The translations under genes were made by a program, and so were the position numbers. Below, in pieces: positions 1-64,000 of a stretch of 64,000 nt of DNA. The DNA lies in NCBI RefSeq assembly GCF_030182585.1, contig NZ_JARXOW010000001.1, forward strand, positions 1,240,001 to 1,304,000, read 5' to 3'. This stretch comes from Pedobacter faecalis. Lineage in GTDB: Bacteria; Bacteroidota; Bacteroidia; Sphingobacteriales; Sphingobacteriaceae. Position 1 is the stretch's first letter. Each line of letters starts with the position of its first letter. Below the pieces are notes generated by a model. That model searched no databases. It had not been told where the DNA came from and saw only the letters and a list, made by a program, of their open reading frames with translations.

Positions 1-204
1 GGACTCTGCCTCGGATTCGGACTGTACGCCTACGATATGCTAAACCACTTCAGCATCCTTTGGCAAGCCCTGATCATCGGCTTTATCGTACTCTGGGTTT
101 CACTCAGCGCCACCATCCTGCGCAAGGCTTATCTTAACAGGGAGAAAGAACGACTGGATCAGCTTATGGACCTAATAAAAAAGTCACCCGGTGAAACCGA
201 ATGA
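1..204 (+). CDS. C-terminal end of a small membrane protein (partial)
   Basis: An open frame enters from the left edge and ends at a TGA at 202-204, giving 67 residues. It has a long hydrophobic stretch (about residues 22-44) typical of a transmembrane helix, followed by a charged, basic and amphipathic tail ending in KKSPGETE. The N-terminus lies outside the window, so the family cannot be named. An inner-membrane protein with a cytoplasmic tail is an inference from the positive charges after the helix. The 117 bases after it hold nothing recognisable before the convergent gene. Confidence 0.6.
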   Translation, partial: GLCLGFGLYAYDMLNHFSILWQALIIGFIVLWVSLSATILRKAYLNREKERLDQLMDLIKKSPGETE

Positions 205-321
205 CTTTAATTATTAACTAACCCAAATCTAAATTTATCCAAACTTACTTTGAGTTTCCTGCTTCAAATATAGATTAATTAAACGCAAATTGCATAGGTG
301 AAAATCACCATTAAAAGATCG

Positions 322-750
322 CTATATGCGATTAATCTGAGTGACAGTCCATTTGCCACTCTTGGCTTTTTCGATGGTTAGATAGTTCTGCTGAACAAAT
401 TCAGGATATTTGAAATCGACCCGGACCATCATCATACAGCCATTGTCGGAGATCACCTCGTGTGAGGCTTCACAGTTGAGCTTCATACCCCCGGTTTTCT
501 TATAAAAAGAAATCAGCGCATTTCTGGTGTGCTTGATGGTCTGGTCCTTTCTGTTCACGCTCATCACAGCATCATCGTGAAGGACACGTTTGAACAGATC
601 GGCATCACCATTGGTATAGGCAGATACGAAGGCCTCTATTACGGTGCTGCAGCTTTCGTTTACGTTTTTCACAGGTTTTTCGGGGCCGGCAACCGCGGCA
701 GTATACACAATGCCCAGCATCATAGTATACATCAAAATTCTTCTTTTCAT
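322..750 (-). CDS. Secreted NTF2-like/SnoaL-fold protein
   Basis: 142 residues with an N-terminal signal peptide (about residues 1-21, cleavage near VAGP). The rest resembles the NTF2-like/lumazine-binding-like superfamily: a helix that starts with VIEAFVSAYTNGDAD, the sequence LFKRVLHDDAVMSVNR, and a late strand with WTVTQINRI. Such domains form a cone-shaped pocket, and members are enzymes or binding proteins, so no reaction can be assigned. It lies 12 bases downstream of the AraC-type regulator on the same strand, so the two are probably co-transcribed. The ATG at 748-750 is directly followed by a good signal peptide. Confidence 0.65.
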   Translation of the reverse strand: MKRRILMYTMMLGIVYTAAVAGPEKPVKNVNESCSTVIEAFVSAYTNGDADLFKRVLHDDAVMSVNRKDQTIKHTRNALISFYKKTGGMKLNCEASHEVISDNGCMMMVRVDFKYPEFVQQNYLTIEKAKSGKWTVTQINRI

Positions 751-762
751 ATAGAGGGTTAT

Positions 763-1104
763 TTAATTTGCACGATACTGTCCAGGTGTAATGTTGAAAG
801 ATGAACGGAACAGCCTGATAAATGAGCTGGGACATTCAAAGCCTACCACATCAACGATCTGCCCAACAGTGTAGTCGCTATGCTTTAAATAATACTTGGC
901 ATGCTGAAGCCGCAGGCTTCGCAGATACTGATAGGGCGAAGTATGGTATGCGCGTTTAAAGTTTCGGAGCAAATGGTTCACGGACAGGCAGGACGCTATG
1001 GCAATATCCTTCAGGCCAATGTTACGGTGGTAGTTCCTGGCCATGAAATCCCTTGCCAGATCCAGCCGCCGCTGAATCTCCGAGTCAAAATATGTCTTTT
1101 CCAT
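763..1104 (-). CDS. AraC-family DNA-binding protein, HTH domain only
   Basis: 113 residues that consist of little more than the AraC/XylS double helix-turn-helix. The first HTH is around LKDIAIASCLSVNHLLRNFK (residues 36-55). The second carries the family signature GFECPSSFIRLFRSSFNITPGQYR (residues 88-111, given here as the C-terminal signature). Most AraC regulators have an extra sensor domain of 150 residues or more. Its absence suggests a SoxS/MarA-like regulator controlled by its own amount, which is an inference. It is divergent from the sensor kinase that starts at 1211, and the shared gap contains two -7-like boxes. Confidence 0.85.
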   Translation of the reverse strand: MEKTYFDSEIQRRLDLARDFMARNYHRNIGLKDIAIASCLSVNHLLRNFKRAYHTSPYQYLRSLRLQHAKYYLKHSDYTVGQIVDVVGFECPSSFIRLFRSSFNITPGQYRAN

Positions 1105-1169
1105 ACGCTTTCATTTTTGTACTATGCAAATTTACAGCGTGTTGAATATTTTATGCTCCCCCCTGAAGG

Positions 1170-1205
1170 GGTATATTTGCATCACCCTAAAGCGGTATAT
1201 TTGCA
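1170..1205 (+). promoter_or_regulatory. Tandem -7-like boxes in a 24-bp imperfect direct repeat
   Basis: GGTATATTTGCA occurs twice, at 1170-1181 and 1194-1205, inside a longer imperfect repeat (CCCTGAAGG / CCCTAAAGC upstream of each copy). Both copies contain TATATTTG, a match to the Bacteroidota -7 consensus TAnnTTTG. The second box ends only about 7 bases before the preferred ATG of the sensor kinase at 1211, so a transcript from it would be almost leaderless. The first could give a leader of about 25 nt. Confidence 0.5.
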
Positions 1206-1210
1206 CAACG

Positions 1211-4129
1211 ATGAAGAGAATACTGGTCCTTTTTACTGTGATGCTGCTGTGTACCGAACTGTTTGCACAACGGTATAACTTCCAGCAATTCGATATCGAA
1301 GACGGACTTACGCAGTCGCAGATTACCTCAATCATTCAGGACAAGCAGCGCCGGCTCTGGGTTTCGACCTTCGGCGGCATAAGCTCTTTCGACGGCAGAC
1401 ACTTTGCAAACTACGGCCGGACCAATGGCCTGAACAGTAACTTCACCCTTTCGTTGAGTGCCGGTGGGGACGGCAGCATTTATATCGGAACTGCCCGGGG
1501 GATAAACCGCTTAAGCGGTAATCGCATTTACGACTTCAAAACGATCAGGGGCTGGACAAGCAGACTGGCGGCCGACCGCACAGGCAACATTTACGCCATC
1601 AGGAACAAGCAGGTCTATGTGCTCAGGGGCGACAAAGACAGCCTGATCAATATTTCCGGATCGCCTTCGGAATCGGTCACGAGGATCCGCGCCGACCATA
1701 ACGGCACGCTCTGGGCCAGTGTATACCAGCAGGGCATTTTCAAGTTCGAGGCCGGAAAATGGCAATCTGTGCTGGGCAGGGAGCTGGTAAAGGACCTGAT
1801 CGTGACCGATCTGCTGCCCGACCGCTTCGTGACCGGTAAGTTATGGATCCTGACGGGCGACAGGCTTTATATCTCCGAACCCCTGGTGCCACTGAAGGCA
1901 CATCCCAATACCAGCATACGCGGCATGTCTATGGCTCAGGACGATAAGGGAGCCCTCTGGATTGGTGCGCCGAACGGAGCATACTACATCTCCGGTGGGC
2001 GCAGCATACATTTCAACTCGTCGAACGGCTTCACCAGCAATATGGTGAACGACGTTTTTAAAGACGCTGAAAACAACATTTGGTTTGGCACAGACGGCTC
2101 AGGTCTGTTCAAGTATACCGACAATGGCTATGTGACGTTCGATGAAACCCAAGGCTTGAGCAACCGTATCATTATGTCGCTTTGCAACGGACCAGAAGCG
2201 GGTACGGTTTGGCTAGGCACGCCGACGGGCATCTTTGAATACAAAAGAGGGCGGCAGATTAAACCCATCCGGATGCCCGGTCCGGCCGAATCGCAGCGCA
2301 TCAACTTCTTGTTTACCGACAGCAAGGGCAACATCTGGATAGGCACGCCGGGAGGAGGCCTGTGGGTTCGTAACAAATCTGGTCTGCGGCGGGTCGACAA
2401 ACAAGGCCCGGGCCTTGCATACAATGCTATTATGGAAGATTCTTCCGGTACCATCTGGCTGTCGACCAACTACGGATGCCTTAAGCTTGACGCTAAAACA
2501 GGTGAGCTTAAGCGCATTATTGAGCAGTTTGGCGGCAGCTTACTTGAACTCGGTAAGGACTCCGTTATCGCCGGAACGCAGGACGGAGCATTTTTAGTAA
2601 CGGACGGACAAAAAGTTAAGCCCCTAAAGTTGGGCCTGCTGCAAAGCGCCTCTGTGTTATGCATGCTGCGCGACGGCGACCATGTGATCTTTGGAACGGC
2701 TGACTATGGACTTATCATCTGGAACACGAAAACAAATGCCTTGAAGATGATCAACACCAAGAGCGGGTTTCTTTCGGACCATATTTACAGCATCCTGAAA
2801 GACCGCAGAAACGTGATTTGGGTAGGTACAGGCAAGGGCATAGCGCGCTTGAACGGAGCTTTCGAAGTACTCAGAGACCATCCCGGTTCCGGGCCTATGG
2901 TGGAATGCAACCAGAATGCCATCCTGCAAACGGCGGATCACATCTGGATCGGGACGACAAAAGGCGCGGTGGTGTACCGTATCGATCCGGCAAGTACATC
3001 TCAGGTACCGCCCCATGTGTCGGTCGACTCCGTGGTGGTAATCCCGAATTACGAGCAGGGCGGCCCCGCTGGCGTCCAAAAGACTGCTTACAAAGCCAAT
3101 TATAGAAGAAGTGGCTTTCGTCTGCCCTTCAACCACAACCACATCAACATCAGCTATACGGGCATCTATCTTCGGAATCCGGACGCCCTGAGCTACCAGT
3201 ACAGACTTGTCGGCTCAGACGCCAAATTCAGTCAGCCAACCAACAACAGCACCATTACCTTCAGCGCCCTGCCGCCCGGCGAATATACCTTTGAGGTAAA
3301 AGCCATCACGAAAGACGGGGAACTGGCGTCAAATACGGCAAGCTTCAGCTTTGTGATAGAAACACCCTATTACCAGACGGGCTCGTTTAAAGCACTGATG
3401 ATACTGCTTATCCTGGGGCTGATCGTGGGGGCAGTTTATGTAATCATACAGTTGAACGAACGTCGTAGAAAATTGCGGCTTAAGATTAAACTGGAAGAGC
3501 AGTTTAAGGTGAGGAAACAGACCGCGGAAGACTTTCATGACGACCTTGGTAACAAACTGACGCGTATCAACGTCCTATCAGAAGTTTTATGCAGTATGAT
3601 AGCGCCAGAAGACACCGAAAAAAGAACCGTAATTGCCAAAATCCGTAAAAATGTAGATGAATTGTACCTTGGTACACGGGATATATTATGGTCGCTCAAC
3701 CCCAAAAACGACGACCTTAGTCAGCTCCTTAACCGCATCAGCGAATTTGGTCAGGAAATGTTCAACGATACACCGGTAAATTTCAGTTCAGAGATAAACC
3801 TTGATAAGCGCGATGAAAAGTTGTCGCTCCCTGTAAGCCGAAACCTGATGATGATCCTGAAAGAATCTATTAACAATATTCTTAAGCATGCTAAGGCCTC
3901 CGAAGTAGTCTTCACCGCGGTGGTAGAACAGGACACGCTGAAGATCATGCTGGAAAACGACGGACCAGGCTTTAATCTGGAACTCGCCAAAGAAGGTCAC
4001 GGCATCAACAACATGTATGTACGCGCCAAACGTATCGAGGCCAGACTGCACATTAGCTCGGGTAGCGAAGGGACCAAAACCTGCCTCACCATCCCTTTCA
4101 CTAAGTTAAGCCGTTTGAAAAATGTATAA
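1211..4129 (+). CDS. Reg_prop/Y_Y_Y two-component sensor histidine kinase
   Basis: 972 residues from the ATG at 1211, chosen because a signal peptide (MKRILVLFTVMLLCTELFAQ) starts there; a longer frame opens at 1124 but adds non-signal residues. The periplasmic part (to about residue 740) is made of beta-propeller Reg_prop repeats with WIGT/WVST/WFGTDGSGL-type motifs, followed by a Y_Y_Y domain (near LPPGEYTFEVKA). One transmembrane helix (about 755-780) leads to a HisKA_3-type dimerization domain with DFHDDLGNKLTRI, whose His is the predicted phospho-acceptor, and a HATPase_c domain (GHGINNM). The last 8 bases overlap the response regulator, so the two proteins are almost certainly cognate. 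The ligand is unknown; propeller kinases of this type often sense glycans or envelope signals. Confidence 0.88.
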   Translation: MKRILVLFTVMLLCTELFAQRYNFQQFDIEDGLTQSQITSIIQDKQRRLWVSTFGGISSFDGRHFANYGRTNGLNSNFTLSLSAGGDGSIYIGTARGINRLSGNRIYDFKTIRGWTSRLAADRTGNIYAIRNKQVYVLRGDKDSLINISGSPSESVTRIRADHNGTLWASVYQQGIFKFEAGKWQSVLGRELVKDLIVTDLLPDRFVTGKLWILTGDRLYISEPLVPLKAHPNTSIRGMSMAQDDKGALWIGAPNGAYYISGGRSIHFNSSNGFTSNMVNDVFKDAENNIWFGTDGSGLFKYTDNGYVTFDETQGLSNRIIMSLCNGPEAGTVWLGTPTGIFEYKRGRQIKPIRMPGPAESQRINFLFTDSKGNIWIGTPGGGLWVRNKSGLRRVDKQGPGLAYNAIMEDSSGTIWLSTNYGCLKLDAKTGELKRIIEQFGGSLLELGKDSVIAGTQDGAFLVTDGQKVKPLKLGLLQSASVLCMLRDGDHVIFGTADYGLIIWNTKTNALKMINTKSGFLSDHIYSILKDRRNVIWVGTGKGIARLNGAFEVLRDHPGSGPMVECNQNAILQTADHIWIGTTKGAVVYRIDPASTSQVPPHVSVDSVVVIPNYEQGGPAGVQKTAYKANYRRSGFRLPFNHNHINISYTGIYLRNPDALSYQYRLVGSDAKFSQPTNNSTITFSALPPGEYTFEVKAITKDGELASNTASFSFVIETPYYQTGSFKALMILLILGLIVGAVYVIIQLNERRRKLRLKIKLEEQFKVRKQTAEDFHDDLGNKLTRINVLSEVLCSMIAPEDTEKRTVIAKIRKNVDELYLGTRDILWSLNPKNDDLSQLLNRISEFGQEMFNDTPVNFSSEINLDKRDEKLSLPVSRNLMMILKESINNILKHAKASEVVFTAVVEQDTLKIMLENDGPGFNLELAKEGHGINNMYVRAKRIEARLHISSGSEGTKTCLTIPFTKLSRLKNV

Positions 4130-4754
4130 AGACAGCACAGCCAGGATTGTAATTATTGAAGATGATGAAACCATCCGCGAAGGATATACTTATCTCATCA
4201 ATCACAATTCGCCCTACACGGTTGTCAACGCCTATCCCTCATTCGACAGCGCTAAAGCCAAGATCGTAAAAGATGCGCCCGATGTAATTATTCTCGACAT
4301 ACAATTGCCCGGAACCAGCGGGATAGAAGCCCTGCCTGCACTTAAGAAACTTCTGCCGCATACCTTCGTGATTATGCTGACGGTATACGATACAGAAAAA
4401 AGCATCTTGGATGCCCTGGCAAATGGCGCTTCGGGCTATTTCACGAAAAATACTCCGTCGGCCAAAATCATAGAGGCCATTAAAGATGTGCTTCAGGGCG
4501 GCGGTCCTATGAGTCCGGATGTATCAAAAACCGTGATCCTATCGCTGCAAAAGAACCAGAATTCACCACTTACCAAACGGGAAACCCAGATTATAGACCT
4601 GATAGCCCGGGGTAAAGACCGCTCGCAGATTTCTGCTGAGCTCTTTATAGATATAGAAACGGTAAAGACCCATATCAAAAACATCTACCTCAAACTGGAT
4701 GTCAATTCCAGAGCAGACGCCATCACCGTTGCCCGGAAAAACAAGTTGATTTGA
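4122..4754 (+). CDS. NarL/LuxR-type response regulator
   Basis: 210 residues. An N-terminal receiver domain (about 1-125) has the acidic pair EDDE near the start, the phospho-acceptor Asp in VIILDIQLPG (about residue 57), and the conserved Lys in YFTKNTPS. The C-terminal LuxR-type HTH (about 145-210) contains LTKRETQIIDLIARG and ETVKTHIKNIYLKL. Its start overlaps the stop of the HisKA_3 kinase by 8 bases, which implies translational coupling and a matched pair. Targets are not visible. It ends 6 bases before a convergent lipoprotein gene. Confidence 0.92.
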   Translation: MYKDSTARIVIIEDDETIREGYTYLINHNSPYTVVNAYPSFDSAKAKIVKDAPDVIILDIQLPGTSGIEALPALKKLLPHTFVIMLTVYDTEKSILDALANGASGYFTKNTPSAKIIEAIKDVLQGGGPMSPDVSKTVILSLQKNQNSPLTKRETQIIDLIARGKDRSQISAELFIDIETVKTHIKNIYLKLDVNSRADAITVARKNKLI

Positions 4755-4760
4755 GCAGGG

Positions 4761-5372
4761 TTATTGCTCTACCTCTGCGGTAGAAAAGGTATTGCCCCGC
4801 AACCGGTACTGCATGGTTTTGGTACCGGCAGCTTTGCCTGTGGTATCGTCTGGATTTTTCACAGAGAAGGTCCTGAACAGGTCTCCAGCCTTAATCATAA
4901 AGCGATCATTTCCGGCATGCTGCTTTTTCAAATTGCTGCTTAAGCCCGGAAACCTGATCTTATTAAAACTTCCATTGCTGTATTCATAGACGTTGAGGTC
5001 GGCCACATTATGATCGCCGCGTACCTGAACGTAAATCTCCGGATCGCCGTCGGTATCCAGATCAAGGTTCCAGGCATCAGTGATTACTGTTTCGCGCTCA
5101 TCAGAAAAAGAGCGGTAGCGGTTTTTGAGGGTGTCCGACATCAGTATGAGAAAACCACCCACACTGTCGGCCCCCTTACCCCAGCTCACCACCTCGAAAT
5201 TTAATCCCGGTCTGATCTCGATGTCCTTATAAAAAGGAAATACCGACTTCGGTTCAGGTGCCTTTTCCTCGGCAACCTTGCTGTCCTGAACCTGTTCCGT
5301 ATTGCTGTCGCCGCAAGATGCCAGCGTCAGTAAGCCGGCAAATAAGCATATATGTATAGTTAAAAACTTCAT
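4761..5372 (-). CDS. Lipoprotein of unknown function
   Basis: 203 residues. The N-terminus MKFLTIHICLFAGLLTLASC is a lipoprotein signal with lipobox LASC, so the mature protein should be anchored in an envelope membrane. The region WNLDLDTDGDPEIYVQVRGD resembles FG-GAP/VCBS-like Asp-rich loops, which bind calcium in other families. The rest is beta-rich with no motif I recognise. It sits between trxB (same strand, 8 bases downstream) and the convergent response regulator. Its distance from trxB allows co-transcription, but a functional link is not shown. Confidence 0.7.
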   Translation of the reverse strand: MKFLTIHICLFAGLLTLASCGDSNTEQVQDSKVAEEKAPEPKSVFPFYKDIEIRPGLNFEVVSWGKGADSVGGFLILMSDTLKNRYRSFSDERETVITDAWNLDLDTDGDPEIYVQVRGDHNVADLNVYEYSNGSFNKIRFPGLSSNLKKQHAGNDRFMIKAGDLFRTFSVKNPDDTTGKAAGTKTMQYRLRGNTFSTAEVEQ

Positions 5373-5380
5373 AAAGTGAA

Positions 5381-6349
5381 CTATATAAGCACTTTCACTT
5401 CATCTTCTTTAGCCGCCAGATAACGCTCTGCATCAAGTGCAGCCATACATCCCGATCCGGCAGCAGTAACCGCCTGACGATAGTAGTGATCCTGAACATC
5501 ACCGCAGGCAAACACACCTTCCACATTGGTTTTGGTAGTTCCCGGTACCGTTTTCAGATAACCGGTCTCATCCATATCCAGCCAGCCTTTAAAGATGTCT
5601 GTATTGGGTTGGTGACCAATTGCCACGAAGAATCCTTCTACAGGAATATCCGACTCAATACCGGTCTGATTGTTGTGTACACGGACAGCAGTTACATTTT
5701 TACCGTTACCCAAAATCTCTTTGGTTTCAGTATTGTACAACACTTCAATATTAGGTGTGTTCATTACGCGGTGAATCATAGCCTTCGAAGCCCTGAATTC
5801 ATCGCGACGCACCAGCATATACACCTTGCGGCAAAGCTTAGCCAGGTACGTCGCCTCTTCAGCAGCCGTATCTCCGGCGCCTACTATCGCCACATCCTGC
5901 CCCTTAAAGAAAAATCCGTCGCACACCGCACAGGCCGAAACACCAAAGCCGTTGTACTGCTGCTCGCTTGGCAAACCAAGCCATTTAGCCGTAGCGCCAG
6001 TCGAAATGATCACAGTGTCTGCGGTGATCGTTTTGATCTCGTCGATGACCACTTTATGCGGCAGCGACGAGAAGTCGACCGAACTCACATAACCAAAGCG
6101 GATGTCTGTACCAAAACGCTCGGCCTGCTTGCGAAAATCGTCCATCATTTCCGGACCTGTAATACCCTCGGGATACCCTGGAAAATTCTCTACTTCAGTG
6201 GTAGAGGTAAGCTGACCTCCAGGCTGCATACCTGTATACATAACCGGCTTTAGATCAGCGCGCGCAGCATAAATTGCTGCAGTATAACCTGCCGGACCTG
6301 AACCTATGATCAAACACTGAACGTGCTCTGTTTCTTGCTGTGACATCAT
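5381..6349 (-). CDS. trxB: Thioredoxin-disulfide reductase
   Basis: 322 residues, the usual length for the low-molecular-weight bacterial enzyme. It uses FAD and NADPH to reduce thioredoxin in the cytosol. The FAD-binding GSGPAGYTAAIYAAR motif is at residues 17-30, the redox-active CAVC pair at 140-143, the NADPH-binding GAGDTAAEEA follows, and the C-terminal FAD motif FACGDVQDHYYRQ is present. Two consecutive ATGs (6349 and 6346) can start it. A clear -7 box lies just upstream at 6370-6377. Several other thioredoxin-fold genes in the window are envelope proteins and are not direct partners on this evidence. Confidence 0.96.
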   Translation of the reverse strand: MMSQQETEHVQCLIIGSGPAGYTAAIYAARADLKPVMYTGMQPGGQLTSTTEVENFPGYPEGITGPEMMDDFRKQAERFGTDIRFGYVSSVDFSSLPHKVVIDEIKTITADTVIISTGATAKWLGLPSEQQYNGFGVSACAVCDGFFFKGQDVAIVGAGDTAAEEATYLAKLCRKVYMLVRRDEFRASKAMIHRVMNTPNIEVLYNTETKEILGNGKNVTAVRVHNNQTGIESDIPVEGFFVAIGHQPNTDIFKGWLDMDETGYLKTVPGTTKTNVEGVFACGDVQDHYYRQAVTAAGSGCMAALDAERYLAAKEDEVKVLI

Positions 6350-6369
6350 TTTAGATTTCTATTATGATA

Positions 6370-6377
6370 CAAAATTA
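6370..6377 (-). promoter_or_regulatory. -7 promoter box of trxB
   Basis: On the minus strand the sequence reads TAATTTTG, an exact match to the Bacteroidota -7 consensus TAnnTTTG. It is 20 bases upstream of the trxB start codon, giving a predicted leader of about 14 nt. No clear -33 TTTG element was found. Confidence 0.5.
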
Positions 6378-6450
6378 CACTTAATCCGCGTATCGAACAA
6401 ACGCCACCCTGTAACAATTACGCAAAGGTGATAAATGTATTGGCGAGAAG

Positions 6451-8079
6451 TTAGGTCTGGATAACTCCTACGTTAAACGGCTTTTTTATGGGCGATTGAT
6501 TTGCTGCCTCTATACCCATGGAAATGACCTTGCGAGTCTCCAGCGGATCAATCACACCGTCGACCCACAACCTCGCCGCAGCATAGTATGGCGTGGTCTG
6601 CCCGTCGTACCGATCGGTGATTTCTTTAAGCAGTTCAGCCTCCTTTTCAGGCGTAATGGTCTCCCCCTTCGCCTTCAGCGAAGCCTCCTGTATCTGTAGT
6701 AATACCTTAGCAGCCTGTGCTCCGCCCATCACGGCGATCTTGGCTGTAGGCCAGGCATAAATAAGTCGCGGATCGTAAGCCTTCCCGCACATGGCATAAT
6801 TGCCCGCACCGTATGAATTGCCTACCACTATGGTAAACTTAGGAACTACGGAGTTTGATACTGCATTAACCATCTTTGCGCCGTCTTTGATGATGCCCCC
6901 ATGCTCAGAGCGACTGCCCACCATAAAGCCCGTCACATCCTGCAAAAACACCAGTGGAATCTTTTTCTGATTACAGTTCATAATAAAGCGCGTAGCCTTA
7001 TCCGCACTGTCGGAATAGATCACCCCGCCAAACTGCATCTCACCCTTTTTTGACTTCACCACCTTACGCTGATTGGCCACAATACCTACCGCCCAGCCGT
7101 CGATACGGCCCAGTCCGCATATAATGCTTTGTCCGTATAACTTCTTATACTCCTCAAAGTCAGAATCATCTACCAGGCGATGTATAATATCAAGCATATC
7201 GTAAGGCTTCTCCCGGTTTTCCGGAAGAACCCCATAAATTTCCTCCTGCTCCAGTTTAGGCAATGCAGGCTTTATACGGTCGAAACCCGCCGACTCCGGT
7301 GCGCCCATTTTACTTATGATATTCCGGATACTGTCCAGACAGGCCTGATCATTCGGATGCTTATAATCGGTCACCCCCGAAATCTCGCAATGCGTGGTGG
7401 CGCCGCCGAGCGTCTCATTGTCGACCTCCTCACCTATAGCCGATTTAACCAAATAGGAACCAGCTAAGAACACGGAGCCGGTACCGTCAACGATCATCGC
7501 CTCATCGCTCATTATGGGCAGATAAGCACCCCCGGCCACGCAGGAACCCATGATGGCCGCGATCTGCACGATACCCTCTGAAGACATGATCGCATTGTTC
7601 CTGAACATCCGGCCGAAATGCTCCTTGTCCGGGAATATCTCGTCCTGCATAGGCAGGTACACGCCGGCACTGTCGACCAGATAAATGACCGGCAACCTGT
7701 TTTCCATAGCAATTTCCTGCGCGCGCAGGTTCTTCTTGGCTGTCATAGGGAACCATGCGCCCGCCTTTACCGTGGCATCATTGGCCACGATCATGCATTG
7801 CCGTCCGGCCACATAACCGATACCGCAGATCACCCCAGCAGAAGCACAGCCGCCCTGTTCCGCATACATACCCTCGGCTGCAAATGCACCGATCTCCAGA
7901 AAGTTGCTGTCTTTATCGATCAGGTAGGCTATACGCTCCCGCGCCAGCAGCTTTCCCTTCTCCTTCTGCTTCGCCGCACTTTTTTCGCCGCCACCCTTAT
8001 ATATCTTCTTCAGGCGGGTCTTCATGTCGTAGACCAGCTGCTTGTTTACGTCCTCGTTTTTGTTGAATGCTATATCCAT
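6451..8079 (-). CDS. Acyl-CoA carboxylase carboxyltransferase (beta) subunit, methylcrotonyl-CoA-carboxylase-like
   Basis: 542 residues with the two crotonase-fold halves of biotin-dependent carboxyltransferases. These transfer CO2 from carboxybiotin to an acyl-CoA. The stretch around VDSAGVYLPMQDEIFPDKEH (about 140-160), followed by MSSEGIVQIAAIMGSCVAGGAYLP, is closer to the beta subunit of methylcrotonyl-CoA carboxylase (leucine breakdown) than to propionyl-CoA carboxylase. The C-terminal half has GSRSEHGGIIKDGAKMV and GNSYGAGNYAMCGKAYDPR. The biotin carboxylase/BCCP partner is not adjacent, so the substrate is inferred. Nothing unusual in length. Confidence 0.9.
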   Translation of the reverse strand: MDIAFNKNEDVNKQLVYDMKTRLKKIYKGGGEKSAAKQKEKGKLLARERIAYLIDKDSNFLEIGAFAAEGMYAEQGGCASAGVICGIGYVAGRQCMIVANDATVKAGAWFPMTAKKNLRAQEIAMENRLPVIYLVDSAGVYLPMQDEIFPDKEHFGRMFRNNAIMSSEGIVQIAAIMGSCVAGGAYLPIMSDEAMIVDGTGSVFLAGSYLVKSAIGEEVDNETLGGATTHCEISGVTDYKHPNDQACLDSIRNIISKMGAPESAGFDRIKPALPKLEQEEIYGVLPENREKPYDMLDIIHRLVDDSDFEEYKKLYGQSIICGLGRIDGWAVGIVANQRKVVKSKKGEMQFGGVIYSDSADKATRFIMNCNQKKIPLVFLQDVTGFMVGSRSEHGGIIKDGAKMVNAVSNSVVPKFTIVVGNSYGAGNYAMCGKAYDPRLIYAWPTAKIAVMGGAQAAKVLLQIQEASLKAKGETITPEKEAELLKEITDRYDGQTTPYYAAARLWVDGVIDPLETRKVISMGIEAANQSPIKKPFNVGVIQT

Positions 8080-8145
8080 GGGCGACCAAGTTAAACCTAT
8101 TTTTCAGCATAACAAAAGTCCGAAACAGGCTTTGGTTCAAACACA

Positions 8146-8943
8146 TCAAAACATCAGTCTAAACCCTTTTCCCTTCCTGGGGCGGTCAATTTCCTCGAAC
8201 CTTTTAATTTCAGCCTTTAGACGTTCTGCGTACTCTTTGCTCATAAATTCCCGGAAATAGGTCAGGTCACTTGTATCCAGCGAGCGATTCAGCGCTGTAA
8301 TGTAACCCGGCTTTGACTCGTTGTGTACGATCGCAAGAGGCAAATCATAATAACACTGAACATAGTTCATCAGCAGTCGCGAAGTCCTGCCATTACCGTC
8401 GTACCAGGGATGGATATTTACAAGGTTGTAATGCGCATCGAAAGAAAGATTAATCTGTTCCGCAACTGTTAACGTTTTTTGCATTAACTCCTTCATAGTG
8501 CTAATCATATCGTTCAGTAACGGAACAAGCTTGTTATAATTCGGGAAGTAGGTGATCCCAGCCTGAACATTGCCTAGTCGGAGCTCACCTTTCGTCGCGT
8601 CGACAACCCCGAGCATCGTATGATAAACCTGCCCGGTATTGCGCAACACCAGCGAATTAATTTCTTTCAGGAAATCCAAAGATACTGTCCTTTTTTTTCT
8701 CGCTTCCTGTAATGTAAACAACAAAGCGGCATAGTGATCGGTCGCCATTAGCGTGTCATGCAAAGCCTTGTTATTAGGAGTTAAACCGTCTTCAAGCAAA
8801 ACCCTTGTTTCCAGCTCAGTCAGCGTTGAACCTTCAATTTTAGTCGAATGGTGAACAATCGAAATATGATTAAATTTCTCATGATCTACCACCTGTGCTA
8901 TGCCTAAGGTGTTATATCTGTCTATTAGCTTTACTAAGTCCAT
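8146..8943 (-). CDS. Fic-family AMP-transferase with its own inhibitory helix
   Basis: 265 residues. Fic enzymes transfer AMP or a related group from a nucleotide to a Ser/Thr/Tyr of a target protein. The catalytic motif HPWYDGNGRTSR (residues 178-189) retains the catalytic His, the Asp and the phosphate-binding GNGR. Near the N-terminus STKIEG (residues 33-38) fits the inhibitory motif [S/T]xxxE[G/N], which places it among self-inhibited class II Fic proteins that need no separate antitoxin. None is seen next to it. A short GC-poor gap separates it from arfB. The target is unknown. Confidence 0.9.
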   Translation of the reverse strand: MDLVKLIDRYNTLGIAQVVDHEKFNHISIVHHSTKIEGSTLTELETRVLLEDGLTPNNKALHDTLMATDHYAALLFTLQEARKKRTVSLDFLKEINSLVLRNTGQVYHTMLGVVDATKGELRLGNVQAGITYFPNYNKLVPLLNDMISTMKELMQKTLTVAEQINLSFDAHYNLVNIHPWYDGNGRTSRLLMNYVQCYYDLPLAIVHNESKPGYITALNRSLDTSDLTYFREFMSKEYAERLKAEIKRFEEIDRPRKGKGFRLMF

Positions 8944-9006
8944 CTTACCAAATCATGAGTATTTTGATTGTAAATGTATCCATTAAAAATCCATCTTACA
9001 AGCCCC

Positions 9007-9414
9007 TCACCACTCCGGTCGCCGGCGCCCCTCTTTCTTCTGTGCCTGAATCTTTTTGTTTTCAAGCCTTTTCCTGATCACTGCCTTCGGCGTTTTCGTG
9101 GGTTTGCGAAGCTTGTCTACATGCAAACTCTTGCGCAGCAAGTCAATCAGTTTTAAGACCGTGCGCTCCTTATTCATCAGCTGACTGCGATCTTCCTGCG
9201 AGACGACATGTAAATAACCTTCGGCATCAATCCTGCCTGCCAGTCGCTCGCGCAACAACGATTTCTCTTCATCAGTTAGAAAAGGTGCGCTATCAGGATG
9301 AAACAGCAGCTCCACCTTGCTCGAAACCTTGTTAACGTTTTGTCCGCCTTTACCGCCACTACGCGAAGTGCGGAAAACGGCCACTTTAAGAATATCTTCT
9401 TTTGCCGGTATCAT
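9007..9414 (-). CDS. arfB: Alternative ribosome-rescue peptidyl-tRNA hydrolase ArfB (YaeJ)
   Basis: 135 residues, the usual length. ArfB enters ribosomes stalled on mRNAs without a stop codon and hydrolyses the peptidyl-tRNA. The release-factor signature RSGGKGGQNVNKV (about 17-29) holds the catalytic GGQ. The C-terminal tail is strongly basic (RKRLENKKIQAQKKEGRRRPEW region) and in this family fills the empty mRNA channel. The GGQ sits early and there is no codon-recognition domain, which distinguishes it from RF1/RF2. It lies 15 bases downstream of the M23 peptidase gene on the same strand. Confidence 0.95.
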   Translation of the reverse strand: MIPAKEDILKVAVFRTSRSGGKGGQNVNKVSSKVELLFHPDSAPFLTDEEKSLLRERLAGRIDAEGYLHVVSQEDRSQLMNKERTVLKLIDLLRKSLHVDKLRKPTKTPKAVIRKRLENKKIQAQKKEGRRRPEW

Positions 9415-9429
9415 GGTGCTAATGTACAG

Positions 9430-10776
9430 TTATTCCCTGATCCAGCCAGTCTCCTGCTCCTTGTCCCTAACCAGCAGATGCCCTTTGAACGTACCGATCA
9501 CGCTGACTGCTTCACCTGCACTGGCCAAACGCTTTACTGCCGCCGCGCTATCCGGGCGGTCGTATAAGGGCTGGGCCTCGTTGCGCAGGGTAAGACGTCT
9601 CACCGGCGTTTCTACACTGCCGGTATGCCGGCTTTCCACATACCCTAAGGTCTGGTCGGGCAATTGCACCCGGTACCAGCTGCCGCTTGCACCGGTAATA
9701 TGCAAAACGGTATTTGCTGGCAAAGTAGCAAGTTCATTCGAGGCTCTGTCGGCCCCAGTATACAAGCCCGCCGACCTCAGTGTCCGCCGAGTAGCGTTAA
9801 GTGCACTTAGCGACGCGGTGATCTCGGGCGGGGTCTTCACCACAGGGTTAATGAAGTGAAAGGGATCCACGGCGCCTTCAGATGTATAAATCCCAAAGTG
9901 CAAATGCGGTGCGGTAGTCTTCGCATTGCCGGTATTGCCGATCAGTCCGAGTGTATCGCCAGGCTTTACCGACTGCCCTTCCCTGGCAATCTGCTCGTCG
10001 AGGTGGGCATAATATACCGTATAGTCCTTTCCTGATGGCCGCAGCCATACCACCCTGCCGCCCAAATTATTTTCATTCACACGCAGCACCGTGCCCTCTG
10101 CCACAGCCAGCGCCGGTGTACGCCGCGGTGCAAAAATATCTACGCCCTGATGCTTCCGGGTATTCGCGTCCCTTCCATCGCCAAAAAAACTTTGTATCCT
10201 GTGCTGTTTTGAAGAAGCGGTGGGGTAATCTAGCGAAGGGCCGGCGGTGATCTGAAGCGTATACGAGCCACTGCGAAGCAACTCAGGCTGAAGTCGGAGC
10301 ATATAGGTGGTGGCGCGACTGGCCTCCAGACTTATCGGGCTGCCCACCGTATCGGCAGAAGCCACAAGCTTTGCCTCGCGGTCGTCGCGCAGCTCCCATA
10401 GGTCCATATAGATCATAAAGCCCTCGGCGGGTGTTTTTGTAAGGCTCAACGTAAGTTTTTGTCCACGCACCGCCTCAAAAGTATAAGCAACAGCGGGTAC
10501 CTTTTCTGCCGCGAAGTATCCGCTTTCCTTAAACGGAACATTGATACGAAGCGCACGGGTACGGCTTTGTTCAGCCGCTGAAATCCACTGTGCACCCATT
10601 GCTGTGCGGTCGAGCCCCGAGCTGACCAGCTTACGCTGATAAGCGTCATGCGGCGAAGCGGCTTTGAACAGGTTTATGGGTCCTGTGCGGCAGGCTTGTA
10701 AACCCAAAAGCAACACCGCTGCACACCACAAGGCACGCACCTTACCTAAACCAAAACGATCAACCGTATAAAACAT
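9430..10776 (-). CDS. M23 (LytM-type) metallopeptidase lipoprotein with SH3-like C-terminus
   Basis: 448 residues. A lipoprotein signal ends at LGLQAC (about residues 23-29), so the enzyme is likely envelope-anchored and acts on peptidoglycan cross-links or amidase activation. A beta-sandwich region (about 60-185) precedes the M23 domain, whose zinc ligands are visible in HQGVDIFAP and in APHLHFGIYT (HxH). The last ~110 residues look like one or two bacterial SH3-like repeats (around SWYRVQLPDQTLGYVESR and GHLLVRDKEQETGWI). The ATG at 10776 lies in the U-rich tail of a strong hairpin; a GTG at 10740 would give the compact signal VRALWCAAVLLLGLQAC and may be the true start. Confidence 0.88.
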   Translation of the reverse strand: MFYTVDRFGLGKVRALWCAAVLLLGLQACRTGPINLFKAASPHDAYQRKLVSSGLDRTAMGAQWISAAEQSRTRALRINVPFKESGYFAAEKVPAVAYTFEAVRGQKLTLSLTKTPAEGFMIYMDLWELRDDREAKLVASADTVGSPISLEASRATTYMLRLQPELLRSGSYTLQITAGPSLDYPTASSKQHRIQSFFGDGRDANTRKHQGVDIFAPRRTPALAVAEGTVLRVNENNLGGRVVWLRPSGKDYTVYYAHLDEQIAREGQSVKPGDTLGLIGNTGNAKTTAPHLHFGIYTSEGAVDPFHFINPVVKTPPEITASLSALNATRRTLRSAGLYTGADRASNELATLPANTVLHITGASGSWYRVQLPDQTLGYVESRHTGSVETPVRRLTLRNEAQPLYDRPDSAAAVKRLASAGEAVSVIGTFKGHLLVRDKEQETGWIRE

Positions 10777-10779
10777 AAA

Positions 10780-10812
10780 TGCCAGGATTGTTCAAGAAAA
10801 ACAATCCTGGCA
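10780..10812 (-). terminator. Perfect 12-bp stem-loop between the DUF1080 and M23 genes
   Basis: TGCCAGGATTGT (10780-10791) is exactly complementary to ACAATCCTGGCA (10801-10812) with a 9-base loop. On the minus strand it is followed by TTTATGTTTTAT, a U-rich tract, as in an intrinsic terminator for the DUF1080 gene that stops at 10860. The annotated start of the M23 gene falls inside this tract, which argues for the downstream GTG start or for structure-controlled initiation. Confidence 0.6.
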
Positions 10813-10859
10813 TGGTAGTGTTTGGTTTTTGTATCTTAAGCACCTTAAGGTGCAGCTAT

Positions 10860-11666
10860 TTACAGTTCTCTGATCCAGATGTTGCGGAAGCTCAGCGGCT
10901 CACTCGGATCGCCGTGCGACTGCAGCTTGATGGGTGAAGCACCATGCGCACGTCTGTATGCTGCCTCACCAATGTATTGGGTCGGGCCTTTCAATGTGTA
11001 GTTATCCTGAACCAGTACCCCGTTAAAAAGCACAGTTACTCTTGCCGGCTCCTTCAAAGACTTGTCATCATTGAAAACAGGTGCATGCCAGATCACATCA
11101 TATGAGTTCCACTCTCCCGGTTTTGCGGTAGGATTTGCCAATGGCACCGCCTGCTTGTAAACGCTGGCAGCTTGTCCGTTCGTATAAGTATCGTTCTGAT
11201 AAGAATCAAGGATCTGCAATTCATAACCACCATCGCCTTTGCCAAGCGAAGCAAGGAAAAGTCCGCTGTTGCCCCTACCCTGACCTTTACCGGTAATGTT
11301 GGCCGGAACCTGCCACTCCAGGTGAAGCTGGTAATTGGTAAATGACTGCTTGGTTTCAATATTGCCACCCGCTTTTTTGTCGACCGTAAACACGCCCTTT
11401 CCAAGCGTCCATTTGGCCGGCTGGTCGCGATTTTCGGTCATCACCCATTTGCTCAGGTCTTTTCCGTCAAAAAGCACGATGGCATCTGAAGGTGGCGGCG
11501 TAAACACACCCTTTGCCTGCACCACTTTAGGTACCGGGGTATACACTTCTGTATCTTCAGGCTTAGCCTGGTTCTGTGCATTCGCCATCGTTATTCCTCC
11601 TATAACCAGGGAAACCGTGTAAAGTATTCTAGCTGATCTCATGCTATAATTGATTATATTTTTCAT
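10860..11666 (-). CDS. Secreted DUF1080 (3-keto-disaccharide hydrolase-like) protein
   Basis: 268 residues from the ATG at 11666, which opens a signal peptide; a longer frame to 11717 only adds residues that overlap the upstream gene. The concanavalin-fold DUF1080 domain (about 60-268) shows the hallmarks FDGKDLSKWVM, GNSGLFLAS, YELQILDS and the C-terminal LQSHGDPSEPLSFRNIWIREL type ending. Some family members cleave 3-keto-glycosides formed by Gfo/Idh-type dehydrogenases, so a periplasmic role in glycoside breakdown is likely. It follows the GH92 gene by about 24 bases and is probably in the same operon. Confidence 0.88.
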   Translation of the reverse strand: MKNIINYSMRSARILYTVSLVIGGITMANAQNQAKPEDTEVYTPVPKVVQAKGVFTPPPSDAIVLFDGKDLSKWVMTENRDQPAKWTLGKGVFTVDKKAGGNIETKQSFTNYQLHLEWQVPANITGKGQGRGNSGLFLASLGKGDGGYELQILDSYQNDTYTNGQAASVYKQAVPLANPTAKPGEWNSYDVIWHAPVFNDDKSLKEPARVTVLFNGVLVQDNYTLKGPTQYIGEAAYRRAHGASPIKLQSHGDPSEPLSFRNIWIREL

Positions 11667-11689
11667 TTGTGGCACTAATATAAAGGCTT

Positions 11690-13759
11690 TTATCTGGCAT
11701 TCACATCGGTGACCCAAATATTTTTATTTTCCTGAGGCTCATCGGTAGCCACAATAACAAGCTTGCCGCCCGCTATGATCTCATCGTGACTGAGCCAGTT
11801 GCGCCCCAGCACCTTGCCGTTCAGCCGCACCTCGCGGATATACATATTGCGTTCCGAAAAGTTTTCTACCTCTATGTCGAGCGATTTGCCCTTAGGCCAG
11901 CTGAACTTCACCGAGCGGAACAAAGGCACATTGAGGTAGTAAACCGGATGCCCTACACAAGCTGGTGAAATACCCGTAGCGGTAAGCACGAACCAGGCCG
12001 ACATAGCTCCCGCATCGTCGTCCATCGTGCGCACGTAAGCCTGCGGCTTGTTCTGATAAATACGATCTACAAACGGATCTATGCCCCGGCTGTTGTCGTT
12101 AAAATAATACTGCACCACCGTGTCTACCGCATAATTGCGCATCAGCTTCTGCGATTTCCAGGCCTGCGGCGTAGCGTTGTACATCAACGGAACCTGCAAG
12201 TCGGGCTCATTGGCGTGATTATACAGGTCATTTTTAAAGAAGTAGTCCAACTGCTCGATATAGGTCTGTTCACCGCCAATCAGATCGATCAGCCCCTTTA
12301 CATCAAAAGGCACGAACCAGCGGTACTGCCAAATGGTGCCCTGGTATAGTTTGCGCGCCTGCATGCGGTCTACATCCGAACGTGTAATGTCTTTAAAGTC
12401 TTTATTCCAGTAATTTTTATACTCCATCGCTTTAGCGAGGTACTTGGCCGAAAGCTCTTTATTGCCTTGCAGTCTAAGGATTTCCGACAGCGCCCAGGCA
12501 TCGTAAGAAGCCTCGAGTGCTTTGTCGGGCTGACCATAATCGAGTCCGTCAACTTCTTTAATTAGGGAATCGGTGATTTGTTTGGTGTTGATCTTATGTC
12601 CTTTACGCAACGCATCCAGGATCACAACCACCGCATGCTCTGTACGCACTGTAGGCGACGGTTCGTTCTTCGTGGCGTAGTCCTTCTTGCCGTACTTGTA
12701 CAGGTTTGCGATAGACACCGCCACATCCTGAAACCTTTCGGGGTAAGCGAGCGACAGCAACGGCAGTTGTGTACGGTAGTTGTCCCATATGGCCCAGCCG
12801 TTGTACATCATGTTTGTCGCCTTTTGTGTCGACCCGTCTATAGCTTTATATGCACCATCGGCCTCCGAGATTTGGTAGGGCGACTGTATCGTACGGTACA
12901 GCAGCGAGTAGAATAATTTTTCCCTTTCGGCATCGCCCTTTACCTCAATCCGGCCCAGGTGTTTTTCCCAGCCTGCGTCACTCTGCTTTTTCAGTGCATA
13001 AAAATCGGCGGTGCTTTGCGCGCGCTGTGCATAGGCCACACCAGTAGATGAGAAGCTGACCCTAATACCAATCTCTTCATCCTCCGCACCTGCGAGAACC
13101 AGCAGTTTGCGCTCGGTCAGACTTTCAAACCTGACCGGTTTGGTAAATAACACTTCGTAGTAAACCCGGTACGCCCCAGCACCGCAAGTGGTTTTGGAGT
13201 TTATGAATCCAGTGATCTTATTTCCGTCGATCTTATGTTCCTCCGCCAGAAAACCTCCGTTAAAGGCGTAACCCAGATCGATATAAAATCCTTTTTCGCC
13301 CTTCGGCATCGTATAGCGGTGCATGCCCTGATTGGCCATAACGGTCATTTCTGCATGGATGCCGTTGCTGAAACCCACACTGTAATAACCCGGGGAAGCG
13401 CTTTCTTTAACCTTCATCAGGCGTTCGTCTTCCTGATATTTGCCCAGGAACGGCTTAATAAACAGATTACCCCCACTGCCCATACAGCCCACACCCTCGA
13501 AACGATTGTGCGTAAAACCCAAAAACTGTTTGGCATTATGCTCATAGCCGGTATGTGTATGCGGATAGGTTTGCGGACCAATGCTGAGCATACTGAAAGG
13601 ATAGCTTGCCGCGGGCGAAAGTTGTCCGTGATCGCCCGAACTGCCTAGAAAGACATTGACTTGTGATGTATAATTGCCGGTATGTTTAGCAGGCTGAGGT
13701 TGCTGTGAAAAAGCATTCAGGGCAAATAGCCCCATGAGAAAAAGTAAAGAATGTTTCAT
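11690..13759 (-). CDS. GH92 family glycoside hydrolase (alpha-1,2-mannosidase-like)
   Basis: 689 residues from the ATG at 13759, chosen for the signal peptide MKHSLLFLMGLFALNAFSQ. GH92 enzymes are calcium-dependent exo-alpha-mannosidases that trim N-glycans and yeast mannan. Family features include FLGSSGDHGQLSPAASYPF, GYEHNAKQFLGFTHNRFEGVGC-type text near residues 65-85, MMYNGWAIWDNYRTQLPL with WD in the active site, and DDDAGAMSAWFVLTATG near the C-terminus. The length is slightly below the common ~750. It is co-oriented with the DUF1080 gene, and its promoter must lie in the structured gap at 13760-14161. Confidence 0.92.
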   Translation of the reverse strand: MKHSLLFLMGLFALNAFSQQPQPAKHTGNYTSQVNVFLGSSGDHGQLSPAASYPFSMLSIGPQTYPHTHTGYEHNAKQFLGFTHNRFEGVGCMGSGGNLFIKPFLGKYQEDERLMKVKESASPGYYSVGFSNGIHAEMTVMANQGMHRYTMPKGEKGFYIDLGYAFNGGFLAEEHKIDGNKITGFINSKTTCGAGAYRVYYEVLFTKPVRFESLTERKLLVLAGAEDEEIGIRVSFSSTGVAYAQRAQSTADFYALKKQSDAGWEKHLGRIEVKGDAEREKLFYSLLYRTIQSPYQISEADGAYKAIDGSTQKATNMMYNGWAIWDNYRTQLPLLSLAYPERFQDVAVSIANLYKYGKKDYATKNEPSPTVRTEHAVVVILDALRKGHKINTKQITDSLIKEVDGLDYGQPDKALEASYDAWALSEILRLQGNKELSAKYLAKAMEYKNYWNKDFKDITRSDVDRMQARKLYQGTIWQYRWFVPFDVKGLIDLIGGEQTYIEQLDYFFKNDLYNHANEPDLQVPLMYNATPQAWKSQKLMRNYAVDTVVQYYFNDNSRGIDPFVDRIYQNKPQAYVRTMDDDAGAMSAWFVLTATGISPACVGHPVYYLNVPLFRSVKFSWPKGKSLDIEVENFSERNMYIREVRLNGKVLGRNWLSHDEIIAGGKLVIVATDEPQENKNIWVTDVNAR

Positions 13760-14161
13760 ATCTTGTGTGGTGACGGCGCAATTTAACAATTATTCGTTGA
13801 TACATCCCTCTCTGTAATATTAAGGAATTTTAAAGGAAAGAGCGCTGAAAAGCTCTGGCTGTGCTATGCTTGGTATAGGTTTCGTAGAGGTTTGGAATAG
13901 GTTTGATATACCCCAAGGGGTATTCCAAACCCCTGTCAAACCTATCGCAAGGGCTGGTCGACGAGCAACTTTGTCGCTTATTACAGCAGCCGATTGCCGC
14001 ACATATATGCTGCATGAACCAAAGGAGGGGTGTTCTGGCTGGCGGTAATAGACTAATTTTGTAGATTATTGTTCCTTAAGAGGATTTTTTCTGATATATT
14101 GGCATCTGAAAAAGCCAGTGGGGTTTTTTCAGCTTTGACACATCAAAAAACAACACATTAA
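13760..14161. other. 402-base gene-free gap with overlapping inverted repeats
   Basis: This divergent gap separates the GH92 operon from the GH43 operon. At 13876-13945 it holds three GGTTT direct repeats exactly 11 bp apart (13878, 13889, 13900) and three inverted-repeat pairs: A 13889-13899 with 13921-13931, B 13897-13906 with 13936-13945, and C 13908-13914 with 13917-13923. A competes with B and C, so two alternative structures are possible. TAGGTTTG within it also matches the -7 consensus in both directions. No protein-coding frame is convincing. It ends with a -7 box and an A-rich leader before the GH43 gene. Confidence 0.5.
14054..14061 (+). promoter_or_regulatory. -7 promoter box of the GH43-ECF operon
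   Basis: TAATTTTG is an exact match to TAnnTTTG and lies 100 bases upstream of the GH43 start. The resulting leader of about 95 nt contains an AAAAAGCC...GGGGTTTTTT inverted repeat (about 14111-14129). Confidence 0.4.
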
Positions 14162-15139
14162 ATGAAAAAAATTGCACTTGCACTTTGTATGGCGGGTTTA
14201 AGTTTTTCACTTTCTGCCCAGCAGGCAGAGAAAAAAACTGCGGGAAACCCGGTATTTCCAGGATGGTATGCTGACCCTGAGGCGGCTATCTTTGGAAAAC
14301 AATACTGGATCTACCCCACCTACTCTGCCCGCTACGAGGAACAGATCTTTATGGATGCTTACAGCTCTAAGGACCTTGTGAACTGGACCAAACACCCGAG
14401 AATTCTGGAAAAGGAAAGTATAAAATGGGCCAACAAAGCCATGTGGGCGCCATCGATCACTAAAAAAGGCAATAAATACTACCTCTTTTTCGGCGCCAAC
14501 GACATTCAGAACAACAAGGAGCTGGGCGGTATCGGCGTAGCGGTGTCTAACAAACCGAATGGTCCGTTTAAAGATCATATCGGCAAGCCGCTGATTGATG
14601 CTTTTCATAATGGCGCGCAGCCTATCGACCAGTATGTTTTCAAAGACAAAGACGGTCAGTACTATATGTACTATGGCGGTTGGAGACACTGCAACGTAGT
14701 GAAGTTGAGCAAAGACTTTAAGAGCATTGTGCCATTCCCTGACGGAACAATGTATAAAGAGATTACGCCAAAAGGCTATGTAGAAGGTCCGTTTATGTTT
14801 ATCCGCGACGGAAAATACTACTTCATGTGGTCTGAAGGCGGCTGGACAGGACCCGATTATTCTGTAGCTTATGCGATTGCCGATTCGCCGTTCGGACCTT
14901 TTAACCGCGTGGATAAAATCTTAAAGCAAGACCCTGCTATTGCCACAGGTGCTGGTCACCATTCGGTGATACAACATCCTAAGACGAAGGATTATTATAT
15001 CGTTTATCACCGCAGGCCACTTGGCGAAACCAATGGTAATCATCGTGTTACTTGTATAGATAAAATGGAATTTGACGAGAACGGCTTGATTAAACCGGTG
15101 AAGATCACCTTTGAGGGGGTTACGGCTAATCCGCTTTAA
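14162..15139 (+). CDS. Secreted GH43-type glycoside hydrolase
   Basis: 325 residues with signal peptide MKKIALALCMAGLSFSLSAQ. The five-bladed propeller fold of GH43 is indicated by GWYADPEAAIFGKQYWIYPT (catalytic-base Asp in ADPE), APSITKKGNKYYLFFGAND, IDQYVFKDKDGQYYMYYGG and YVEGPFMFIRDGKYYFMWSEGG with the likely acid Glu in VEGPF, and a late AGHHSV His. GH43 members act on arabinans, xylans and galactans. It is followed after 2 bases by the ECF sigma factor, an unusual arrangement in which enzyme and sigma gene share a transcript. Confidence 0.92.
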   Translation: MKKIALALCMAGLSFSLSAQQAEKKTAGNPVFPGWYADPEAAIFGKQYWIYPTYSARYEEQIFMDAYSSKDLVNWTKHPRILEKESIKWANKAMWAPSITKKGNKYYLFFGANDIQNNKELGGIGVAVSNKPNGPFKDHIGKPLIDAFHNGAQPIDQYVFKDKDGQYYMYYGGWRHCNVVKLSKDFKSIVPFPDGTMYKEITPKGYVEGPFMFIRDGKYYFMWSEGGWTGPDYSVAYAIADSPFGPFNRVDKILKQDPAIATGAGHHSVIQHPKTKDYYIVYHRRPLGETNGNHRVTCIDKMEFDENGLIKPVKITFEGVTANPL

Positions 15140-15141
15140 CA

Positions 15142-15711
15142 ATGCAACACGAAGGCGCCCATAACTTAGACGATGCGACACTTCTGCTTCAGCTAAGTGA
15201 GGGGGACAAGCATGCCTTCGACATATTGTACAACAGGTACTGGAAACAGGTTTTCAATGCGGCGTACAAGCGCCTGAATGATATAGAGAAAGCGCAGGAC
15301 ATTGCTCAGGATGTATTTGTGCAGCTATGGATCAGGGCTTCTGCTTCGCCTATTGAAAACCTGTCTTCGTATCTGCATGTGGCTGCGCGAAACGGAGTGT
15401 TTAAACATTTCGAAAAGCAGTCGAGGTTGAAAATCGTGCCGGAAGAAGCAGGCGAAACGGCCGACCCGGTCTACAGCGACGGACTGATTATGCACAAGCA
15501 ATTCCTTGAGGAGTTCCGTCTTTTGGTAGAGCGCCTGCCCGCACAGCAGCGCACCATTTTTAAAATGCGGTTCGAAGATGACCTTTCGAGCCTGCAAATT
15601 GCAGAACAATTACAGATATCTCCTAAAACAGTAAGAAACCAGTTAGGAAAAGCACTCGCAACGCTTCGTTCTTCCCTGTTTATGATCTTTTTCGTGCATT
15701 TTTTACGCTAA
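15142..15711 (+). CDS. ECF RNA polymerase sigma factor (FecI-like, SusC-linked)
   Basis: 189 residues. Region 2 is shown by AFDILYNRYWKQVFNAAYK and the DIAQDVFVQLW signature (residues about 50-65). Region 4 is shown by LPAQQRTIFKMRFEDDLSS and the HTH LQIAEQLQISPKTVRNQL. It directs RNA polymerase to a target promoter, probably that of the SusC/SusD genes 1.5 kb downstream. It starts 2 bases after the GH43 stop and precedes the FecR-type anti-sigma gene by 90 bases, the standard trans-envelope pair. Confidence 0.95.
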   Translation: MQHEGAHNLDDATLLLQLSEGDKHAFDILYNRYWKQVFNAAYKRLNDIEKAQDIAQDVFVQLWIRASASPIENLSSYLHVAARNGVFKHFEKQSRLKIVPEEAGETADPVYSDGLIMHKQFLEEFRLLVERLPAQQRTIFKMRFEDDLSSLQIAEQLQISPKTVRNQLGKALATLRSSLFMIFFVHFLR

Positions 15712-15801
15712 TTTTTACTGGCAGCCCAACAATTGAAAAAATATTTGCGATTGGCGTGGGCTATTCTCAAAAAAACGACTCTTTATAAGATATAGGGCAT
15801 A

Positions 15802-16998
15802 ATGAAAGATATTAACAAGCAGCATTTTCAGGACATGCTGGAAAGATACCGGCAAAATACCGCAACTAAAGCGGAAGTTGAGTTCCTTGAACGCTATTAT
15901 AAAGCGTTTGAGGAGGGCGCCGACCTGATTAACGACCACAACGAGTCGTCTTATGCCTTTGTACGCAACGAGATTAAGTCGACCGCCGACAAGCGGATCG
16001 CTGCCCTGCAATCTAAAGGACGTGTAAAACGTTTGTGGCTGGGCGGTGTTGCCGCAGCTGTTGCGGTGGCTATCGCGGTGTCTGTTTCTGCTTATTTTTT
16101 CGCGGATAGAAGCTCGGAAGACCTGATTGCGCAGGTGGACGAACTTGCCCTGCCTGGTGGCAATAAGGCTACTTTAACCTTGGCCAACGGCGCGCAGGTA
16201 GTGCTTACAGAGGCCGCCAATGGGGAGATTGCCCGGCAGGCTGGCATCAGCATTACGAAAACGGCCGACGGCAAGATCATTTATACCGTAGCGAAGGCTG
16301 GTGCGGATGCTGAAATGGATGAGGCAACTGCTCAACTTAAGAATACCATTACCACCCCCAACGGTGGTGAATATACGGTTGTGTTGCCCGACGGAACGAT
16401 GGTGAAGCTCAACGCAGCAAGTTCCCTGGTCTTTCCGACGTCATTTCAGGGCGATGAAAGAATGGTTGAACTCAGTGGTGAAGCCTACTTTGAGGTTGCT
16501 AAAAACAGACAGATGCCTTTTCGTATCAAGTCGGGTATGCAGACGGTAGAAGTGCTTGGTACGCACTTCAACATCAGTGCGTACGATAACGAGGAAACTA
16601 TGAAAACCACACTGGCTGAGGGTTCTGTAAAGGTTTCTTCAGGCAGTTATGAGAGCATCATTGTACCGGGACAGCAAACATTAGTGAACAGACAGGTAGC
16701 GGGACCGGTTAAGAAACAGACTGTAAACCTGGATAAGGAACTGGCATGGACCAACAATCAGTTTGTTTTTGAAGATGATGATATCCGCTCGGTGATGCGT
16801 AAGATTTCGCGCTGGTACAATATTGATATACGCTATGAAGGCGATCTTTCTGACAACACATTTTCGGGCGGTATATTCCGCAGTATGAGGTTGTCGGAAG
16901 TACTCAAAATCCTTAAGCTTCAAGGCTTTGATTTTGATGTGCGCGGCCGGGAAATAACCATCCGGTATAAAGCAGAGGATAATAATGACAATAATTAA
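15802..16998 (+). CDS. FecR-family anti-sigma factor
   Basis: 398 residues. An N-terminal cytoplasmic part that would bind the sigma factor is followed by one transmembrane helix (about 76-98, WLGGVAAAVAVAIAVSVSAY), then the periplasmic FecR domain with TPNGGEYTVVLPDGTMVKLNA and GEAYFEVAKN (about 180-275), and a C-terminal DUF4974/STN-like domain ending in LKLQGFDFDVRGREITI. It passes the signal from the STN domain of the SusC-like transporter to the ECF sigma factor. It follows that sigma gene on the same strand. Confidence 0.95.
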   Translation: MKDINKQHFQDMLERYRQNTATKAEVEFLERYYKAFEEGADLINDHNESSYAFVRNEIKSTADKRIAALQSKGRVKRLWLGGVAAAVAVAIAVSVSAYFFADRSSEDLIAQVDELALPGGNKATLTLANGAQVVLTEAANGEIARQAGISITKTADGKIIYTVAKAGADAEMDEATAQLKNTITTPNGGEYTVVLPDGTMVKLNAASSLVFPTSFQGDERMVELSGEAYFEVAKNRQMPFRIKSGMQTVEVLGTHFNISAYDNEETMKTTLAEGSVKVSSGSYESIIVPGQQTLVNRQVAGPVKKQTVNLDKELAWTNNQFVFEDDDIRSVMRKISRWYNIDIRYEGDLSDNTFSGGIFRSMRLSEVLKILKLQGFDFDVRGREITIRYKAEDNNDNN

Positions 16999-17198
16999 TC
17001 ATACCCACCTAAACCAACTAACGGATTATTTACCAACTAAACCAGGAGAATGAAAAGACAGCTACTAAACACCTAGAACCACCACAATTCAGACTAAAAA
17101 AGCCGAAGGTATCTCACCACCCTCGGCCCTAAAAGAGGTCGGCAGCCGGAAGTAGAAGGTCGGGCTGCTATTTATTAACCTAATTCTTATTCAAAAGT

Positions 17199-20100
17199 AT
17201 GAAATTAACTTTTCTTTACAACCCTGTATCCCGGATACAGCGGGTAAAGTATAAAATCTTAATAGCGATGAAGTTAACTGCTATTTTGTTACTACTCGGC
17301 ACCATGCACCTGTCGGCCGCCGTATACTCGCAGAACATAACCCTTTCAAGGCGCAATGCCACATTGGAGAGTTTGTTTAACGATGTAAAAAAGCAAACAG
17401 GTTATCTTTTCTTTTATAACGGTAAAATCAATACCAAGAACCGCCTGCTTAATGTGGAGCTTAAGAATGTTCCGCTTGAGGAGGCTTTACAGGCTTTCCT
17501 TGACAAACAGGACCTGACCTATAAGATCGTGGACCGCACCATTGTGATCATGAACGAGGCGCAGACAATGAACCAATCGCTCATGGACCAGATCAATGCC
17601 CGTAGACTGGAGATTACAGGTAAGGTACTTGATGGTGATACGAAAGAGGGTATGCCCGGGGTGAATATCTCGCTTAAGAGCACCAAAGCTACGCTTGGGC
17701 AGACTAATGGGCAAGGTGAATTTAAAATAAACGCCCAAGCGGGTGACGTGATCGTCTTTACCTATGTGGGGTATAAGCCTTATGAAGTTAAGGTAAGCGA
17801 CGCAAAACGTTTGAATATTGTCCTTGAGCCTCTGGTAAATTCCATGGATAACGTCGTTATCACAGGCTACCAGACAATAAAGAAAGAGAGTTACACTGAT
17901 AACGCCGTCACCGTAACCGGAGAGGAGCTTAAGCGTGTTAATCCTCTGAATTTACTGCAAAGTATCCAGGCATTTGACCCTTCCTTCAGACTTATGGAGA
18001 ACAATCTTGGTGGTTCCGATCCAAACAGATTACCTAATATCAACGTGCGCGGATCGTCGGCACTCCCTAGCGGCGACGGTGAAGTTTTGCGCAGGGACAA
18101 CATTACGAGCACGGTAAATATGCCTGCTTTCATCCTCGATGGATTCCAGGTAGACGTACAAAAGATCTTTGACCTGGACATTAACCGGGTAGCCTCGGTT
18201 ACCCTGCTTAAAGACGCCGCAGCAACCGCAATTTATGGCTCCCGTGCCGCCAATGGTGTTCTTGTTATTACGACCAAAGCACCTCAGGAGGGTTCCTTAA
18301 GAATTACTTATAACGCAGAGGGATACGTGAGTACGCCGGATCTTTCAGACTACCAGGTATTGAATGCTTCAGAAAAACTACAGTATGAGCAGCTTGCTGG
18401 TCTATATAGTTCGAACGTGGTTTTTCTGCCTCAAGACGAACTTGACGAATTATATTACAGCAAATTAAGAAATGTTGTAGGTGGAGTTGACTCCTACTGG
18501 CTTTCGCAACCTGTAAGGACTACTGCCGGACAAAAGCATTCGGTTAACCTGGAAGGTGGATCGGAAACGTTCCGCTATGGCGTTGATCTTCGTTATCAGG
18601 CAAGACCTGGTGTAATGAAGGGTTCGTCTAGAGACCAGTACTCTGGCGGTATGACCTTCATGTACAATAAAGACAAGCTTCTTTTGAGGAATGACTTGCT
18701 TATTACCCAAATGAATGCGAAGGAGTCGCCTTACGGAAGCTTCGCCAATTATGTGCGGATGAACCCTTACTACCCTATCCGCGATGCTGATGGCAGAGTA
18801 CTGCGCGAGGTTGATCTCTGGGAAGATCAAGCACGTAACGAGCACGTTGTTCTAAACCCGCTTTACGACGCTGGTCTAAGCAGCTTCAACAAGTCGGCAT
18901 ACACTGAGATCATCAACAATTTATCAGGTGATTATGAACTGTCGAACAGCTTACGTTTACGCGGTCAAATGAGTTTAACTACACGCTCTAATTCTGATGA
19001 CATATTTAAGTCGCCGATGTCCAACGAGTTCTATTTCTACGAATCGACAAGACTTGATGAGAAGGGTAGCTATACCGACAGACACAGAAAAGAAACATAC
19101 TGGGACGGTAATATCCGCCTTACCTGGTTTAAACAACTGGACGGACATGCCATTAACCTGCTTGGTGGTGTAAACGCCCGCACTGAATTGTCTGACGAGA
19201 AAGAATACACAGCAGTCGGTTTTGCTAACGACAGGTTTACTAGCATCGGTTTTGCCAGGGGTTACGCCGAAAACGCTACGCCTCTGAGCGGAATCCGTGA
19301 ATCGCGTTTGCTCGGTTCTTTCATGAGTTTGAATTATTCCTATCAAAACAAATATCTGCTTGATGCAACCGGCCGTCTGGATGGTTCATCAAAGTTTGGT
19401 AACGAAAACCGGACGGCACCTTTCTGGTCGCTCGGTCTGGGCTGGAATGTACACAATGAGAAGTTTCTGGCCGGTCATCCGGTTATCAGCCAGCTTCGCG
19501 TAAGGGCGTCTACAGGTTTAACAGGTTCGGTAGAATTTGAACCGTATTTATCAAGGACTACCTATAACTATCAAAATGGTAACTGGTACAGCAGCGGTAT
19601 CGGAGCTATCGTAAACAATTATGGTAACTCAGCACTTTCCTGGCAGAAAACCCAGATGACAGATATCGGTATTGAAGTAGGTTTATTTAAAGACAGGATA
19701 TTCGTGTCACCACGGGTTTACAGGAAGTTCACTAAAGACATTCTTGCGGACATCACGCTCCCACCTTCAACAGGTTTCTATTCTTACAAAGAAAACCTTG
19801 GGGATATGGAAAACAAGGGTGCTGAGTTGAACTTAAGGGCTGACGCGGTGCGTGAGAAGGACTGGACGGTTAGCCTGACAGCTAACCTTGTAGCAAACAG
19901 AAACCAGATTGTCCGTATATCAAACGCGCTAAAGAAATATAATGATCGCGCAAATGAACTTCAGACAACCCCTACAGATCAGAACGGTTTCAGGGGTATT
20001 CCTTTGCTGCGTTACAACGAAGGACAGTCGATCAACGCCATCTATGCGGTCCCTTCACTTGGGATTGACCCGGAAAATGGCAGGGAATTATATAGAAAGC

Positions 20101-20612
20101 GCGATGGCTCACTGACTTACACCTATGACGTTAATGATGTTGTCGTGGTAGGAAACAGTGACCCTAAGGTTAACGGCTTTTTTGGAGGTACTGTTAGGTA
20201 TAAAAACTTTTTGATGACTGCAACCTTTGAATCTCGTTTTGGCGGCGACATGTACAATAATACGTTGGTTGACCGGGTTGAGAACGCTGACGCAAGGTAC
20301 AATGTTGACAGACGTGTATTCGACGAAAAGTGGAAACAAAGTGGAGATCTCGTGTTTTACAAAAACATTGCAGACCGAGGCGAAACACAAGTAAATTCCC
20401 GCTTTGTGATGCCAGACAACATGATCAATCTACAGTCTGTATATCTGTCGTATGATTTTGAGAAACGTGTTGCTTCACGTTTAAAAATGAGTGCCCTAAG
20501 ATTTGCCGTGACTGCGAACGATCTTGCCAGATGGTCATCAGTAAAGCAAGAACGAGGCATTGACTATCCGTTTGCAAGAAGCATCAACTTCTCAATTAAC
20601 GCTATTTTTTAA
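17199..20612 (+). CDS. SusC/RagA-family TonB-linked outer-membrane transporter with STN domain
   Basis: 1137 residues. A long signal region (to about 45, ending VYSQ) is typical of STN-bearing SusC proteins. The STN domain (about 60-115, QTGYLFFYNGKI) signals to the FecR protein. A CarboxypepD_reg-like beta-sandwich (about 138-212, ITGKVLDGDTKEGMPGVNIS) follows, then the plug with the SusC signature LLKDAAATAIYGSRAANGVLVI and a C-terminal barrel ending in an aromatic residue (INAIF). It imports a substrate captured with the SusD lipoprotein, which starts 9-24 bases downstream. A 200-base gap to the FecR gene, holding a weak GCAGCC/GGCTGC inverted repeat (17142-17168), suggests a separate, sigma-dependent promoter. 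Confidence 0.96.
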   Translation: MKLTFLYNPVSRIQRVKYKILIAMKLTAILLLLGTMHLSAAVYSQNITLSRRNATLESLFNDVKKQTGYLFFYNGKINTKNRLLNVELKNVPLEEALQAFLDKQDLTYKIVDRTIVIMNEAQTMNQSLMDQINARRLEITGKVLDGDTKEGMPGVNISLKSTKATLGQTNGQGEFKINAQAGDVIVFTYVGYKPYEVKVSDAKRLNIVLEPLVNSMDNVVITGYQTIKKESYTDNAVTVTGEELKRVNPLNLLQSIQAFDPSFRLMENNLGGSDPNRLPNINVRGSSALPSGDGEVLRRDNITSTVNMPAFILDGFQVDVQKIFDLDINRVASVTLLKDAAATAIYGSRAANGVLVITTKAPQEGSLRITYNAEGYVSTPDLSDYQVLNASEKLQYEQLAGLYSSNVVFLPQDELDELYYSKLRNVVGGVDSYWLSQPVRTTAGQKHSVNLEGGSETFRYGVDLRYQARPGVMKGSSRDQYSGGMTFMYNKDKLLLRNDLLITQMNAKESPYGSFANYVRMNPYYPIRDADGRVLREVDLWEDQARNEHVVLNPLYDAGLSSFNKSAYTEIINNLSGDYELSNSLRLRGQMSLTTRSNSDDIFKSPMSNEFYFYESTRLDEKGSYTDRHRKETYWDGNIRLTWFKQLDGHAINLLGGVNARTELSDEKEYTAVGFANDRFTSIGFARGYAENATPLSGIRESRLLGSFMSLNYSYQNKYLLDATGRLDGSSKFGNENRTAPFWSLGLGWNVHNEKFLAGHPVISQLRVRASTGLTGSVEFEPYLSRTTYNYQNGNWYSSGIGAIVNNYGNSALSWQKTQMTDIGIEVGLFKDRIFVSPRVYRKFTKDILADITLPPSTGFYSYKENLGDMENKGAELNLRADAVREKDWTVSLTANLVANRNQIVRISNALKKYNDRANELQTTPTDQNGFRGIPLLRYNEGQSINAIYAVPSLGIDPENGRELYRKRDGSLTYTYDVNDVVVVGNSDPKVNGFFGGTVRYKNFLMTATFESRFGGDMYNNTLVDRVENADARYNVDRRVFDEKWKQSGDLVFYKNIADRGETQVNSRFVMPDNMINLQSVYLSYDFEKRVASRLKMSALRFAVTANDLARWSSVKQERGIDYPFARSINFSINAIF

Positions 20613-20635
20613 GGTAAGACATGATCATTAAACAC

Positions 20636-22147
20636 ATGAACACAAAAATAATAATCGGTTTGCTGGCCGTCGTCGTTTCCCTGACCTCCTGCAAAAAGTG
20701 GCTTGACGTGGAACCTGAGTCTGAAATCTCGGCGCCAGTGCTTTTCAGTACTGAAAATGGCTTTATGGAAGCCCTGACGGGCATCTATACTCGTTGTGCC
20801 CAGACAGATCTGTACGGTAAGGAGATGACTTTTGGAACTCCGGAAGTACTTGCTCAGAATTATACAATGGGTTTTAACGAAGGTTTGAATTATTCTCAAA
20901 CAAGTCAGTATAACTATAATAATTCTGATTTCATCGACCGTAAGGACAAGATATGGGCAGCCCTGTATAACGGGATCGTAAATGCTAACCTGATTCTGGA
21001 GAACGTTGATAAAAACAAGAATGTATTTTCGGGCAACAACTACGCGATCGTGAAAGGCGAAGCGCTGGCTTTGCGTGCTTATCTGCATTTCGACGCGCTG
21101 CGGCTTTTTGCTCCTGCATATATCCGCGGTGCATCTAACAAGGGTATTCCCTATGTCATGGCATACACCAAAGACGTTACGCCTATGTCGACGGTCGGAG
21201 AAGCTATTGACAAGGCTATTGCTGATTTAGAAGAAGCTAAGCAACTGCTGGCTGCAGACCCGATCCGCAATGCAACGTATCTAATTAACTACCCCAGAGT
21301 AGTAGACGAGGACACCAACACAGAAGAGACTTCTCCGTTTCAGTTCCTGCAAAACCGCAGACACCGTTTAAATTATTATGCCGTTTGCGGAACGCTGGCA
21401 AGAGTATATCTGTACAAGAACGATCAGCCGATGGCACTTCAGAATGCGTTGGAAGTGATCAATGCTAAGAAGTTTCCCTGGACACTGAAGACAGATTTCA
21501 ACGCCTTTGAAGAGTCTAAAAAGGACCGCATACTATATAAGGAGCTGGTATTTGGCTGGTATATGCCAAGATCGTGGTATGTAGAAGGGTCGACAGAAGA
21601 TATTAAAGAGAATTGGTTTGTGAGCGGCACACGTGGATTGCATCTAAGCGAAGATGCCGCACGCAATATTTATGAGACTGGCGCTGCTGGTGCCAATGAC
21701 CTGCGTTTTAAAAACTGGTTATCCCTAACCGGCTCGATCACGGCGAAAACATACGACATCGTTAAATATAATAGAAATTCACAAAACGACGCTGAGAGCG
21801 CAAACCTGCATTACCTGATGGCGCCAGCGATCAGGTTGAGCGAAATGTATTATATAGCAGCGGAATGTACTTATCCGACTGACGCTAGCAAGGCACTTGA
21901 ATACATCAACGCCGTGAGGTTTCAAAGAGATGTTGATAACCTTACAGGAGTTAACTCTCAGGAAGAGTTTATGAGGGAACTTATAAAAGAATGTCGGAAG
22001 GAATGGCTAGCGGAAGGACAGTTGTTCTATATGTATAAGCGCCTTAACAGGTCTATCACTGGGCAAACAGGTTCGACTATTCCAGCGTCTGACAGGATTT
22101 TCGTTCTGCCCTTACCAAATGACGAAATCGTATACGGAGGAAGATAA
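20636..22147 (+). CDS. SusD/RagB-family substrate-binding lipoprotein
   Basis: 503 residues from the ATG at 20636, which opens the lipoprotein signal MNTKIIIGLLAVVVSLTSC. The TPR-like helical SusD fold is indicated by the N-terminal WLDVEPESEISAPVLFST, the conserved GEALALRAYLHFDALRLF (about residues 140-158) and the C-terminal IKECRKEWLAEGQLFYMYKRL. It sits on the cell surface as the lid of the SusC transporter encoded just upstream. The substrate is not evident; the nearby GH43, GH92 and DUF1080 genes suggest a glycan, while the TlpA gene would fit other ligands. Confidence 0.95.
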   Translation: MNTKIIIGLLAVVVSLTSCKKWLDVEPESEISAPVLFSTENGFMEALTGIYTRCAQTDLYGKEMTFGTPEVLAQNYTMGFNEGLNYSQTSQYNYNNSDFIDRKDKIWAALYNGIVNANLILENVDKNKNVFSGNNYAIVKGEALALRAYLHFDALRLFAPAYIRGASNKGIPYVMAYTKDVTPMSTVGEAIDKAIADLEEAKQLLAADPIRNATYLINYPRVVDEDTNTEETSPFQFLQNRRHRLNYYAVCGTLARVYLYKNDQPMALQNALEVINAKKFPWTLKTDFNAFEESKKDRILYKELVFGWYMPRSWYVEGSTEDIKENWFVSGTRGLHLSEDAARNIYETGAAGANDLRFKNWLSLTGSITAKTYDIVKYNRNSQNDAESANLHYLMAPAIRLSEMYYIAAECTYPTDASKALEYINAVRFQRDVDNLTGVNSQEEFMRELIKECRKEWLAEGQLFYMYKRLNRSITGQTGSTIPASDRIFVLPLPNDEIVYGGR

Positions 22148-22164
22148 GTAACTAATAAGAAAAA

Positions 22165-22980
22165 ATGAGATCATATATATTAATATTAGGAATAATCATC
22201 GCCCTTGCTTCTTGTAAAAAGGCCGAGGAGATGCGTTTCGATCACACTGCGGGTGTCTATTTCGACTTCCAGTTTGACGGCAGAAAAGATAGCCTTGTAG
22301 AAACTTTTGCCTATAATCCTACCTTAGCCCAAGATACTGTATGGATACCCGTACGGATTTCTGGCGTCCGCACTGGTGCACCCAGAACATTCAGAGCTAG
22401 AATAGAGACAGATTCTACTTCGGCAGTTGAGGGCTTACATTACGAAGCCCTAAAGGATAATTATACTATACCTGCAAATGCCGGGTTTGCTTGGCTCCCC
22501 TTTGTGATTTATAATAAAGATCCGGAATTGGAGAATCGCGCTGTGTCGGCAATTATTAAACTGACCGCATCCGAAGATTTTCACATAGAAAATCCCTACT
22601 GGATTCGAGCAAAGGTTGTATTCTCTGCCAAGCTCGAAAAACCACACTGGTGGGATATGTGGCCTTTGCCACCATACTCCAGAGTCAAACATGAGTTGTT
22701 CATTATCGTAACGGGTGTCACCGAGCTCTCAACTGATGGCTTGGATGCTCCGAAGAACCTTTATATCACGGGCTTGCTAACTACTATGTTAAACAATCCG
22801 TTTAACTGGGTAACTAAGAATGCTGCTAAGGGTTACAGGCTTGAGGAAGTAACCCCTGGAAATGCCGACAGTTATTACTTTTTCAATATCAACAACCCGA
22901 CTAAGAAGACATTGCTCAGAAAGAACCAACAGAACGGGAAATATTATTTCATTGATGAAAACGGAAACGAAGTCATCTAA
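22165..22980 (+). CDS. DUF4843-type surface lipoprotein
   Basis: 271 residues. The lipoprotein signal MRSYILILGIIIALASC is followed by a Calx-beta-like/immunoglobulin-like N-terminal half with AGVYFDFQFDGRKDS and typical DUF4843 spacing (YNPTLAQDTVWIPVRISG; VEGLHYEALKDNYTIPAN). This domain is common in genes directly downstream of SusC/SusD pairs and is thought to be an accessory surface binding protein. The C-terminal part (about 160-271) has no recognised motif. It starts 17 bases after the SusD stop and is in the same operon. Confidence 0.8.
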   Translation: MRSYILILGIIIALASCKKAEEMRFDHTAGVYFDFQFDGRKDSLVETFAYNPTLAQDTVWIPVRISGVRTGAPRTFRARIETDSTSAVEGLHYEALKDNYTIPANAGFAWLPFVIYNKDPELENRAVSAIIKLTASEDFHIENPYWIRAKVVFSAKLEKPHWWDMWPLPPYSRVKHELFIIVTGVTELSTDGLDAPKNLYITGLLTTMLNNPFNWVTKNAAKGYRLEEVTPGNADSYYFFNINNPTKKTLLRKNQQNGKYYFIDENGNEVI

Positions 22981-22994
22981 ACAGTAAAACGAAC

Positions 22995-24407
22995 ATGAGA
23001 AAGTTATTATTTTTTCTTTCGGTAATTTCGGTAATATTTACCGCGTGCCACAAAGATTTGGGTCATTATGAGATCGACATGCCGGAAACACCTGAAGTTG
23101 TTATGGATTCAGTCTTTACAGCAAATGTTGGTGATAGCCTAATCATTACACCTACGATTAAGAGTAAAGATCTTGCGAACATTGAACTGCACTGGCGAAT
23201 TAGTGTTATGGAAGGCACCGATGTCCTTGATACCGGTGCATCCCTTCGTATAATCTACGGATTGCAGGCTAAACGCTATCCTGGGCGGCTTACCGTGTAC
23301 AATAAAGCAAACGGAATGAAATATTTCCACAAGTTCTTTATTGACGGCGCTACGGAATTTGCACGGGGAACAAGCGTGCTTAGTGTTGAAAATGGGATTA
23401 CACAATTCTCCTTTATAAAGCCGGACGGAACGGTTCAGGCTAGACTTTACCGGGCTATACATGGTAAAGACCTTCCTGCAAATCCGATGAACCTGTTCCT
23501 GCTCAGAAACCGGTTTACGGGTGGTACAATGCTCGGATACTGGATCATTACCAAGAACGGTGGGGTCAGGCTTGAACCAAACACTATGGTTGAAGACCCT
23601 AAATATCCGAACACACTTTCTGACAACTTCTTTGTTGCTCCGGATAATATTGAAGTGGGAAGTTTAAAACCTCATCAGCAAGGTATTATGGCCGGCGTAA
23701 TAAACGGAACCTTATACGGAGGTACAACAAACACTTGGGATCAGGCACCTACCTACGGAATGTTCGGTCCTGCAGAAGGTGATTATGAACTAGCGCCTTC
23801 TTTTATTATGACCCAGGCAAATGCAGGAACCTCTTTTGTAGGTTTTGATAAAAACCGTAAACAGTTTCTGAGATTCAACGTGTATAGTGGCCCTACATAT
23901 TTCGGGACACAATATGGAGTTCCTTCGCCAGCAGCGTTCAATCCAATGGCTGTGGACATGGACCTCATCCACATGGAGCAACTAAACAATACAGACTGCT
24001 ATGCCTACTGTAAGTCAGCTGACGGGAAAATCCACGAGCTTCATTTTACAGTCAACTTTACTGGTCCATTCGAATTTAAGCCGTTAGGAAAGAGAGAATT
24101 TGTTAGACAAGATCTCATTACAGCAGATACGAAATGGCAAGGTGCCAGCAATGGCGTTATTTTTATGACCAAAGGAGAAAAAATCTATCGGTATAATCCC
24201 CTGAATCAAGAGGTTCGGGAACTTGTTACAACTTTTGAAAAACCTGTATCAATGATTAAACTATCGGAAGACGAACAAATTCTTAGGGTGGGCATCCAGG
24301 GAGGAATTTACAATCTGGACATTTCTACTGGTAAGTACGGTACTTTAATCGATAAAGTTGAAGGAATTCCAGGAAGCCCGGTGGATATTGTGGTAAGAAC
24401 TAATTAA
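22995..24407 (+). CDS. PKD-like-family surface lipoprotein
   Basis: 470 residues with lipoprotein signal MRKLLFFLSVISVIFTAC. The N-terminal ~110 residues look like a PKD-type beta-sandwich (LGHYEIDMPETPEVVMDS). The rest, with several Gly/aromatic strands such as WQGASNGVIFMTKGEKIYRYN, resembles a beta-propeller. PKD-like lipoproteins of this layout accompany SusC/SusD/DUF4843 sets in Bacteroidota and are presumed surface-exposed binding proteins. It is 14 bases downstream of the DUF4843 gene and 5 bases upstream of the TlpA gene. Confidence 0.78.
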   Translation: MRKLLFFLSVISVIFTACHKDLGHYEIDMPETPEVVMDSVFTANVGDSLIITPTIKSKDLANIELHWRISVMEGTDVLDTGASLRIIYGLQAKRYPGRLTVYNKANGMKYFHKFFIDGATEFARGTSVLSVENGITQFSFIKPDGTVQARLYRAIHGKDLPANPMNLFLLRNRFTGGTMLGYWIITKNGGVRLEPNTMVEDPKYPNTLSDNFFVAPDNIEVGSLKPHQQGIMAGVINGTLYGGTTNTWDQAPTYGMFGPAEGDYELAPSFIMTQANAGTSFVGFDKNRKQFLRFNVYSGPTYFGTQYGVPSPAAFNPMAVDMDLIHMEQLNNTDCYAYCKSADGKIHELHFTVNFTGPFEFKPLGKREFVRQDLITADTKWQGASNGVIFMTKGEKIYRYNPLNQEVRELVTTFEKPVSMIKLSEDEQILRVGIQGGIYNLDISTGKYGTLIDKVEGIPGSPVDIVVRTN

Positions 24408-24412
24408 AATCA

Positions 24413-25546
24413 ATGAAACTGAAAGTTTTAATACTGGCAGCCCTGGCCCCTGTTGCGGCGGCTGCACAAGCGCCCAATTTTACCATCACCGGTAAAATTG
24501 GGAACTTAAACAAACCGGCTAAGATCTATCTGGACTATGGTTCGGACGGGGAAGGTAAGCAGGATTCCTGCGAGCTGGTGAACGGTACGTTTAAGTTTAC
24601 CGGTTATATTGCAAACATCGCCTCCGGGCGTATGACCCTTTCGCGCGAGGGTATCCGCGATAAGGAGGTTTATGGCAGTGGTGGCTTGGGTGATGTGATC
24701 TATCCAAGCTTTGGGAAAGAAAAGATTCATATCACCTCGTCAGATTCACTGTACAACGCCAAATGGACTGGTTCGAAAGTGTACGACGAGTCGGTGGCTT
24801 TTATCAAAGCGGTGGGCCCGCCGGTGATGACCATTCACCACAACGCCAATGTGGCTTTTAGCAGGGCTACGGCTGAGCAGAAAAAGGATACTTTATTCGT
24901 TAAAGTACTTGATAAAAAGGTGAACGAAATGCAGGCTTCCAGGCAGACCAAGATCATTGAATTTGCCCGTAAGAACCCGAAATCTTATTTCGCTATGTAT
25001 AACCTGATGGAAGCAAGCTATGGAACAAAGCCCGGCGTGATCCTGGAGGTCTTTAACAACATGAGCGAAAAGCTCAGGCTTTCGTACGATGGCCAGACCC
25101 TCTACAAATTAATGACAGCCGATAAGGTGACCGCCTTAGGCGCTACTGCGCCGAATTTTACGCAGAAGGATGTAGACGGCAAGCCGGTGTCTTTATCGGA
25201 CTACAGGGGCAAATACGTACTTGTAGAATTCTGGGCGAGCTGGTGTTCTCCTTGTCGCGCGGAGAGCCCTAACCTGATTAAGCAATACGCTGCATATAAG
25301 GACAAGGGATTTGAGATCCTTGGCGTTTCGGTAGATAGCGATAAGGCCAAGTGGATGGATGCGATTAAAAAGGATGGGCTAACCTGGACTCAGGTGTCTG
25401 ACCTGAAAGGGTGGGAAAACGACGTGAGAAAGATATATGGCGTTACACAGGTGCCCGCAAACTTTTTGATAGATCCAACTGGAAAGATCATTGCTGTAAA
25501 CCTATTAACCGAAACATTGAACAGCAAACTTCACGAAATATTTTAA
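24413..25546 (+). CDS. TlpA-type thioredoxin with DUF4369 domain
   Basis: 377 residues with an N-terminal signal (cleaved near AAAAQA). A DUF4369 beta-domain (about 22-120, FTITGKIGNLNKPAKIYLDY) precedes a TlpA/AhpC-like thioredoxin fold. The redox-active WCSPC is near residue 276, in WASWCSPCRAESPN, and the cis-Pro region is VPANFLIDPTGKI. It reduces disulfides or thioethers of envelope proteins. Its place at the end of the SusC/SusD operon suggests that the locus handles a disulfide-containing or redox-sensitive partner, but this is inference. It is the last gene before the AT-rich island. Confidence 0.92.
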   Translation: MKLKVLILAALAPVAAAAQAPNFTITGKIGNLNKPAKIYLDYGSDGEGKQDSCELVNGTFKFTGYIANIASGRMTLSREGIRDKEVYGSGGLGDVIYPSFGKEKIHITSSDSLYNAKWTGSKVYDESVAFIKAVGPPVMTIHHNANVAFSRATAEQKKDTLFVKVLDKKVNEMQASRQTKIIEFARKNPKSYFAMYNLMEASYGTKPGVILEVFNNMSEKLRLSYDGQTLYKLMTADKVTALGATAPNFTQKDVDGKPVSLSDYRGKYVLVEFWASWCSPCRAESPNLIKQYAAYKDKGFEILGVSVDSDKAKWMDAIKKDGLTWTQVSDLKGWENDVRKIYGVTQVPANFLIDPTGKIIAVNLLTETLNSKLHEIF

Positions 25547-25656
25547 TACAAAGAAATATGACGCGCCAGTCAGCAATAAAATAGTTTCTGGTTTGAAACG
25601 AGTTACAGTTCGTCTTCAACCTTGATAGCGCGCATGGAGCGTTTCGAGGTCGTTTC

Positions 25657-25687
25657 AATACCGACAGGAGTTTATCCTGTCGGTATT
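25657..25687. terminator. Perfect 13-bp hairpin at the end of the Sus operon and left edge of the island
   Basis: AATACCGACAGGA (25657-25669) pairs exactly with TCCTGTCGGTATT (25675-25687) around the loop GTTTA. It is 111 bases after the TlpA stop and 100 bases before the end of the convergent peptide gene, so it can act as a bidirectional terminator. The T-rich tail is weak on both sides. The rest of 25547-25786 holds nothing recognisable. Confidence 0.55.
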
Positions 25688-25786
25688 CATTGATATTTAT
25701 ATACTTGGTTTGCGTATCGATCGGAGATATTTCACATCATCCCGAATAACAACCTCTTTAGCAGCAAGTCCAATGATTTTTGACGC

Positions 25787-25990
25787 TTAATCTGGATAGA
25801 ACAAATGATGGAATTCCATAGGTATACACTGAGAATACCTTTCTTCGTAACGGTAGCAAAAGCACGTTTCCGGACAATAACTTAGCTCAGGAGGAAAATT
25901 TGTTCCCCCACACTGACTCCAAGGAAGATCATACGCATTTGTCGAAAAGGTCATGACAAGAAGTGAGAATAAAATTAATAGCTTTTTCAT
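25787..25990 (-). CDS. Small secreted CBM1-like cysteine-rich peptide A
   Basis: 67 residues. Signal peptide 1-19 (cleavage after STNA) leaves a 48-residue mature peptide. It begins YDLPWSQCGG and contains YSQC, the opening and closing motifs of the fungal cellulose-binding module CBM1. Four cysteines (27, 39, 45, 55) have spacings 11-5-9 against the CBM1 pattern 10-5-9, and a fifth Cys sits at 43. Trp-24, three residues before the first Cys, and Tyr-52 occupy cellulose-contact positions. It is the last gene of a minus-strand operon, 12 bases after the thioredoxin/DUF1573 gene. Whether it binds cellulose or only shares the knot fold is open. Confidence 0.75.
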   Translation of the reverse strand: MKKLLILFSLLVMTFSTNAYDLPWSQCGGTNFPPELSYCPETCFCYRYEERYSQCIPMEFHHLFYPD

Positions 25991-26002
25991 AATATAATTT
26001 GT

Positions 26003-27043
26003 TTAATTAACATAAGCAGTAATAGGAAGGGTAATAACCGGCTTGTTTGACGCTGACGTATGAACGAAAATAACCGTTTTGAGCGACCCACTGGCATACG
26101 GCCGAACGGTACCTGCGAAATTTACCTTTTCATGCGGGGCAATTTTCACAATGCTATCAAGTTGAATCTTTGTACAGTCACAAGCTGGATTAATCTTGTA
26201 TACCTTTAATGTGTCAGATGACAAGTTTTGTAGGTCAAAAGAAAACCCATAGTGTTTTCCTCTCCCTATCTTACCGAGATTAATTTCCTTCGGATAATCC
26301 ATTGCGTTAATATGCCTTGAACGTAGGGAGTCATGGATTACAACACTGTCCTTACCTAGATACCGTTTAAGATTGCCGTACAATATCCGATCAGAACCAG
26401 ACGGCATATACTTGACAACAGCGCTCTGCTCAAAATTTAACATACTAGACAGGGTACCATACGTTTTAATATTAAAAGGATAATGCGCTATCTCCAATGA
26501 CTTCAAAATATGTTTATAACCGCTAAGCATTTTACCTTTATCTATATCTAATGCAGCTTTTACGCTTAACGATATAAGATCTTTATATTTGTCAGGGGAT
26601 ATCGGCAAGCCAAACAGTTCTTTAAATCTGTATGGATCATTTTTTATATTGTGCAGCGGCGAAATGTCAAAGTCTGGATTATTAGGGAACCCAAAAGCTA
26701 GTAAAGTGCCATCGTAAGAAAAAAAGTAAGGGTATGGATATGCAGGAGTCTTTAGAATCTGGGCTATCTCTCTGCCCGCGGGAGTACTTAAGTCCGCTTT
26801 AAACGTAAGATATTCACTAACAATAGATTCCGAAGCCTGACGGTTGCTATTCACAAACGACATGAATGCCTTACAGGAACCACACTCACCGTCCGTAACT
26901 AATATAAAAATCTTTTTCTTTTTACGAGCTGCTTCCTCGAATATCTCAGGCAATGTGCCGTCTGAGAATATAATACGATCTTTCCTGCAAGATGCTAATA
27001 ACGTAGTCGACAGGAGTAAATACAGAAACGCTAACCTATTCAT
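26003..27043 (-). CDS. Lipoprotein with thioredoxin-like and DUF1573 domains
   Basis: 346 residues. Lipoprotein signal MNRLAFLYLLLSTTLLASC. Residues about 28-140 form a thioredoxin-like domain with the CGSC pair in TDGECGSCKAF, like the thioredoxin_7/DUF255-type folds. The C-terminal ~95 residues are a DUF1573 immunoglobulin-like domain with NPACDCTKI. The CxxC suggests envelope disulfide exchange, and the cysteine-rich peptide gene only 12 bases downstream is an obvious candidate client. The substrate link is an inference from position. The codon use and AT content match the island and not the flanks. Confidence 0.8.
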   Translation of the reverse strand: MNRLAFLYLLLSTTLLASCRKDRIIFSDGTLPEIFEEAARKKKKIFILVTDGECGSCKAFMSFVNSNRQASESIVSEYLTFKADLSTPAGREIAQILKTPAYPYPYFFSYDGTLLAFGFPNNPDFDISPLHNIKNDPYRFKELFGLPISPDKYKDLISLSVKAALDIDKGKMLSGYKHILKSLEIAHYPFNIKTYGTLSSMLNFEQSAVVKYMPSGSDRILYGNLKRYLGKDSVVIHDSLRSRHINAMDYPKEINLGKIGRGKHYGFSFDLQNLSSDTLKVYKINPACDCTKIQLDSIVKIAPHEKVNFAGTVRPYASGSLKTVIFVHTSASNKPVITLPITAYVN

Positions 27044-27087
27044 AATCCAAATTTAAATATTTACATCACAAATATGTCATACTTATG

Positions 27088-28359
27088 TCACTTATAGGCT
27101 GTCATTAATATCCCTTTCAATTCCTCATTGTTCCCAGAATGCACAACAAAGTCTTTACTGACATCAGTGCTCAATCGAGCTTTATATCGAACAATCTTAT
27201 ATTTAAGACCGACTCCAATATTGGTAAAAGTGATTTTATTGGAGATGTCATCCACCTTTGCCCAACTAATAATCCTCCAGTTGACGCCAAAAGCTGACAA
27301 GTACAGTATTTTATCCTTTTCGAAGTTCTTAGGCAAGTTGAATGATATATCTGTGACTACCGTTCTTTCTCCTGTCACATCTATACTTTTCGGAATATTC
27401 AGAGATAAAGGAATATCACATTCTCTGACACCTAACTTTAATATCTCGCGATAGGGATTGGTGCATAGTCTAACATCAAATTCATTACGATAACACTTTG
27501 CGATTCTAAAATTATATTTCTTGCTATTGAGATCAAAGGCTGAAGATCGGGCATTGTAAGAAAACGTATGGACGTATGTGAGGCCATCACTGTGGGGGGA
27601 GAGGACAGGAATATATTCATATGTTGCAGGAACCCCCACTGACCGAAGCGCGTGTGTATAGATTACACTAATATCCTCGAAATCTCGATGTCTAAAGTGG
27701 CTTTCCAACAATATTTTCTCGGAAGGTTGTGAATAGAAATCTACAAAACTACGCTGAGGCTTCTCTATATTTTCAAAAAACGGCGCTAGATAACTAGTAA
27801 TAGTTTCCGTTGTGTCCGAGCCTTTCTCTAGAATGTCTTTGACTCGAGGGAGGTATCTCCTTCTATAGAAATGTTTGTAATTGTATACATACTCATTATT
27901 TATGTGATCAGGTAAAACGTACCTACAATATTTATCAATTGGGATTTCTGAGAACCAAACGTATTGCCGCCTCAACTTGCGATGAAAATTTATGTTATCG
28001 ATAACTACATTCGCAGAAATACTGTCAATAAAAAAACTTGTATCAGCTTTTAGAGCGAATTTCTCGTTTATTAAAACCGCCTCTAACGAATCCGCAGATA
28101 GTGGCCGATCCAACGGTATCGTGAAAGCGTCTTTGGTTAAGCTATATTTAATAGTATATTGATAGGGTAAAGTGTTAAGTAGGTATTCCGTCATCTCCTT
28201 TGTCTCAAAGTCATGAGATGTGTAGTAGAAATCAACTATCTTCTTCAATTCTGCGTTTCCTGAATTACGCCTTAAAAAGGCTGAATAGTCTCGATGGCCT
28301 GATTTACATGCAGCCATTATTATCGAGATAACTAATAGAAAAAAAAACCTTACCACCAT
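27088..28359 (-). CDS. Transglutaminase-fold lipoprotein, catalytic Cys lost
   Basis: 423 residues with lipoprotein signal ending MAAC. It is a paralog of the gene directly upstream: shared are RYVLP/DYILP, the core ending in GVPATYEYIP (GIPAAYEIIP), NPYREILKLG and IDVTGERT. In the core, DFEDISV aligns with DCEDFAI of the paralog, so Phe replaces the catalytic Cys, while the following His (YVHTF) is retained. It is therefore probably not an active transglutaminase or cysteine protease and may be a binding or partner subunit. The start overlaps the paralog's stop by 10 bases. Confidence 0.72.
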   Translation of the reverse strand: MVVRFFFLLVISIIMAACKSGHRDYSAFLRRNSGNAELKKIVDFYYTSHDFETKEMTEYLLNTLPYQYTIKYSLTKDAFTIPLDRPLSADSLEAVLINEKFALKADTSFFIDSISANVVIDNINFHRKLRRQYVWFSEIPIDKYCRYVLPDHINNEYVYNYKHFYRRRYLPRVKDILEKGSDTTETITSYLAPFFENIEKPQRSFVDFYSQPSEKILLESHFRHRDFEDISVIYTHALRSVGVPATYEYIPVLSPHSDGLTYVHTFSYNARSSAFDLNSKKYNFRIAKCYRNEFDVRLCTNPYREILKLGVRECDIPLSLNIPKSIDVTGERTVVTDISFNLPKNFEKDKILYLSAFGVNWRIISWAKVDDISNKITFTNIGVGLKYKIVRYKARLSTDVSKDFVVHSGNNEELKGILMTAYK

Positions 28360-29807
28360 TTTTGTCCCTCGGCATTCACGGTAAACGGTCGAACTGGATC
28401 ACCCAAGTTTACGTTATCGCTTTCCAATTTGTATAAATTACCAACGTCAATTTTGATCGTCTCAAAATAGGAATTCTTTGCCTTAGATCGCTGAATTTGC
28501 TGCCACCGACCTACCTGCGAATCCCAGCAATACAATATATATGAAGAGTTCTCTTGGATTTGTGTATGACGATCAGAATAATGCAATTTTGCTTTAACCC
28601 TTCTTCCGACAGGCTTAAACCAATCCAACTTGCCATCGACATTAAGTGCAAACGGGGCACCTAAGGTAAGCATACTACCTTTACGATAACCCACTATCTG
28701 ATACAAGATTTTCGCGCCCATTGCACAAAATATAAAGCTATCGGATGTTCTTTCTAACTTTGACCATTCTATAGGCTTCCAATACCCTGCATTATAAACT
28801 GCTATATATGCCACATTCAAAGCATAGTTTCTATTTTCAAAGGCCACATCTGCAACATCTGTTCTTTCCGATGTAACATCGATCCAATCTGAGTGATTGA
28901 AAATTGAAGGAATATTATACTCCTGCTCACCCAGCTTCCGAATTTCGTGAAACGGATTTACTTGACTTCTAAACGTTCGCCGGTACATTTTTGCAATTTG
29001 ATATTTAAAAGGAACTGTATCGCCAAACTGAATTGGATAGAATTTTCCATCTTCAAAAAAAACAGAAGCCTGAACGTGTCCATAGTTAAACTTTCCCCAC
29101 AGGGGAATTATTTCGTATGCGGCGGGGATTCCGACGGCCCGGTGGGCGTAGAGGGATCTAATTGCAAAATCTTCACAGTCGAACGCCATTTTGATCCTTT
29201 GTATTTGATGTACCGTTTGGTTACGAGACGGCCTGTTAACCTGAAGCTTACGATTTGATGCATATCCACCAAAACCCTCTTGTTCCAAAGTTATTGCTTG
29301 GGAGATATCTTTAATACTCATCGTTTCTAGAGAAAAAGTAGCCAAATAAGAGACATATTTATTCTTCATATAAGTCCGCCAGTCGTGATATTTTTCCATG
29401 CCTACTCTATATGGTAAGATATAGTCAAAAAATATATCAAGTGGATAATCTTTGAGTTGAGGAAGAATTGGATTCCTATAAACATCTACTCTTTCTCGAA
29501 CTGTTTCTAAGATATCTCTCTCACCTAAAATTAATGTGTCGTGTATAGTCTCAATATAAGGGTATACTCTTAAACTGTCCAGTAGTTCCTTCGCAGTCAA
29601 CGAACCCCTGTAATTTTCAACTTCATAAGTACGGTCGCGCCCACTCACGTCTAAAAATTTTTTTTCCTGCCCAACGTGGGATCTCATATTGGCGGTTAGA
29701 AATCGCACAGAATCTTCAATAAGCGCAGAATCTGGCTTCGATCGATCTCCACACTGGATGTTTAATATTATAAACAGTACATGGAAATATCTTTTAAGGA
29801 GCTGCAT
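28350..29807 (-). CDS. Transglutaminase-like lipoprotein with intact catalytic triad
   Basis: 485 residues. The N-terminus has a short hydrophobic signal followed by QCGD, a probable lipobox. The transglutaminase core (about 210-300) shows Cys in FDCEDFA, His in YGHVQ and an Asp after FYPIQFGD, in the right order for a Cys-His-Asp triad. The C-terminal part has two beta-rich repeats (WKPIEW; LDWFKPVG). Related Bacteroidota proteins are usually annotated only as transglutaminase-domain proteins. The first gene of the minus-strand operon, it has a -7 box 26 bases upstream. Confidence 0.75.
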   Translation of the reverse strand: MQLLKRYFHVLFIILNIQCGDRSKPDSALIEDSVRFLTANMRSHVGQEKKFLDVSGRDRTYEVENYRGSLTAKELLDSLRVYPYIETIHDTLILGERDILETVRERVDVYRNPILPQLKDYPLDIFFDYILPYRVGMEKYHDWRTYMKNKYVSYLATFSLETMSIKDISQAITLEQEGFGGYASNRKLQVNRPSRNQTVHQIQRIKMAFDCEDFAIRSLYAHRAVGIPAAYEIIPLWGKFNYGHVQASVFFEDGKFYPIQFGDTVPFKYQIAKMYRRTFRSQVNPFHEIRKLGEQEYNIPSIFNHSDWIDVTSERTDVADVAFENRNYALNVAYIAVYNAGYWKPIEWSKLERTSDSFIFCAMGAKILYQIVGYRKGSMLTLGAPFALNVDGKLDWFKPVGRRVKAKLHYSDRHTQIQENSSYILYCWDSQVGRWQQIQRSKAKNSYFETIKIDVGNLYKLESDNVNLGDPVRPFTVNAEGQKWW

Positions 29808-29832
29808 TATCGAGCGTTAATTTCATAGAACT

Positions 29833-29840
29833 CAAATTTA
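29833..29840 (-). promoter_or_regulatory. -7 box for the minus-strand island operon
   Basis: The minus strand reads TAAATTTG, an exact TAnnTTTG match, 26 bases upstream of the ATG of the transglutaminase-like gene. It lies in the 150-base AT-rich divergent gap between the two island operons. No equally good box was found for the plus-strand operon. Confidence 0.45.
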
Positions 29841-29991
29841 TAATTTTTTATTTTGCTTTTATAAATAATTCTCCTTATTATTGATTTAAACAACTAATTA
29901 ACGCATTTATCTCAATTAAATCAACTCACCACCTTTTTAACGCAACTCACTTCTTATGAAATTAATCCAATTATTTATACAAATCAAATTT

Positions 29992-30171
29992 ATGAAAAAA
30001 TCACTATTTTTTTTGCTTCTTTTATTTGCCTGCGTGGCGATGTTTAGCGTAAAGGCGAAAATTTACACTCAGTGCGGGGGAATTGGCTGGGATGGGCCGA
30101 CAATTTGTGAAGATGGAAGCTTGTGTGTTGCACACAACGAATATTATAGCCAATGTTTACCCAATCCATAA
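29992..30171 (+). CDS. Small secreted CBM1 peptide B
   Basis: 59 residues from the ATG at 29992; an ATG at 29956 in frame is possible. A signal peptide (about 1-22, [17 protein letters not shown] core) leaves a ~37-residue mature peptide KIYTQCGG...YYSQCLPNP. The four Cys (28, 39, 45, 55) are spaced exactly 10-5-9 as in the fungal CBM1 of cellobiohydrolases. The aromatic Tyr three residues before the first Cys and the YY pair before the last Cys are the known cellulose-contact positions. CBM1 is known almost only from fungi, usually attached to an enzyme. Here it is a stand-alone bacterial secreted protein, first in the plus-strand operon. Confidence 0.85.
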
Positions 30172-30220
30172 TTTAACATGAAAAAATTCATTTGCCAAAT
30201 AAGTCTTGCACGTTAAGGTT

Positions 30221-30856
30221 ATGATAATAAATAAATTTATAAAAATCACAATTGCAATATGTTGTGTCTGCGTATTATTAGGCTGTGCCAAAGACGAATC
30301 GAATTTATCCGGATTCGAGCCTACGAAACAGTCTGTAGCTACTCTACAAAAAATACAACGGTTACAGGGATTTGAAGAAGCAAGAATCGCTTACGCTTCT
30401 CTTTCCCAAAACGAACGCCATAGTTTATGGATGACAAAACTCCAATTAGCTATTGAAAGTAATAAATACAACTCGAATCAAGTCAAATTAATTAAGGACA
30501 TAATGAAAAGCCTAAAAATAGACTTTTTCCGTAAGGGAGAATATAAAGAGGTTTTCAAGACTGCCATACTACCGGATTGGATTGAGAGAAGTAAATCGAT
30601 TTTTACCAAAGATGAAATTTATAACCTATTGTTCACCCTCGAAAATAGTAACGGTGCCAATTTCTCCATCTCATCAAGTGGAGACGAACAATTACCAGCA
30701 TGTCACTGCGCTAGAGGATCGAATTGGACTTGTTATTTAGGAGGAGGTAATTTTGCTAATTGCTGGGTATTAGTTGCCTATGATTGCGTTACGCAGAGTA
30801 CAGGCTGCGGGGCTTTTATGGATGACGAATGTGATGGAAACTTTTGTACAAATTAA
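30221..30856 (+). CDS. Fulvocin-C-related lipoprotein 1
   Basis: 211 residues from the ATG at 30221, chosen over an upstream TTG. A lipoprotein signal ends at LLGC. A helical middle (about 30-150) precedes a C-terminal 8-cysteine module: CHC, then single Cys, GCG, ECDGN and a last Cys. Fulvocin C, a 45-residue myxobacterial bacteriocin, has the same kind of 8-Cys layout with CSC, GCG and CNGN, as far as I recall it. The ~150-residue precursor-like region makes this a family of larger proteins, so toxicity is not shown. It lies 49 bases after CBM1 peptide B and 7 bases before its paralog. Confidence 0.72.
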   Translation: MIINKFIKITIAICCVCVLLGCAKDESNLSGFEPTKQSVATLQKIQRLQGFEEARIAYASLSQNERHSLWMTKLQLAIESNKYNSNQVKLIKDIMKSLKIDFFRKGEYKEVFKTAILPDWIERSKSIFTKDEIYNLLFTLENSNGANFSISSSGDEQLPACHCARGSNWTCYLGGGNFANCWVLVAYDCVTQSTGCGAFMDDECDGNFCTN

Positions 30857-30863
30857 CTTAACC

Positions 30864-31490
30864 ATGATTCGATTTAAATTATATTTTATCTTTGTTCTAT
30901 CTTGCATCTTTGTATCGTGTAAGGAAAACGAAATTTACGATCCAGAATTAAATAAGCCTTTTCTAACTGGAAAGGCAATTACAAACAAATTAAATACCAT
31001 TACACTTTCTGTGGAACGGAATTTGATCTTCGCGACATTATCTCCTGAAGAAAAATTGAATTTCTGGTTGACTAAATTTAAAAAAATGCAATCTTCAGCC
31101 CTTAACACGGCACAAAAAAGGGCAATAGGTGAACTGATAGACATGTTATCAATACAAGTTTTCACTCCTGGAGACGTAAAAGAAGTATTTCAACAGGTTA
31201 AGATCCCAAATTGGATCGAACGGCAAAAATCCGTTTTCACAGATATACAGATTCACACGCTACTGTTTACGTATGATGATGCGGTTAAAGAGAGTAACCT
31301 AAATTCATCAGGTTCCGAACAGTATGAAGACTGTCACTGCGCTGTAGGAGCAAGGTATACCTGTGTAAGATATACGTTTCCAGGAGTACAATATGGAGAC
31401 TGTCAAAAGCAAGGCGAGTGTCTGCGTGCGCCAAACGGATGTGGGGCACTTATGGACAATGAGTGTGATGGTAATAAGTGTGAATATTAA
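30864..31490 (+). CDS. Fulvocin-C-related lipoprotein 2
   Basis: 208 residues from the ATG at 30864, which opens MIRFKLYFIFVLSCIFVSC; the longer frame to 30774 runs into the upstream gene. A tandem paralog of the previous protein: both share a helical middle with KEVFQQVKIPNWIERQKSVFT (KEVFKTAILPDWIERSKSIFT in the other), then a SGSEQ/SGDEQ linker and the 8-Cys module (CHCA, TC, DC, EC, GCGALMD, ECDGNKC). The cysteine modules differ in loop length and sequence while the framework is kept, as expected if the loops contact different partners. It precedes the DUF1573 gene by 11 bases. Confidence 0.72.
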   Translation: MIRFKLYFIFVLSCIFVSCKENEIYDPELNKPFLTGKAITNKLNTITLSVERNLIFATLSPEEKLNFWLTKFKKMQSSALNTAQKRAIGELIDMLSIQVFTPGDVKEVFQQVKIPNWIERQKSVFTDIQIHTLLFTYDDAVKESNLNSSGSEQYEDCHCAVGARYTCVRYTFPGVQYGDCQKQGECLRAPNGCGALMDNECDGNKCEY

Positions 31491-31501
31491 ACCGTTAACG
31501 C

Positions 31502-31900
31502 ATGACATTGACTCGCTTTTTAATGGTATCATTGATATCCACGACCACTTTACAACTTGCTTGTAAACAAACCAAAGCCGATACTCAGCCAGCGATGGCG
31601 GAAATAAAATCTAAAGAGTATCATTTTAAGACGATAAAATATCCTGATTCGGTAAATGCACATTTCACTCTCCGAAATATTGGTAAAAACGATCTTCTTG
31701 TGAAAGCTGTTGAAACAAGTTGTGGGTGTACGGTTGCTTCAATCACGAAGGATTCCATACCTGCTAAAGATTCCGCCATAGTTGCGGTGACTTTCAAGCC
31801 AGACAGCAACCAGGTTGGTTACATTAGAAAATCGGTGGTGTTGAAATTAAACACTGAAGACATTTTCCATGTTGTTTACATCTCTGGTAACGTTGATTAA
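31502..31900 (+). CDS. Small DUF1573 lipoprotein
   Basis: 132 residues. A lipoprotein signal ends at LQLAC. The rest is one DUF1573 immunoglobulin-like domain with FTLRNIGKNDLLVKAVETSCGCT and VAVTFKPDSNQVGYIRKSV. The CGC motif is the usual DUF1573 feature. The domain is related in layout to the C-terminal part of the lipoprotein at 26003-27043, so each arm of the island carries one DUF1573 domain. Function is unknown; an envelope chaperone or docking role for the cysteine-rich proteins is only an inference. Its stop overlaps the start of the Wzy-like gene by 32 bases. Confidence 0.85.
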   Translation: MTLTRFLMVSLISTTTLQLACKQTKADTQPAMAEIKSKEYHFKTIKYPDSVNAHFTLRNIGKNDLLVKAVETSCGCTVASITKDSIPAKDSAIVAVTFKPDSNQVGYIRKSVVLKLNTEDIFHVVYISGNVD

Positions 31901-33686
31901 GGCAAACAGTTTTTGGTTTCAATCATGGCACGCCAAATATGCAATGAGCATATTTGGCGTTTTATTATCTTCAGTTATTTTTTCAACGTCACTACCAAAT
32001 GGTTTTGTATTCACGAAAGAAATTTACTTAGCCATTTTGATAGGTTTTACGTTGTTTGCATATATAAACACTACACAAACATATCATTTTAACCAGATCG
32101 ACATCTTAGTCATATTGTTGTTCTCTTTTTCAATTATTAAGGGATTTTTTACAACTTCGACAACTGGATTTCATCTATGCTTAAGATTGTGCTTTCTTCT
32201 TTTCTATATTTCTATTGCCTGCTCTGACAAAAAAAAGAAAATTTCTAATGTAGTATATTACGTCATTGCGATATTCTTTATTATCCAAGTGGCAATCGGT
32301 GTTATACAAAATTTTACATTTAATAGTGATGCTCTGAAAGTAAAGGGTTTTTTTTTCAATTCGGGACCTTTTATGATATACACATCTGCATTATCTTTCT
32401 TTGTCTATCCGATACTTTTTTCCCATAGAGAAAGGCTGCGCATTAGAATCAGAATGGCCCTGGTTTTAGCGGTATTCATTCTGCTAGCGGCACAATCTGA
32501 CTCAAGAACATCTTGGTTGGGTCTGCTAGTTGTAATAGTTCTGGTTTTAGCCACCTATCCACCATTAGTAAAAAAGCTTAGAAATAAATTATGCAAACGC
32601 CTATTTCTTCTCACTGCTATTTTGTTGTTATTCGGAATTTGTCTGCTTTTATATAACTATAAAATTCAGTCATCAATAGGCCGTTTGTTTATTTGGAAAA
32701 ACTCGTGGGAAGTTATTAAACAAAATATGTTATTAGGTGTCGGGCATGGTAATTTTGATGTATCTTATTTTGAAGAACAGTCTAGCCATTTTATGAAATC
32801 GATAACCTTTTCAGAAGTTGCTGGAGATGTAAGATTTGCATTTTGCGATTATTTGCAGATCATGGCTGAGGAAGGCATTGTGGGTTTCATTTTATTTTTG
32901 TGTATCATAATAGTGATCCTAAAACGCTGGCAATCTGTTAATCGAGTGGTTCAAAGCTCTCGTTTATTAGGCTTCGAAAACGCACTTTTCTGCTCGTTCT
33001 TATTTCTAGTAATTTCATCGGCTTCTTCATACCCCCTTCAGGTGATAGAAATCAACGTATTATTTTGGGTTTTGGTAGCTTTGATTTCACGAAACGCTAA
33101 ATGTCCATATTGCTTTGAGTTCAAGACTAATTCTGTGGGCGTGTGGTGTGTTTATCCACTCTTCATAACTTCCATACTTTTGTCTTTGGCCAGGGTCGAT
33201 GCTTTTCTGTATGTACGTTCGTTAACACGCAGTCCGTCCCAGAGTCACGAACTTGCCGAGAGCAAAGTAAGCATTTTAAGTTCGATGAAAACATATGTCT
33301 CCGATGACCCTAATTTCGCTTTATTATTAGCAAATATGTATATCGAACGACGAAGGTATCGCGACGCAATAGGTGTATTGATGAAATGCCTTTCTCACCA
33401 TCCTGAAAAAGAGTGCTTTTATAAATTAGCCGAAATATATGAGATGCTTCAGGAATATCAAAAATCTGAAAAAACATACTACAAGGTAGTGCATGCGTAT
33501 CCACACCTCTTGTATCCTAAATATTTGCTCGCGATGTTTTATTATAGGACGGGACAGACAAATCAATGGCAAGTCCTTGGACGCGAAATTCTCTATTTCA
33601 AGCCCAAGGTTTATTCCGATGTCATTATTAATATAAAGTCAGATATTGGACAAAAAATGGCAACTTCGAACTCCGGGCGCCCTTAA
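31869..33686 (+). CDS. Wzy/O-antigen-ligase-like membrane protein with C-terminal TPR
   Basis: 605 residues. About ten to twelve hydrophobic helices fill residues 10-440. The conserved Wzy_C-type segment includes SDSRTSWLGLLVVI (about 205) and a periplasmic loop with GRLFIWKNSWEVIKQNMLLGVGHGNF (Arg and His as in O-antigen ligases/PglL). The C-terminal ~150 residues are TPR helices (LLANMYIERRRYRDAIGVLMKCL; YKLAEIYEMLQEYQKSEKTYYKVV). Such proteins join lipid-linked glycans to lipid A, to other glycans or to proteins. No glycosyltransferase lies nearby, and the neighbours are secreted peptides, so protein O-glycosylation of these is a testable idea. The 176 bases after it hold nothing recognisable. 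Confidence 0.8.
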   Translation: MLFTSLVTLIKANSFWFQSWHAKYAMSIFGVLLSSVIFSTSLPNGFVFTKEIYLAILIGFTLFAYINTTQTYHFNQIDILVILLFSFSIIKGFFTTSTTGFHLCLRLCFLLFYISIACSDKKKKISNVVYYVIAIFFIIQVAIGVIQNFTFNSDALKVKGFFFNSGPFMIYTSALSFFVYPILFSHRERLRIRIRMALVLAVFILLAAQSDSRTSWLGLLVVIVLVLATYPPLVKKLRNKLCKRLFLLTAILLLFGICLLLYNYKIQSSIGRLFIWKNSWEVIKQNMLLGVGHGNFDVSYFEEQSSHFMKSITFSEVAGDVRFAFCDYLQIMAEEGIVGFILFLCIIIVILKRWQSVNRVVQSSRLLGFENALFCSFLFLVISSASSYPLQVIEINVLFWVLVALISRNAKCPYCFEFKTNSVGVWCVYPLFITSILLSLARVDAFLYVRSLTRSPSQSHELAESKVSILSSMKTYVSDDPNFALLLANMYIERRRYRDAIGVLMKCLSHHPEKECFYKLAEIYEMLQEYQKSEKTYYKVVHAYPHLLYPKYLLAMFYYRTGQTNQWQVLGREILYFKPKVYSDVIINIKSDIGQKMATSNSGRP

Positions 33687-33862
33687 TTTTCTATCTAACC
33701 GTCACTTTCGTCAATTGGGCAGTTCAGCCGTAGAGTGATTGATACAACCAGTGTACATTTTCAATAACACAACGACAAGCCTATAGGAGTTTGGTGCTTA
33801 CATACCTACTTCGATCGAATGCCCATGATAACGTTGATATATCTCGTTATGATCAAAAGTTG

Positions 33863-34627
33863 CTAATTCCAGATGCCGTTGGCCGCAGTAAGGATGGTAG
33901 GCATACCGTCGGTTACGATAATGGTATGCTCGTGTTGGGCTACAAAGCCGCCCTTATTGCCTAGAAGGGTCCAGCCGTCCGACTGCTGCTCGGCAATAGT
34001 AGATGCGGTAGAGATGAAGGTTTCTACGGCTACGACGCTGTTTTTGCGGAAACGTCCGGTTACGTAGCGGTCGTAATAATTGAGGATATCGTGCGGCTCT
34101 TCATGCAGACTACGGCCCACCCCATGTCCGGCCAGATTCTTAATAACCGTATAACCCCGCTTGCGGGCCTCGGTTTCAATCAGCTTGCCTATATCAGCAA
34201 TTTTAACACCACCCTTGATCTGGGAGATGGCTTTCTGAAGTATTGTTTTAGAGGCCTCCACCAGGGGCAGGTAATTGTTGATGTCCTCGCCCAATACGAA
34301 TGATCCGCCATTGTCCGACCAGAATCCGTTAAGTTCGGCGGAGACATCTATGTTGATGAGATCGCCCTCCCGGAGTATTTTATCAGCTACGGGAATGCCA
34401 TGAGCTACCACGTTATTTACACTGATGCAGGTCCAGCCCGGGAAATCGTAGGTTAGTCGCGGTGCCGACTTAGCGCCAAGCTTGTTGAGTATTTCGCCGC
34501 CAAAGTCGTCCAATTCCTTAGTACTCATGCCGGGCGCTGCGTGTTCACGCATCAGTTTCAGCGTATGCGCAACGGCTTCGCTGATCTCCTGCATACCCTT
34601 CAGTTCCTCTTCTGTTGATATAGACAT
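33863..34627 (-). CDS. map: Type I methionine aminopeptidase
   Basis: 254 residues, usual length. It removes the initiator Met in the cytosol using two metal ions. Metal ligands are visible in NIDVSAELNGFWSDNGGSF (Asp pair), in the GHGVGRSLHEEPHDI segment (His), and in VAVETFIST and QHEHTIIV (Glu residues). GHG VGR is the standard signature. It is divergent from the cbb3 cluster, with a CRP/FNR-like operator in the shared promoter region and a clear -7 box 14-21 bases upstream of its start. Confidence 0.95.
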   Translation of the reverse strand: MSISTEEELKGMQEISEAVAHTLKLMREHAAPGMSTKELDDFGGEILNKLGAKSAPRLTYDFPGWTCISVNNVVAHGIPVADKILREGDLINIDVSAELNGFWSDNGGSFVLGEDINNYLPLVEASKTILQKAISQIKGGVKIADIGKLIETEARKRGYTVIKNLAGHGVGRSLHEEPHDILNYYDRYVTGRFRKNSVVAVETFISTASTIAEQQSDGWTLLGNKGGFVAQHEHTIIVTDGMPTILTAANGIWN

Positions 34628-34640
34628 ATGATATTTTTTG

Positions 34641-34648
34641 CAAAGATA
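34641..34648 (-). promoter_or_regulatory. -7 promoter box of map
   Basis: The minus strand reads TATCTTTG, an exact TAnnTTTG match, 14 bases upstream of the map ATG. The operator at 34672-34687 is centred about 42 bases upstream of the start site this predicts. Confidence 0.5.
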
Positions 34649-34671
34649 CGATTTGCGTATTGAAGCAAATT

Positions 34672-34687
34672 TGTGATTCCCGTCACA
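34672..34687. promoter_or_regulatory. CRP/FNR-type operator TGTGA-N6-TCACA
   Basis: A perfect inverted repeat TGTGA TTCCCG TCACA between map and ccoI. Its centre is about 62 bases upstream of the start site predicted from CATTTTTG at 34731-34738 (one mismatch to TAnnTTTG) before ccoI. It shares the TGA-N6-TCA core with three other sites in the cbb3 cluster and is a candidate binding site for the REC-CRP regulator. Confidence 0.55.
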
Positions 34688-34757
34688 TTTTTATGGAATG
34701 CATGTCATTTAGCCCCTTAGGCTTTCTCCGCATTTTTGATGCAGATATTACCAGGGT

Positions 34758-37172
34758 ATGGACAACAGTATAACGACCTCTGTTGAGGCAACAAAAACGG
34801 CAGCACAATGTTTTCATTGCGGCGAAACGCTGAGCGCAAAAACTTACCGGCTGGCCGACAAAACCTTTTGCTGTGAAGGATGCAGGATGGTGTACGAAAT
34901 ATTATCAGCCAACAACCTGGGCAACTATTATGCATATAACGACCGGCCCGGCTCAACGCGGCTTAAACCCGTAGCGAACTTTGACTATCTGGACGTAGAG
35001 CAGGTGATTTCGGAACTGGTCGACTACCGCGATGAGCGGATCAGCATTATTACGCTTTACATTCCGGCTATACACTGCAGTTCCTGCATCTGGTTGCTCG
35101 AACACCTGTACCAGCTTGACGGAGGCATTGTAAAGTCGAGAATAGATTTCCTCAAGAAGACGGTCAGTATCACCTTCCGGAACGAAAACACTTCCTTGAA
35201 AAAGGTGGTAGAAATGCTGGCGACTATTGGCTATGAACCGCTGATCAGTCTGCAGGACATGGTAAAGGAAAAGCAGGCCGACCGCTCTGAACGGCGGTTG
35301 GTGACTAAAATAGCTGTGGCCGGGTTTTGCTTTGGTAACGTGATGCTGCTGAGCTTTCCGGATTACTTTGGGATGGCTGCGTTTGAGCGGGAGTATGCGA
35401 ACTTCTTTGGCTGGCTTAACCTGGGTTTTTCATTGCCGGTCGTGTTTTACAGCGGGCGCGACTACTTCAGTTCGGCATGGACCAACCTCAGAGCCAAACG
35501 GCTTAACCTTGATTTCCCGCTTGCGCTGGGTATCGCGGTAATGTTTATCCGTTCCATCTACGAGATTGTACTGCAAACCGGGGCCGGCTTTGTGGATACG
35601 CTATGTGGACTGGTCTTCTTCCTCCTGGTGGGAAAATGGATGCAGCAAAGGACTTTCCATCATATCTCCTTTGAACGGGACTACCGCTCCTATTTTCCGG
35701 TTGCCGTTACGGCCTTAAACGAAGGTGTAGCGGTATCGAAACCTTTGGCAGCGTTGAAGACAGGCGACCGCATTATGGTGCGAAGCATGGAGATCATTCC
35801 TGCTGATGCGATGCTGCTGAAAGGCGACGCGCAGGTGGATTTCAGTTTTGTAACAGGTGAATCAGAACCGGTAAGTAAAGTGCTCGGTGAAGTGATTTAC
35901 GCAGGCGGAAGACAGTTATCGGGTTCAATCGAACTGGAGGTGATCAAGCCGGTATCTCAAAGCTACCTAACCCAGCTCTGGAATAACGATGCTTTTGTGA
36001 AGACACGTGAGGGCATCCGGACATTCAGCGATACGGCAAGCAAATATTTTAGTGTGGTACTCCTCCTTGTTGCCTTTGGTTCCGCAGGCTTCTGGATATA
36101 TTTTGGGGAGCCGGACAAGGCGCTTGCTGCATTTACGGCAGTGCTTATTATTGCCTGCCCTTGTGCGCTAGCGCTGAGTTCGCCCTTCACACTGGCAGCA
36201 GCGATCAGCATATTCGACAAGAACGGATTCTACCTCAAAAACACGGCTGTGGTAGAGGAACTGGCACGGATAGACACATTTGTATTCGACAAGACCGGTA
36301 CAATTACCAGTCCCGATGCGGCTTCGCTGTCGTTCAGCGGACAGCTAAGCCCCTTGCAGCAGCAGATGGTGTGCGACCTGGCCCGTAACTCCGGCCACCC
36401 CCTTAGCAGGGAACTTACACGCCATTTAAATAAGGAGGCATTATATAATGCGGATCATTATACGGAAAAAATCGGCAGAGGTATCAGTGGAACGATCAAT
36501 GGAAATCATGTAAAATTGGGAAGTTCTGCATTCCTTGGTCTTCCACTGAAAAACTCTCCGGCTGGCAGCAGCATCCATGTGATGATTAATGATGAATATT
36601 TGGGCCAGTTTACCATCAGACAGCAGTGGCGCCGTGGATTCAAAAGTCTGGTGCAGAACCTGGGCCGCTGGGCAGACCTCCATTTGTTGTCGGGCGACAA
36701 AAGCCATGAAAAAAGCAGTCTGGTGCCTTTCTTTGAAAGCGCATCTAAACTACACTTCGATCAGAGTCCGCAAGACAAACTGGATTACATCGCTGCCTTG
36801 CAGGACAAAGGAAAAAAGGTGCTGATGTTTGGCGATGGACTAAACGATTCGGGTGCGCTGAAACAGAGTGATCTGGGGATAGCGGTGACCGACAACATCA
36901 ACAACTTCAGTCCCGGTTGCGACGCAGTGCTCGACGGGGCTTCTTTTGAAAAAATACCTGCCTTTGTACAGCAGGCGAAAGACGCGGTCAAGGTGATCCA
37001 CATGTCGTTCGCCATTTCGTTGGCCTATAATGTCGCAGGACTTTCGTTCGCAGTGCAGGGTATGCTCTCTCCGCTGATTGCGGCTATCCTGATGCCTGTG
37101 AGCACGGTAACGATTATCATATTTACTACGCTGTCTGTAAGAGCCTTTGCACGCAAAAACGCTTTGTTATGA
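34758..37172 (+). CDS. ccoI: Copper-translocating P-type ATPase for cbb3 oxidase assembly (CcoI/FixI)
   Basis: 804 residues. It pumps copper across the inner membrane for the CuB site of cbb3 oxidase. The N-terminus has a Cys-rich metal-binding region (CFHCGETL and CCEGC, about 20-47) and a heavy-metal-associated domain with HCSSC (about 113). The CPC ion-path motif is in IIACPCALALSSPF (about residue 467), the phosphorylation site DKTGT at 511-515, and the hinge GDGLNDSGAL near residue 700. The first gene of the cbb3 operon, its last 4 bases overlap ccoS. The Cys-rich N-terminus is typical for CcoI and not for CopA export pumps. Confidence 0.94.
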   Translation: MDNSITTSVEATKTAAQCFHCGETLSAKTYRLADKTFCCEGCRMVYEILSANNLGNYYAYNDRPGSTRLKPVANFDYLDVEQVISELVDYRDERISIITLYIPAIHCSSCIWLLEHLYQLDGGIVKSRIDFLKKTVSITFRNENTSLKKVVEMLATIGYEPLISLQDMVKEKQADRSERRLVTKIAVAGFCFGNVMLLSFPDYFGMAAFEREYANFFGWLNLGFSLPVVFYSGRDYFSSAWTNLRAKRLNLDFPLALGIAVMFIRSIYEIVLQTGAGFVDTLCGLVFFLLVGKWMQQRTFHHISFERDYRSYFPVAVTALNEGVAVSKPLAALKTGDRIMVRSMEIIPADAMLLKGDAQVDFSFVTGESEPVSKVLGEVIYAGGRQLSGSIELEVIKPVSQSYLTQLWNNDAFVKTREGIRTFSDTASKYFSVVLLLVAFGSAGFWIYFGEPDKALAAFTAVLIIACPCALALSSPFTLAAAISIFDKNGFYLKNTAVVEELARIDTFVFDKTGTITSPDAASLSFSGQLSPLQQQMVCDLARNSGHPLSRELTRHLNKEALYNADHYTEKIGRGISGTINGNHVKLGSSAFLGLPLKNSPAGSSIHVMINDEYLGQFTIRQQWRRGFKSLVQNLGRWADLHLLSGDKSHEKSSLVPFFESASKLHFDQSPQDKLDYIAALQDKGKKVLMFGDGLNDSGALKQSDLGIAVTDNINNFSPGCDAVLDGASFEKIPAFVQQAKDAVKVIHMSFAISLAYNVAGLSFAVQGMLSPLIAAILMPVSTVTIIIFTTLSVRAFARKNALL

Positions 37173-37354
37173 GTATTCTCTACTTCCTCATCGGCTGCAG
37201 CATACTGCTGGCGCTGATTTTTCTGATCGCTTTTTTCTGGGCCAGCAAAACTGGTCAGCACGACGATACGTACACCCCTGCCCTGCGCATGCTGTTTGAC
37301 GACGAACCGGCCGATAAGCCGGTTCCGGAAAAAGGTGATGAAGATCACGTTTAA
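37169..37354 (+). CDS. ccoS: cbb3-type oxidase assembly protein CcoS
   Basis: 61 residues: one transmembrane helix (about 3-25, MSILYFLIGCSILLALIFLI) and a short acidic tail with TPALRMLFDDE. CcoS is needed for placing heme b and copper into CcoN in other bacteria. It overlaps ccoI by 4 bases (ATGA). A perfect GTGAT-N4-ATCAC operator lies inside its 3' end at 37335-37348. Confidence 0.9.
   Translation: MSILYFLIGCSILLALIFLIAFFWASKTGQHDDTYTPALRMLFDDEPADKPVPEKGDEDHV
37335..37348. promoter_or_regulatory. FNR/CRP-type operator upstream of ccoNO
   Basis: GTGAT GAAG ATCAC is a perfect inverted repeat with the TGA-N6-TCA core, in the 3' end of ccoS and 80 bases upstream of the ccoNO start. A -7-like TAATTTTA is at 37393-37400, which puts the operator centre about 62 bases upstream of the predicted start, the class I position of CRP/FNR activators. 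Confidence 0.55.
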
Positions 37355-37427
37355 CACAAATACGAGTCACGCAGCAGGCACACCAGCCATCCTAATTTTA
37401 CCATCACAAACCATTCAGAATTTTAAC

Positions 37428-39539
37428 ATGACTGAAAAATTTTACTACGACAACAAGATCGTGAGAGACTTTGCCATCGCCACCATAGTGTGGGGAATTA
37501 TCGGCATGACTGTGGGGTTGCTTATAGCATTGCAGCTCGTTAAGCCCGAACTCAATATGGGATCGCAGTACACTACCTTCGGACGGATAAGGCCGCTGCA
37601 TACCAATGCGGTGATCTTCGCCTTTGTGGGGAACGCCATTTTTATGGGGGTATATTATTCGCTTCAGCGCTTGCTTAAAGCGCGGATGTTTAGTGATGTG
37701 CTCAGCAAGATTCACTTTTGGGGATGGCAGCTTATTATTGTATCTGCTGTAATTACCCTTCCGCTCGGACTGAGTTCTTCGCACGAATATGCGGAACTGG
37801 AATGGCCCATAGATATCGCCATTACGCTGATCTGGGTGGTTTTTGGGGTAAACATGTTCGGGACGATCATCAAACGCCGGGAACAGCATATGTATGTGGC
37901 CATATGGTTTTACATCGCTACGTTCGTTACGGTTGCTGTTCTCCATATTGTCAATTCGTTCCAGTTGCCCATCTCAGCTTTCAAAAGCTATTACCTTTTT
38001 TCAGGGGTACAGGATGCGCTGGTGCAATGGTGGTACGGGCACAACGCAGTAGCTTTTTTCCTGACTACACCATACCTGGGTATGATGTATTATTTCTTGC
38101 CTAAAATGGCCAACAGGCCTGTGTACTCGTACAAACTGAGTATCCTGCACTTCTGGTCGCTCATTTTCATTTACATCTGGGCTGGTCCGCACCACCTGCT
38201 GTATACTTCGCTTCCATCCTGGGCGCAATCGCTCGGCGTGGCCTTTTCTATCATGCTTATTGCACCAAGCTGGGGTGGTATGATCAATGGTTTGCTTACG
38301 CTTCGCGGCGCATGGGATAAGGTAAGGGAAGATGCCACGCTGAAGTTTATGGTGGTGGGATTAACAGCATACGGCATGGCTACGTTTGAAGGCCCTATGC
38401 TTTCGTTGAAGCAGATCAACGCCATTGCCCACTTTACCGACTGGATTGTGGCCCACGTACACGTAGGCGCACTTGGATGGAATGGTTTCCTGACCTTCGG
38501 TATCCTGTACTGGCTGATACCAAGAATTTACAGAACGCAGCTGTACTCTAAGAAGCTGGCTTCTTTCCACTTCTGGATAGGTACGCTGGGAATTATATTT
38601 TACGCAGTGCCGCTGTACTTTGCGGGCTTTACCCAAGGCCTGATGTGGAAAGAATTTACCGAGGAAGGTATGCTGAGATACCCGAACTTCCTGGAGACTG
38701 TACTGCAGATCATACCAATGTATATCCTCAGGGCTGTGGGCGGTGTGCTTTACCTGACCGGTGTTATTGTGATGACCTACAACCTGATCAAAACGGTGAA
38801 GGCTGGTAACCTGGTGGAAAATGAAGCTGCTGAAGCGCTTCCGCTTCCGGAGAAATACGAGCCGGTGGGCAGCGACCGCAAACCGCATCGCTTGTTGGAG
38901 CGTAAGCCTATGGTATTCCTGGTGCTGTCGCTGGTCGTGATCCTGATTGGCGGTATGATAGAGATGGTTCCGACGTTTACGATCAATTCCAATGTGGCCA
39001 CCATCAGCAGTGTAAAACCCTATTCTGCGCTGGAACTCCAGGGTCGCGACCTGTATATCAAAGAAGGTTGTGTGAACTGCCATACGCAAATGATCCGCCC
39101 GTTCCGCTCGGAGACGGAACGTTACGGGGAATACAGCAAGGCCGGGGAATTTGTCTATGATCACCCTTTCCTTTGGGGATCTAAGCGTACGGGACCCGAT
39201 CTGGCGAGAGAAGGCGGTAAATATTCGAATGCGTGGCACTATAACCACCTTGTAGACCCTCAAACCATGTCGCCGGGCAGCATTATGCCGCCATACGAAT
39301 GGCTGGCAGAACAGCAACTGGACACCACGAACACCAGGTCCAAGATCAGTGCAATGAGAACCCTCGGCGTGCCTTACGAGGCGGGATACGAATCGAAGGC
39401 CAATGCTGAACTGGACAAGCAGGCGCAGGATATTGCGGCAGATCTGAAAGCGAATAAGATCGATGTAAAAAGCGACCGTGAGATCATTGCGATCATAGCA
39501 TACCTGCAGCGGTTGGGAACTGATATTAAAGCCAAATAA
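37428..39539 (+). CDS. ccoNO: Fused cbb3 cytochrome oxidase subunits I and II (CcoN-CcoO)
   Basis: 703 residues from the ATG at 37428 (MTEKFYYDN), which matches CcoN starts; an upstream frame to 37296 overlaps ccoS and lacks homology. The N-terminal ~460 residues are CcoN: twelve membrane helices and His ligands in RPLHTNAVIF, WWYGHNAVAFF and HVHVGALGWNG. The C-terminal part is CcoO: one helix, then CVNCHTQM (about residue 547), a c-type heme site, and the late MRTLGVPY methionine. It reduces oxygen with high affinity. The N-O fusion is common in Bacteroidota. ccoQ starts 16 bases later. Confidence 0.96.
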   Translation: MTEKFYYDNKIVRDFAIATIVWGIIGMTVGLLIALQLVKPELNMGSQYTTFGRIRPLHTNAVIFAFVGNAIFMGVYYSLQRLLKARMFSDVLSKIHFWGWQLIIVSAVITLPLGLSSSHEYAELEWPIDIAITLIWVVFGVNMFGTIIKRREQHMYVAIWFYIATFVTVAVLHIVNSFQLPISAFKSYYLFSGVQDALVQWWYGHNAVAFFLTTPYLGMMYYFLPKMANRPVYSYKLSILHFWSLIFIYIWAGPHHLLYTSLPSWAQSLGVAFSIMLIAPSWGGMINGLLTLRGAWDKVREDATLKFMVVGLTAYGMATFEGPMLSLKQINAIAHFTDWIVAHVHVGALGWNGFLTFGILYWLIPRIYRTQLYSKKLASFHFWIGTLGIIFYAVPLYFAGFTQGLMWKEFTEEGMLRYPNFLETVLQIIPMYILRAVGGVLYLTGVIVMTYNLIKTVKAGNLVENEAAEALPLPEKYEPVGSDRKPHRLLERKPMVFLVLSLVVILIGGMIEMVPTFTINSNVATISSVKPYSALELQGRDLYIKEGCVNCHTQMIRPFRSETERYGEYSKAGEFVYDHPFLWGSKRTGPDLAREGGKYSNAWHYNHLVDPQTMSPGSIMPPYEWLAEQQLDTTNTRSKISAMRTLGVPYEAGYESKANAELDKQAQDIAADLKANKIDVKSDREIIAIIAYLQRLGTDIKAK

Positions 39540-39554
39540 CTCAAATACAAGCAC

Positions 39555-39725
39555 ATGTTTAAGCAGTTTTTATCACAGGCAGACGGTCACCAGGCATACC
39601 TGATCACCTCATTGGCCATATTTTTTGTCTTCTTTGTCCTGGTAGCTATCCTGCTGCTGGTGATGAAGAAAGACACGATCAAATACATGAGTGAATTACC
39701 TATTAAAGAAGGAGAAGAGTTATGA
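39555..39725 (+). CDS. ccoQ: cbb3 oxidase subunit CcoQ
   Basis: 56 residues, too short for a standard 60-residue cut-off. MFKQFLSQADGHQAYLIT leads into one transmembrane helix (about 18-37, LAIFFVFFVLVAILLLV) and a charged tail ending in IKEGEEL. The single-helix layout and the position between ccoNO and ccoP identify it as CcoQ, the small subunit that stabilises the complex. Its TGA overlaps the ATG of ccoP. Confidence 0.85.
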   Translation: MFKQFLSQADGHQAYLITSLAIFFVFFVLVAILLLVMKKDTIKYMSELPIKEGEEL

Positions 39726-40525
39726 TGACAGATATTTTTATCAGCATACTGCTGGTTACAGCGCTGATTCTGCTTATCGTAGCCATACTACTGCTGAAGG
39801 TGGTCCGCGTGTATGTACAGGAGTCGCTTAACCCCTCGCCTTATATTTCTGCGGAAGAGCGGGAAAAACTTGACCTGCAAACCGCAGCGGAGCCCAAGCC
39901 TGAGGCTATTAAAGAGAAGCTGTCGATATGGTCAAAGATCATGGGCTTAAAGCCGTTGTCGGCCGAGAAAGACCTGGTGATGGAGCATAAGTTTGACGGC
40001 ATTGAGGAATTGGACAACCCAACACCTGCATGGTTTATGGTGTTGTTTTACGGAACAATCTGCTTCGCAATTGTGTACATGCTCAGCTATCATGTGTTTG
40101 AATGGGGACCTTTGCAGGAGGAGGAGTATGTGATGGAGCTTCAGAAGGCGGAAGAGGAAAAGGCAGCCATGCTGCTGAAACCCGGCAATGCTGCGAATAA
40201 AATTAATGAAAATAATGTAGAGCAGTTGACAGACCCTGCGGCAATCCAAGCTGGTGCAGCAATATTTAAAACCGCTTGTGCCTCCTGCCATGGCGAGCAT
40301 GCAGAAGGCCTGGTGGGGCCTAACCTGACCGACGAATACTGGCTGCACGGCGGAAGCATAAAGGACATCTTCAAGACCATTAAGTATGGCGTGCCCGACA
40401 AGGGGATGATTGCCTGGGAGAAGACCATGCGGCCAAAGCAGATCGCCGAAATAGCCAGCTATATTCTGTCCCTGCAGGGAACTAATCCGGCTGGTGCCAA
40501 AGCGCCGCAAGGCGAAAAGATGTAA
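39722..40525 (+). CDS. ccoP: cbb3 oxidase subunit III, monoheme CcoP
   Basis: 267 residues. An N-terminal helix (about 7-29) and a second one (about 103-122, TPAWFMVLFYGTICFAIVYM) precede a cytochrome c domain with the heme site CASCH (near residue 184) and a distal Met region GVPDKGMIAWE. Proteobacterial CcoP has two hemes. Only one CxxCH is seen here, as is usual for Bacteroidota CcoP. Electrons enter the oxidase here. It shares ATGA with ccoQ upstream and overlaps ccoG by 1 base. Confidence 0.94.
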   Translation: MMTDIFISILLVTALILLIVAILLLKVVRVYVQESLNPSPYISAEEREKLDLQTAAEPKPEAIKEKLSIWSKIMGLKPLSAEKDLVMEHKFDGIEELDNPTPAWFMVLFYGTICFAIVYMLSYHVFEWGPLQEEEYVMELQKAEEEKAAMLLKPGNAANKINENNVEQLTDPAAIQAGAAIFKTACASCHGEHAEGLVGPNLTDEYWLHGGSIKDIFKTIKYGVPDKGMIAWEKTMRPKQIAEIASYILSLQGTNPAGAKAPQGEKM

Positions 40526-41865
40526 TGATGCAGCAAAAACGGATATATCCGAAGATCATAAAAGGGGCACTCTACAGATACCGCTCTGCACTGAGCTATC
40601 TGTTCTTGCTCCTTTTATTTGCCGCGCCTTTTATTACGCTGAACGGCGAACAGCTGGTCCTGCTCAATGTGCTGGAGCGCAAGTTTGTCTTCTTCGGCAT
40701 TATCTTCTGGCCGCAGGACTTCTATCTGTTTGTATTGGCCCTGCTCAGTTTTATTGTATTTATCGTCCTCTTTACCATGGTGTTTGGCCGCGTATTCTGC
40801 GGCTGGATTTGTCCGCAGACCATCTTCCTGGAAATGGTATACCGCAAGATCGAAAACTGGATAGAAGGCGACCATATAAAGCAACAGAAGCTGGACAATG
40901 CGCCCATGAGCACGAAGAAGTTCCTGAAGAAGGCCGCCAAGCACGGAATCTTCTTTGGGATCGCTTTTCTGATCTCAAACATCTTCCTCGCGTACATTAT
41001 CGGCTCCGCACAGTTGCTGCGCATTATCACAGAGCCTGTGCACATGCATATCAGCGGTTTTATTGCCATATGGATCTTTGCCTTCGTCTTTTACCTGGTC
41101 TTTTCGAGAGTAAGGGAACTGGTATGCACGGTGGTGTGCCCGTATGGGCGACTTCAAAGTGTGCTGCTCGACGATCAGAGTATTGTAGTAGCCTACGACT
41201 ACCAGCGCGGTGAGCCGCGCGGAAAATTGCGCCGGCATGAGGAAAAACCTTTGGGCGACTGCATTGACTGTAAACTTTGTGTGCAGGTTTGTCCGACGGG
41301 GATTGATATCCGCAATGGTACTCAACTGGAGTGTGTAAACTGTACGGCCTGTATAGATGCCTGCAATATGGTGATGGACAAGATAGATCGTCCGCGCCAG
41401 CTCATAGGCTTCAAGTCGGAGGCTCAGATAAGGGACCGGACGGGATTCAGGTTGAGCAGGAAAATCTATGTATACGGCGCGCTTCTGGTTGGGCTTATTG
41501 GCTTGCTTACCACCCTGCTCATTGGTCGGTCTGAAGTGGAAACGACGATACTCCGCGCCAGTGGCACCTTGTATCAGCTAAGGGAACCGGATTCGGTAAG
41601 TAACCTTTACACGGCAGAGATGGTTAATAAGACGAGTCGCCCTGTTGGTTTTAGTATTGTGGCTCTGAAGCCATATATGCGTATACAGTATGTGCAGAAG
41701 CCTGATACCATAGGCTATGGCGGCAGTACTAAAGCGACCTTTTTTGTGGTGATGCCGACGAGCGAAGTAAAAAAATATAAAACGCAGATTGGATTTGAAC
41801 TGAGGAGCGATACAACGGTGCTGGATCGCTTTAAGACAACGTTTATTGCACCGGTTAACGATTAA
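40525..41865 (+). CDS. ccoG: Cytochrome oxidase accessory protein CcoG (polyferredoxin-like)
   Basis: 446 residues. Membrane helices flank two 4Fe-4S sites, CIDCKLCVQVCPTG and CVNCTACIDACN (about 247-285), preceded by FCGWICPQT and CTVVCPYGR. The C-terminal ~120 residues form a periplasmic immunoglobulin-like domain (FixG_C). CcoG reduces copper(II) for cbb3 assembly in other bacteria. It starts in the ccoP stop codon (TAATG) and its stop overlaps the ccoH start in the same way, so the operon is translationally coupled. Confidence 0.94.
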   Translation: MMQQKRIYPKIIKGALYRYRSALSYLFLLLLFAAPFITLNGEQLVLLNVLERKFVFFGIIFWPQDFYLFVLALLSFIVFIVLFTMVFGRVFCGWICPQTIFLEMVYRKIENWIEGDHIKQQKLDNAPMSTKKFLKKAAKHGIFFGIAFLISNIFLAYIIGSAQLLRIITEPVHMHISGFIAIWIFAFVFYLVFSRVRELVCTVVCPYGRLQSVLLDDQSIVVAYDYQRGEPRGKLRRHEEKPLGDCIDCKLCVQVCPTGIDIRNGTQLECVNCTACIDACNMVMDKIDRPRQLIGFKSEAQIRDRTGFRLSRKIYVYGALLVGLIGLLTTLLIGRSEVETTILRASGTLYQLREPDSVSNLYTAEMVNKTSRPVGFSIVALKPYMRIQYVQKPDTIGYGGSTKATFFVVMPTSEVKKYKTQIGFELRSDTTVLDRFKTTFIAPVND

Positions 41866-42080
41866 TGCCTATGAACTGGGGAAGTAAAATAATCATCGGG
41901 ATGGCACTCTTTATGTCTTTCATTATCCTGCTTGGAATAATGATGGTGAGAAGCACACCAGATCCGCTGGTAGACGAGGACTACTACGAAAAGGGCCTGA
42001 ATTACGATCAGGAACTAAGGGTAAAACAGCATCGTCTGGACAGTATTCGTGCGCAGGGAGGAACCGCCAATGAGCAGTGA
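41865..42080 (+). CDS. ccoH: Short CcoH/FixH-family protein
   Basis: 71 residues with one transmembrane helix (about 8-28, IIIGMALFMSFIILLGIMMV) followed by DPLVDEDYYEKGLNYDQEL, the conserved FixH core. Usual FixH proteins have ~140-170 residues with a further periplasmic beta-domain. Here the frame stops after the core, with no sign of the missing part downstream, where the SafE-like frame begins 11 bases before the stop. It may be a natural short form. Role: cbb3 oxidase assembly with CcoI. Confidence 0.82.
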   Translation: MPMNWGSKIIIGMALFMSFIILLGIMMVRSTPDPLVDEDYYEKGLNYDQELRVKQHRLDSIRAQGGTANEQ

Positions 42081-42753
42081 CAGGCTTGCTTTTTTTATCG
42101 GCCTCCTGGGCTCTCTGCATTGCATAGGCATGTGCGGCCCGCTGGCCTTTGCAGTACCGGTTGGCCGTCCTGGCTGGATCTACCTGGTTCTGAATAAGCT
42201 CATCTACCAGTTTGGACGAATTATCTCCTATTGCGTGCTCGGTGTATTGGCTGGCTTGCTTGGACAACAGCTATGGGCATCCGGCCTTCAACAGGGACTG
42301 AGTATTTTGACCGGTCTGCTGATTATTCTCGCTGCTTTATCGCGTTTGTGGAAGCGCCGTGTATCGGCTGGCCCGGCGGGGAGGCTGACCAGGCCTTTTC
42401 AAAAAGCATTTAACTATGCATTCAGGCATAAAGCAAATCACTTGATCATCGGTATCATCAATGGTTTTTTACCCTGTGGCTTTGTTTACCTCGCCCTGGC
42501 CGGGGCGATTAATACTCCGGATGTTAAGACGGCGGTATCGTATATGTTCTGGTTCGGGGTGGGTACTGTACCGCTCATGCTGGGGGCGACTGTCGCTGCT
42601 GGGTTTACAGGTCAAGCCTTACGCCATAAAATAACAAAAACCATCCCCTATATGATGCTGGTGCTCGGGGTATGGTTTGTGTTGAGAGGATTGGAGCTTA
42701 ATATTCCTTATGTAAGTCCGCCCCCCGCCGCAGAAACTGCGGTTTGTAAATAA
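42070..42753 (+). CDS. SafE/TauE-like membrane protein (cbb3 cluster-associated, CcoA/UreH-like)
   Basis: 227 residues from the ATG at 42070. Six or more membrane helices, with LLGSLHCIGMCGPLAFA near the N-terminus and NGFLPCGFVYLALAGA in the second half. These paired GxHCxGMCGP and GxLPCGxVY motifs mark the sulfite exporter TauE/SafE-like (UreH/DsbD-like) proteins found at the end of cbb3 clusters, where a copper-related role has been proposed. The Cys residues of the two motifs may bind metal. Last gene of the operon, convergent with hemN 4 bases away. Confidence 0.85.
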   Translation: MSSDRLAFFIGLLGSLHCIGMCGPLAFAVPVGRPGWIYLVLNKLIYQFGRIISYCVLGVLAGLLGQQLWASGLQQGLSILTGLLIILAALSRLWKRRVSAGPAGRLTRPFQKAFNYAFRHKANHLIIGIINGFLPCGFVYLALAGAINTPDVKTAVSYMFWFGVGTVPLMLGATVAAGFTGQALRHKITKTIPYMMLVLGVWFVLRGLELNIPYVSPPPAAETAVCK

Positions 42754-42756
42754 TCC

Positions 42757-44115
42757 TTAATCGGCCATGCTAAACAACTGCGTTTGCGGCTGCTTTTCCC
42801 AGAGGCGGGCATCGAAAGCCATACAGATATTTCTCAGGAAACGCTTTCCGATCGGGGTAACGCCGAGATGATTGGGCCGAAGATGTACCAGTCCGTCTGC
42901 CGCCAGCTCATGCATTCGGAGTATTCCAGCCTCAAAGTCAGCATTCATGAGCTCTGCCAGGCTCCAACTGGTTTGTCCCTGACACATGATATTTAAGATG
43001 TGCCGGCGAATAAGCAGATCGGATGCAGAAAGCAGGTGACCTTTGCTGAGCGGAAGTTTGTCCGCTGTGATTAGGGCCAGATATTCCTCTACGCTTTTTA
43101 CGTTCTGCGCAAAGGCGGACCAGCAATCGCTGATGGAAGAAACGCCAAGTCCTATCATCACCTTCCCGTTCAATTCGGTATAACCCATAAAGTTGCGGTG
43201 CAGCTTACCGGTAAGACCTGCCTGGTAAAGTGTGTCTGACTCGAGTGTAAAATGGTCCATGCCGATCTCAACGTAACCTGCATGGCTTAGCTGAAGCCGA
43301 CCGCTTTCATAAAGGGCTTTTTTTAGTTCGGCCGATGGCAGGTGCGCTTCCGTGTAGCGGCGTTGACCGGGCTTAACCCAGGGCACGTGGGCGTAACTGT
43401 AAAACGCGATACGGTCGGGCCTAAGCCTGATCACCTGATCAATCGTAGACTGAAGCCCCTCGAGGGTCTGAAGCGGCAAGCCGTAGATCAGATCGTAATT
43501 GACCGAATCAAAGCCGATCTCCCGGGCCAGACGGGTGACTTTTTCTACATCTTCGTACGACTGTATGCGATTGATAATAAGCTGTACTTTAGGATCGAAA
43601 TCCTGTATACCTAGGCTTAAGCGCCGGAAACCTAATGCATATAAGGTTCGCAGATGTTCCTCGGTAGTATTGTTTGGATGCCCTTCAATGCTGAATGCTG
43701 CGTCACGAGACGTTTCCGCATCTTTAAGGATGCCCTCGACGAGCAGGCGAAGATTCTCAGCGCTAAAGAAAGTAGGCGTGCCACCGCCCAGGTGGATATC
43801 TTTGATCACCGGCTTTACATCGAGCTGAGCGAGGTAGAGTTGCCATTCCTTCAATACCGCAGCAATATAAGGTAACTCTACACCATGGTTCTTTGTAATG
43901 CGTGTATTGCAGCCGCAATAGGTGCAAAGGCTCTCACAGAAAGGAAGATGGATATAGAGGCTTATTTCGCCATCGGCATCACTTACGGCCTCACTGAGCC
44001 GGCCCAGCCAGGCAGACTCATTGAACCCGGTTTCATCCCAGTAAGGTACAGTTGGGTAACTTGTGTACCTTGGCGCTGCAACACGGTATTTTTCGGTAAG
44101 TGTATCAATGTTCAT
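42757..44115 (-). CDS. hemN: Oxygen-independent coproporphyrinogen III oxidase
   Basis: 452 residues from the ATG at 44115, chosen because MNIDTLTEKYRVAAPRYTSYP matches HemN starts. This radical-SAM enzyme makes protoporphyrinogen IX without oxygen, so it supplies heme for cbb3 oxidase under low oxygen. The cluster motif CESLCTYCGC is present (CxxxCxxC with the fourth Cys of HemN), followed by GGGTPTFF and the C-terminal helical domain with NIMCQGQTSW. Its start overlaps the stop of the Cys-rich N-lobe gene by 11 bases. Confidence 0.95.
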   Translation of the reverse strand: MNIDTLTEKYRVAAPRYTSYPTVPYWDETGFNESAWLGRLSEAVSDADGEISLYIHLPFCESLCTYCGCNTRITKNHGVELPYIAAVLKEWQLYLAQLDVKPVIKDIHLGGGTPTFFSAENLRLLVEGILKDAETSRDAAFSIEGHPNNTTEEHLRTLYALGFRRLSLGIQDFDPKVQLIINRIQSYEDVEKVTRLAREIGFDSVNYDLIYGLPLQTLEGLQSTIDQVIRLRPDRIAFYSYAHVPWVKPGQRRYTEAHLPSAELKKALYESGRLQLSHAGYVEIGMDHFTLESDTLYQAGLTGKLHRNFMGYTELNGKVMIGLGVSSISDCWSAFAQNVKSVEEYLALITADKLPLSKGHLLSASDLLIRRHILNIMCQGQTSWSLAELMNADFEAGILRMHELAADGLVHLRPNHLGVTPIGKRFLRNICMAFDARLWEKQPQTQLFSMAD

Positions 44116-44575
44116 GGCTGCTGTGTTTTGTGGCCACGGCGTTGTGCATCTGATCGCAGGAGCGGGAGCAAATACAGGCATCGCCTAAGCATCTTTTCCC
44201 CTGCCACTTGTCGAGGTTATTGATCGTCTCCGTTGCCAGGGCCATAGACAGCTCGCTTTCGGCCAGACCGCTGGTAGCCATCAGCGGTACGCTGGCGATC
44301 TTAATATTCCGAAGGGCTGCTGCAGCCTGATCGATATGATGGCTGCTGGCCGACCGCGTAGCGATATATTTAACACCCAGATCGGCAAGCTGGTTGATAA
44401 CCCCTGCCGAGACATCATCGTCGGTGTATACCACAACAGCATCCTTACCCTCTGCGTAAAAAACCGTGTCTGCAGACAGGGAATTGGATATCAGGGTGAT
44501 TTCATGTTTTTTTCGGTTGGCGATCGCAAGGGGTTCCTTTTCCGCCGATTTTATGCTGTAAGCTACAACTCTCAT
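44105..44575 (-). CDS. Stand-alone lactate-dehydrogenase N-lobe protein with Cys-rich tail
   Basis: 156 residues. Residues 1-125 follow the N-terminal substrate lobe of D-lactate dehydrogenases (RVVAYSIKSAEKEPL, TLISNSLSADTV, AVVVYTDDDVSAGVINQLADLGVKYIATRS, LAESELSMALA). The NAD-binding domain and the catalytic Arg, Glu and His region are absent. A short tail carries CLGDACICSRSC, four Cys able to hold a metal or Fe-S centre. It overlaps hemN by 11 bases and has a -7 box and a TGA-N6-TCA operator upstream. It may be an adaptor or sensor rather than an enzyme. Related short proteins may exist in Bacteroidota but I cannot name a function. Confidence 0.75.
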   Translation of the reverse strand: MRVVAYSIKSAEKEPLAIANRKKHEITLISNSLSADTVFYAEGKDAVVVYTDDDVSAGVINQLADLGVKYIATRSASSHHIDQAAAALRNIKIASVPLMATSGLAESELSMALATETINNLDKWQGKRCLGDACICSRSCDQMHNAVATKHSSHEH

Positions 44576-44594
44576 GCCTTCTAAGTTTTAAACT

Positions 44595-44602
44595 CAAAAG
44601 TA
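44595..44602 (-). promoter_or_regulatory. -7 box of the N-lobe protein-hemN operon
   Basis: Minus strand TACTTTTG matches TAnnTTTG. It predicts a start near 44591 and a leader of about 16 nt before the ATG at 44575. The operator at 44626-44637 is centred about 40 bases upstream, the class II CRP/FNR position. Confidence 0.5.
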
Positions 44603-44625
44603 GGCGTGGAGATGTGCCTAAATAA

Positions 44626-44637
44626 TGAGGGCGGTCA
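44626..44637. promoter_or_regulatory. TGA-N6-TCA operator upstream of the N-lobe protein-hemN operon
   Basis: AATGA GGGCGG TCATT is a perfect inverted repeat with the same TGA-N6-TCA core as the sites near ccoI, ccoNO and the FixL-like gene. It sits just after the stop of the regulator gene itself (44658) and before the N-lobe gene start. Confidence 0.5.
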
Positions 44638-44657
44638 TTAGCAGATAGTGATCTTGA

Positions 44658-45713
44658 TCAGTTTTTCATCCCAGCCAGTTTCTGGCGGTTCAGGATAACG
44701 ATTGATCCGGCTTTGCGCTCTATAAGTCCCTCCTCCTTGAAATCGCTGAGTATACGACTTACTGTTTCGGTAGCCATACCTGCCATTGCAGCGAGGTTAT
44801 CTCGTGAGATACTTATTGCAGGCGGCTCCTGCGCACCGGGTTTAACGAGGCGAAGAAGGGCTTCCGACATCCTTTTACGGACGGAATGGTAGGCCAGCTG
44901 CAAAAGCTGCTCTTCCTTATTGAGCACATTGCTAGCCAGCAACCTGATAAACTGGCTGGCAACATCAGGGAATTTTACAAACAATTCTTCGAGATGCGCC
45001 CTTGGCAGCAGGCAGATGGAGGTATCTTCGGTTGCCTCCGCGGTATCCCGGTAGGTGTCGCTGGCCAGCAAGGCCGCTACGCCGAAGTATTCGTCGGGCC
45101 CATACATGCCTGTAAGCAGTTCACGGCCATCTTCGGCAATCTTGACCGTCTTTACGTTCCCGGAAACAACAAGGTAAATGCCGTTTGCCGTATCGTCTTC
45201 ATAGTAGATGACCTGCTTCTTCTTAATATGCCTTATTTTGCGTCCTGAAATCAGTTTGTTCAGTTCTTCGTTGCCTTTATTGCTGTTGAGCAGGGCATTG
45301 AGCTTGTCGAGCGACTGGCTGTACATCTTCTTCTGATTGTCTGACTTGTTGAGCCTTGCTTCTATGGCGTTGAAAAGCTCCACTTCATCGAATGGCTTGG
45401 TCAGATAGTCGTCGGCCCCCATCTCCATGCCCTTACGCATATCGATGCGCTCGGTTTTTGCGGTAAGGAAGATAAAAGGGATTACGGAGGTTGCCGGGTT
45501 TTTGCCGAGCAGGTGCAGTACGCCGTAACCGTCGAGTTCCGGCATCATAATATCGCATAAGATCAGGTCGGGCAAGTGCTTTATGGCCATATCTACGCCA
45601 ATGCGACCGTTTTCTGCGGTAATCGTTTCGTAATTGGCTAGTCCGAGAATTTCTGCGGTTCCCTCGCGGATATCCTCATTGTCTTCTATGATTAAAATGA
45701 CTTTTTGTTTCAT
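44658..45713 (-). CDS. Response regulator fused to a CRP/FNR-type DNA-binding module
   Basis: 351 residues. Receiver domain 1-122 with acidic EDNED, phospho-acceptor Asp54 in LILCDIMMPE and Lys in DDYLTKPF. Then a cNMP-binding-like domain (about 150-270) and a Crp-type HTH with ISRDNLAAMAGMATETVSRIL. The recognition helix has E..SR (TETVSRIL), like FNR (ETISRLL). The sensor part has no Cys cluster for Fe-S, so oxygen cannot be sensed as in FNR. It is 4 bases after the FixL-like kinase gene, so phosphorylation is the likely input. It merges the roles of FixJ and FixK in one protein. Confidence 0.9.
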   Translation of the reverse strand: MKQKVILIIEDNEDIREGTAEILGLANYETITAENGRIGVDMAIKHLPDLILCDIMMPELDGYGVLHLLGKNPATSVIPFIFLTAKTERIDMRKGMEMGADDYLTKPFDEVELFNAIEARLNKSDNQKKMYSQSLDKLNALLNSNKGNEELNKLISGRKIRHIKKKQVIYYEDDTANGIYLVVSGNVKTVKIAEDGRELLTGMYGPDEYFGVAALLASDTYRDTAEATEDTSICLLPRAHLEELFVKFPDVASQFIRLLASNVLNKEEQLLQLAYHSVRKRMSEALLRLVKPGAQEPPAISISRDNLAAMAGMATETVSRILSDFKEEGLIERKAGSIVILNRQKLAGMKN

Positions 45714-45717
45714 CCTG

Positions 45718-46917
45718 TTACCTATTAAATAAAAGCATAAATTTAGCGCCTTTGTTTAGCTCGCTTTCAAATTGCAGCTCTCCGTTCATCAGGTGAGCGT
45801 AGCGGCGCACGATGTTCAACCCGAGCCCGGTACCGGGAATATTACCGGTGTTGTTTGCCCGGAAAAAGGGCTGAAACAGATTTTTTTGGTCGGCCTCGGG
45901 GATGCCAATGCCGTTATCGCGTATCATGACCATGCATTGCGTTGGTGTGATCTCGGTATTAAATTCGATGAAGGTGTGCTCTCCCGAATACTTTATAGCG
46001 TTAGAGATCAGGTTGATCATACAGTTCCTGAGCAGGTTCTGATCCAGGTTTACCATACTCTCGAGCCCTGTATGCTGATAAATAATATTCTGGTTTGCCT
46101 TGGCGATCATTTGCATTTCCTCGGTTACTTCCTCAGAGAGCTTCACGATGTCGAAAGGTGTAAACGCCGGCTCTACCTTTCCGGCTTCAAGCCGCTCAAG
46201 CGAAAGGAAGTCGTTCAGGATGGTGGTAAGATTGCCCACCGCATTTTTTATTTTGTTTACGTGCTTGGTAATATGTTCGTTCTGAAAGGGCTGTGCGTAT
46301 TTCTCTATAAGTACAGAAGAAAGCTGTACGGAGCTTAATGGTGTGCGGAACTCGTGCGAAGCCATAGACACAAACCGGCTCTTCATTTGGTTGAGTTCCT
46401 TCTCCTTTTCGAGCGAGAGACTCACTTCTTCCTTGGCCTCGCTTAGTGCGTGTACCATTTTTTTGAGTGATTTGGTGCGCTCGTCGACAAGCTGCTCAAG
46501 TTCGGCAGCGTATTCCTTAAGTTTCAGCTCAGCCTCTTTTTCTTTAGAGAGATCATGTATAAAACCAGTATAAATGACCCGGTCGTCATACTGGACTTCG
46601 CTGACCGCCAACCTGAAAGGAAATGTACTTCCGTCTTTTCTAAGCCCCAGGACTTCCCTTCCCTTTCCTATAATGCGCTTTTCGCCTGTGCGCTGATAAC
46701 GATCAATGTAGCCATCGTGGCTGCTCTTATCCGGCTCAGGCATTAAAATAGAAATATTTCTGCCCTGTACTTCTTCCAGGCTATAACCAAAAAGCCTTCG
46801 GGCAGCGGGGTTCAAACTCTCTATCATTCCACGGTTGTCGATTGTAATAATGCCATCGATAGCCGTTTCTATTATCGCTTTTAAAAGTTTAGCACTTTCC
46901 ATAGTCTCAGTAGCCAT
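45718..46917 (-). CDS. FixL-like heme-PAS sensor histidine kinase
   Basis: 399 residues from the ATG at 46917; MESAK at 46902 and the long frame to 46986 are alternatives. The PAS domain contains ILMPEPDKSSHDGYIDRY. His67 aligns with the proximal heme ligand of rhizobial FixL, and Arg73 and Arg87 (HDGYIDR; GKGREV) align with the two heme-pocket arginines, at +6 and +20 from the His as in FixL. A coiled coil and HisKA domain (SMASHEFRTPLS) and a HATPase_c domain (NAIKYSGEH; GTGLGLNIV) follow. No transmembrane helix, so it is cytosolic. It likely turns off when oxygen binds and controls the adjacent REC-CRP regulator. Confidence 0.85.
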   Translation of the reverse strand: MATETMESAKLLKAIIETAIDGIITIDNRGMIESLNPAARRLFGYSLEEVQGRNISILMPEPDKSSHDGYIDRYQRTGEKRIIGKGREVLGLRKDGSTFPFRLAVSEVQYDDRVIYTGFIHDLSKEKEAELKLKEYAAELEQLVDERTKSLKKMVHALSEAKEEVSLSLEKEKELNQMKSRFVSMASHEFRTPLSSVQLSSVLIEKYAQPFQNEHITKHVNKIKNAVGNLTTILNDFLSLERLEAGKVEPAFTPFDIVKLSEEVTEEMQMIAKANQNIIYQHTGLESMVNLDQNLLRNCMINLISNAIKYSGEHTFIEFNTEITPTQCMVMIRDNGIGIPEADQKNLFQPFFRANNTGNIPGTGLGLNIVRRYAHLMNGELQFESELNKGAKFMLLFNR

Positions 46918-46921
46918 ATTA

Positions 46922-46929
46922 CAAAAATA
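46922..46929 (-). promoter_or_regulatory. -7 box of the FixL-like gene
   Basis: Minus strand TATTTTTG, exact TAnnTTTG. It predicts a start near 46918, at or next to the ATG at 46917, so the mRNA may be leaderless or begin at MESAK. The operator at 46974-46985 is centred about 61 bases upstream. Confidence 0.45.
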
Positions 46930-46973
46930 TGCGGAGTCTATCCGCTCCGGATGATTGCTGTCACGCCCAAAGG

Positions 46974-46985
46974 TGACGACCGTCA
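46974..46985. promoter_or_regulatory. Shared TGA-N6-TCA operator between the FixL-like and Cys-rich barrel genes
   Basis: GTGACGACCGTCA keeps the TGA-N6-TCA core. Compared with the ccoI site it shares GTGA, then CCGTCA three bases on. Toward the plus strand it is centred about 40 bases upstream of the start predicted from a -7-like TACTTTG (47010-47016); toward the minus strand about 61 bases. Confidence 0.5.
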
Positions 46986-47030
46986 TGTTTCAGGTGAGCT
47001 AATATAGGCTACTTTGCCGAAAAAAACGTT

Positions 47031-48845
47031 ATGCAGCATACTTTCCATATACCTGTGCTTGGTTTAGGTTATTCGATCGACACCCCCTTAAAGGTGGCGC
47101 GATTCGGCATTTCATCGGTCGTTTCTATAGTGGATGACGAACTGACGGAACGTATGCGAAAGCACTACTGCGGCCTGCACGGCCTGGAATACAAAGCCAT
47201 AGGAAAAAAGGAGCATGACAGCAGAGCGAGGCGCATCACTGCCTACCTGAATTTGCTCAACAAACTGGTGGACGACCAGGTGCAGGCCATGCGGGAGGAG
47301 GACTTTCAGGACGGAACTGATCTGGGGCGATATTTTGAAATGCTTCCTGAAGGGTCGGAGCTTAAGAAGATGTTTAGTTCCATGCTTGAGATGGAAGCGT
47401 CGGATGAAAAACGCTTTGTACAGAACGAACTAAAAGCCGCTGTTGCGGCCGGCCGGATTGATGTCAATATTATGTCGAAAGTGGATAAGGCCAATTATCT
47501 CGACGGGGTTTACCTTGGCGATGATCAGACGGACGCTCTTGCCGCCATTAGAGGCTTTGCGGAAAGTGACCTGCGCAGTTCGGTGGTGATTTCTGCTGGA
47601 TTGAATCCGAGGCTATTCAGTTATATGGAGCAGTTGGAGGCCTTTTACCCTGCCGGCAACGAGGCTCCGCGAAAAGAGATTATATTGAAAGTGAGCGATT
47701 ACCGTTCTGCCCTGATACAGGCTAAGATACTTGCCAAAAAAGGACTTTGGGTGTCAGAATTTCGGATTGAATCGGGCTTGAACTGTGGCGGTCATGCCTT
47801 TGCGACGGATGGACTATTGCTCGGACCGATCCTTCAGGAGTTTAAAGATAACCGTGCTGCACTTTACGCTGAGCTGTTTGATTTATATGCGTCGTGCCTG
47901 AGGTTGAAACGTATTGAGGTGCCTCGCAATCCTGGCCAACGTATATGTGTTCAGGGCGGCATAGGAACTGCGGAAGAACACACCTTTCTTCTGAAAGAAT
48001 ATGGGCTGGACGCAACGGGCTGGGGTAGTCCCTTCTTGCTGGTGCCGGAAGCCACAAGTGTGGATCCGCAGACGCTGGCCGACCTTGGAGAGGCTACGGA
48101 CGCTGATTTTTACCTGAGCAATTCCTCTCCGCTGGGCGTACTCTTCAACAATTTTAAGAAGAGCAGTGCGGAGGCTCAGCGGCAGCAGCGAATAGACAAA
48201 GGAAGACCGGGAAGCCCGTGCACGAAGAAATATCTTTGTACGAATACAGAATTTACGGAGGAGCCGATCTGTACGGCCTCCAGGGAATACCAGCACCTGA
48301 AGATTAAGCAATTAAGCGGGCTGGGGCTGGCAAAAGAAGAACTTCAAAGAAAAATAGACCAGGTTACGGAAAAAGTGTGCCTCTGCGTGGGCTTATGTAC
48401 ATCCGCCTATCAGAAACACGAAATCTTAAAAGCCAGAGAGGATAAAGCTGTGAGCATCTGCCCTGGGCCCAATCTCGCCTACTTTTCAGGCACGTACAGT
48501 TTGAGAGAAATGGTAGGGCACATATATGGCCGCTGTAACCTGCTGGCTGGCGTGTTCCGGCCAAACCTTTTTATCAAGGAACTCAACCTGTATACCGCTT
48601 ATCTGAAAAAAGAGTTTGAACTGCTCGCTCAGGAAAGCCTTGGGCAGCCCGCTTTCGCTAAAAGAAGCAAACAGCTTGATAAGTTTTACGCTCAGCTTAA
48701 TGAAGGTGCAGCTTACTACCGGTCGCTGCTGAGCAGGTCGGAAGCCACATTACAAATGTGGAATGCTGATCAGGTCCGAAGACTTGATCAGGCCATTTCA
48801 CATTTGCGTAGTATGGTTACTTTTGAGGCGCTTCCAGCAGTTTAA
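47031..48845 (+). CDS. Cys-rich protein with an NMO/FabK-like TIM-barrel
   Basis: 604 residues, no signal peptide. The first ~380 residues resemble FMN-dependent TIM-barrels of the nitronate monooxygenase/FabK type: SGLNCGGHAFATDG (about 248-261) takes the place of the EAGGHxG segment, and VQGGIGTAEEHTFLL (308-321) the place of GGI(A/G)TPE, followed by TGWGSPFLLVPE. From residue 397 it has eight cysteines (397, 403, 414, 450, 452, 456, 477, 502), including CLCVGLC, followed by a helical tail. The Cys set could hold an Fe-S or zinc centre. It is divergent from the FixL-like gene and shares its operator, so a low-oxygen role is likely. The substrate is unknown. It overlaps the convergent OmpA gene by 29 bases. 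Confidence 0.7.
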   Translation: MQHTFHIPVLGLGYSIDTPLKVARFGISSVVSIVDDELTERMRKHYCGLHGLEYKAIGKKEHDSRARRITAYLNLLNKLVDDQVQAMREEDFQDGTDLGRYFEMLPEGSELKKMFSSMLEMEASDEKRFVQNELKAAVAAGRIDVNIMSKVDKANYLDGVYLGDDQTDALAAIRGFAESDLRSSVVISAGLNPRLFSYMEQLEAFYPAGNEAPRKEIILKVSDYRSALIQAKILAKKGLWVSEFRIESGLNCGGHAFATDGLLLGPILQEFKDNRAALYAELFDLYASCLRLKRIEVPRNPGQRICVQGGIGTAEEHTFLLKEYGLDATGWGSPFLLVPEATSVDPQTLADLGEATDADFYLSNSSPLGVLFNNFKKSSAEAQRQQRIDKGRPGSPCTKKYLCTNTEFTEEPICTASREYQHLKIKQLSGLGLAKEELQRKIDQVTEKVCLCVGLCTSAYQKHEILKAREDKAVSICPGPNLAYFSGTYSLREMVGHIYGRCNLLAGVFRPNLFIKELNLYTAYLKKEFELLAQESLGQPAFAKRSKQLDKFYAQLNEGAAYYRSLLSRSEATLQMWNADQVRRLDQAISHLRSMVTFEALPAV

Positions 48846-49671
48846 AGAACTGGTCGAGCTGAGGCAGAATGACGATGCGGGTTCTGCGGTTGGCCGCACG
48901 GCCCGAATCAGTTTCATTGCCTGATACGGGAACATACTCGCCCCTACCAGCAGCAGTCATCTTAACCGGTGGTATACCGTATTCGTTTTGCAGTATCCTG
49001 ACTACAGAGGTAGCGCGTTTAACGCTCAGGTCCCAGTTATCAAGCAGCACACCCTGGCGGTAAGGTACGTTGTCGGTATGTCCTTCTACCATAAATTCAA
49101 TTTCAGGCTGGTTCATCAGCACCTTGGCAACCTTGCCCAGCACGGCTTTAGCCTGCTGGTTTACCTCGTACTTTCCGGTTACGAATAGCAGCTTGTCTGA
49201 GATGTCGATGTACACAACGCCCTTATCGACTTTAATATTGATATCCTGGTCGTTCAGATTACCAATAGCCCCTTTCAGGTTCATCACCAGGTTCATGGTA
49301 AGGGAGTCCTTTCGGGCTATGGCCGACTGAAGGTTCTGAATGTAGGCGTCTTTAGAACTGAGACTTTCCAGTGATTTCTTAATACTCTCTGCCTGAGATC
49401 CTGAGATCACGGAAAGGTCTTTCAACTGATTCACCATCTGGTCGTTAGAACTCTTTTGCTGTGCGAGCTGGGACTGCAGGTTACGGCTGATGCCCTTGTA
49501 TTTTGCTGTGGAATCTCTGCTGCTGGCCAGTTCTGCCTGGGCCTTGCGGTATGTACTGTCGAGACGTGAATACCGGGTGTTGGCTTCCTGAAGCTTCTTA
49601 GACGTTCCGCACGAAGCTAATACTGTTCCCAATGCTGCGCATGATATGATCATTATACGTTTCATCTTCAT
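48817..49671 (-). CDS. OmpA-family lipoprotein
   Basis: 284 residues. Lipoprotein signal ending TVLASC. A long coiled-coil region (about 28-110) separates it from the OmpA-like peptidoglycan-binding domain (about 150-275) with MVEGHTDNVPYRQG, NWDLSVKRATSVVRIL and AANRRTRIVI. The domain holds the cell wall non-covalently, so the protein links membrane and peptidoglycan. Its 3' end overlaps the Cys-rich barrel gene on the other strand. The 260 bases upstream (49672-49931) hold no gene or clear box. Confidence 0.92.
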   Translation of the reverse strand: MKMKRIMIISCAALGTVLASCGTSKKLQEANTRYSRLDSTYRKAQAELASSRDSTAKYKGISRNLQSQLAQQKSSNDQMVNQLKDLSVISGSQAESIKKSLESLSSKDAYIQNLQSAIARKDSLTMNLVMNLKGAIGNLNDQDINIKVDKGVVYIDISDKLLFVTGKYEVNQQAKAVLGKVAKVLMNQPEIEFMVEGHTDNVPYRQGVLLDNWDLSVKRATSVVRILQNEYGIPPVKMTAAGRGEYVPVSGNETDSGRAANRRTRIVILPQLDQFFKLLEAPQK

Positions 49672-49931
49672 CTTTTTTTAAGTGAACAACCATTTGTCTG
49701 TGTCTTATAACACATATGGTATTAATCAATAGACATGCCAAATATCGCTGCGTTTAATTCTGTTACCCTTCGCTACATATTGTAGAGAAATTCCACAGCA
49801 ATTATAATGCGCACAAATAACTAACACACTGATTTTCAGAGCCGTGCCAAAAACCAGCATTTACGGCATCATTATGTATCCTATGCTATCCAGAAAACGA
49901 TACGAGTACTTTAAACTTAAAAACAACTATT

Positions 49932-50240
49932 ATGAAAAAGATCATTTTATCAGCAGCATTTTTAGCAGTAGCAGGATTAGCATCAGTAAAAGCGAACGAC
50001 ATCAAGAACCCCGTAATCGTTGCTGTACAAGATAGCACAACAAAAACTCCGGTTGAATTGAAAGACCTTCCGGAAGCGGTGCAGAAAACACTTCAATCGG
50101 ATCCGGTTAAAGAATGGACACCAACTGAAGCGTTTCTGATTACCAACGCAGATAAGACCACTTACTATCTGATCAATGTTAAGAAAGAGGAAGAAACCGG
50201 ATCTCTTAAGATTGACAAAGACGGAAAAGTGATCCAGTAA
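49932..50240 (+). CDS. Small secreted PepSY-like protein
   Basis: 102 residues with signal peptide MKKIILSAAFLAVAGLASVKA. The mature part has VELKDLPEAVQKTLQSDPVKEW and a C-terminal beta-hairpin with YYLINVKKEEETGSLKIDKDGKVIQ-type strands, the pattern of PepSY-like/beta-lactamase-inhibitor-like domains of small Bacteroidota periplasmic proteins. Function unknown. It is monocistronic and ends upstream of a good terminator. Confidence 0.75.
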   Translation: MKKIILSAAFLAVAGLASVKANDIKNPVIVAVQDSTTKTPVELKDLPEAVQKTLQSDPVKEWTPTEAFLITNADKTTYYLINVKKEEETGSLKIDKDGKVIQ

Positions 50241-50280
50241 GCACAGTTTGCTTAGTATCCCTATCATATAGCTAATACCC

Positions 50281-50316
50281 ACAAAGGCCGGAGGATTCCG
50301 GTCTTTGTACTTTTTT
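50281..50316 (+). terminator. Rho-independent terminator after the PepSY-like gene
   Basis: ACAAAGGCCGG (50281-50291) pairs with CCGGTCTTTGT (50298-50308), one G-U pair, loop AGGATT, followed by a run of six T (50311-50316). It ends the transcript of the gene that stops at 50240. Confidence 0.85.
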
Positions 50317-50344
50317 GGGTATATATGCGTTATGATAAAGCGCT

Positions 50345-51061
50345 ATGAAAATTTTTAACCTGATTTTGCTGGGCCTTCTGTCGCTGGTAGTTAAGCCAGC
50401 AGCCGCTCAATCTTTCGTATATCCGAAGTTGCCTGTAAAAGGAAAAACGATCACCACCTTAATACCGCCTCAATGGAAGGCGGTGGACTCGGTGCGGGGC
50501 GATCTGAATGCCGACGGTGCCGACGATCTGGCCCTGGTGTTGGAGTTTTATGCCGCCGTGAAGGAAAACAGAGCGTATGGCGACAGCAATATGGAACTGA
50601 TTACCGAGCTACAGCGCCCCCGGATTTTGGCTATATATTTTCAAAAAGGCAGGAACTTCCTACTCGCCGGACAGAACAATGATTTCCTGTTGCGTGCTCA
50701 GGAGGGCGGCAGCCTGGGCGACCCGCTTAGGAAGCTATATATCGCAAATAATACGCTGGCTCTTAATTTTGAGGGCGGTGGCAATTGGCGATGGACACTT
50801 CAATATGTTTTTGGGTACCGCAACAAGGATTGGGCTTTGGTAAGCGCCCGAAATTATGCGTATCATAGTTCTTCAGGCGAAATGCAGGACAAGCACTATG
50901 ATTTCTTAACGGGTACAAAAACGTTGAGCACAGGTAATGTAGACAGCAGCGTTACTCCTACCCTTAAAAAAGAAATTCCGCTTCAGCCGATGGCTTTGCG
51001 GAATCTCCAAAGTTTTAAAAAGCCCTGGACCTGGCAAATCGGTCCGGATGAATTTCTATAA
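50345..51061 (+). CDS. Secreted protein of unknown function
   Basis: 238 residues with signal peptide cleaved near KPAAAQ. The mature part contains [18 protein letters not shown], an FG-GAP-like Asp-rich loop, and [23 protein letters not shown], strands typical of a repeated beta-fold. Similar text is found in proteins annotated only as hypothetical in this phylum. It starts 28 bases after the terminator and its 3' end overlaps the convergent guaB stop by 6 bases. No function can be assigned. Confidence 0.7.
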
Positions 51062-52531
51062 CCTGCTTGAATAGTTTGGTGCTTCTTTAGTAATAGAGAT
51101 ATCGTGCGGATGACTCTCGCGCATACCGGCAGCGGTAATACGAACAAACTTCGCTTTTTGAAGATCGGCCACAGTAGCGGCGCCGCAATAGTGCATACCT
51201 GCACGGAGGCCACCTACATATTGATAAATAACTTCGGCAAGCGTTCCTTTATAAGGCACCCGTCCTACTATACCTTCAGGAACCAATTTTGTCACGACAT
51301 CTGTCTCGTCCTGAAAATACCTATCCTTTGATCCCTGTTGCATAGCTTCCACAGAACCCATGCCCCGGTAAGATTTAAACTTACGCCCTTCATATATAAT
51401 GGTCTCGCCTGGTGATTCCTCTACTCCCGCAAAAAGCGAACCCGCCATAATGGAGCTGGCTCCGGCTGCTATAGCTTTTACGATATCGCCGGTTTGTTTG
51501 ATACCACCGTCGGCTATAACCGGAATACCTGTTCCTTCAAGTGCTTTCGCGCATTCGAAAACCGCATAAAGCTGTGGTACACCAACACCGGCGATGATAC
51601 GGGTAGTACAAATAGAACCTGGTCCGATTCCCACTTTTACGGCGTCTGCTCCTGCATAAGCCAGTTCCCGGGCAGCGTCGGCCGTAGCAATGTTACCTGC
51701 GATCACCTGCAAATCAGGCCATCTCTCTTTAATTGCTTTAACCATATCGATCACCCCTTTGGAGTGTCCGTGTGCGGTGTCGACCGTCACGACGTCTACA
51801 CCCGCCTTTACAAGGGCAGCAACGCGTTCAATGTTATCACCAGCAACACCAACAGCCGCACCAACGCGTAAGCGTCCGTGATCGTCTTTACAGGCCTTAG
51901 GAAAATTCTTATATTTTTGAATGTCTTTAAAGGTGATCAATCCGGCAAGTCTTCCTTCGGCATCCACTACCGGAAGTTTCTCGATCTTGTAGTCCTGCAG
52001 AATTTCCTCGGCCTGCAGCAAGGTTGTTCCTTCAGAAGCAGTGATCAGGTTTTCGCTGGTCATTACTTCTGAAATTTTACGCTGCATGTCTTTCTGGAAA
52101 CGGAGATCCCTGTTGGTAATGATACCCACGAGCTTACGATCTGAATCAATTACAGGGATACCACCTATTTTAAACTCTTTCATGATCTGGAAGGCGTCGG
52201 CAACAAGCGCATTTGCATTCAGCGTTACCGGATCCTGGATCATGCCGCTTTCTGAGCGCTTCACTTTACGCACTTCTTCGGCCTGGCGCTCAATGCTCAT
52301 GTTTTTATGAAGCATCCCTATACCTCCCGCCTGAGCGATCGCGATCGCCAATCCGGCCTCGGTAACCGTGTCCATCGCTGCAGAAACGATCGGTACATTT
52401 AACCGTATTTTTTTGGTAAGAAAAGTCCCGGTGTCTACATCTCTGGGTAACACTTCGGAATAGGCAGGAACTAACAATACGTCATCGTATGTTAAACCTT
52501 CGGCGATAAATTTATTGGGATCGAGTTGCAT
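51056..52531 (-). CDS. guaB: IMP dehydrogenase
   Basis: 491 residues from the ATG at 52531 ([20 protein letters not shown]), which matches GuaB starts. It oxidises IMP to XMP with NAD in guanine nucleotide synthesis. The barrel has the catalytic Cys in GPGSICTTR, the flap, and [11 protein letters not shown] for IMP binding. Two CBS domains (about residues 95-210) lie inside the barrel, where they bind adenine nucleotides in other species. Typical length. Divergent from the MscS channel gene. Confidence 0.97.
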
Positions 52532-52711
52532 AGCAAATAATTTAAGAGTTACTATTTGCCGGGCAAAGGTACTGTTTTTTTCAGCACTGCACAATAATTG
52601 CGAGGATATAGAACGGTGTCAGCGAAAGTTTACATTTTACAGATTAAATACCCGCTTTCGGTTGCCCGCACACTGGCAAAAACTAATTACGGCTTGCACT
52701 GTTAATACGGT

Positions 52712-54481
52712 ATGCCTTTATCATTTAAACCACTATTTATCGTATTGGCTTGCCTGATTGCGACCCTGTCGACACCCGCAGCCGCACAACTTTTACCGGA
52801 AACACCAGTTGAAAATAACGAAGCCGCCGCTCCCGAAATCCCTGAAGACTCTTTGGGTCGCGGAACACCCCGCGGCATGGTTTCAGGCTTTCTTAAAGCC
52901 ATGTCTGACCAAAATTACATGCGGGCAAGTCAGTACCTGCAGTTGACCCGCCGACAGCAACGCGAGGCAGAACGGGAACGCATTGTACTGGCCTTCCAGC
53001 GCTTGCTGGATCAGGGTGGTAATATCATGCCCTCGTCCTGGATCAGCAATAAAGTTTCCGGTCGGCTAGATGATGACCTGGCGGCGGGCACTGATCTGGT
53101 AGGTACCATTACCGTAGAAGGTGAAGTGATTAACCTCATTGCGGCAAGCACGGAAAAAGCCGGGCAGCCAACGTTATGGCAATTTTCTTCGGAGACAGTA
53201 AATGAGATTGCGGCGATCAAGACAAATGAGGCGCTGCTCGTGAACAAGGCTCTTCCCGCCCCACTTAAAGAGCGGTTACTGGCGGGTGTTCCTATAGGAC
53301 ACTGGCTGGCCATGCTGCTGCTGGCCCTGGTATCGTATGGTATTGCATGGTGCATCACTTTTATTTTAAGATTCCTCATTTTGAAGATCTGGAACCGGAA
53401 ACGTTACGAGCATATCTGCGATATCATTAGCGTGGTTGATGTTCCGTTCCGCTTGTACCTTGCGGTAGCGTTTTTTGTGGCCATTTCTCAGCAGGTCGGC
53501 ATCTCTATCATTGTGCGCCAGAAATTTAGCGGCGTTACGCTGATCGTGGGGATCATAGCTATAATGATCTTCCTCTCCCGGCTGACAGACTTTATCGGCG
53601 AGTTCAGCAAGAATCGAATGAGCAAACGTGGCCGGGTGTCCGCTTTGTCGGTCATCCTTTTTCTTCGCAGGACTATTAAGGTAGCAATCATCATTATTGG
53701 AATCATCGCTGTACTGAGCGCCCTTGGCGTGGACGTTACGACCGGACTTGCGGCTTTGGGTATTGGTGGTATTGCGTTGGCCCTGGGTGCTCAGAAGACC
53801 GTCGAAAACTTTGTTGGAAGTGTAACGCTGATAGCCGATCAACCTATTCGGGTGGGCGATTTTGTGACCGTGGGTGCCACTTCAGGTACGGTTGAATCGA
53901 TTGGTATGCGCTCTACCAAACTCCGCACAGGTGAACGCAGCGTGGTGACCATTCCAAACGGAGAATTTTCTTCAACCCGAATTGATAATTTTGCGCATCG
54001 GGACCGCTTCCTGTTTAATCCGGTGCTTCGGTTAAGATATGAAACGACACCTGACCAGATACGTTACCTGCTGGTAGAGTTACGTGCGATTCTGTACAGC
54101 CATCCAATGGTCAACCCCGACCCGGCGCGCATCCGTTTCGCCGGATTTGGGGAAAGTTCATTGAACCTGGAGGTGTGGTCGTACATTGATGCGCCTGACT
54201 TTGATATATTCCTGGAGGTAAAGGAAGATCTGCTTTTGCGCTTTATGGACAAAATCAAAGAAAGTGGCACAGGCCTGGCTTTCCCGTCGCAAACCGTTTA
54301 TGTGGCTCAGGACGCAGGTATTTCTGAGGAACAGACAAAGCTCGCCGCTGAAAAGGTTGGCAACTGGATAACTCGCAATGAAATGCAGTTACCAAAGTTT
54401 GATCAGCAAAAAATAGATTCACTCAAAAACACTATTCCCTACCCTCCCGAAGGGTCTGTGCTAAGCCAAAAGAAGCCTTAG
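52712..54481 (+). CDS. MscS-family mechanosensitive channel with long periplasmic N-terminus
   Basis: 589 residues. Signal peptide (cleaved after PAAAQ), then a ~165-residue N-terminal domain that in the sequence before about residue 190 has no transmembrane helix and includes LGRGTPRGMVSGFLKAMSDQNYMRASQYL. Four to five helices (about 195-370) follow, with the pore-lining GLAALGIGGIALALGAQKTVENF (given around residue 345) and the beta-domain IRVGDFVTVG. It releases solutes during hypo-osmotic shock. A periplasmic domain larger than in E. coli MscS is common in this phylum. Confidence 0.92.
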   Translation: MPLSFKPLFIVLACLIATLSTPAAAQLLPETPVENNEAAAPEIPEDSLGRGTPRGMVSGFLKAMSDQNYMRASQYLQLTRRQQREAERERIVLAFQRLLDQGGNIMPSSWISNKVSGRLDDDLAAGTDLVGTITVEGEVINLIAASTEKAGQPTLWQFSSETVNEIAAIKTNEALLVNKALPAPLKERLLAGVPIGHWLAMLLLALVSYGIAWCITFILRFLILKIWNRKRYEHICDIISVVDVPFRLYLAVAFFVAISQQVGISIIVRQKFSGVTLIVGIIAIMIFLSRLTDFIGEFSKNRMSKRGRVSALSVILFLRRTIKVAIIIIGIIAVLSALGVDVTTGLAALGIGGIALALGAQKTVENFVGSVTLIADQPIRVGDFVTVGATSGTVESIGMRSTKLRTGERSVVTIPNGEFSSTRIDNFAHRDRFLFNPVLRLRYETTPDQIRYLLVELRAILYSHPMVNPDPARIRFAGFGESSLNLEVWSYIDAPDFDIFLEVKEDLLLRFMDKIKESGTGLAFPSQTVYVAQDAGISEEQTKLAAEKVGNWITRNEMQLPKFDQQKIDSLKNTIPYPPEGSVLSQKKP

Positions 54482-54634
54482 CCTCTGTTTGCTGTTCGGA
54501 CATTGCTCAGATGTTATTCAGACATTGCTCAGCTGTCGTCCACAAAAAGCTGGACAATGCCTGATGGAAATCTTGTGATGACTTTGTTCGCATTTGCCCG
54601 GTATAGCCAGTCAGGCCGGCACCTGTGTTATGAA

Positions 54635-56173
54635 TTAAAGGTATCTCAGATCGAAATGACTGAACACAGCTTCATCAGCCGCCGCGCCATTGAAATGCAA
54701 ACCTGCGCGCGGACTTCTGTCCCATGGCGGAAGGAAGCTGACTGATACTGCATTGCTTGTTGGAAGCGCCTGCCACTCACCCGAGCCCTGTTTCCAATAG
54801 GCTTTGCAATCAAGCTGATCGCTAACAGTCAGTTTCAAACTAACAGGGACAGCTGCATTCTGCCTGATGTGCGCTGAAGGCTGACCAGCCATGGCTTTGC
54901 TTATGACCTTACGCTTGTTGTCTTTTACCATCCAGAACTGGATTTCGGTTCCGGCGATACTCACACCTATTGATGCGTTGGCATCGCCGTAAACGACCAA
55001 ACCTTTCTGCGAAGCATTTTGATTTGTAACGGTAGTACTGATCTCATATCCGAGTTGTGCCGGACGTACGGTATAAACGATGCCGCTTGGGTTATCTGAC
55101 TTTATTATACCGGATAAATGAAGCTGCTTTTTGTGCTGTTTAACCACAGGTGTGGAATTGCGGAAGTCCCACTGCCAATGCTTTGCCGGGCTGCTGCCAG
55201 CAAAACGATCAGAAATATGGAGTTCAGCATTTGGACGATCGGCTGACAACGTCTTGAACACTGGCCATTGGTTTTGTCCTTGCCATTGGAGTTCGGCCAG
55301 CATGCCCTGGCGACCCGTGTATACGTTGGTATGTTTGTTATATGCATGATAAAGATAATAGTATTTACCATCCGTCGAATTCACGAACGTACCGTGACCA
55401 GAACATTTCCAGTCCGCATTTTCCTGCAAAGCAGGGTTTGCAGGATCATTCTCATAAGGCCCCATGAACGATTTTGAGCGCGCAATCCTAACATTGTAAT
55501 CGCACTTTGCCCCGCAGCAGTTTCCTACAGAATAAAAGAGATAGTAATAATCGTCCTTTTTAAGGATACTCTGTCCCTCCAGGCCGATACCATTGTTGTC
55601 TTTCATCATGGTGAAGGTTTCGCCTTCAAGTTTCAGGCCGTCGTCCGATAACTTGCTGCCCAGGATCTCAATCGGCCGGCCGTCTAGTCCGTAAGCCTTA
55701 TATGTCATATATAACTGACCGTTATCATTGAAGATAAAGGCATCAATGGCTTCTTTTCCATGCGCCACGATGATTCCATGATCTTTAAATCCCCTGTCAG
55801 GGAATTTGGAAGTTGCCACACCTATACAGGAGACGTTGTCCGACTTTCGGCGGGCTGTATAGTAAACGTAATAGGTGCCGTTATGATAGTAATACTCCGG
55901 CGCCCAAAACGATGAGGAAGTCCACTCGGGCTTTACATCAAATACAAAGCCCGTTTGCTTCCAGTCCTTCAGGTTTTTTGAAGTGTATATTGGAAAATGC
56001 GGTGCCCATTCGGACGAGGTGCCTATGGCATAGTATTGACTGCCTTTACGGATCACCGAGGGGTCGGCGAAATCGCCCGGTATTACGGCCTGTATACTAT
56101 TTTGTGCGCCGGCATGCAAAACAGAAACGGCGAAAAGAACGATCAGAAAAATATGTTTTGTAAAGGTTTTCAT
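54635..56173 (-). CDS. GH43-type secreted glycoside hydrolase with C-terminal sandwich domain
   Basis: 512 residues with signal peptide cleaved after HAGAQ. The GH43 propeller (about 28-320) has PGDFADPSVIRKGSQYYAIG (catalytic-base Asp), EAIDAFIFNDNGQLYMTYK with a central Asp, GLEGQSILKKDDYYYLFYS with the acid Glu, and GHGTFVNS. The C-terminal ~180 residues form a concanavalin-like beta-sandwich (SGIVYTVRPAQLGYEISTTV; VYGDANASIGVSI) found in many exo-acting GH43 enzymes. Likely an arabinofuranosidase or xylosidase. It is monocistronic; upstream 54482-54634 holds only a 22-bp direct repeat. Confidence 0.9.
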   Translation of the reverse strand: MKTFTKHIFLIVLFAVSVLHAGAQNSIQAVIPGDFADPSVIRKGSQYYAIGTSSEWAPHFPIYTSKNLKDWKQTGFVFDVKPEWTSSSFWAPEYYYHNGTYYVYYTARRKSDNVSCIGVATSKFPDRGFKDHGIIVAHGKEAIDAFIFNDNGQLYMTYKAYGLDGRPIEILGSKLSDDGLKLEGETFTMMKDNNGIGLEGQSILKKDDYYYLFYSVGNCCGAKCDYNVRIARSKSFMGPYENDPANPALQENADWKCSGHGTFVNSTDGKYYYLYHAYNKHTNVYTGRQGMLAELQWQGQNQWPVFKTLSADRPNAELHISDRFAGSSPAKHWQWDFRNSTPVVKQHKKQLHLSGIIKSDNPSGIVYTVRPAQLGYEISTTVTNQNASQKGLVVYGDANASIGVSIAGTEIQFWMVKDNKRKVISKAMAGQPSAHIRQNAAVPVSLKLTVSDQLDCKAYWKQGSGEWQALPTSNAVSVSFLPPWDRSPRAGLHFNGAAADEAVFSHFDLRYL

Positions 56174-56291
56174 CGGAGTACTTGGCAGCAGGTGTTGTTA
56201 AGTTGTTAATAATTTGGTTTTAGGTTTGCAATATATAAAAATAAATTCGCTGGCTGATGCAACTTTTCGCGTCTGCAGTCGTCTAATGCAT

Positions 56292-56963
56292 ATGATTAAA
56301 AGATTATTTTTCTTCGCGGTGATTGTGTCTGCCCTGAATCAGGGTGTGCGTGCTTCTGAAAAAGACCAGCCTGTTCTCGTATCGCCTGTTTCTGGCGTTC
56401 AGACCAACCTTAAAAGCTTTAAAGGGATTGTCGCAACCGGGCCGATAACGGTGATTGTCACGATGGGTGACACGGAAAGCATCCGCTTTGAAGGCGATGC
56501 GGATGCGATTTCTTCGCTAAGCGGAGAAGTTCAGGGAAGTTTGCTTGTGGTAAGGCCAGACATCAGCATAAAAAGCTGGGCAAAAAAATATGAGGGCAAA
56601 AAGATCATTGCTCATGTGACGGCAAAAACGCTAACCAGCCTAACGGTGAGTGGAAATGGGAGTCTGACTGTGAAGGGCGCTGTGCACGCTGCTGAACTCG
56701 CGACTTCGTTAAGCGGGTCGGGCACCATAGAAGCCGAAGTTGATGCAGATAAGGTTACAGCTACGCTGAGCGGGTCAGGAACTATACGTCTGACTGGAAA
56801 TGCATCAGATTTAAACGCACGCATTAGCGGATCTGGCTCGGTGTATGCGCATGTGAGCGACACGATCAAGGCGCTGATCAGTGGCTCGGGCATGGTTTAT
56901 TACGCAGGAAACCCCAACATCGAGCAAAAAGTGTTTGGCAAAGGCAGCGTAGAAAAGATGTAA
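56292..56963 (+). CDS. GIN-domain (DUF2807) secreted protein
   Basis: 223 residues from the ATG at 56292 (MIKRLFFFAVIVSALNQ); an ATG at 56286 in frame is equally possible. After the signal comes the head GIN domain with VSPVSGVQTNLKSFKGI and FEGDADAISSL, then a right-handed beta-helix of SGSG repeats (LSGSGTIEAEVD; LSGSGTIRLTG; ISGSGSVYAHV; ISGSGMVYYAG). Putative adhesin-like proteins with unproved roles in many Bacteroidota. It is convergent with the kinase of the sugar operon, with no gap. Confidence 0.9.
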   Translation: MIKRLFFFAVIVSALNQGVRASEKDQPVLVSPVSGVQTNLKSFKGIVATGPITVIVTMGDTESIRFEGDADAISSLSGEVQGSLLVVRPDISIKSWAKKYEGKKIIAHVTAKTLTSLTVSGNGSLTVKGAVHAAELATSLSGSGTIEAEVDADKVTATLSGSGTIRLTGNASDLNARISGSGSVYAHVSDTIKALISGSGMVYYAGNPNIEQKVFGKGSVEKM

Positions 56964-57977
56964 TTAGTCGCGCAGACCATATTTGGCCGGCAGCTTCAGG
57001 CATTCTTCCTTGGAGATGATACCATCTGACGAAGTTGCGTGAAAAAGACTTGAAGCGGCTGCGCATATCCCTAATTTAAGGCAGTGCTCCATAGGCCAGC
57101 CTTCATGCACACCCATCAGTACACCCGCTGCAAAAGCGTCGCCTGCCCCTACTGCCCCAGCGATTTGTGAGGCGGGCAGGTTAACGGATGGCTGGAAAAG
57201 CTTTTCTCCCGAAGCGCTTACCGCAGTTACACCCTCCGGGAAATGAAGCAATACCCACTGCTTTACGCCCATGCCGATGATCTTTTCCGCAGCCTGAAAA
57301 CATTGTGCTTTTATGGCCTGACCAGATTCATCAGTGGTTTGTATCCCCGTGATCTTACATGCTTCAAACTCATTGACGAAGAGATAGTCGATATGTGGTA
57401 GTGCGGATGGCACCACACTTCTAAACCTGTCCGACCGCTCGCTTACGATATCGGCTGAGGTGACGAATCCTTTGCTGCGCGCCGCTCCAAAAACCTTTGA
57501 AGCACGGGTGACGCCGTTATCTTCAATTTTATCGAGCTGATCGAGCAGAAGAAGGTATCCAAGATGGAAGATACGGGCGTTTGAAACTTCAAAGTTAAAG
57601 TGCTCAATATCGAGCTGTGCGTTGGCCCCGCGCTGATGAAAAAACGTTCTTTTTCCAGTACCGGCGACCGTCATTACGTCTGTGTAGGAGGTATGAGCCC
57701 CGGGCATTGTCCGGAGCTGGCGCGTATCGATCTGCAATCGCCGGCAATGCTCGACGATCTGTTCACCACGCGGGTCGGCGCCCACGAGTCCGAGCGCCGA
57801 AAGGGGAAAACTTGAGCCCAGTTTAACAAGCGCCATTAAAACGTTGTACGCCGAACCGCCGTTGCTGTTATGTTCGGAAGATATATTGACCAGCTTTTCC
57901 TCTTCCGGATAGACATCGATAAGCTTAACCTTATCAATGATCCAGTTGCCGGCTACGAGAATGCCTTGCCTGATCAT
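56964..57977 (-). CDS. PfkB-family sugar kinase
   Basis: 337 residues. PfkB fold with a substrate region SSEHNSNGGSAYNVLMALVKLG near residue 34 and the signature IAGAVGAGDAFAAGVLMG (about 275-292, catalytic Asp in GAGDAF). It phosphorylates a sugar or nucleoside; the neighbours suggest the ketose made by the isomerase. Last gene of a four-gene minus operon; its ATG overlaps the isomerase stop by 4 bases. Confidence 0.88.
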   Translation of the reverse strand: MIRQGILVAGNWIIDKVKLIDVYPEEEKLVNISSEHNSNGGSAYNVLMALVKLGSSFPLSALGLVGADPRGEQIVEHCRRLQIDTRQLRTMPGAHTSYTDVMTVAGTGKRTFFHQRGANAQLDIEHFNFEVSNARIFHLGYLLLLDQLDKIEDNGVTRASKVFGAARSKGFVTSADIVSERSDRFRSVVPSALPHIDYLFVNEFEACKITGIQTTDESGQAIKAQCFQAAEKIIGMGVKQWVLLHFPEGVTAVSASGEKLFQPSVNLPASQIAGAVGAGDAFAAGVLMGVHEGWPMEHCLKLGICAAASSLFHATSSDGIISKEECLKLPAKYGLRD

Positions 57978-58546
57978 TTGTCGCTAAGTAATTTTAAGAT
58001 CGCAGGTTCGTCTTCATCGATCTCCGAAAAACGCCCGATCCTGCTATCGGTGAAGAAATTGTCGTTAATATCATCATTTGCCGTAGAAACTTCTCCGATG
58101 ATGCATTCATCTGATTCAGGGTAGAACTCATGCCATATGCCAGGCAAAATAGTGACCCGTTCGCCCGATCTCAGTGACAGCTTATCACCCGACTGAAGAT
58201 CTCGCATTTGGCCGTTCACCTTAACCTGCATTACACCGGACCCACTGTCTTGTCGCGGATCATTACGCCAGAGCTGTACGATAAGAACTCCCGTGCGGCA
58301 GATAATGTCTTCCTTCTTCTTTAGGTGCGTATGGGCCGGGGTTACCTGATTCTTCTGTGCATACATCAACTTTTCACAGTATTCCTCCTCTTCGGCCAGG
58401 TTTACCAAAGCCAGTCCGCATTTTAGAAAATCGGCTAAACCAAAGTCGGTTACGTCCCATCTCGGTTCCGGCGGCAGCGCCCATCCGTGATGCTTAAAAA
58501 AAGCGGTAGCGTGCTTTATGGTGTTATTAATTTCTGATCTTTTCAT
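57974..58546 (-). CDS. D-lyxose isomerase-like cupin
   Basis: 190 residues, cupin fold. It matches D-lyxose/D-mannose ketol-isomerases such as the E. coli O157 enzyme: MKRSEINNTIKHATAFFK, WDVTDFGLADFLKCGL, the metal-binding VTPAHTHLKKKEDIICRTG (His-x-His and Glu), and GIWHEFYPESDECIIGEVS (His). A manganese-dependent aldose-ketose isomerase is expected; the true sugar may differ. ATGA overlaps with both the upstream oxidoreductase and the downstream kinase show tight coupling. Confidence 0.85.
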   Translation of the reverse strand: MKRSEINNTIKHATAFFKHHGWALPPEPRWDVTDFGLADFLKCGLALVNLAEEEEYCEKLMYAQKNQVTPAHTHLKKKEDIICRTGVLIVQLWRNDPRQDSGSGVMQVKVNGQMRDLQSGDKLSLRSGERVTILPGIWHEFYPESDECIIGEVSTANDDINDNFFTDSRIGRFSEIDEDEPAILKLLSDK

Positions 58547-59697
58547 ACTTGTTGCATTTGCTGGTCATATGTCACGTGTTCTACCGTATTCTTCTTATGC
58601 GAACGAAGAGCGGCGAGAAACACCTGGTGACTTGCCACCGCCTCATCGGGCGTCACACATCCGAACCTGCCTTCCAGACGTCCCTCTCTTTCGGCTACAT
58701 AGGCCGCGAGCATCTGCATAAAGCAATCCGAAAAACCCGGCTCGAATATCGCGCCGGTTACTGTTGGAAAGGGAATTCCCTTAAATCCAAGATCGGTTTG
58801 CTGCCATTGCTGGCCGCTTTTGTCGGCCCTAAAGGTCCATAAAGTCTTGGTATTTTTGGTGCTATACTTTACACCGCCTGCCGTACCAAGCACTTCGATA
58901 TACCAGGTATTGGTCTCGCCAGGAGCAATACGTTTGGTTTCGAGGCTCATTGGCACCAGATTCCCGTCTATTTCTACGCTGGCAGAGAGTGTGGCATTGT
59001 TCCAAGTATCGCACGCTGCAACACCCCCTGCCCCATCAGGCCGCTCTGTAATGATACCCTGCAACTGCGCGTAGATGGTGACTGGTTTCCAGCCCAGACG
59101 CAAAGGCACATGTAAGACATGCATACCAAGATCGCCCATCACACCTATCTCGCCGCAATATTGCACCTGGCGTTTCCAGTTGATCGGTTTCGTTGGATCC
59201 AGATCACTGGAATGCAGAAAGCCAGCTTTGATTTCAATGATCTTTCCGAGGCGACCGGAGGTCACTTCTTCTATGACACGCTGTGGACCGGGCAAAAAGG
59301 GCATTTCAGAAGAGCAGCGCACAAACCGTCCGTATGATTCTGCTGCTTTCCTTATCTCGACTGCAGCTTCAAGATCTATTCCGAACGGTTTCTCGGCAAG
59401 AAGATCTTTGCCCGCCGCCAGCACATCGATGTATACCTGCCTGTGAAGGTGATGCGGAAGCGCCACATATACAATGTCGACACCTGGATGTTCGAGCAAT
59501 TCCCGATAGTCTGTAGTAAGAAGTTCGACACCCGGAACAGCCTTATACCAGGCAAGCACCTGCTCATTCAAATCGCAGACGGCGGTAAGCGCAACCCGAA
59601 CAGGAAAGTTGTTAAGTGTGAACCAGCGTCCGAAAGCACCGGCGGCTTCCTTTCCCATGAGTCCCCCGCCAATAATACCTATGTTAATCCGCTTCAT
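58543..59697 (-). CDS. Gfo/Idh/MocA-family oxidoreductase
   Basis: 384 residues. N-terminal Rossmann fold with IGIIGGGLMGKEAAGAF, then DIVYVALPHHLHRQVYIDVLAAGKDLLAEKPFG with the family Lys in EKP. The C-terminal domain is the usual open beta-sheet (GEIGVMGDLGMHVLHVPLRLG). These enzymes use NAD(P) to oxidise, reduce or epimerise sugars and inositols. Position between the aldolase and the isomerase suggests a redox step in the same pathway. Confidence 0.88.
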   Translation of the reverse strand: MKRINIGIIGGGLMGKEAAGAFGRWFTLNNFPVRVALTAVCDLNEQVLAWYKAVPGVELLTTDYRELLEHPGVDIVYVALPHHLHRQVYIDVLAAGKDLLAEKPFGIDLEAAVEIRKAAESYGRFVRCSSEMPFLPGPQRVIEEVTSGRLGKIIEIKAGFLHSSDLDPTKPINWKRQVQYCGEIGVMGDLGMHVLHVPLRLGWKPVTIYAQLQGIITERPDGAGGVAACDTWNNATLSASVEIDGNLVPMSLETKRIAPGETNTWYIEVLGTAGGVKYSTKNTKTLWTFRADKSGQQWQQTDLGFKGIPFPTVTGAIFEPGFSDCFMQMLAAYVAEREGRLEGRFGCVTPDEAVASHQVFLAALRSHKKNTVEHVTYDQQMQQV

Positions 59698-59707
59698 AAA
59701 GGGACAA

Positions 59708-60547
59708 TTAGTTTTGATTGGTGATCAGGCTGTACACATCTTGCGGAAGTGCGCCATCATGTACGATGGCCATTAACGCCTGGGTCATGCCCGCAGGGTT
59801 TGCATGCTGGATCACATTTCTTCCGTAAACAATACCCCTGACGCCCTGCTGCATAAGCTGGTAAGTTCGCTCCAGGATGTCCCGGTCGGCCGCCTTGCCG
59901 CCACCCCTCACGAGCACAGGAATTCTTCCGGCGGTCTCGACAACCCTAAAATACTCGTGTACGTCGTCGGTCGGATCGGCCTTAATGATATCGGCACCAA
60001 GTTCGACCCCTTGCCGCACCAGCGGCACGATTTTATTTGGGTCACCGTCGACCATATACCCGCCTGCTTCGCTGTTGGGCCGGAAAACAAGGGGCTCGAT
60101 CATCAGGGGCATACCGTATTGTTCACAAAGAGGTTTAATCCTCAAAATGTTTGTAACGCACTGATCGGTAACCTCGGGCTGACCGGGTATTGCGAAAAGA
60201 TTGACTACCACACAGGCTGCATCGAGCCGGAGAGCTTGCTCCACAGGCTGGTCGATCATGCGACTGAACAAGGCTCGTGGCAATTCCCTGCCATATACAT
60301 TGGCCACGTCGGTACGCAATACCAAGGACGGCTTTTGCCTGCCTGCGATAGACTGAAGGTAGTGTGCCTGTCCGACAGTTAACTGGATGGCGTCGGGCCC
60401 TGCATCGACCAGGGTATTCACGGCTGAACTGATGTTTTCAATGCCCTGTAAAAATGCTGCCTCATTGAAAAATCCATGGTCGATGGCAACATCGAAGCAG
60501 TTGCCTGACTTACTATTGAATAATCTGTTTAATCGGTATTGTATCAT
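59708..60547 (-). CDS. DhnA/LsrF-type class I aldolase
   Basis: 279 residues from the ATG at 60547 (MIQYRLNRLF); a longer frame to 60586 is unlikely. TIM-barrel of the DeoC/FbaB family: VAIDHGFFNEAAFLQGIENI (Asp-His in the substrate site), DAIQLTVGQAHYLQ, MIEPLVF, IIKADPTDD with the Schiff-base Lys in IKAD, and the phosphate site VRGGGK and GIVYGRNVIQH. It cleaves a phosphorylated ketose to two smaller units. First gene of the operon; the GntR operator lies upstream. Confidence 0.85.
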   Translation of the reverse strand: MIQYRLNRLFNSKSGNCFDVAIDHGFFNEAAFLQGIENISSAVNTLVDAGPDAIQLTVGQAHYLQSIAGRQKPSLVLRTDVANVYGRELPRALFSRMIDQPVEQALRLDAACVVVNLFAIPGQPEVTDQCVTNILRIKPLCEQYGMPLMIEPLVFRPNSEAGGYMVDGDPNKIVPLVRQGVELGADIIKADPTDDVHEYFRVVETAGRIPVLVRGGGKAADRDILERTYQLMQQGVRGIVYGRNVIQHANPAGMTQALMAIVHDGALPQDVYSLITNQN

Positions 60548-60651
60548 TTTAATTTTAGATGATCGGAGACCTGAACTTGCAGCCATAAAGACCCCAATGC
60601 CCCGAAACGTTCATACGGTTAAAGCATAAGCAATATACAAAAAGAAAACAA

Positions 60652-60665
60652 CTTGTATATACAAG
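60652..60665. promoter_or_regulatory. Palindromic GntR/HutC-type operator
   Basis: CTTGTATATACAAG is a perfect 14-bp palindrome in the 192-base divergent gap between the aldolase and the GntR gene. It contains GTATATAC, which fits the GT-N-TA-N-AC pattern of HutC-subfamily GntR regulators. A half-site ATATACAA is at 60633-60640. Confidence 0.75.
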
Positions 60666-60739
60666 ATTCCATTTTTTAGAGAGATCCGTATTATTAAAGG
60701 ATAATTGTAACTTTATGGGCAACCAGTATATCCCGTTTC

Positions 60740-61456
60740 ATGGACAGAAAAGATTTAACGCCTTTATACCAAAAGATAATAGAAGAACTCAAGCAAGCTA
60801 TAGAAAAAGGTGACTATAAAAAGGGTGACCTGATACCCTCAGAAAATGATCTCAGCAAGCACTATTCGACTACACGCCCCACCATCCGCCAAGCCTTAGC
60901 GGCGCTCACGGCGTCCGGTCACATTACGCGCAGGCACGGAAAAGGCAGTATTGTGTCTGAACCCAAAAACGGGCTCGGTATTTTATCGCTCCGGGGTGTA
61001 ACAGCTAGTGTGGGCAACCGCTCACTTACTACGAATATTCTTCAGAAGCCTGTAAAACTCCCATGGCCTGCCGACTTCTTTTATGAACTGGATATTCAGG
61101 AAATCTCATCGGGCTGTATTTACTTTACACGGTTGCGTTTCCTTGATCAGAAACCGGTTCTTTACGAGGAGACTTACATCACAGATCATCATTTACCTAG
61201 GTTTACAAGCCGCAACCTGGAGAATCAATCATTATTTAAAACGCTGGAAGAATTCTATTTTATTAAGGTAAAGGAAGGTGATCAGAAAATATGGGCCATA
61301 AACGGCGATAAGCAAATCAGTCAGCTGCTACAGGTTAAAACCAGTCACCCTCTGGTACATATGAAAAGACGGCTGCAGACAAACGTGAACAGCTTAAATA
61401 TATATTCTTCGCTATACTGCAATACGGAAACGTATTTTTTGCAGGATTACTTTTAA
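60740..61456 (+). CDS. GntR-family (HutC-type) transcriptional regulator with UTRA domain
   Basis: 238 residues. Winged HTH 1-73 (PLYQKIIEELKQAIEKGDYKKGDLIPSE; TRPTIRQALAALTASGHITRRHGKGS) followed by a UTRA sensor domain (about 90-238) with LRFLDQKPVLYEETYI. The ligand is probably a sugar or sugar phosphate of the divergent operon. The palindrome in the shared promoter is the likely operator. A -7-like TAACTTTA lies at 60708-60715. Confidence 0.93.
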   Translation: MDRKDLTPLYQKIIEELKQAIEKGDYKKGDLIPSENDLSKHYSTTRPTIRQALAALTASGHITRRHGKGSIVSEPKNGLGILSLRGVTASVGNRSLTTNILQKPVKLPWPADFFYELDIQEISSGCIYFTRLRFLDQKPVLYEETYITDHHLPRFTSRNLENQSLFKTLEEFYFIKVKEGDQKIWAINGDKQISQLLQVKTSHPLVHMKRRLQTNVNSLNIYSSLYCNTETYFLQDYF

Positions 61457-61519
61457 CCTGTTCGCGATTGCACCCCTTATTTGTCGCCCCTCACCATTGG
61501 GCTGCAAAGTAGCGGCGTG

Positions 61520-61527
61520 TATATTTG
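61520..61527 (+). promoter_or_regulatory. -7 promoter box of the SRPBCC gene
   Basis: TATATTTG, an exact TAnnTTTG match, 24 bases upstream of the ATG at 61551, giving a leader of about 17 nt. Confidence 0.5.
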
Positions 61528-61550
61528 CTGAATATAACAATTATTGTAGG

Positions 61551-61976
61551 ATGGAATCTAAAGACAAAATTCAGGTTACTGTGCAAGCCACGGTGGCCGC
61601 AGCACTTGGTAGGGTATGGGATATGTGGACCAGTCCGACCCATATTATGCAATGGAATAACGCATCGGACGATTGGCATACGCCTTTCACGGAAGCCGAC
61701 TTACGTAAGGGCGGCAAATTCCGGTCGACCATGGCTGCAAAAGACGGCAGTATGAGTTTCGATTTTGAAGGCACTTATACAGATCTGGAAGAACACCGCC
61801 TCATAGGATATGAAATGCCTGATGGAAGAAAAGTTAGTGTAAGTTTTACTGAAAGCCCGGCCGGCGTCCAAATTGTGGAAACTTTTGACGCTGAAAACGA
61901 GCATCCGGTTGATATGCAACGCGCTGGCTGGCAGGCGATTTTAGACAATTTCAAAAAGTACGCGGAAAATCATTAG
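61551..61976 (+). CDS. SRPBCC (AHSA1-like) domain protein
   Basis: 141 residues from the ATG at 61551 (MESKDKIQVTVQATV), chosen because the strand pattern begins there; a frame to 61497 runs through the -7 box. The fold is marked by VWDMWTSPTHIMQWNNASDDWHTP near the start and the C-terminal helix AGWQAILDNFKKYAENH. Related proteins bind hydrophobic ligands or act in stress; a specific role is not known. Confidence 0.88.
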   Translation: MESKDKIQVTVQATVAAALGRVWDMWTSPTHIMQWNNASDDWHTPFTEADLRKGGKFRSTMAAKDGSMSFDFEGTYTDLEEHRLIGYEMPDGRKVSVSFTESPAGVQIVETFDAENEHPVDMQRAGWQAILDNFKKYAENH

Positions 61977-62051
61977 GTCTAATGTAGTGTCTTGTCCCGA
62001 ACTTTTTGGCCGGTAAAATAGTTTATAAGCTGTAAACTAGATTTAACGACG

Positions 62052-62543
62052 ATGGAGAATGCAATTGTTACGGCCTGTACGGAACTACTAATTGACAAGG
62101 GACTTACCATTGCATTTGCGGAAAGTGCCACGGCTGGCAGGCTTACATCGGAATTCGCGCTTGCGGGAAATGCCGGCAAGTTTTTAAAAGGCGGGCTTGC
62201 GTGTTACGACGCCTGCATCAAAGAAGAATTACTGAAGGTTCCGGATGAACTGGTACAGAAATTTACACCGGAGTCTGCCGAGGTAACGGAAGCCATAGCA
62301 AAAGGACTTGCTTCGCTAATTGAAGCCGACATTCATGTAGGCATCACCGGGTTAACGACATCGGGTGGCAGCGAAACCCTGGAAAAGCCGGTGGGCACGA
62401 TGTTCATCCATGCGATGTTGAGATCGGAACATTTATTTCAGGAACGCATTGTATTTACCGGCGAGCAGGAGCAAATCGTCGTTTCTACGGTGATACGCAC
62501 GGCAGAACTGCTGTATGAACATCTCAGTTCACGTTTTGCCTGA
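62052..62543 (+). CDS. CinA C-terminal-domain protein (PncC-like NMN deamidase)
   Basis: 163 residues, the stand-alone CinA_C domain that in E. coli PncC converts nicotinamide mononucleotide to nicotinic acid mononucleotide. AESATAGRLTSEFA (about 26-39, catalytic Ser), KGGLACYDACIKEELLKV and GITGLTTSGGSETLEKPVGTMF are conserved. The usual YSNxAK is replaced by YDACIK, a small divergence. It overlaps the convergent 94-residue gene by 20 bases. Confidence 0.88.
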   Translation: MENAIVTACTELLIDKGLTIAFAESATAGRLTSEFALAGNAGKFLKGGLACYDACIKEELLKVPDELVQKFTPESAEVTEAIAKGLASLIEADIHVGITGLTTSGGSETLEKPVGTMFIHAMLRSEHLFQERIVFTGEQEQIVVSTVIRTAELLYEHLSSRFA

Positions 62544-62808
62544 TCTGTTGGCCAATCTCCTGTACAATATTACCTTCCAAAAGTATATTGGCATGCCCTG
62601 AGGTTTCGTCGAACTCATATATCGGGTATCCGGCTGCGTCTATATCGTCGGCGGAGTAAGCCTTCCAGCTTTCTCCGTCGCTGCTCATATAAACCTCGCC
62701 AACAAGTGCACCATGATAAACAATTTTATAACTCCCCTCTTCCTGCGGATGGATGTTGAGGTCGATTTTCTTCCCATCCAGTTCGACGATGATGTTAAAT
62801 GGATCCAT
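62524..62808 (-). CDS. Small conserved-looking protein of unknown function
   Basis: 94 residues, acidic, no signal peptide. Short beta-strands (FNIIVELDGKKIDLNIHPQ; YKIVYHGALVGEVY) suggest a compact beta-fold. It begins at the stop codon of surE (TAATG), so it is the second gene of a surE operon. The family is not recognised. Confidence 0.6.
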   Translation of the reverse strand: MDPFNIIVELDGKKIDLNIHPQEEGSYKIVYHGALVGEVYMSSDGESWKAYSADDIDAAGYPIYEFDETSGHANILLEGNIVQEIGQQIRQNVN

Positions 62809-63536
62809 TATTTCTTTGCTTTTTTTTGTGTCAACTCTGTTTCATTAGTAAGATCGAGCCTCAGGGGGGTTATGGACACGAAACTATTTTCAACCGCCCA
62901 GCGGTCTGTTCCCTCTTCGGCAGCTTCGAGCGGTGTAACGGTAATCCAATAGTGTTTCCTGCCCATTGGATCCTGGCCAGGTTCAACGCGGCCGTCATAT
63001 AACCTTACCGACTGCCTGGTCCATTTTAAGCCCTGCGGCTTTGGCGGATAATTGACGTTGTACAGCCCTAAAGCAGTGTCTTTCAACAACAGGTCGAGCG
63101 ACTGTTCGACGAAAGGCGCCAAAAGTTCAAAGTCAGGCTCTGTATTTTCTACAGGCGTACTTAGTGCAATAGCTTTGACACCTAAAAGTACCGCCTGCTT
63201 AGCCGCGGCGAGTGTACCTGAATGCCACATGGAATTTCCAAGATTTGGCCCCATATTGATTCCGGAGAGCACGACATCGGTGTCCGGAAATATGTGCAGG
63301 CCAAGGGCAGCACAATCTGCCGGAGTACCGTTGACCCGATACGCCTGGATTCCAGGAAAATTAACAGGCGATTTTTTGATTGTAAGTGGCCTTGAATGGG
63401 TTATAGCATGTCCCATGGATGACTGTTCTACATCGGGCGCTACAACGCGCACTTCTCCAAAGCCGAGCGCCACTTTTGCGAGCGCAGAAATACCCGGACT
63501 ATATATACCGTCGTCGTTGGTGATAAGGATCTTCAT
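62808..63536 (-). CDS. surE: 5'/3'-nucleotidase SurE
   Basis: 242 residues. The metal-binding N-terminus ILITNDDGIYSPGI holds the Asp pair, with further conserved SGINMGPNLGNSMWHSGTLAAAKQAV (Asn and Ser ligands/phosphate site), TPADCAALGL and NYPP. It dephosphorylates nucleoside monophosphates and helps stationary-phase survival in E. coli. Usual length. Confidence 0.95.
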   Translation of the reverse strand: MKILITNDDGIYSPGISALAKVALGFGEVRVVAPDVEQSSMGHAITHSRPLTIKKSPVNFPGIQAYRVNGTPADCAALGLHIFPDTDVVLSGINMGPNLGNSMWHSGTLAAAKQAVLLGVKAIALSTPVENTEPDFELLAPFVEQSLDLLLKDTALGLYNVNYPPKPQGLKWTRQSVRLYDGRVEPGQDPMGRKHYWITVTPLEAAEEGTDRWAVENSFVSITPLRLDLTNETELTQKKAKK

Positions 63537-63617
63537 AAGCTGTTTGTATACTTCAGTGCTATTTTAAATAACTTATTTATGTTTAAAACCTTGATGACCT
63601 GATATTGTTCAGTGAAT

Positions 63618-64000
63618 ATGAAAAAAACAGCCAGGCTCGTCCATCTTATCCATAACCCTAATGCAGGAGAGGGTGAATATTCAAAAGATCACATTATATC
63701 GCTCATTGAGGAACATGGCTATAAGTGCGCCTACTCCACGTCAAAAGAACTAATGCTTGAGCGTATTGATCCGGCTACAGATTTCATTGCCATAGCCGGC
63801 GGTGATGGAACAATCAGGAGAACAATCATGAATCTGCTCGACCAAAAACTGAAATATAAACGCCCAATAGCCCTACTGCCTTTTGGGACGGCAAATAATA
63901 TCGCAACCTCGCTCGGCATACCTCAGGACAATGTGAGCAATATATCTTCGTGGACGAATGGACATTTGAAGAAGTACGATGTGGGCCAGATTACGGGCAA
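63618..64000 (+). CDS. Diacylglycerol kinase/YegS-type lipid kinase, N-terminal part (truncated by window)
   Basis: 127 codons from the ATG at 63618 to the window edge without a stop. HLIHNPNAGEG (P-loop-like start), the conserved AIAGGDGTIRR (GGDGT nucleotide-binding signature) and ALLPFGTANNIATSLGI identify the DAGK catalytic domain. These enzymes phosphorylate diacylglycerol or sphingosine-like lipids; Bacteroidota contain sphingolipids, so a sphingoid substrate is possible but not shown. Confidence 0.88.
   Translation, partial: MKKTARLVHLIHNPNAGEGEYSKDHIISLIEEHGYKCAYSTSKELMLERIDPATDFIAIAGGDGTIRRTIMNLLDQKLKYKRPIALLPFGTANNIATSLGIPQDNVSNISSWTNGHLKKYDVGQITG

Follow-up and report, generated by a model that had tools for sequence, protein, structure and literature searches.

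A stand-alone CBM1 mini-protein in Pedobacter faecalis and the linkage of bacterial CBM1 domains to a thioredoxin-like/DUF1573 gene

The window – the whole stretch of 64,000 nucleotides of Pedobacter faecalis DNA analysed here – contains a low-GC island of 8.3 kb (25547–33861) that carries a gene cassette, is flanked by a TlpA/AhpC-TSA-type gene (24413–25546, forward strand) and a peptidase M24 gene (33863–34627, reverse strand), and is absent from another genome of the same species. The forward-strand genes are headed by P1 (29992–30171), which encodes a CBM1 mini-protein of 59 amino acids. Directly downstream are two genes for fulvocin-C-related lipoproteins with cysteine-rich C-termini (30221–30856 and 30864–31490; 89.4 and 83.1 bits to NF033852, cut-off 35), followed by genes for a DUF1573 protein (31502–31900; PF07610, 77.3 bits) and a Wzy_C/O-antigen-ligase-like protein with a TPR tail (31869–33686; PF04932, 53.9 bits; TPR_6, 26.8 bits against 26.3), all on the forward strand. 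The name fulvocin-C-related is an annotation, and bacteriocin activity is putative. Because the first of these genes lies on the same strand and begins only 49 nt past the P1 stop, an operon comprising P1 and the genes downstream is plausible, if unproven. A 13-pair hairpin with a T-rich tail (31930–31960) lies just after the DUF1573 gene and within the listed start of the Wzy-like gene; it is possibly an attenuator, or else the true start of the Wzy-like gene, which may lie downstream of 31869, comes later than the hairpin. The Bacteroidota-type promoter pattern occurs four times in the window against 2.3 expected, and not at P1.

On the reverse strand, and divergent from the genes headed by P1, are two transglutaminase-like genes, a lipoprotein gene and a second small peptide gene, P2. 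TGL-A (28350–29807) scores 19.4 bits against PF01841 (E 0.0013), below the cut-off of 23, while TGL-B (27088–28359) has no Pfam match and aligns with TGL-A. Three of three aligned TGL-A sequences keep what appear to be the catalytic Cys and His, and three of three TGL-B sequences have lost both (F/L/L and L/E/R); retention of the two residues suggests that TGL-A may work like a transglutaminase. The adjacent pair with and without these residues (27088–29807) recurs in two other genomes, G476 and G1021. A second 13-pair hairpin (25657–25687) lies between the TlpA-type gene and P2. Pfam recognised no glycoside hydrolase among the nine island open reading frames scanned, and there is thus no enzyme in the island for a CBM1 to target. 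A role in anti-phage defence was considered and set aside: PADLOC gave no match at E ≤ 0.01 for the seven of nine cassette proteins scanned.

The P1 reading frame comprises 59 codons with a signal-like start and a mature part of about 37 residues containing four Cys; an alternative start 36 nt upstream would give a product of 71 amino acids. The earlier note had credited the peptide with a signal peptide of its own: the N-terminus is indeed signal-like, and the cut is a putative one, placed by the −3/−1 rule of thumb. PF00734 matches residues 25–52 with positions 2–29 of its 29 (49.6 bits, E 3.7e-13, cut-off 20.6), a score that discounts a chance match. The four Cys of the mature peptide have the 10-5-9 spacing of the Trichoderma reesei CBHI module, and Tyr occupies all three aligned contact positions, one three residues before the first Cys and two at −4 and −3 from the last. 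That these are the residues of CBM1 that contact cellulose is something we take as given, in part also after passages of PMC7410926. The structures nearest to P1 by sequence are the T. reesei CBHI modules 5x39 and 1cbh, and the AF2 model (pLDDT 94–96 across residues 21–59) superimposes on 1cbh in Foldseek with a TM score of 0.94, normalised to 1cbh, and an rmsd of 0.6 Å. Profile search and fold prediction, the two places at which the earlier note expected its reading of a 59-residue bacterial CBM1 peptide might break, therefore gave a PF00734 match and a predicted CBM1 fold, and the Cys spacing and contact aromatics it described are as it described them. Spider-toxin knots also resemble the model, ranked below the CBM1 rows; the three disulfides of six-Cys inhibitor-knot toxins are beyond the four Cys that P1 has after its signal region. 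P1 has no match to NF033852 and none in PHROGs at E ≤ 0.1.

P1 is placed firmly in CBM1 by its profile match, the spacing of its Cys, the contact residues and the fold predicted for it, and judged by its sequence it is a true member of the family in a new setting. It shares with the CBM1 of fungal CBHI/Cel7A (T. reesei, 1cbh) the profile match, the 10-5-9 spacing, the contact aromatics and the predicted fold to within 0.6 Å; unlike that module it is bacterial, is made as a stand-alone pre-peptide of 59 amino acids with neither linker nor catalytic domain, and belongs to a set paired with a thioredoxin-like/DUF1573 (Trx-DUF1573) gene.

P2 (25787–25990, reverse strand), 4 kb from P1, is a peptide of 67 amino acids with a signal-like start and five Cys after the signal region, and contains LPWSQCGG...ERYSQCIP. 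Searching with P2 in its own genome recovers P1 (E 1.1e-4, 37% identity). Pfam returns nothing for P2 at E ≤ 1, so that it falls short of the PF00734 cut-off, and for this reason we call it CBM1-like rather than CBM1. Neither P2 nor the Trx-DUF1573 gene nor the island features in the earlier note. The best Foldseek rows for its predicted structure are CBM1 modules at E 0.03–0.04, none at E ≤ 0.001 (7yhf, E 0.033; 1cbh, TM 0.85 by target), from an AF2 input alignment that itself contained CBM1 rows.

P2 begins 12 nt downstream of the lipoprotein gene (26003–27043, reverse strand), whose product combines a thioredoxin-like region (CGSC) with DUF1573 and has a lipobox recognised by eye. PF07610 is above its cut-off (34.5 bits); PF13899 (Thioredoxin_7) scores 21.3 bits, under the cut-off of 27. 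Scanning contigs with P1 and P2 aligned gave a single relative, Niastella caeni (Chitinophagaceae). Three genes follow one another there: one for a CBM1 peptide of 60 amino acids, one for a lipoprotein homologue of 356 (33% identity over 345 residues; Thioredoxin_7, 29.6 bits, above the cut-off of 27) and one for a protein of 305 with a second CBM1 at its end. A search with the neighbouring fulvocin-related family, present in 4 of 121 genomes, led to G476, from another genus of the window's family, where a CBM1 peptide again adjoins the lipoprotein gene.

A profile of the lipoprotein gave full-length Trx-DUF1573 matches in at least four of 301 genomes of the window's family, in at least one of 294 from the family of N. 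caeni (N. caeni itself, the seed), in at least four of 145 genomes of the genus (five copies) and, in a phylum-wide sample, in at least one of 277, which is the window itself. These counts are lower bounds because many genomes had only part of their first-look candidates scored, and the family, genus and phylum samples overlap. We take the family of N. caeni to differ from that of the window, as the two family draws share no genome among the matches listed. Altogether there are seven copies in six Bacteroidota genomes: the window's own (G000), G476, N. caeni, G1021, G1106 and G1133, the last with two. All seven frames are open and all seven proteins have CxxC.

In every one of the seven cases the adjoining gene on the same strand, 11–112 nt away, encodes a CBM1 domain (six) or the CBM1-like P2 (one), and in six of the seven pairs the Trx-DUF1573 gene lies upstream. 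Six of the neighbours pass the PF00734 cut-off, the seventh being P2: in the window it is P2 that adjoins the Trx-DUF1573 gene, and P1 that heads the divergent genes. The window and N. caeni were selected through CBM1; the other five copies came from searches with the fulvocin family or with the Trx-DUF1573 profile, so that the independent count of the linkage is five of five. The family-draw counts took in full-length matches only. Any match at E ≤ 1e-10 was found in 249 of 301 and 235 of 294 genomes, and among the matches listed these cover mostly the DUF1573 part and in a few cases the thioredoxin part. The CBM1 motif was absent from all 55 control loci with such partial matches (to DUF1573 in most, to the thioredoxin region in a few), namely the matches short of full length from the two family draws for which the locus was retrieved; further matches lacking a retrieved locus were left out. 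In G1133 (L096, 11912–14208) genes for IstB_IS21 and an integrase core (rve, just below cut-off) lie between the two pairs.

In three genomes, those of the window, G476 and G1021, the pair belongs to a larger cassette; G476 and G1021 represent two genera of one family. Each of the three has TGL-A, TGL-B, one or two fulvocin-C-related genes (NF033852 above cut-off), a DUF1573 gene and a Wzy_C gene, in an order and on strands that vary; TPR is above cut-off in the window and G476, and not in G1021. By tblastn the fulvocin gene of G476 matches those of the window weakly and its DUF1573 gene not at all, and both were placed by family. The stretches from N. caeni, G1106 and G1133 contain the pair and no other cassette homologue at E ≤ 1e-3, apart from one DUF1573 cross-match in G1133 to the Trx-DUF1573 lipoprotein. 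Conversely, the fulvocin-related loci of G470 and G455 lack the CBM1 motif in the 15.5–16 kb examined, and the fulvocin part thus exists independently of CBM1.

P1 is not an isolated oddity, but one of a small bacterial set of CBM1 domains linked to the Trx-DUF1573 gene; the survey of Bacteroidota that the earlier note proposed found CBM1 or CBM1-like domains in six genomes, each of which also has that gene. The nine distinct bacterial domains comprise, besides P1 and P2, two each in N. caeni and G1133 and single ones in G476, G1021 and G1106. All eight other than P2, which has no match, exceed the PF00734 cut-off (34.9–52.3 bits). Three residues before the first Cys, and likewise three before the last, all nine domains have an aromatic; four before the last Cys, seven of nine do (N in G1021, R in P2). 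Five of the domains stand alone, and four lie within proteins of 156, 158, 294 and 305 amino acids in which Pfam finds no further domain above cut-off and no recognised enzyme domain. The 158-aa protein of G1106 has a paralogue that starts 2.7 kb away and has no CBM1 (L088, 10428–10904 and 13149–13535). The two have the same kind of signal peptide, with 90% DNA identity across 107 nt that include 47 nt ahead of the gene, and a similar C-terminal part. The CBM1 is placed between the signal peptide and the C-terminal part common to both, which indicates that the module was probably gained or lost as a unit.

Such domains are rare. PF00734 is above cut-off in one of 59 relatives (including the window's genome) and in one of 395 genomes across the phylum, again the window's, rising to three of 395 at E ≤ 0.01. 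It is above cut-off in five of 394 genomes in the draw from the N. caeni family, with the whole profile covered in N. caeni only; the other four matches are partial, spanning 19 residues in open frames of 19–38 amino acids, and were treated as chance. Matches below cut-off in G138, G380 and three genomes of the N. caeni family draw were left out of the counts.

The NVEALA-type peptides of Bacteroidota, which we liken to P1 by description only, are presumably similar in being small, secreted and Cys-rich; a search of the open-access literature by that name found nothing. A DUF5128 propeller lies beside NVEALA loci, and one adjoins one CBM1 locus.

The island has the marks of a strain-variable region. 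Its GC content is low, 37.2% in 25432–33861 against 48.0% in the rest of the window. The comparison genome, G1128 (95% complete), belongs to the same species (99% identity in the E1-E2 ATPase protein of 34758–37172); a search at E ≤ 1e-30 gave no full-length Trx-DUF1573 in it. Matching DNA covers 24396–25431 (90%) and 33862–38389 (98%, to the end of the compared stretch) of the window, and G1128 has about 205 bp where the window has 8.4 kb. The last 115 nt or so of the TlpA-type gene are diverged in G1128 yet alignable, to about 25530, and the island proper therefore spans approximately 25547–33861. Given its rarity in the genus, the island was more likely gained by the window strain than lost elsewhere, although this is not proven with one same-species genome compared; the cassette was probably acquired laterally. 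A SusC/SusD locus (17668–24396) has no nucleotide match in G1128 although both its flanks match. Exchange around here has accordingly been wider than one insertion, and the neighbourhood seems prone to it. The window contains no tRNA, and a repeat scan of 25300–34000 found no convincing flanking repeat. A plasmid origin was discarded when tblastn of P1 against 72,556 plasmid records gave no match at E ≤ 0.1. Fungal contamination is rejected because the island lies inside a bacterial contig, is matched on both sides by G1128, and carries a pair that recurs in other genomes.

Two papers, in the passages drawn on here, treat CBM1 as eukaryotic only or as not bacterial. Passages of PMC7410926 and PMC3490864 agree with the earlier note that the family is nearly exclusive to fungi, and PMC5962083 assigns 2523 of 2702 CBM1 sequences to fungi and the rest to other named eukaryotes; the claim needs qualifying in that oomycetes and algae also have CBM1, according to parts of PMC3532174 and PMC5962083. 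The further claim that CBM1 is normally fused to an enzyme does not hold for oomycetes, in which those parts of the same two papers count only two genes joining CBM1 to a glycosyl hydrolase. The oomycete CBEL-type proteins and the CBM1 of Emiliania huxleyi, as described there, resemble P1 in having CBM1 without an enzyme; CBEL, unlike P1, is a eukaryotic multi-module cell-wall glycoprotein with two CBM1s and two PAN/Apple modules and no bacterial cassette. Two CBM1 modules of E. huxleyi bind cellulose and chitin, as reported in a portion of PMC5962083. Among the matches listed from the open-access literature we found no paper on bacterial CBM1 or on its pairing with Trx-DUF1573.

The reading that we favour, with a confidence little above even, is that P1 and its relatives are secreted, disulfide-bonded mini-proteins of Bacteroidota that would bind polysaccharide and be served by a dedicated thiol-redox partner. 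The N-terminus points to export of the pre-peptides via Sec. The CBM1 would then fold round two disulfides, its flat aromatic face outward, and conservation of the contact residues and of the fold suggests that this face may bind a crystalline polysaccharide, cellulose or chitin. The linkage in seven of seven copies and the conserved CxxC are consistent with the Trx-DUF1573 lipoprotein making or keeping those disulfides. The CBM1 could dock the mini-protein, or a larger protein to which it is fused, onto plant, algal, fungal or oomycete wall material. The weakest step is the supposition that the transglutaminase-like and Wzy-like proteins might process or modify the fulvocin-C-related lipoproteins.

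Alternatively, the CBM1 scaffold may not be a carbohydrate binder here; it may act as a small knot with an antimicrobial or other effector function, in a bacteriocin-type cluster of Cys-rich peptides. We think this unlikely, while acknowledging what speaks for it: P1 is directly upstream of the two fulvocin-C-related genes, the CBM1 of N. caeni and G1133 sits behind other Cys-containing regions of larger proteins, and the P1 model also resembles toxin knots, which rank below CBM1. The fulvocin-C-related proteins are encoded next to P1 and, like it, fit the pattern of a secreted protein whose end is rich in Cys; they differ in their length of about 210 amino acids and in a profile that does not match P1. 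Antagonism is suggested, not shown, by these proteins. It is less probable still that the cassette senses the peptides as extracellular signals or as factors for self-adhesion. Their small size and the single-domain LytTR gene that follows CBM1 in G476 and N. caeni only would fit; the loci of the window, G1021, G1106 and G1133 have no LytTR homologue at E ≤ 1e-3, and the nine island open reading frames scanned include neither a receptor nor a histidine kinase.

Least probable is that P1 came recently from a fungus or oomycete, in this strain only, and has no settled role. In favour of this, the island is strain-variable and low in GC, P1 shows about the same similarity to bacterial domains (best 62%, median 47%) and to those that are eukaryotic or unplaced (best 61%, median 55%), and a FastTree topology of 30 domains leaves the nine bacterial ones ungrouped among 21 eukaryotic or unplaced. 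Against it, six genomes from three genera have CBM1 or CBM1-like domains, in each case beside the same Trx-DUF1573 partner, which argues for a bacterial history whatever the first source. The module is too short to settle the direction of transfer. The recurrent pairing with a thioredoxin-like gene suggests a bacterial system of its own and not a stray fungal gene.

Extending the mini-protein reading, one might speculate, and we regard this as doubtful, that the system is a mobile one of Bacteroidota in which CBM1 is a homing head that can be swapped between proteins: the dedicated Trx-DUF1573 partner would mature the mini-proteins as well as Cys-rich proteins resembling effectors, which would be delivered to neighbours with cellulose or chitin walls, for example fungi, oomycetes or algae. 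Were this so, eukaryotes and bacteria that live on common wall surfaces would have exchanged CBM1 as a module. In any case the six genomes, all of them with the Trx-DUF1573 gene, contain between them eight bacterial CBM1 domains that exceed the cut-off and one that is CBM1-like, and this raises the question of where CBM1 arose. The P1-type peptides may be natural minimal binders of about 37 residues, and CBM1 with Trx-DUF1573 is a candidate disulfide-folding pair open to testing.

A protein search returned 26 proteins: two from the window, one from N. caeni, ten with fungal or oomycete names and 13 with no organism, which were left unplaced (P0004, P0007, P0009, P0010, P0012, P0014, P0016, P0018, P0019, P0020, P0021, P0025 and P0026). 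It missed the proteins of G476, G1021, G1106 and G1133, and relatives can thus escape it. A single bacterial CBM1 domain is already visible in databases, the N. caeni peptide, labelled 'CBM1 domain-containing protein' in UniRef, which we take to be an automatic annotation. Three of the unplaced proteins, P0007, P0009 and P0010, are similar stand-alone CBM1 peptides of 55–66 amino acids with signal-like starts, encoded on contigs assigned to no organism.
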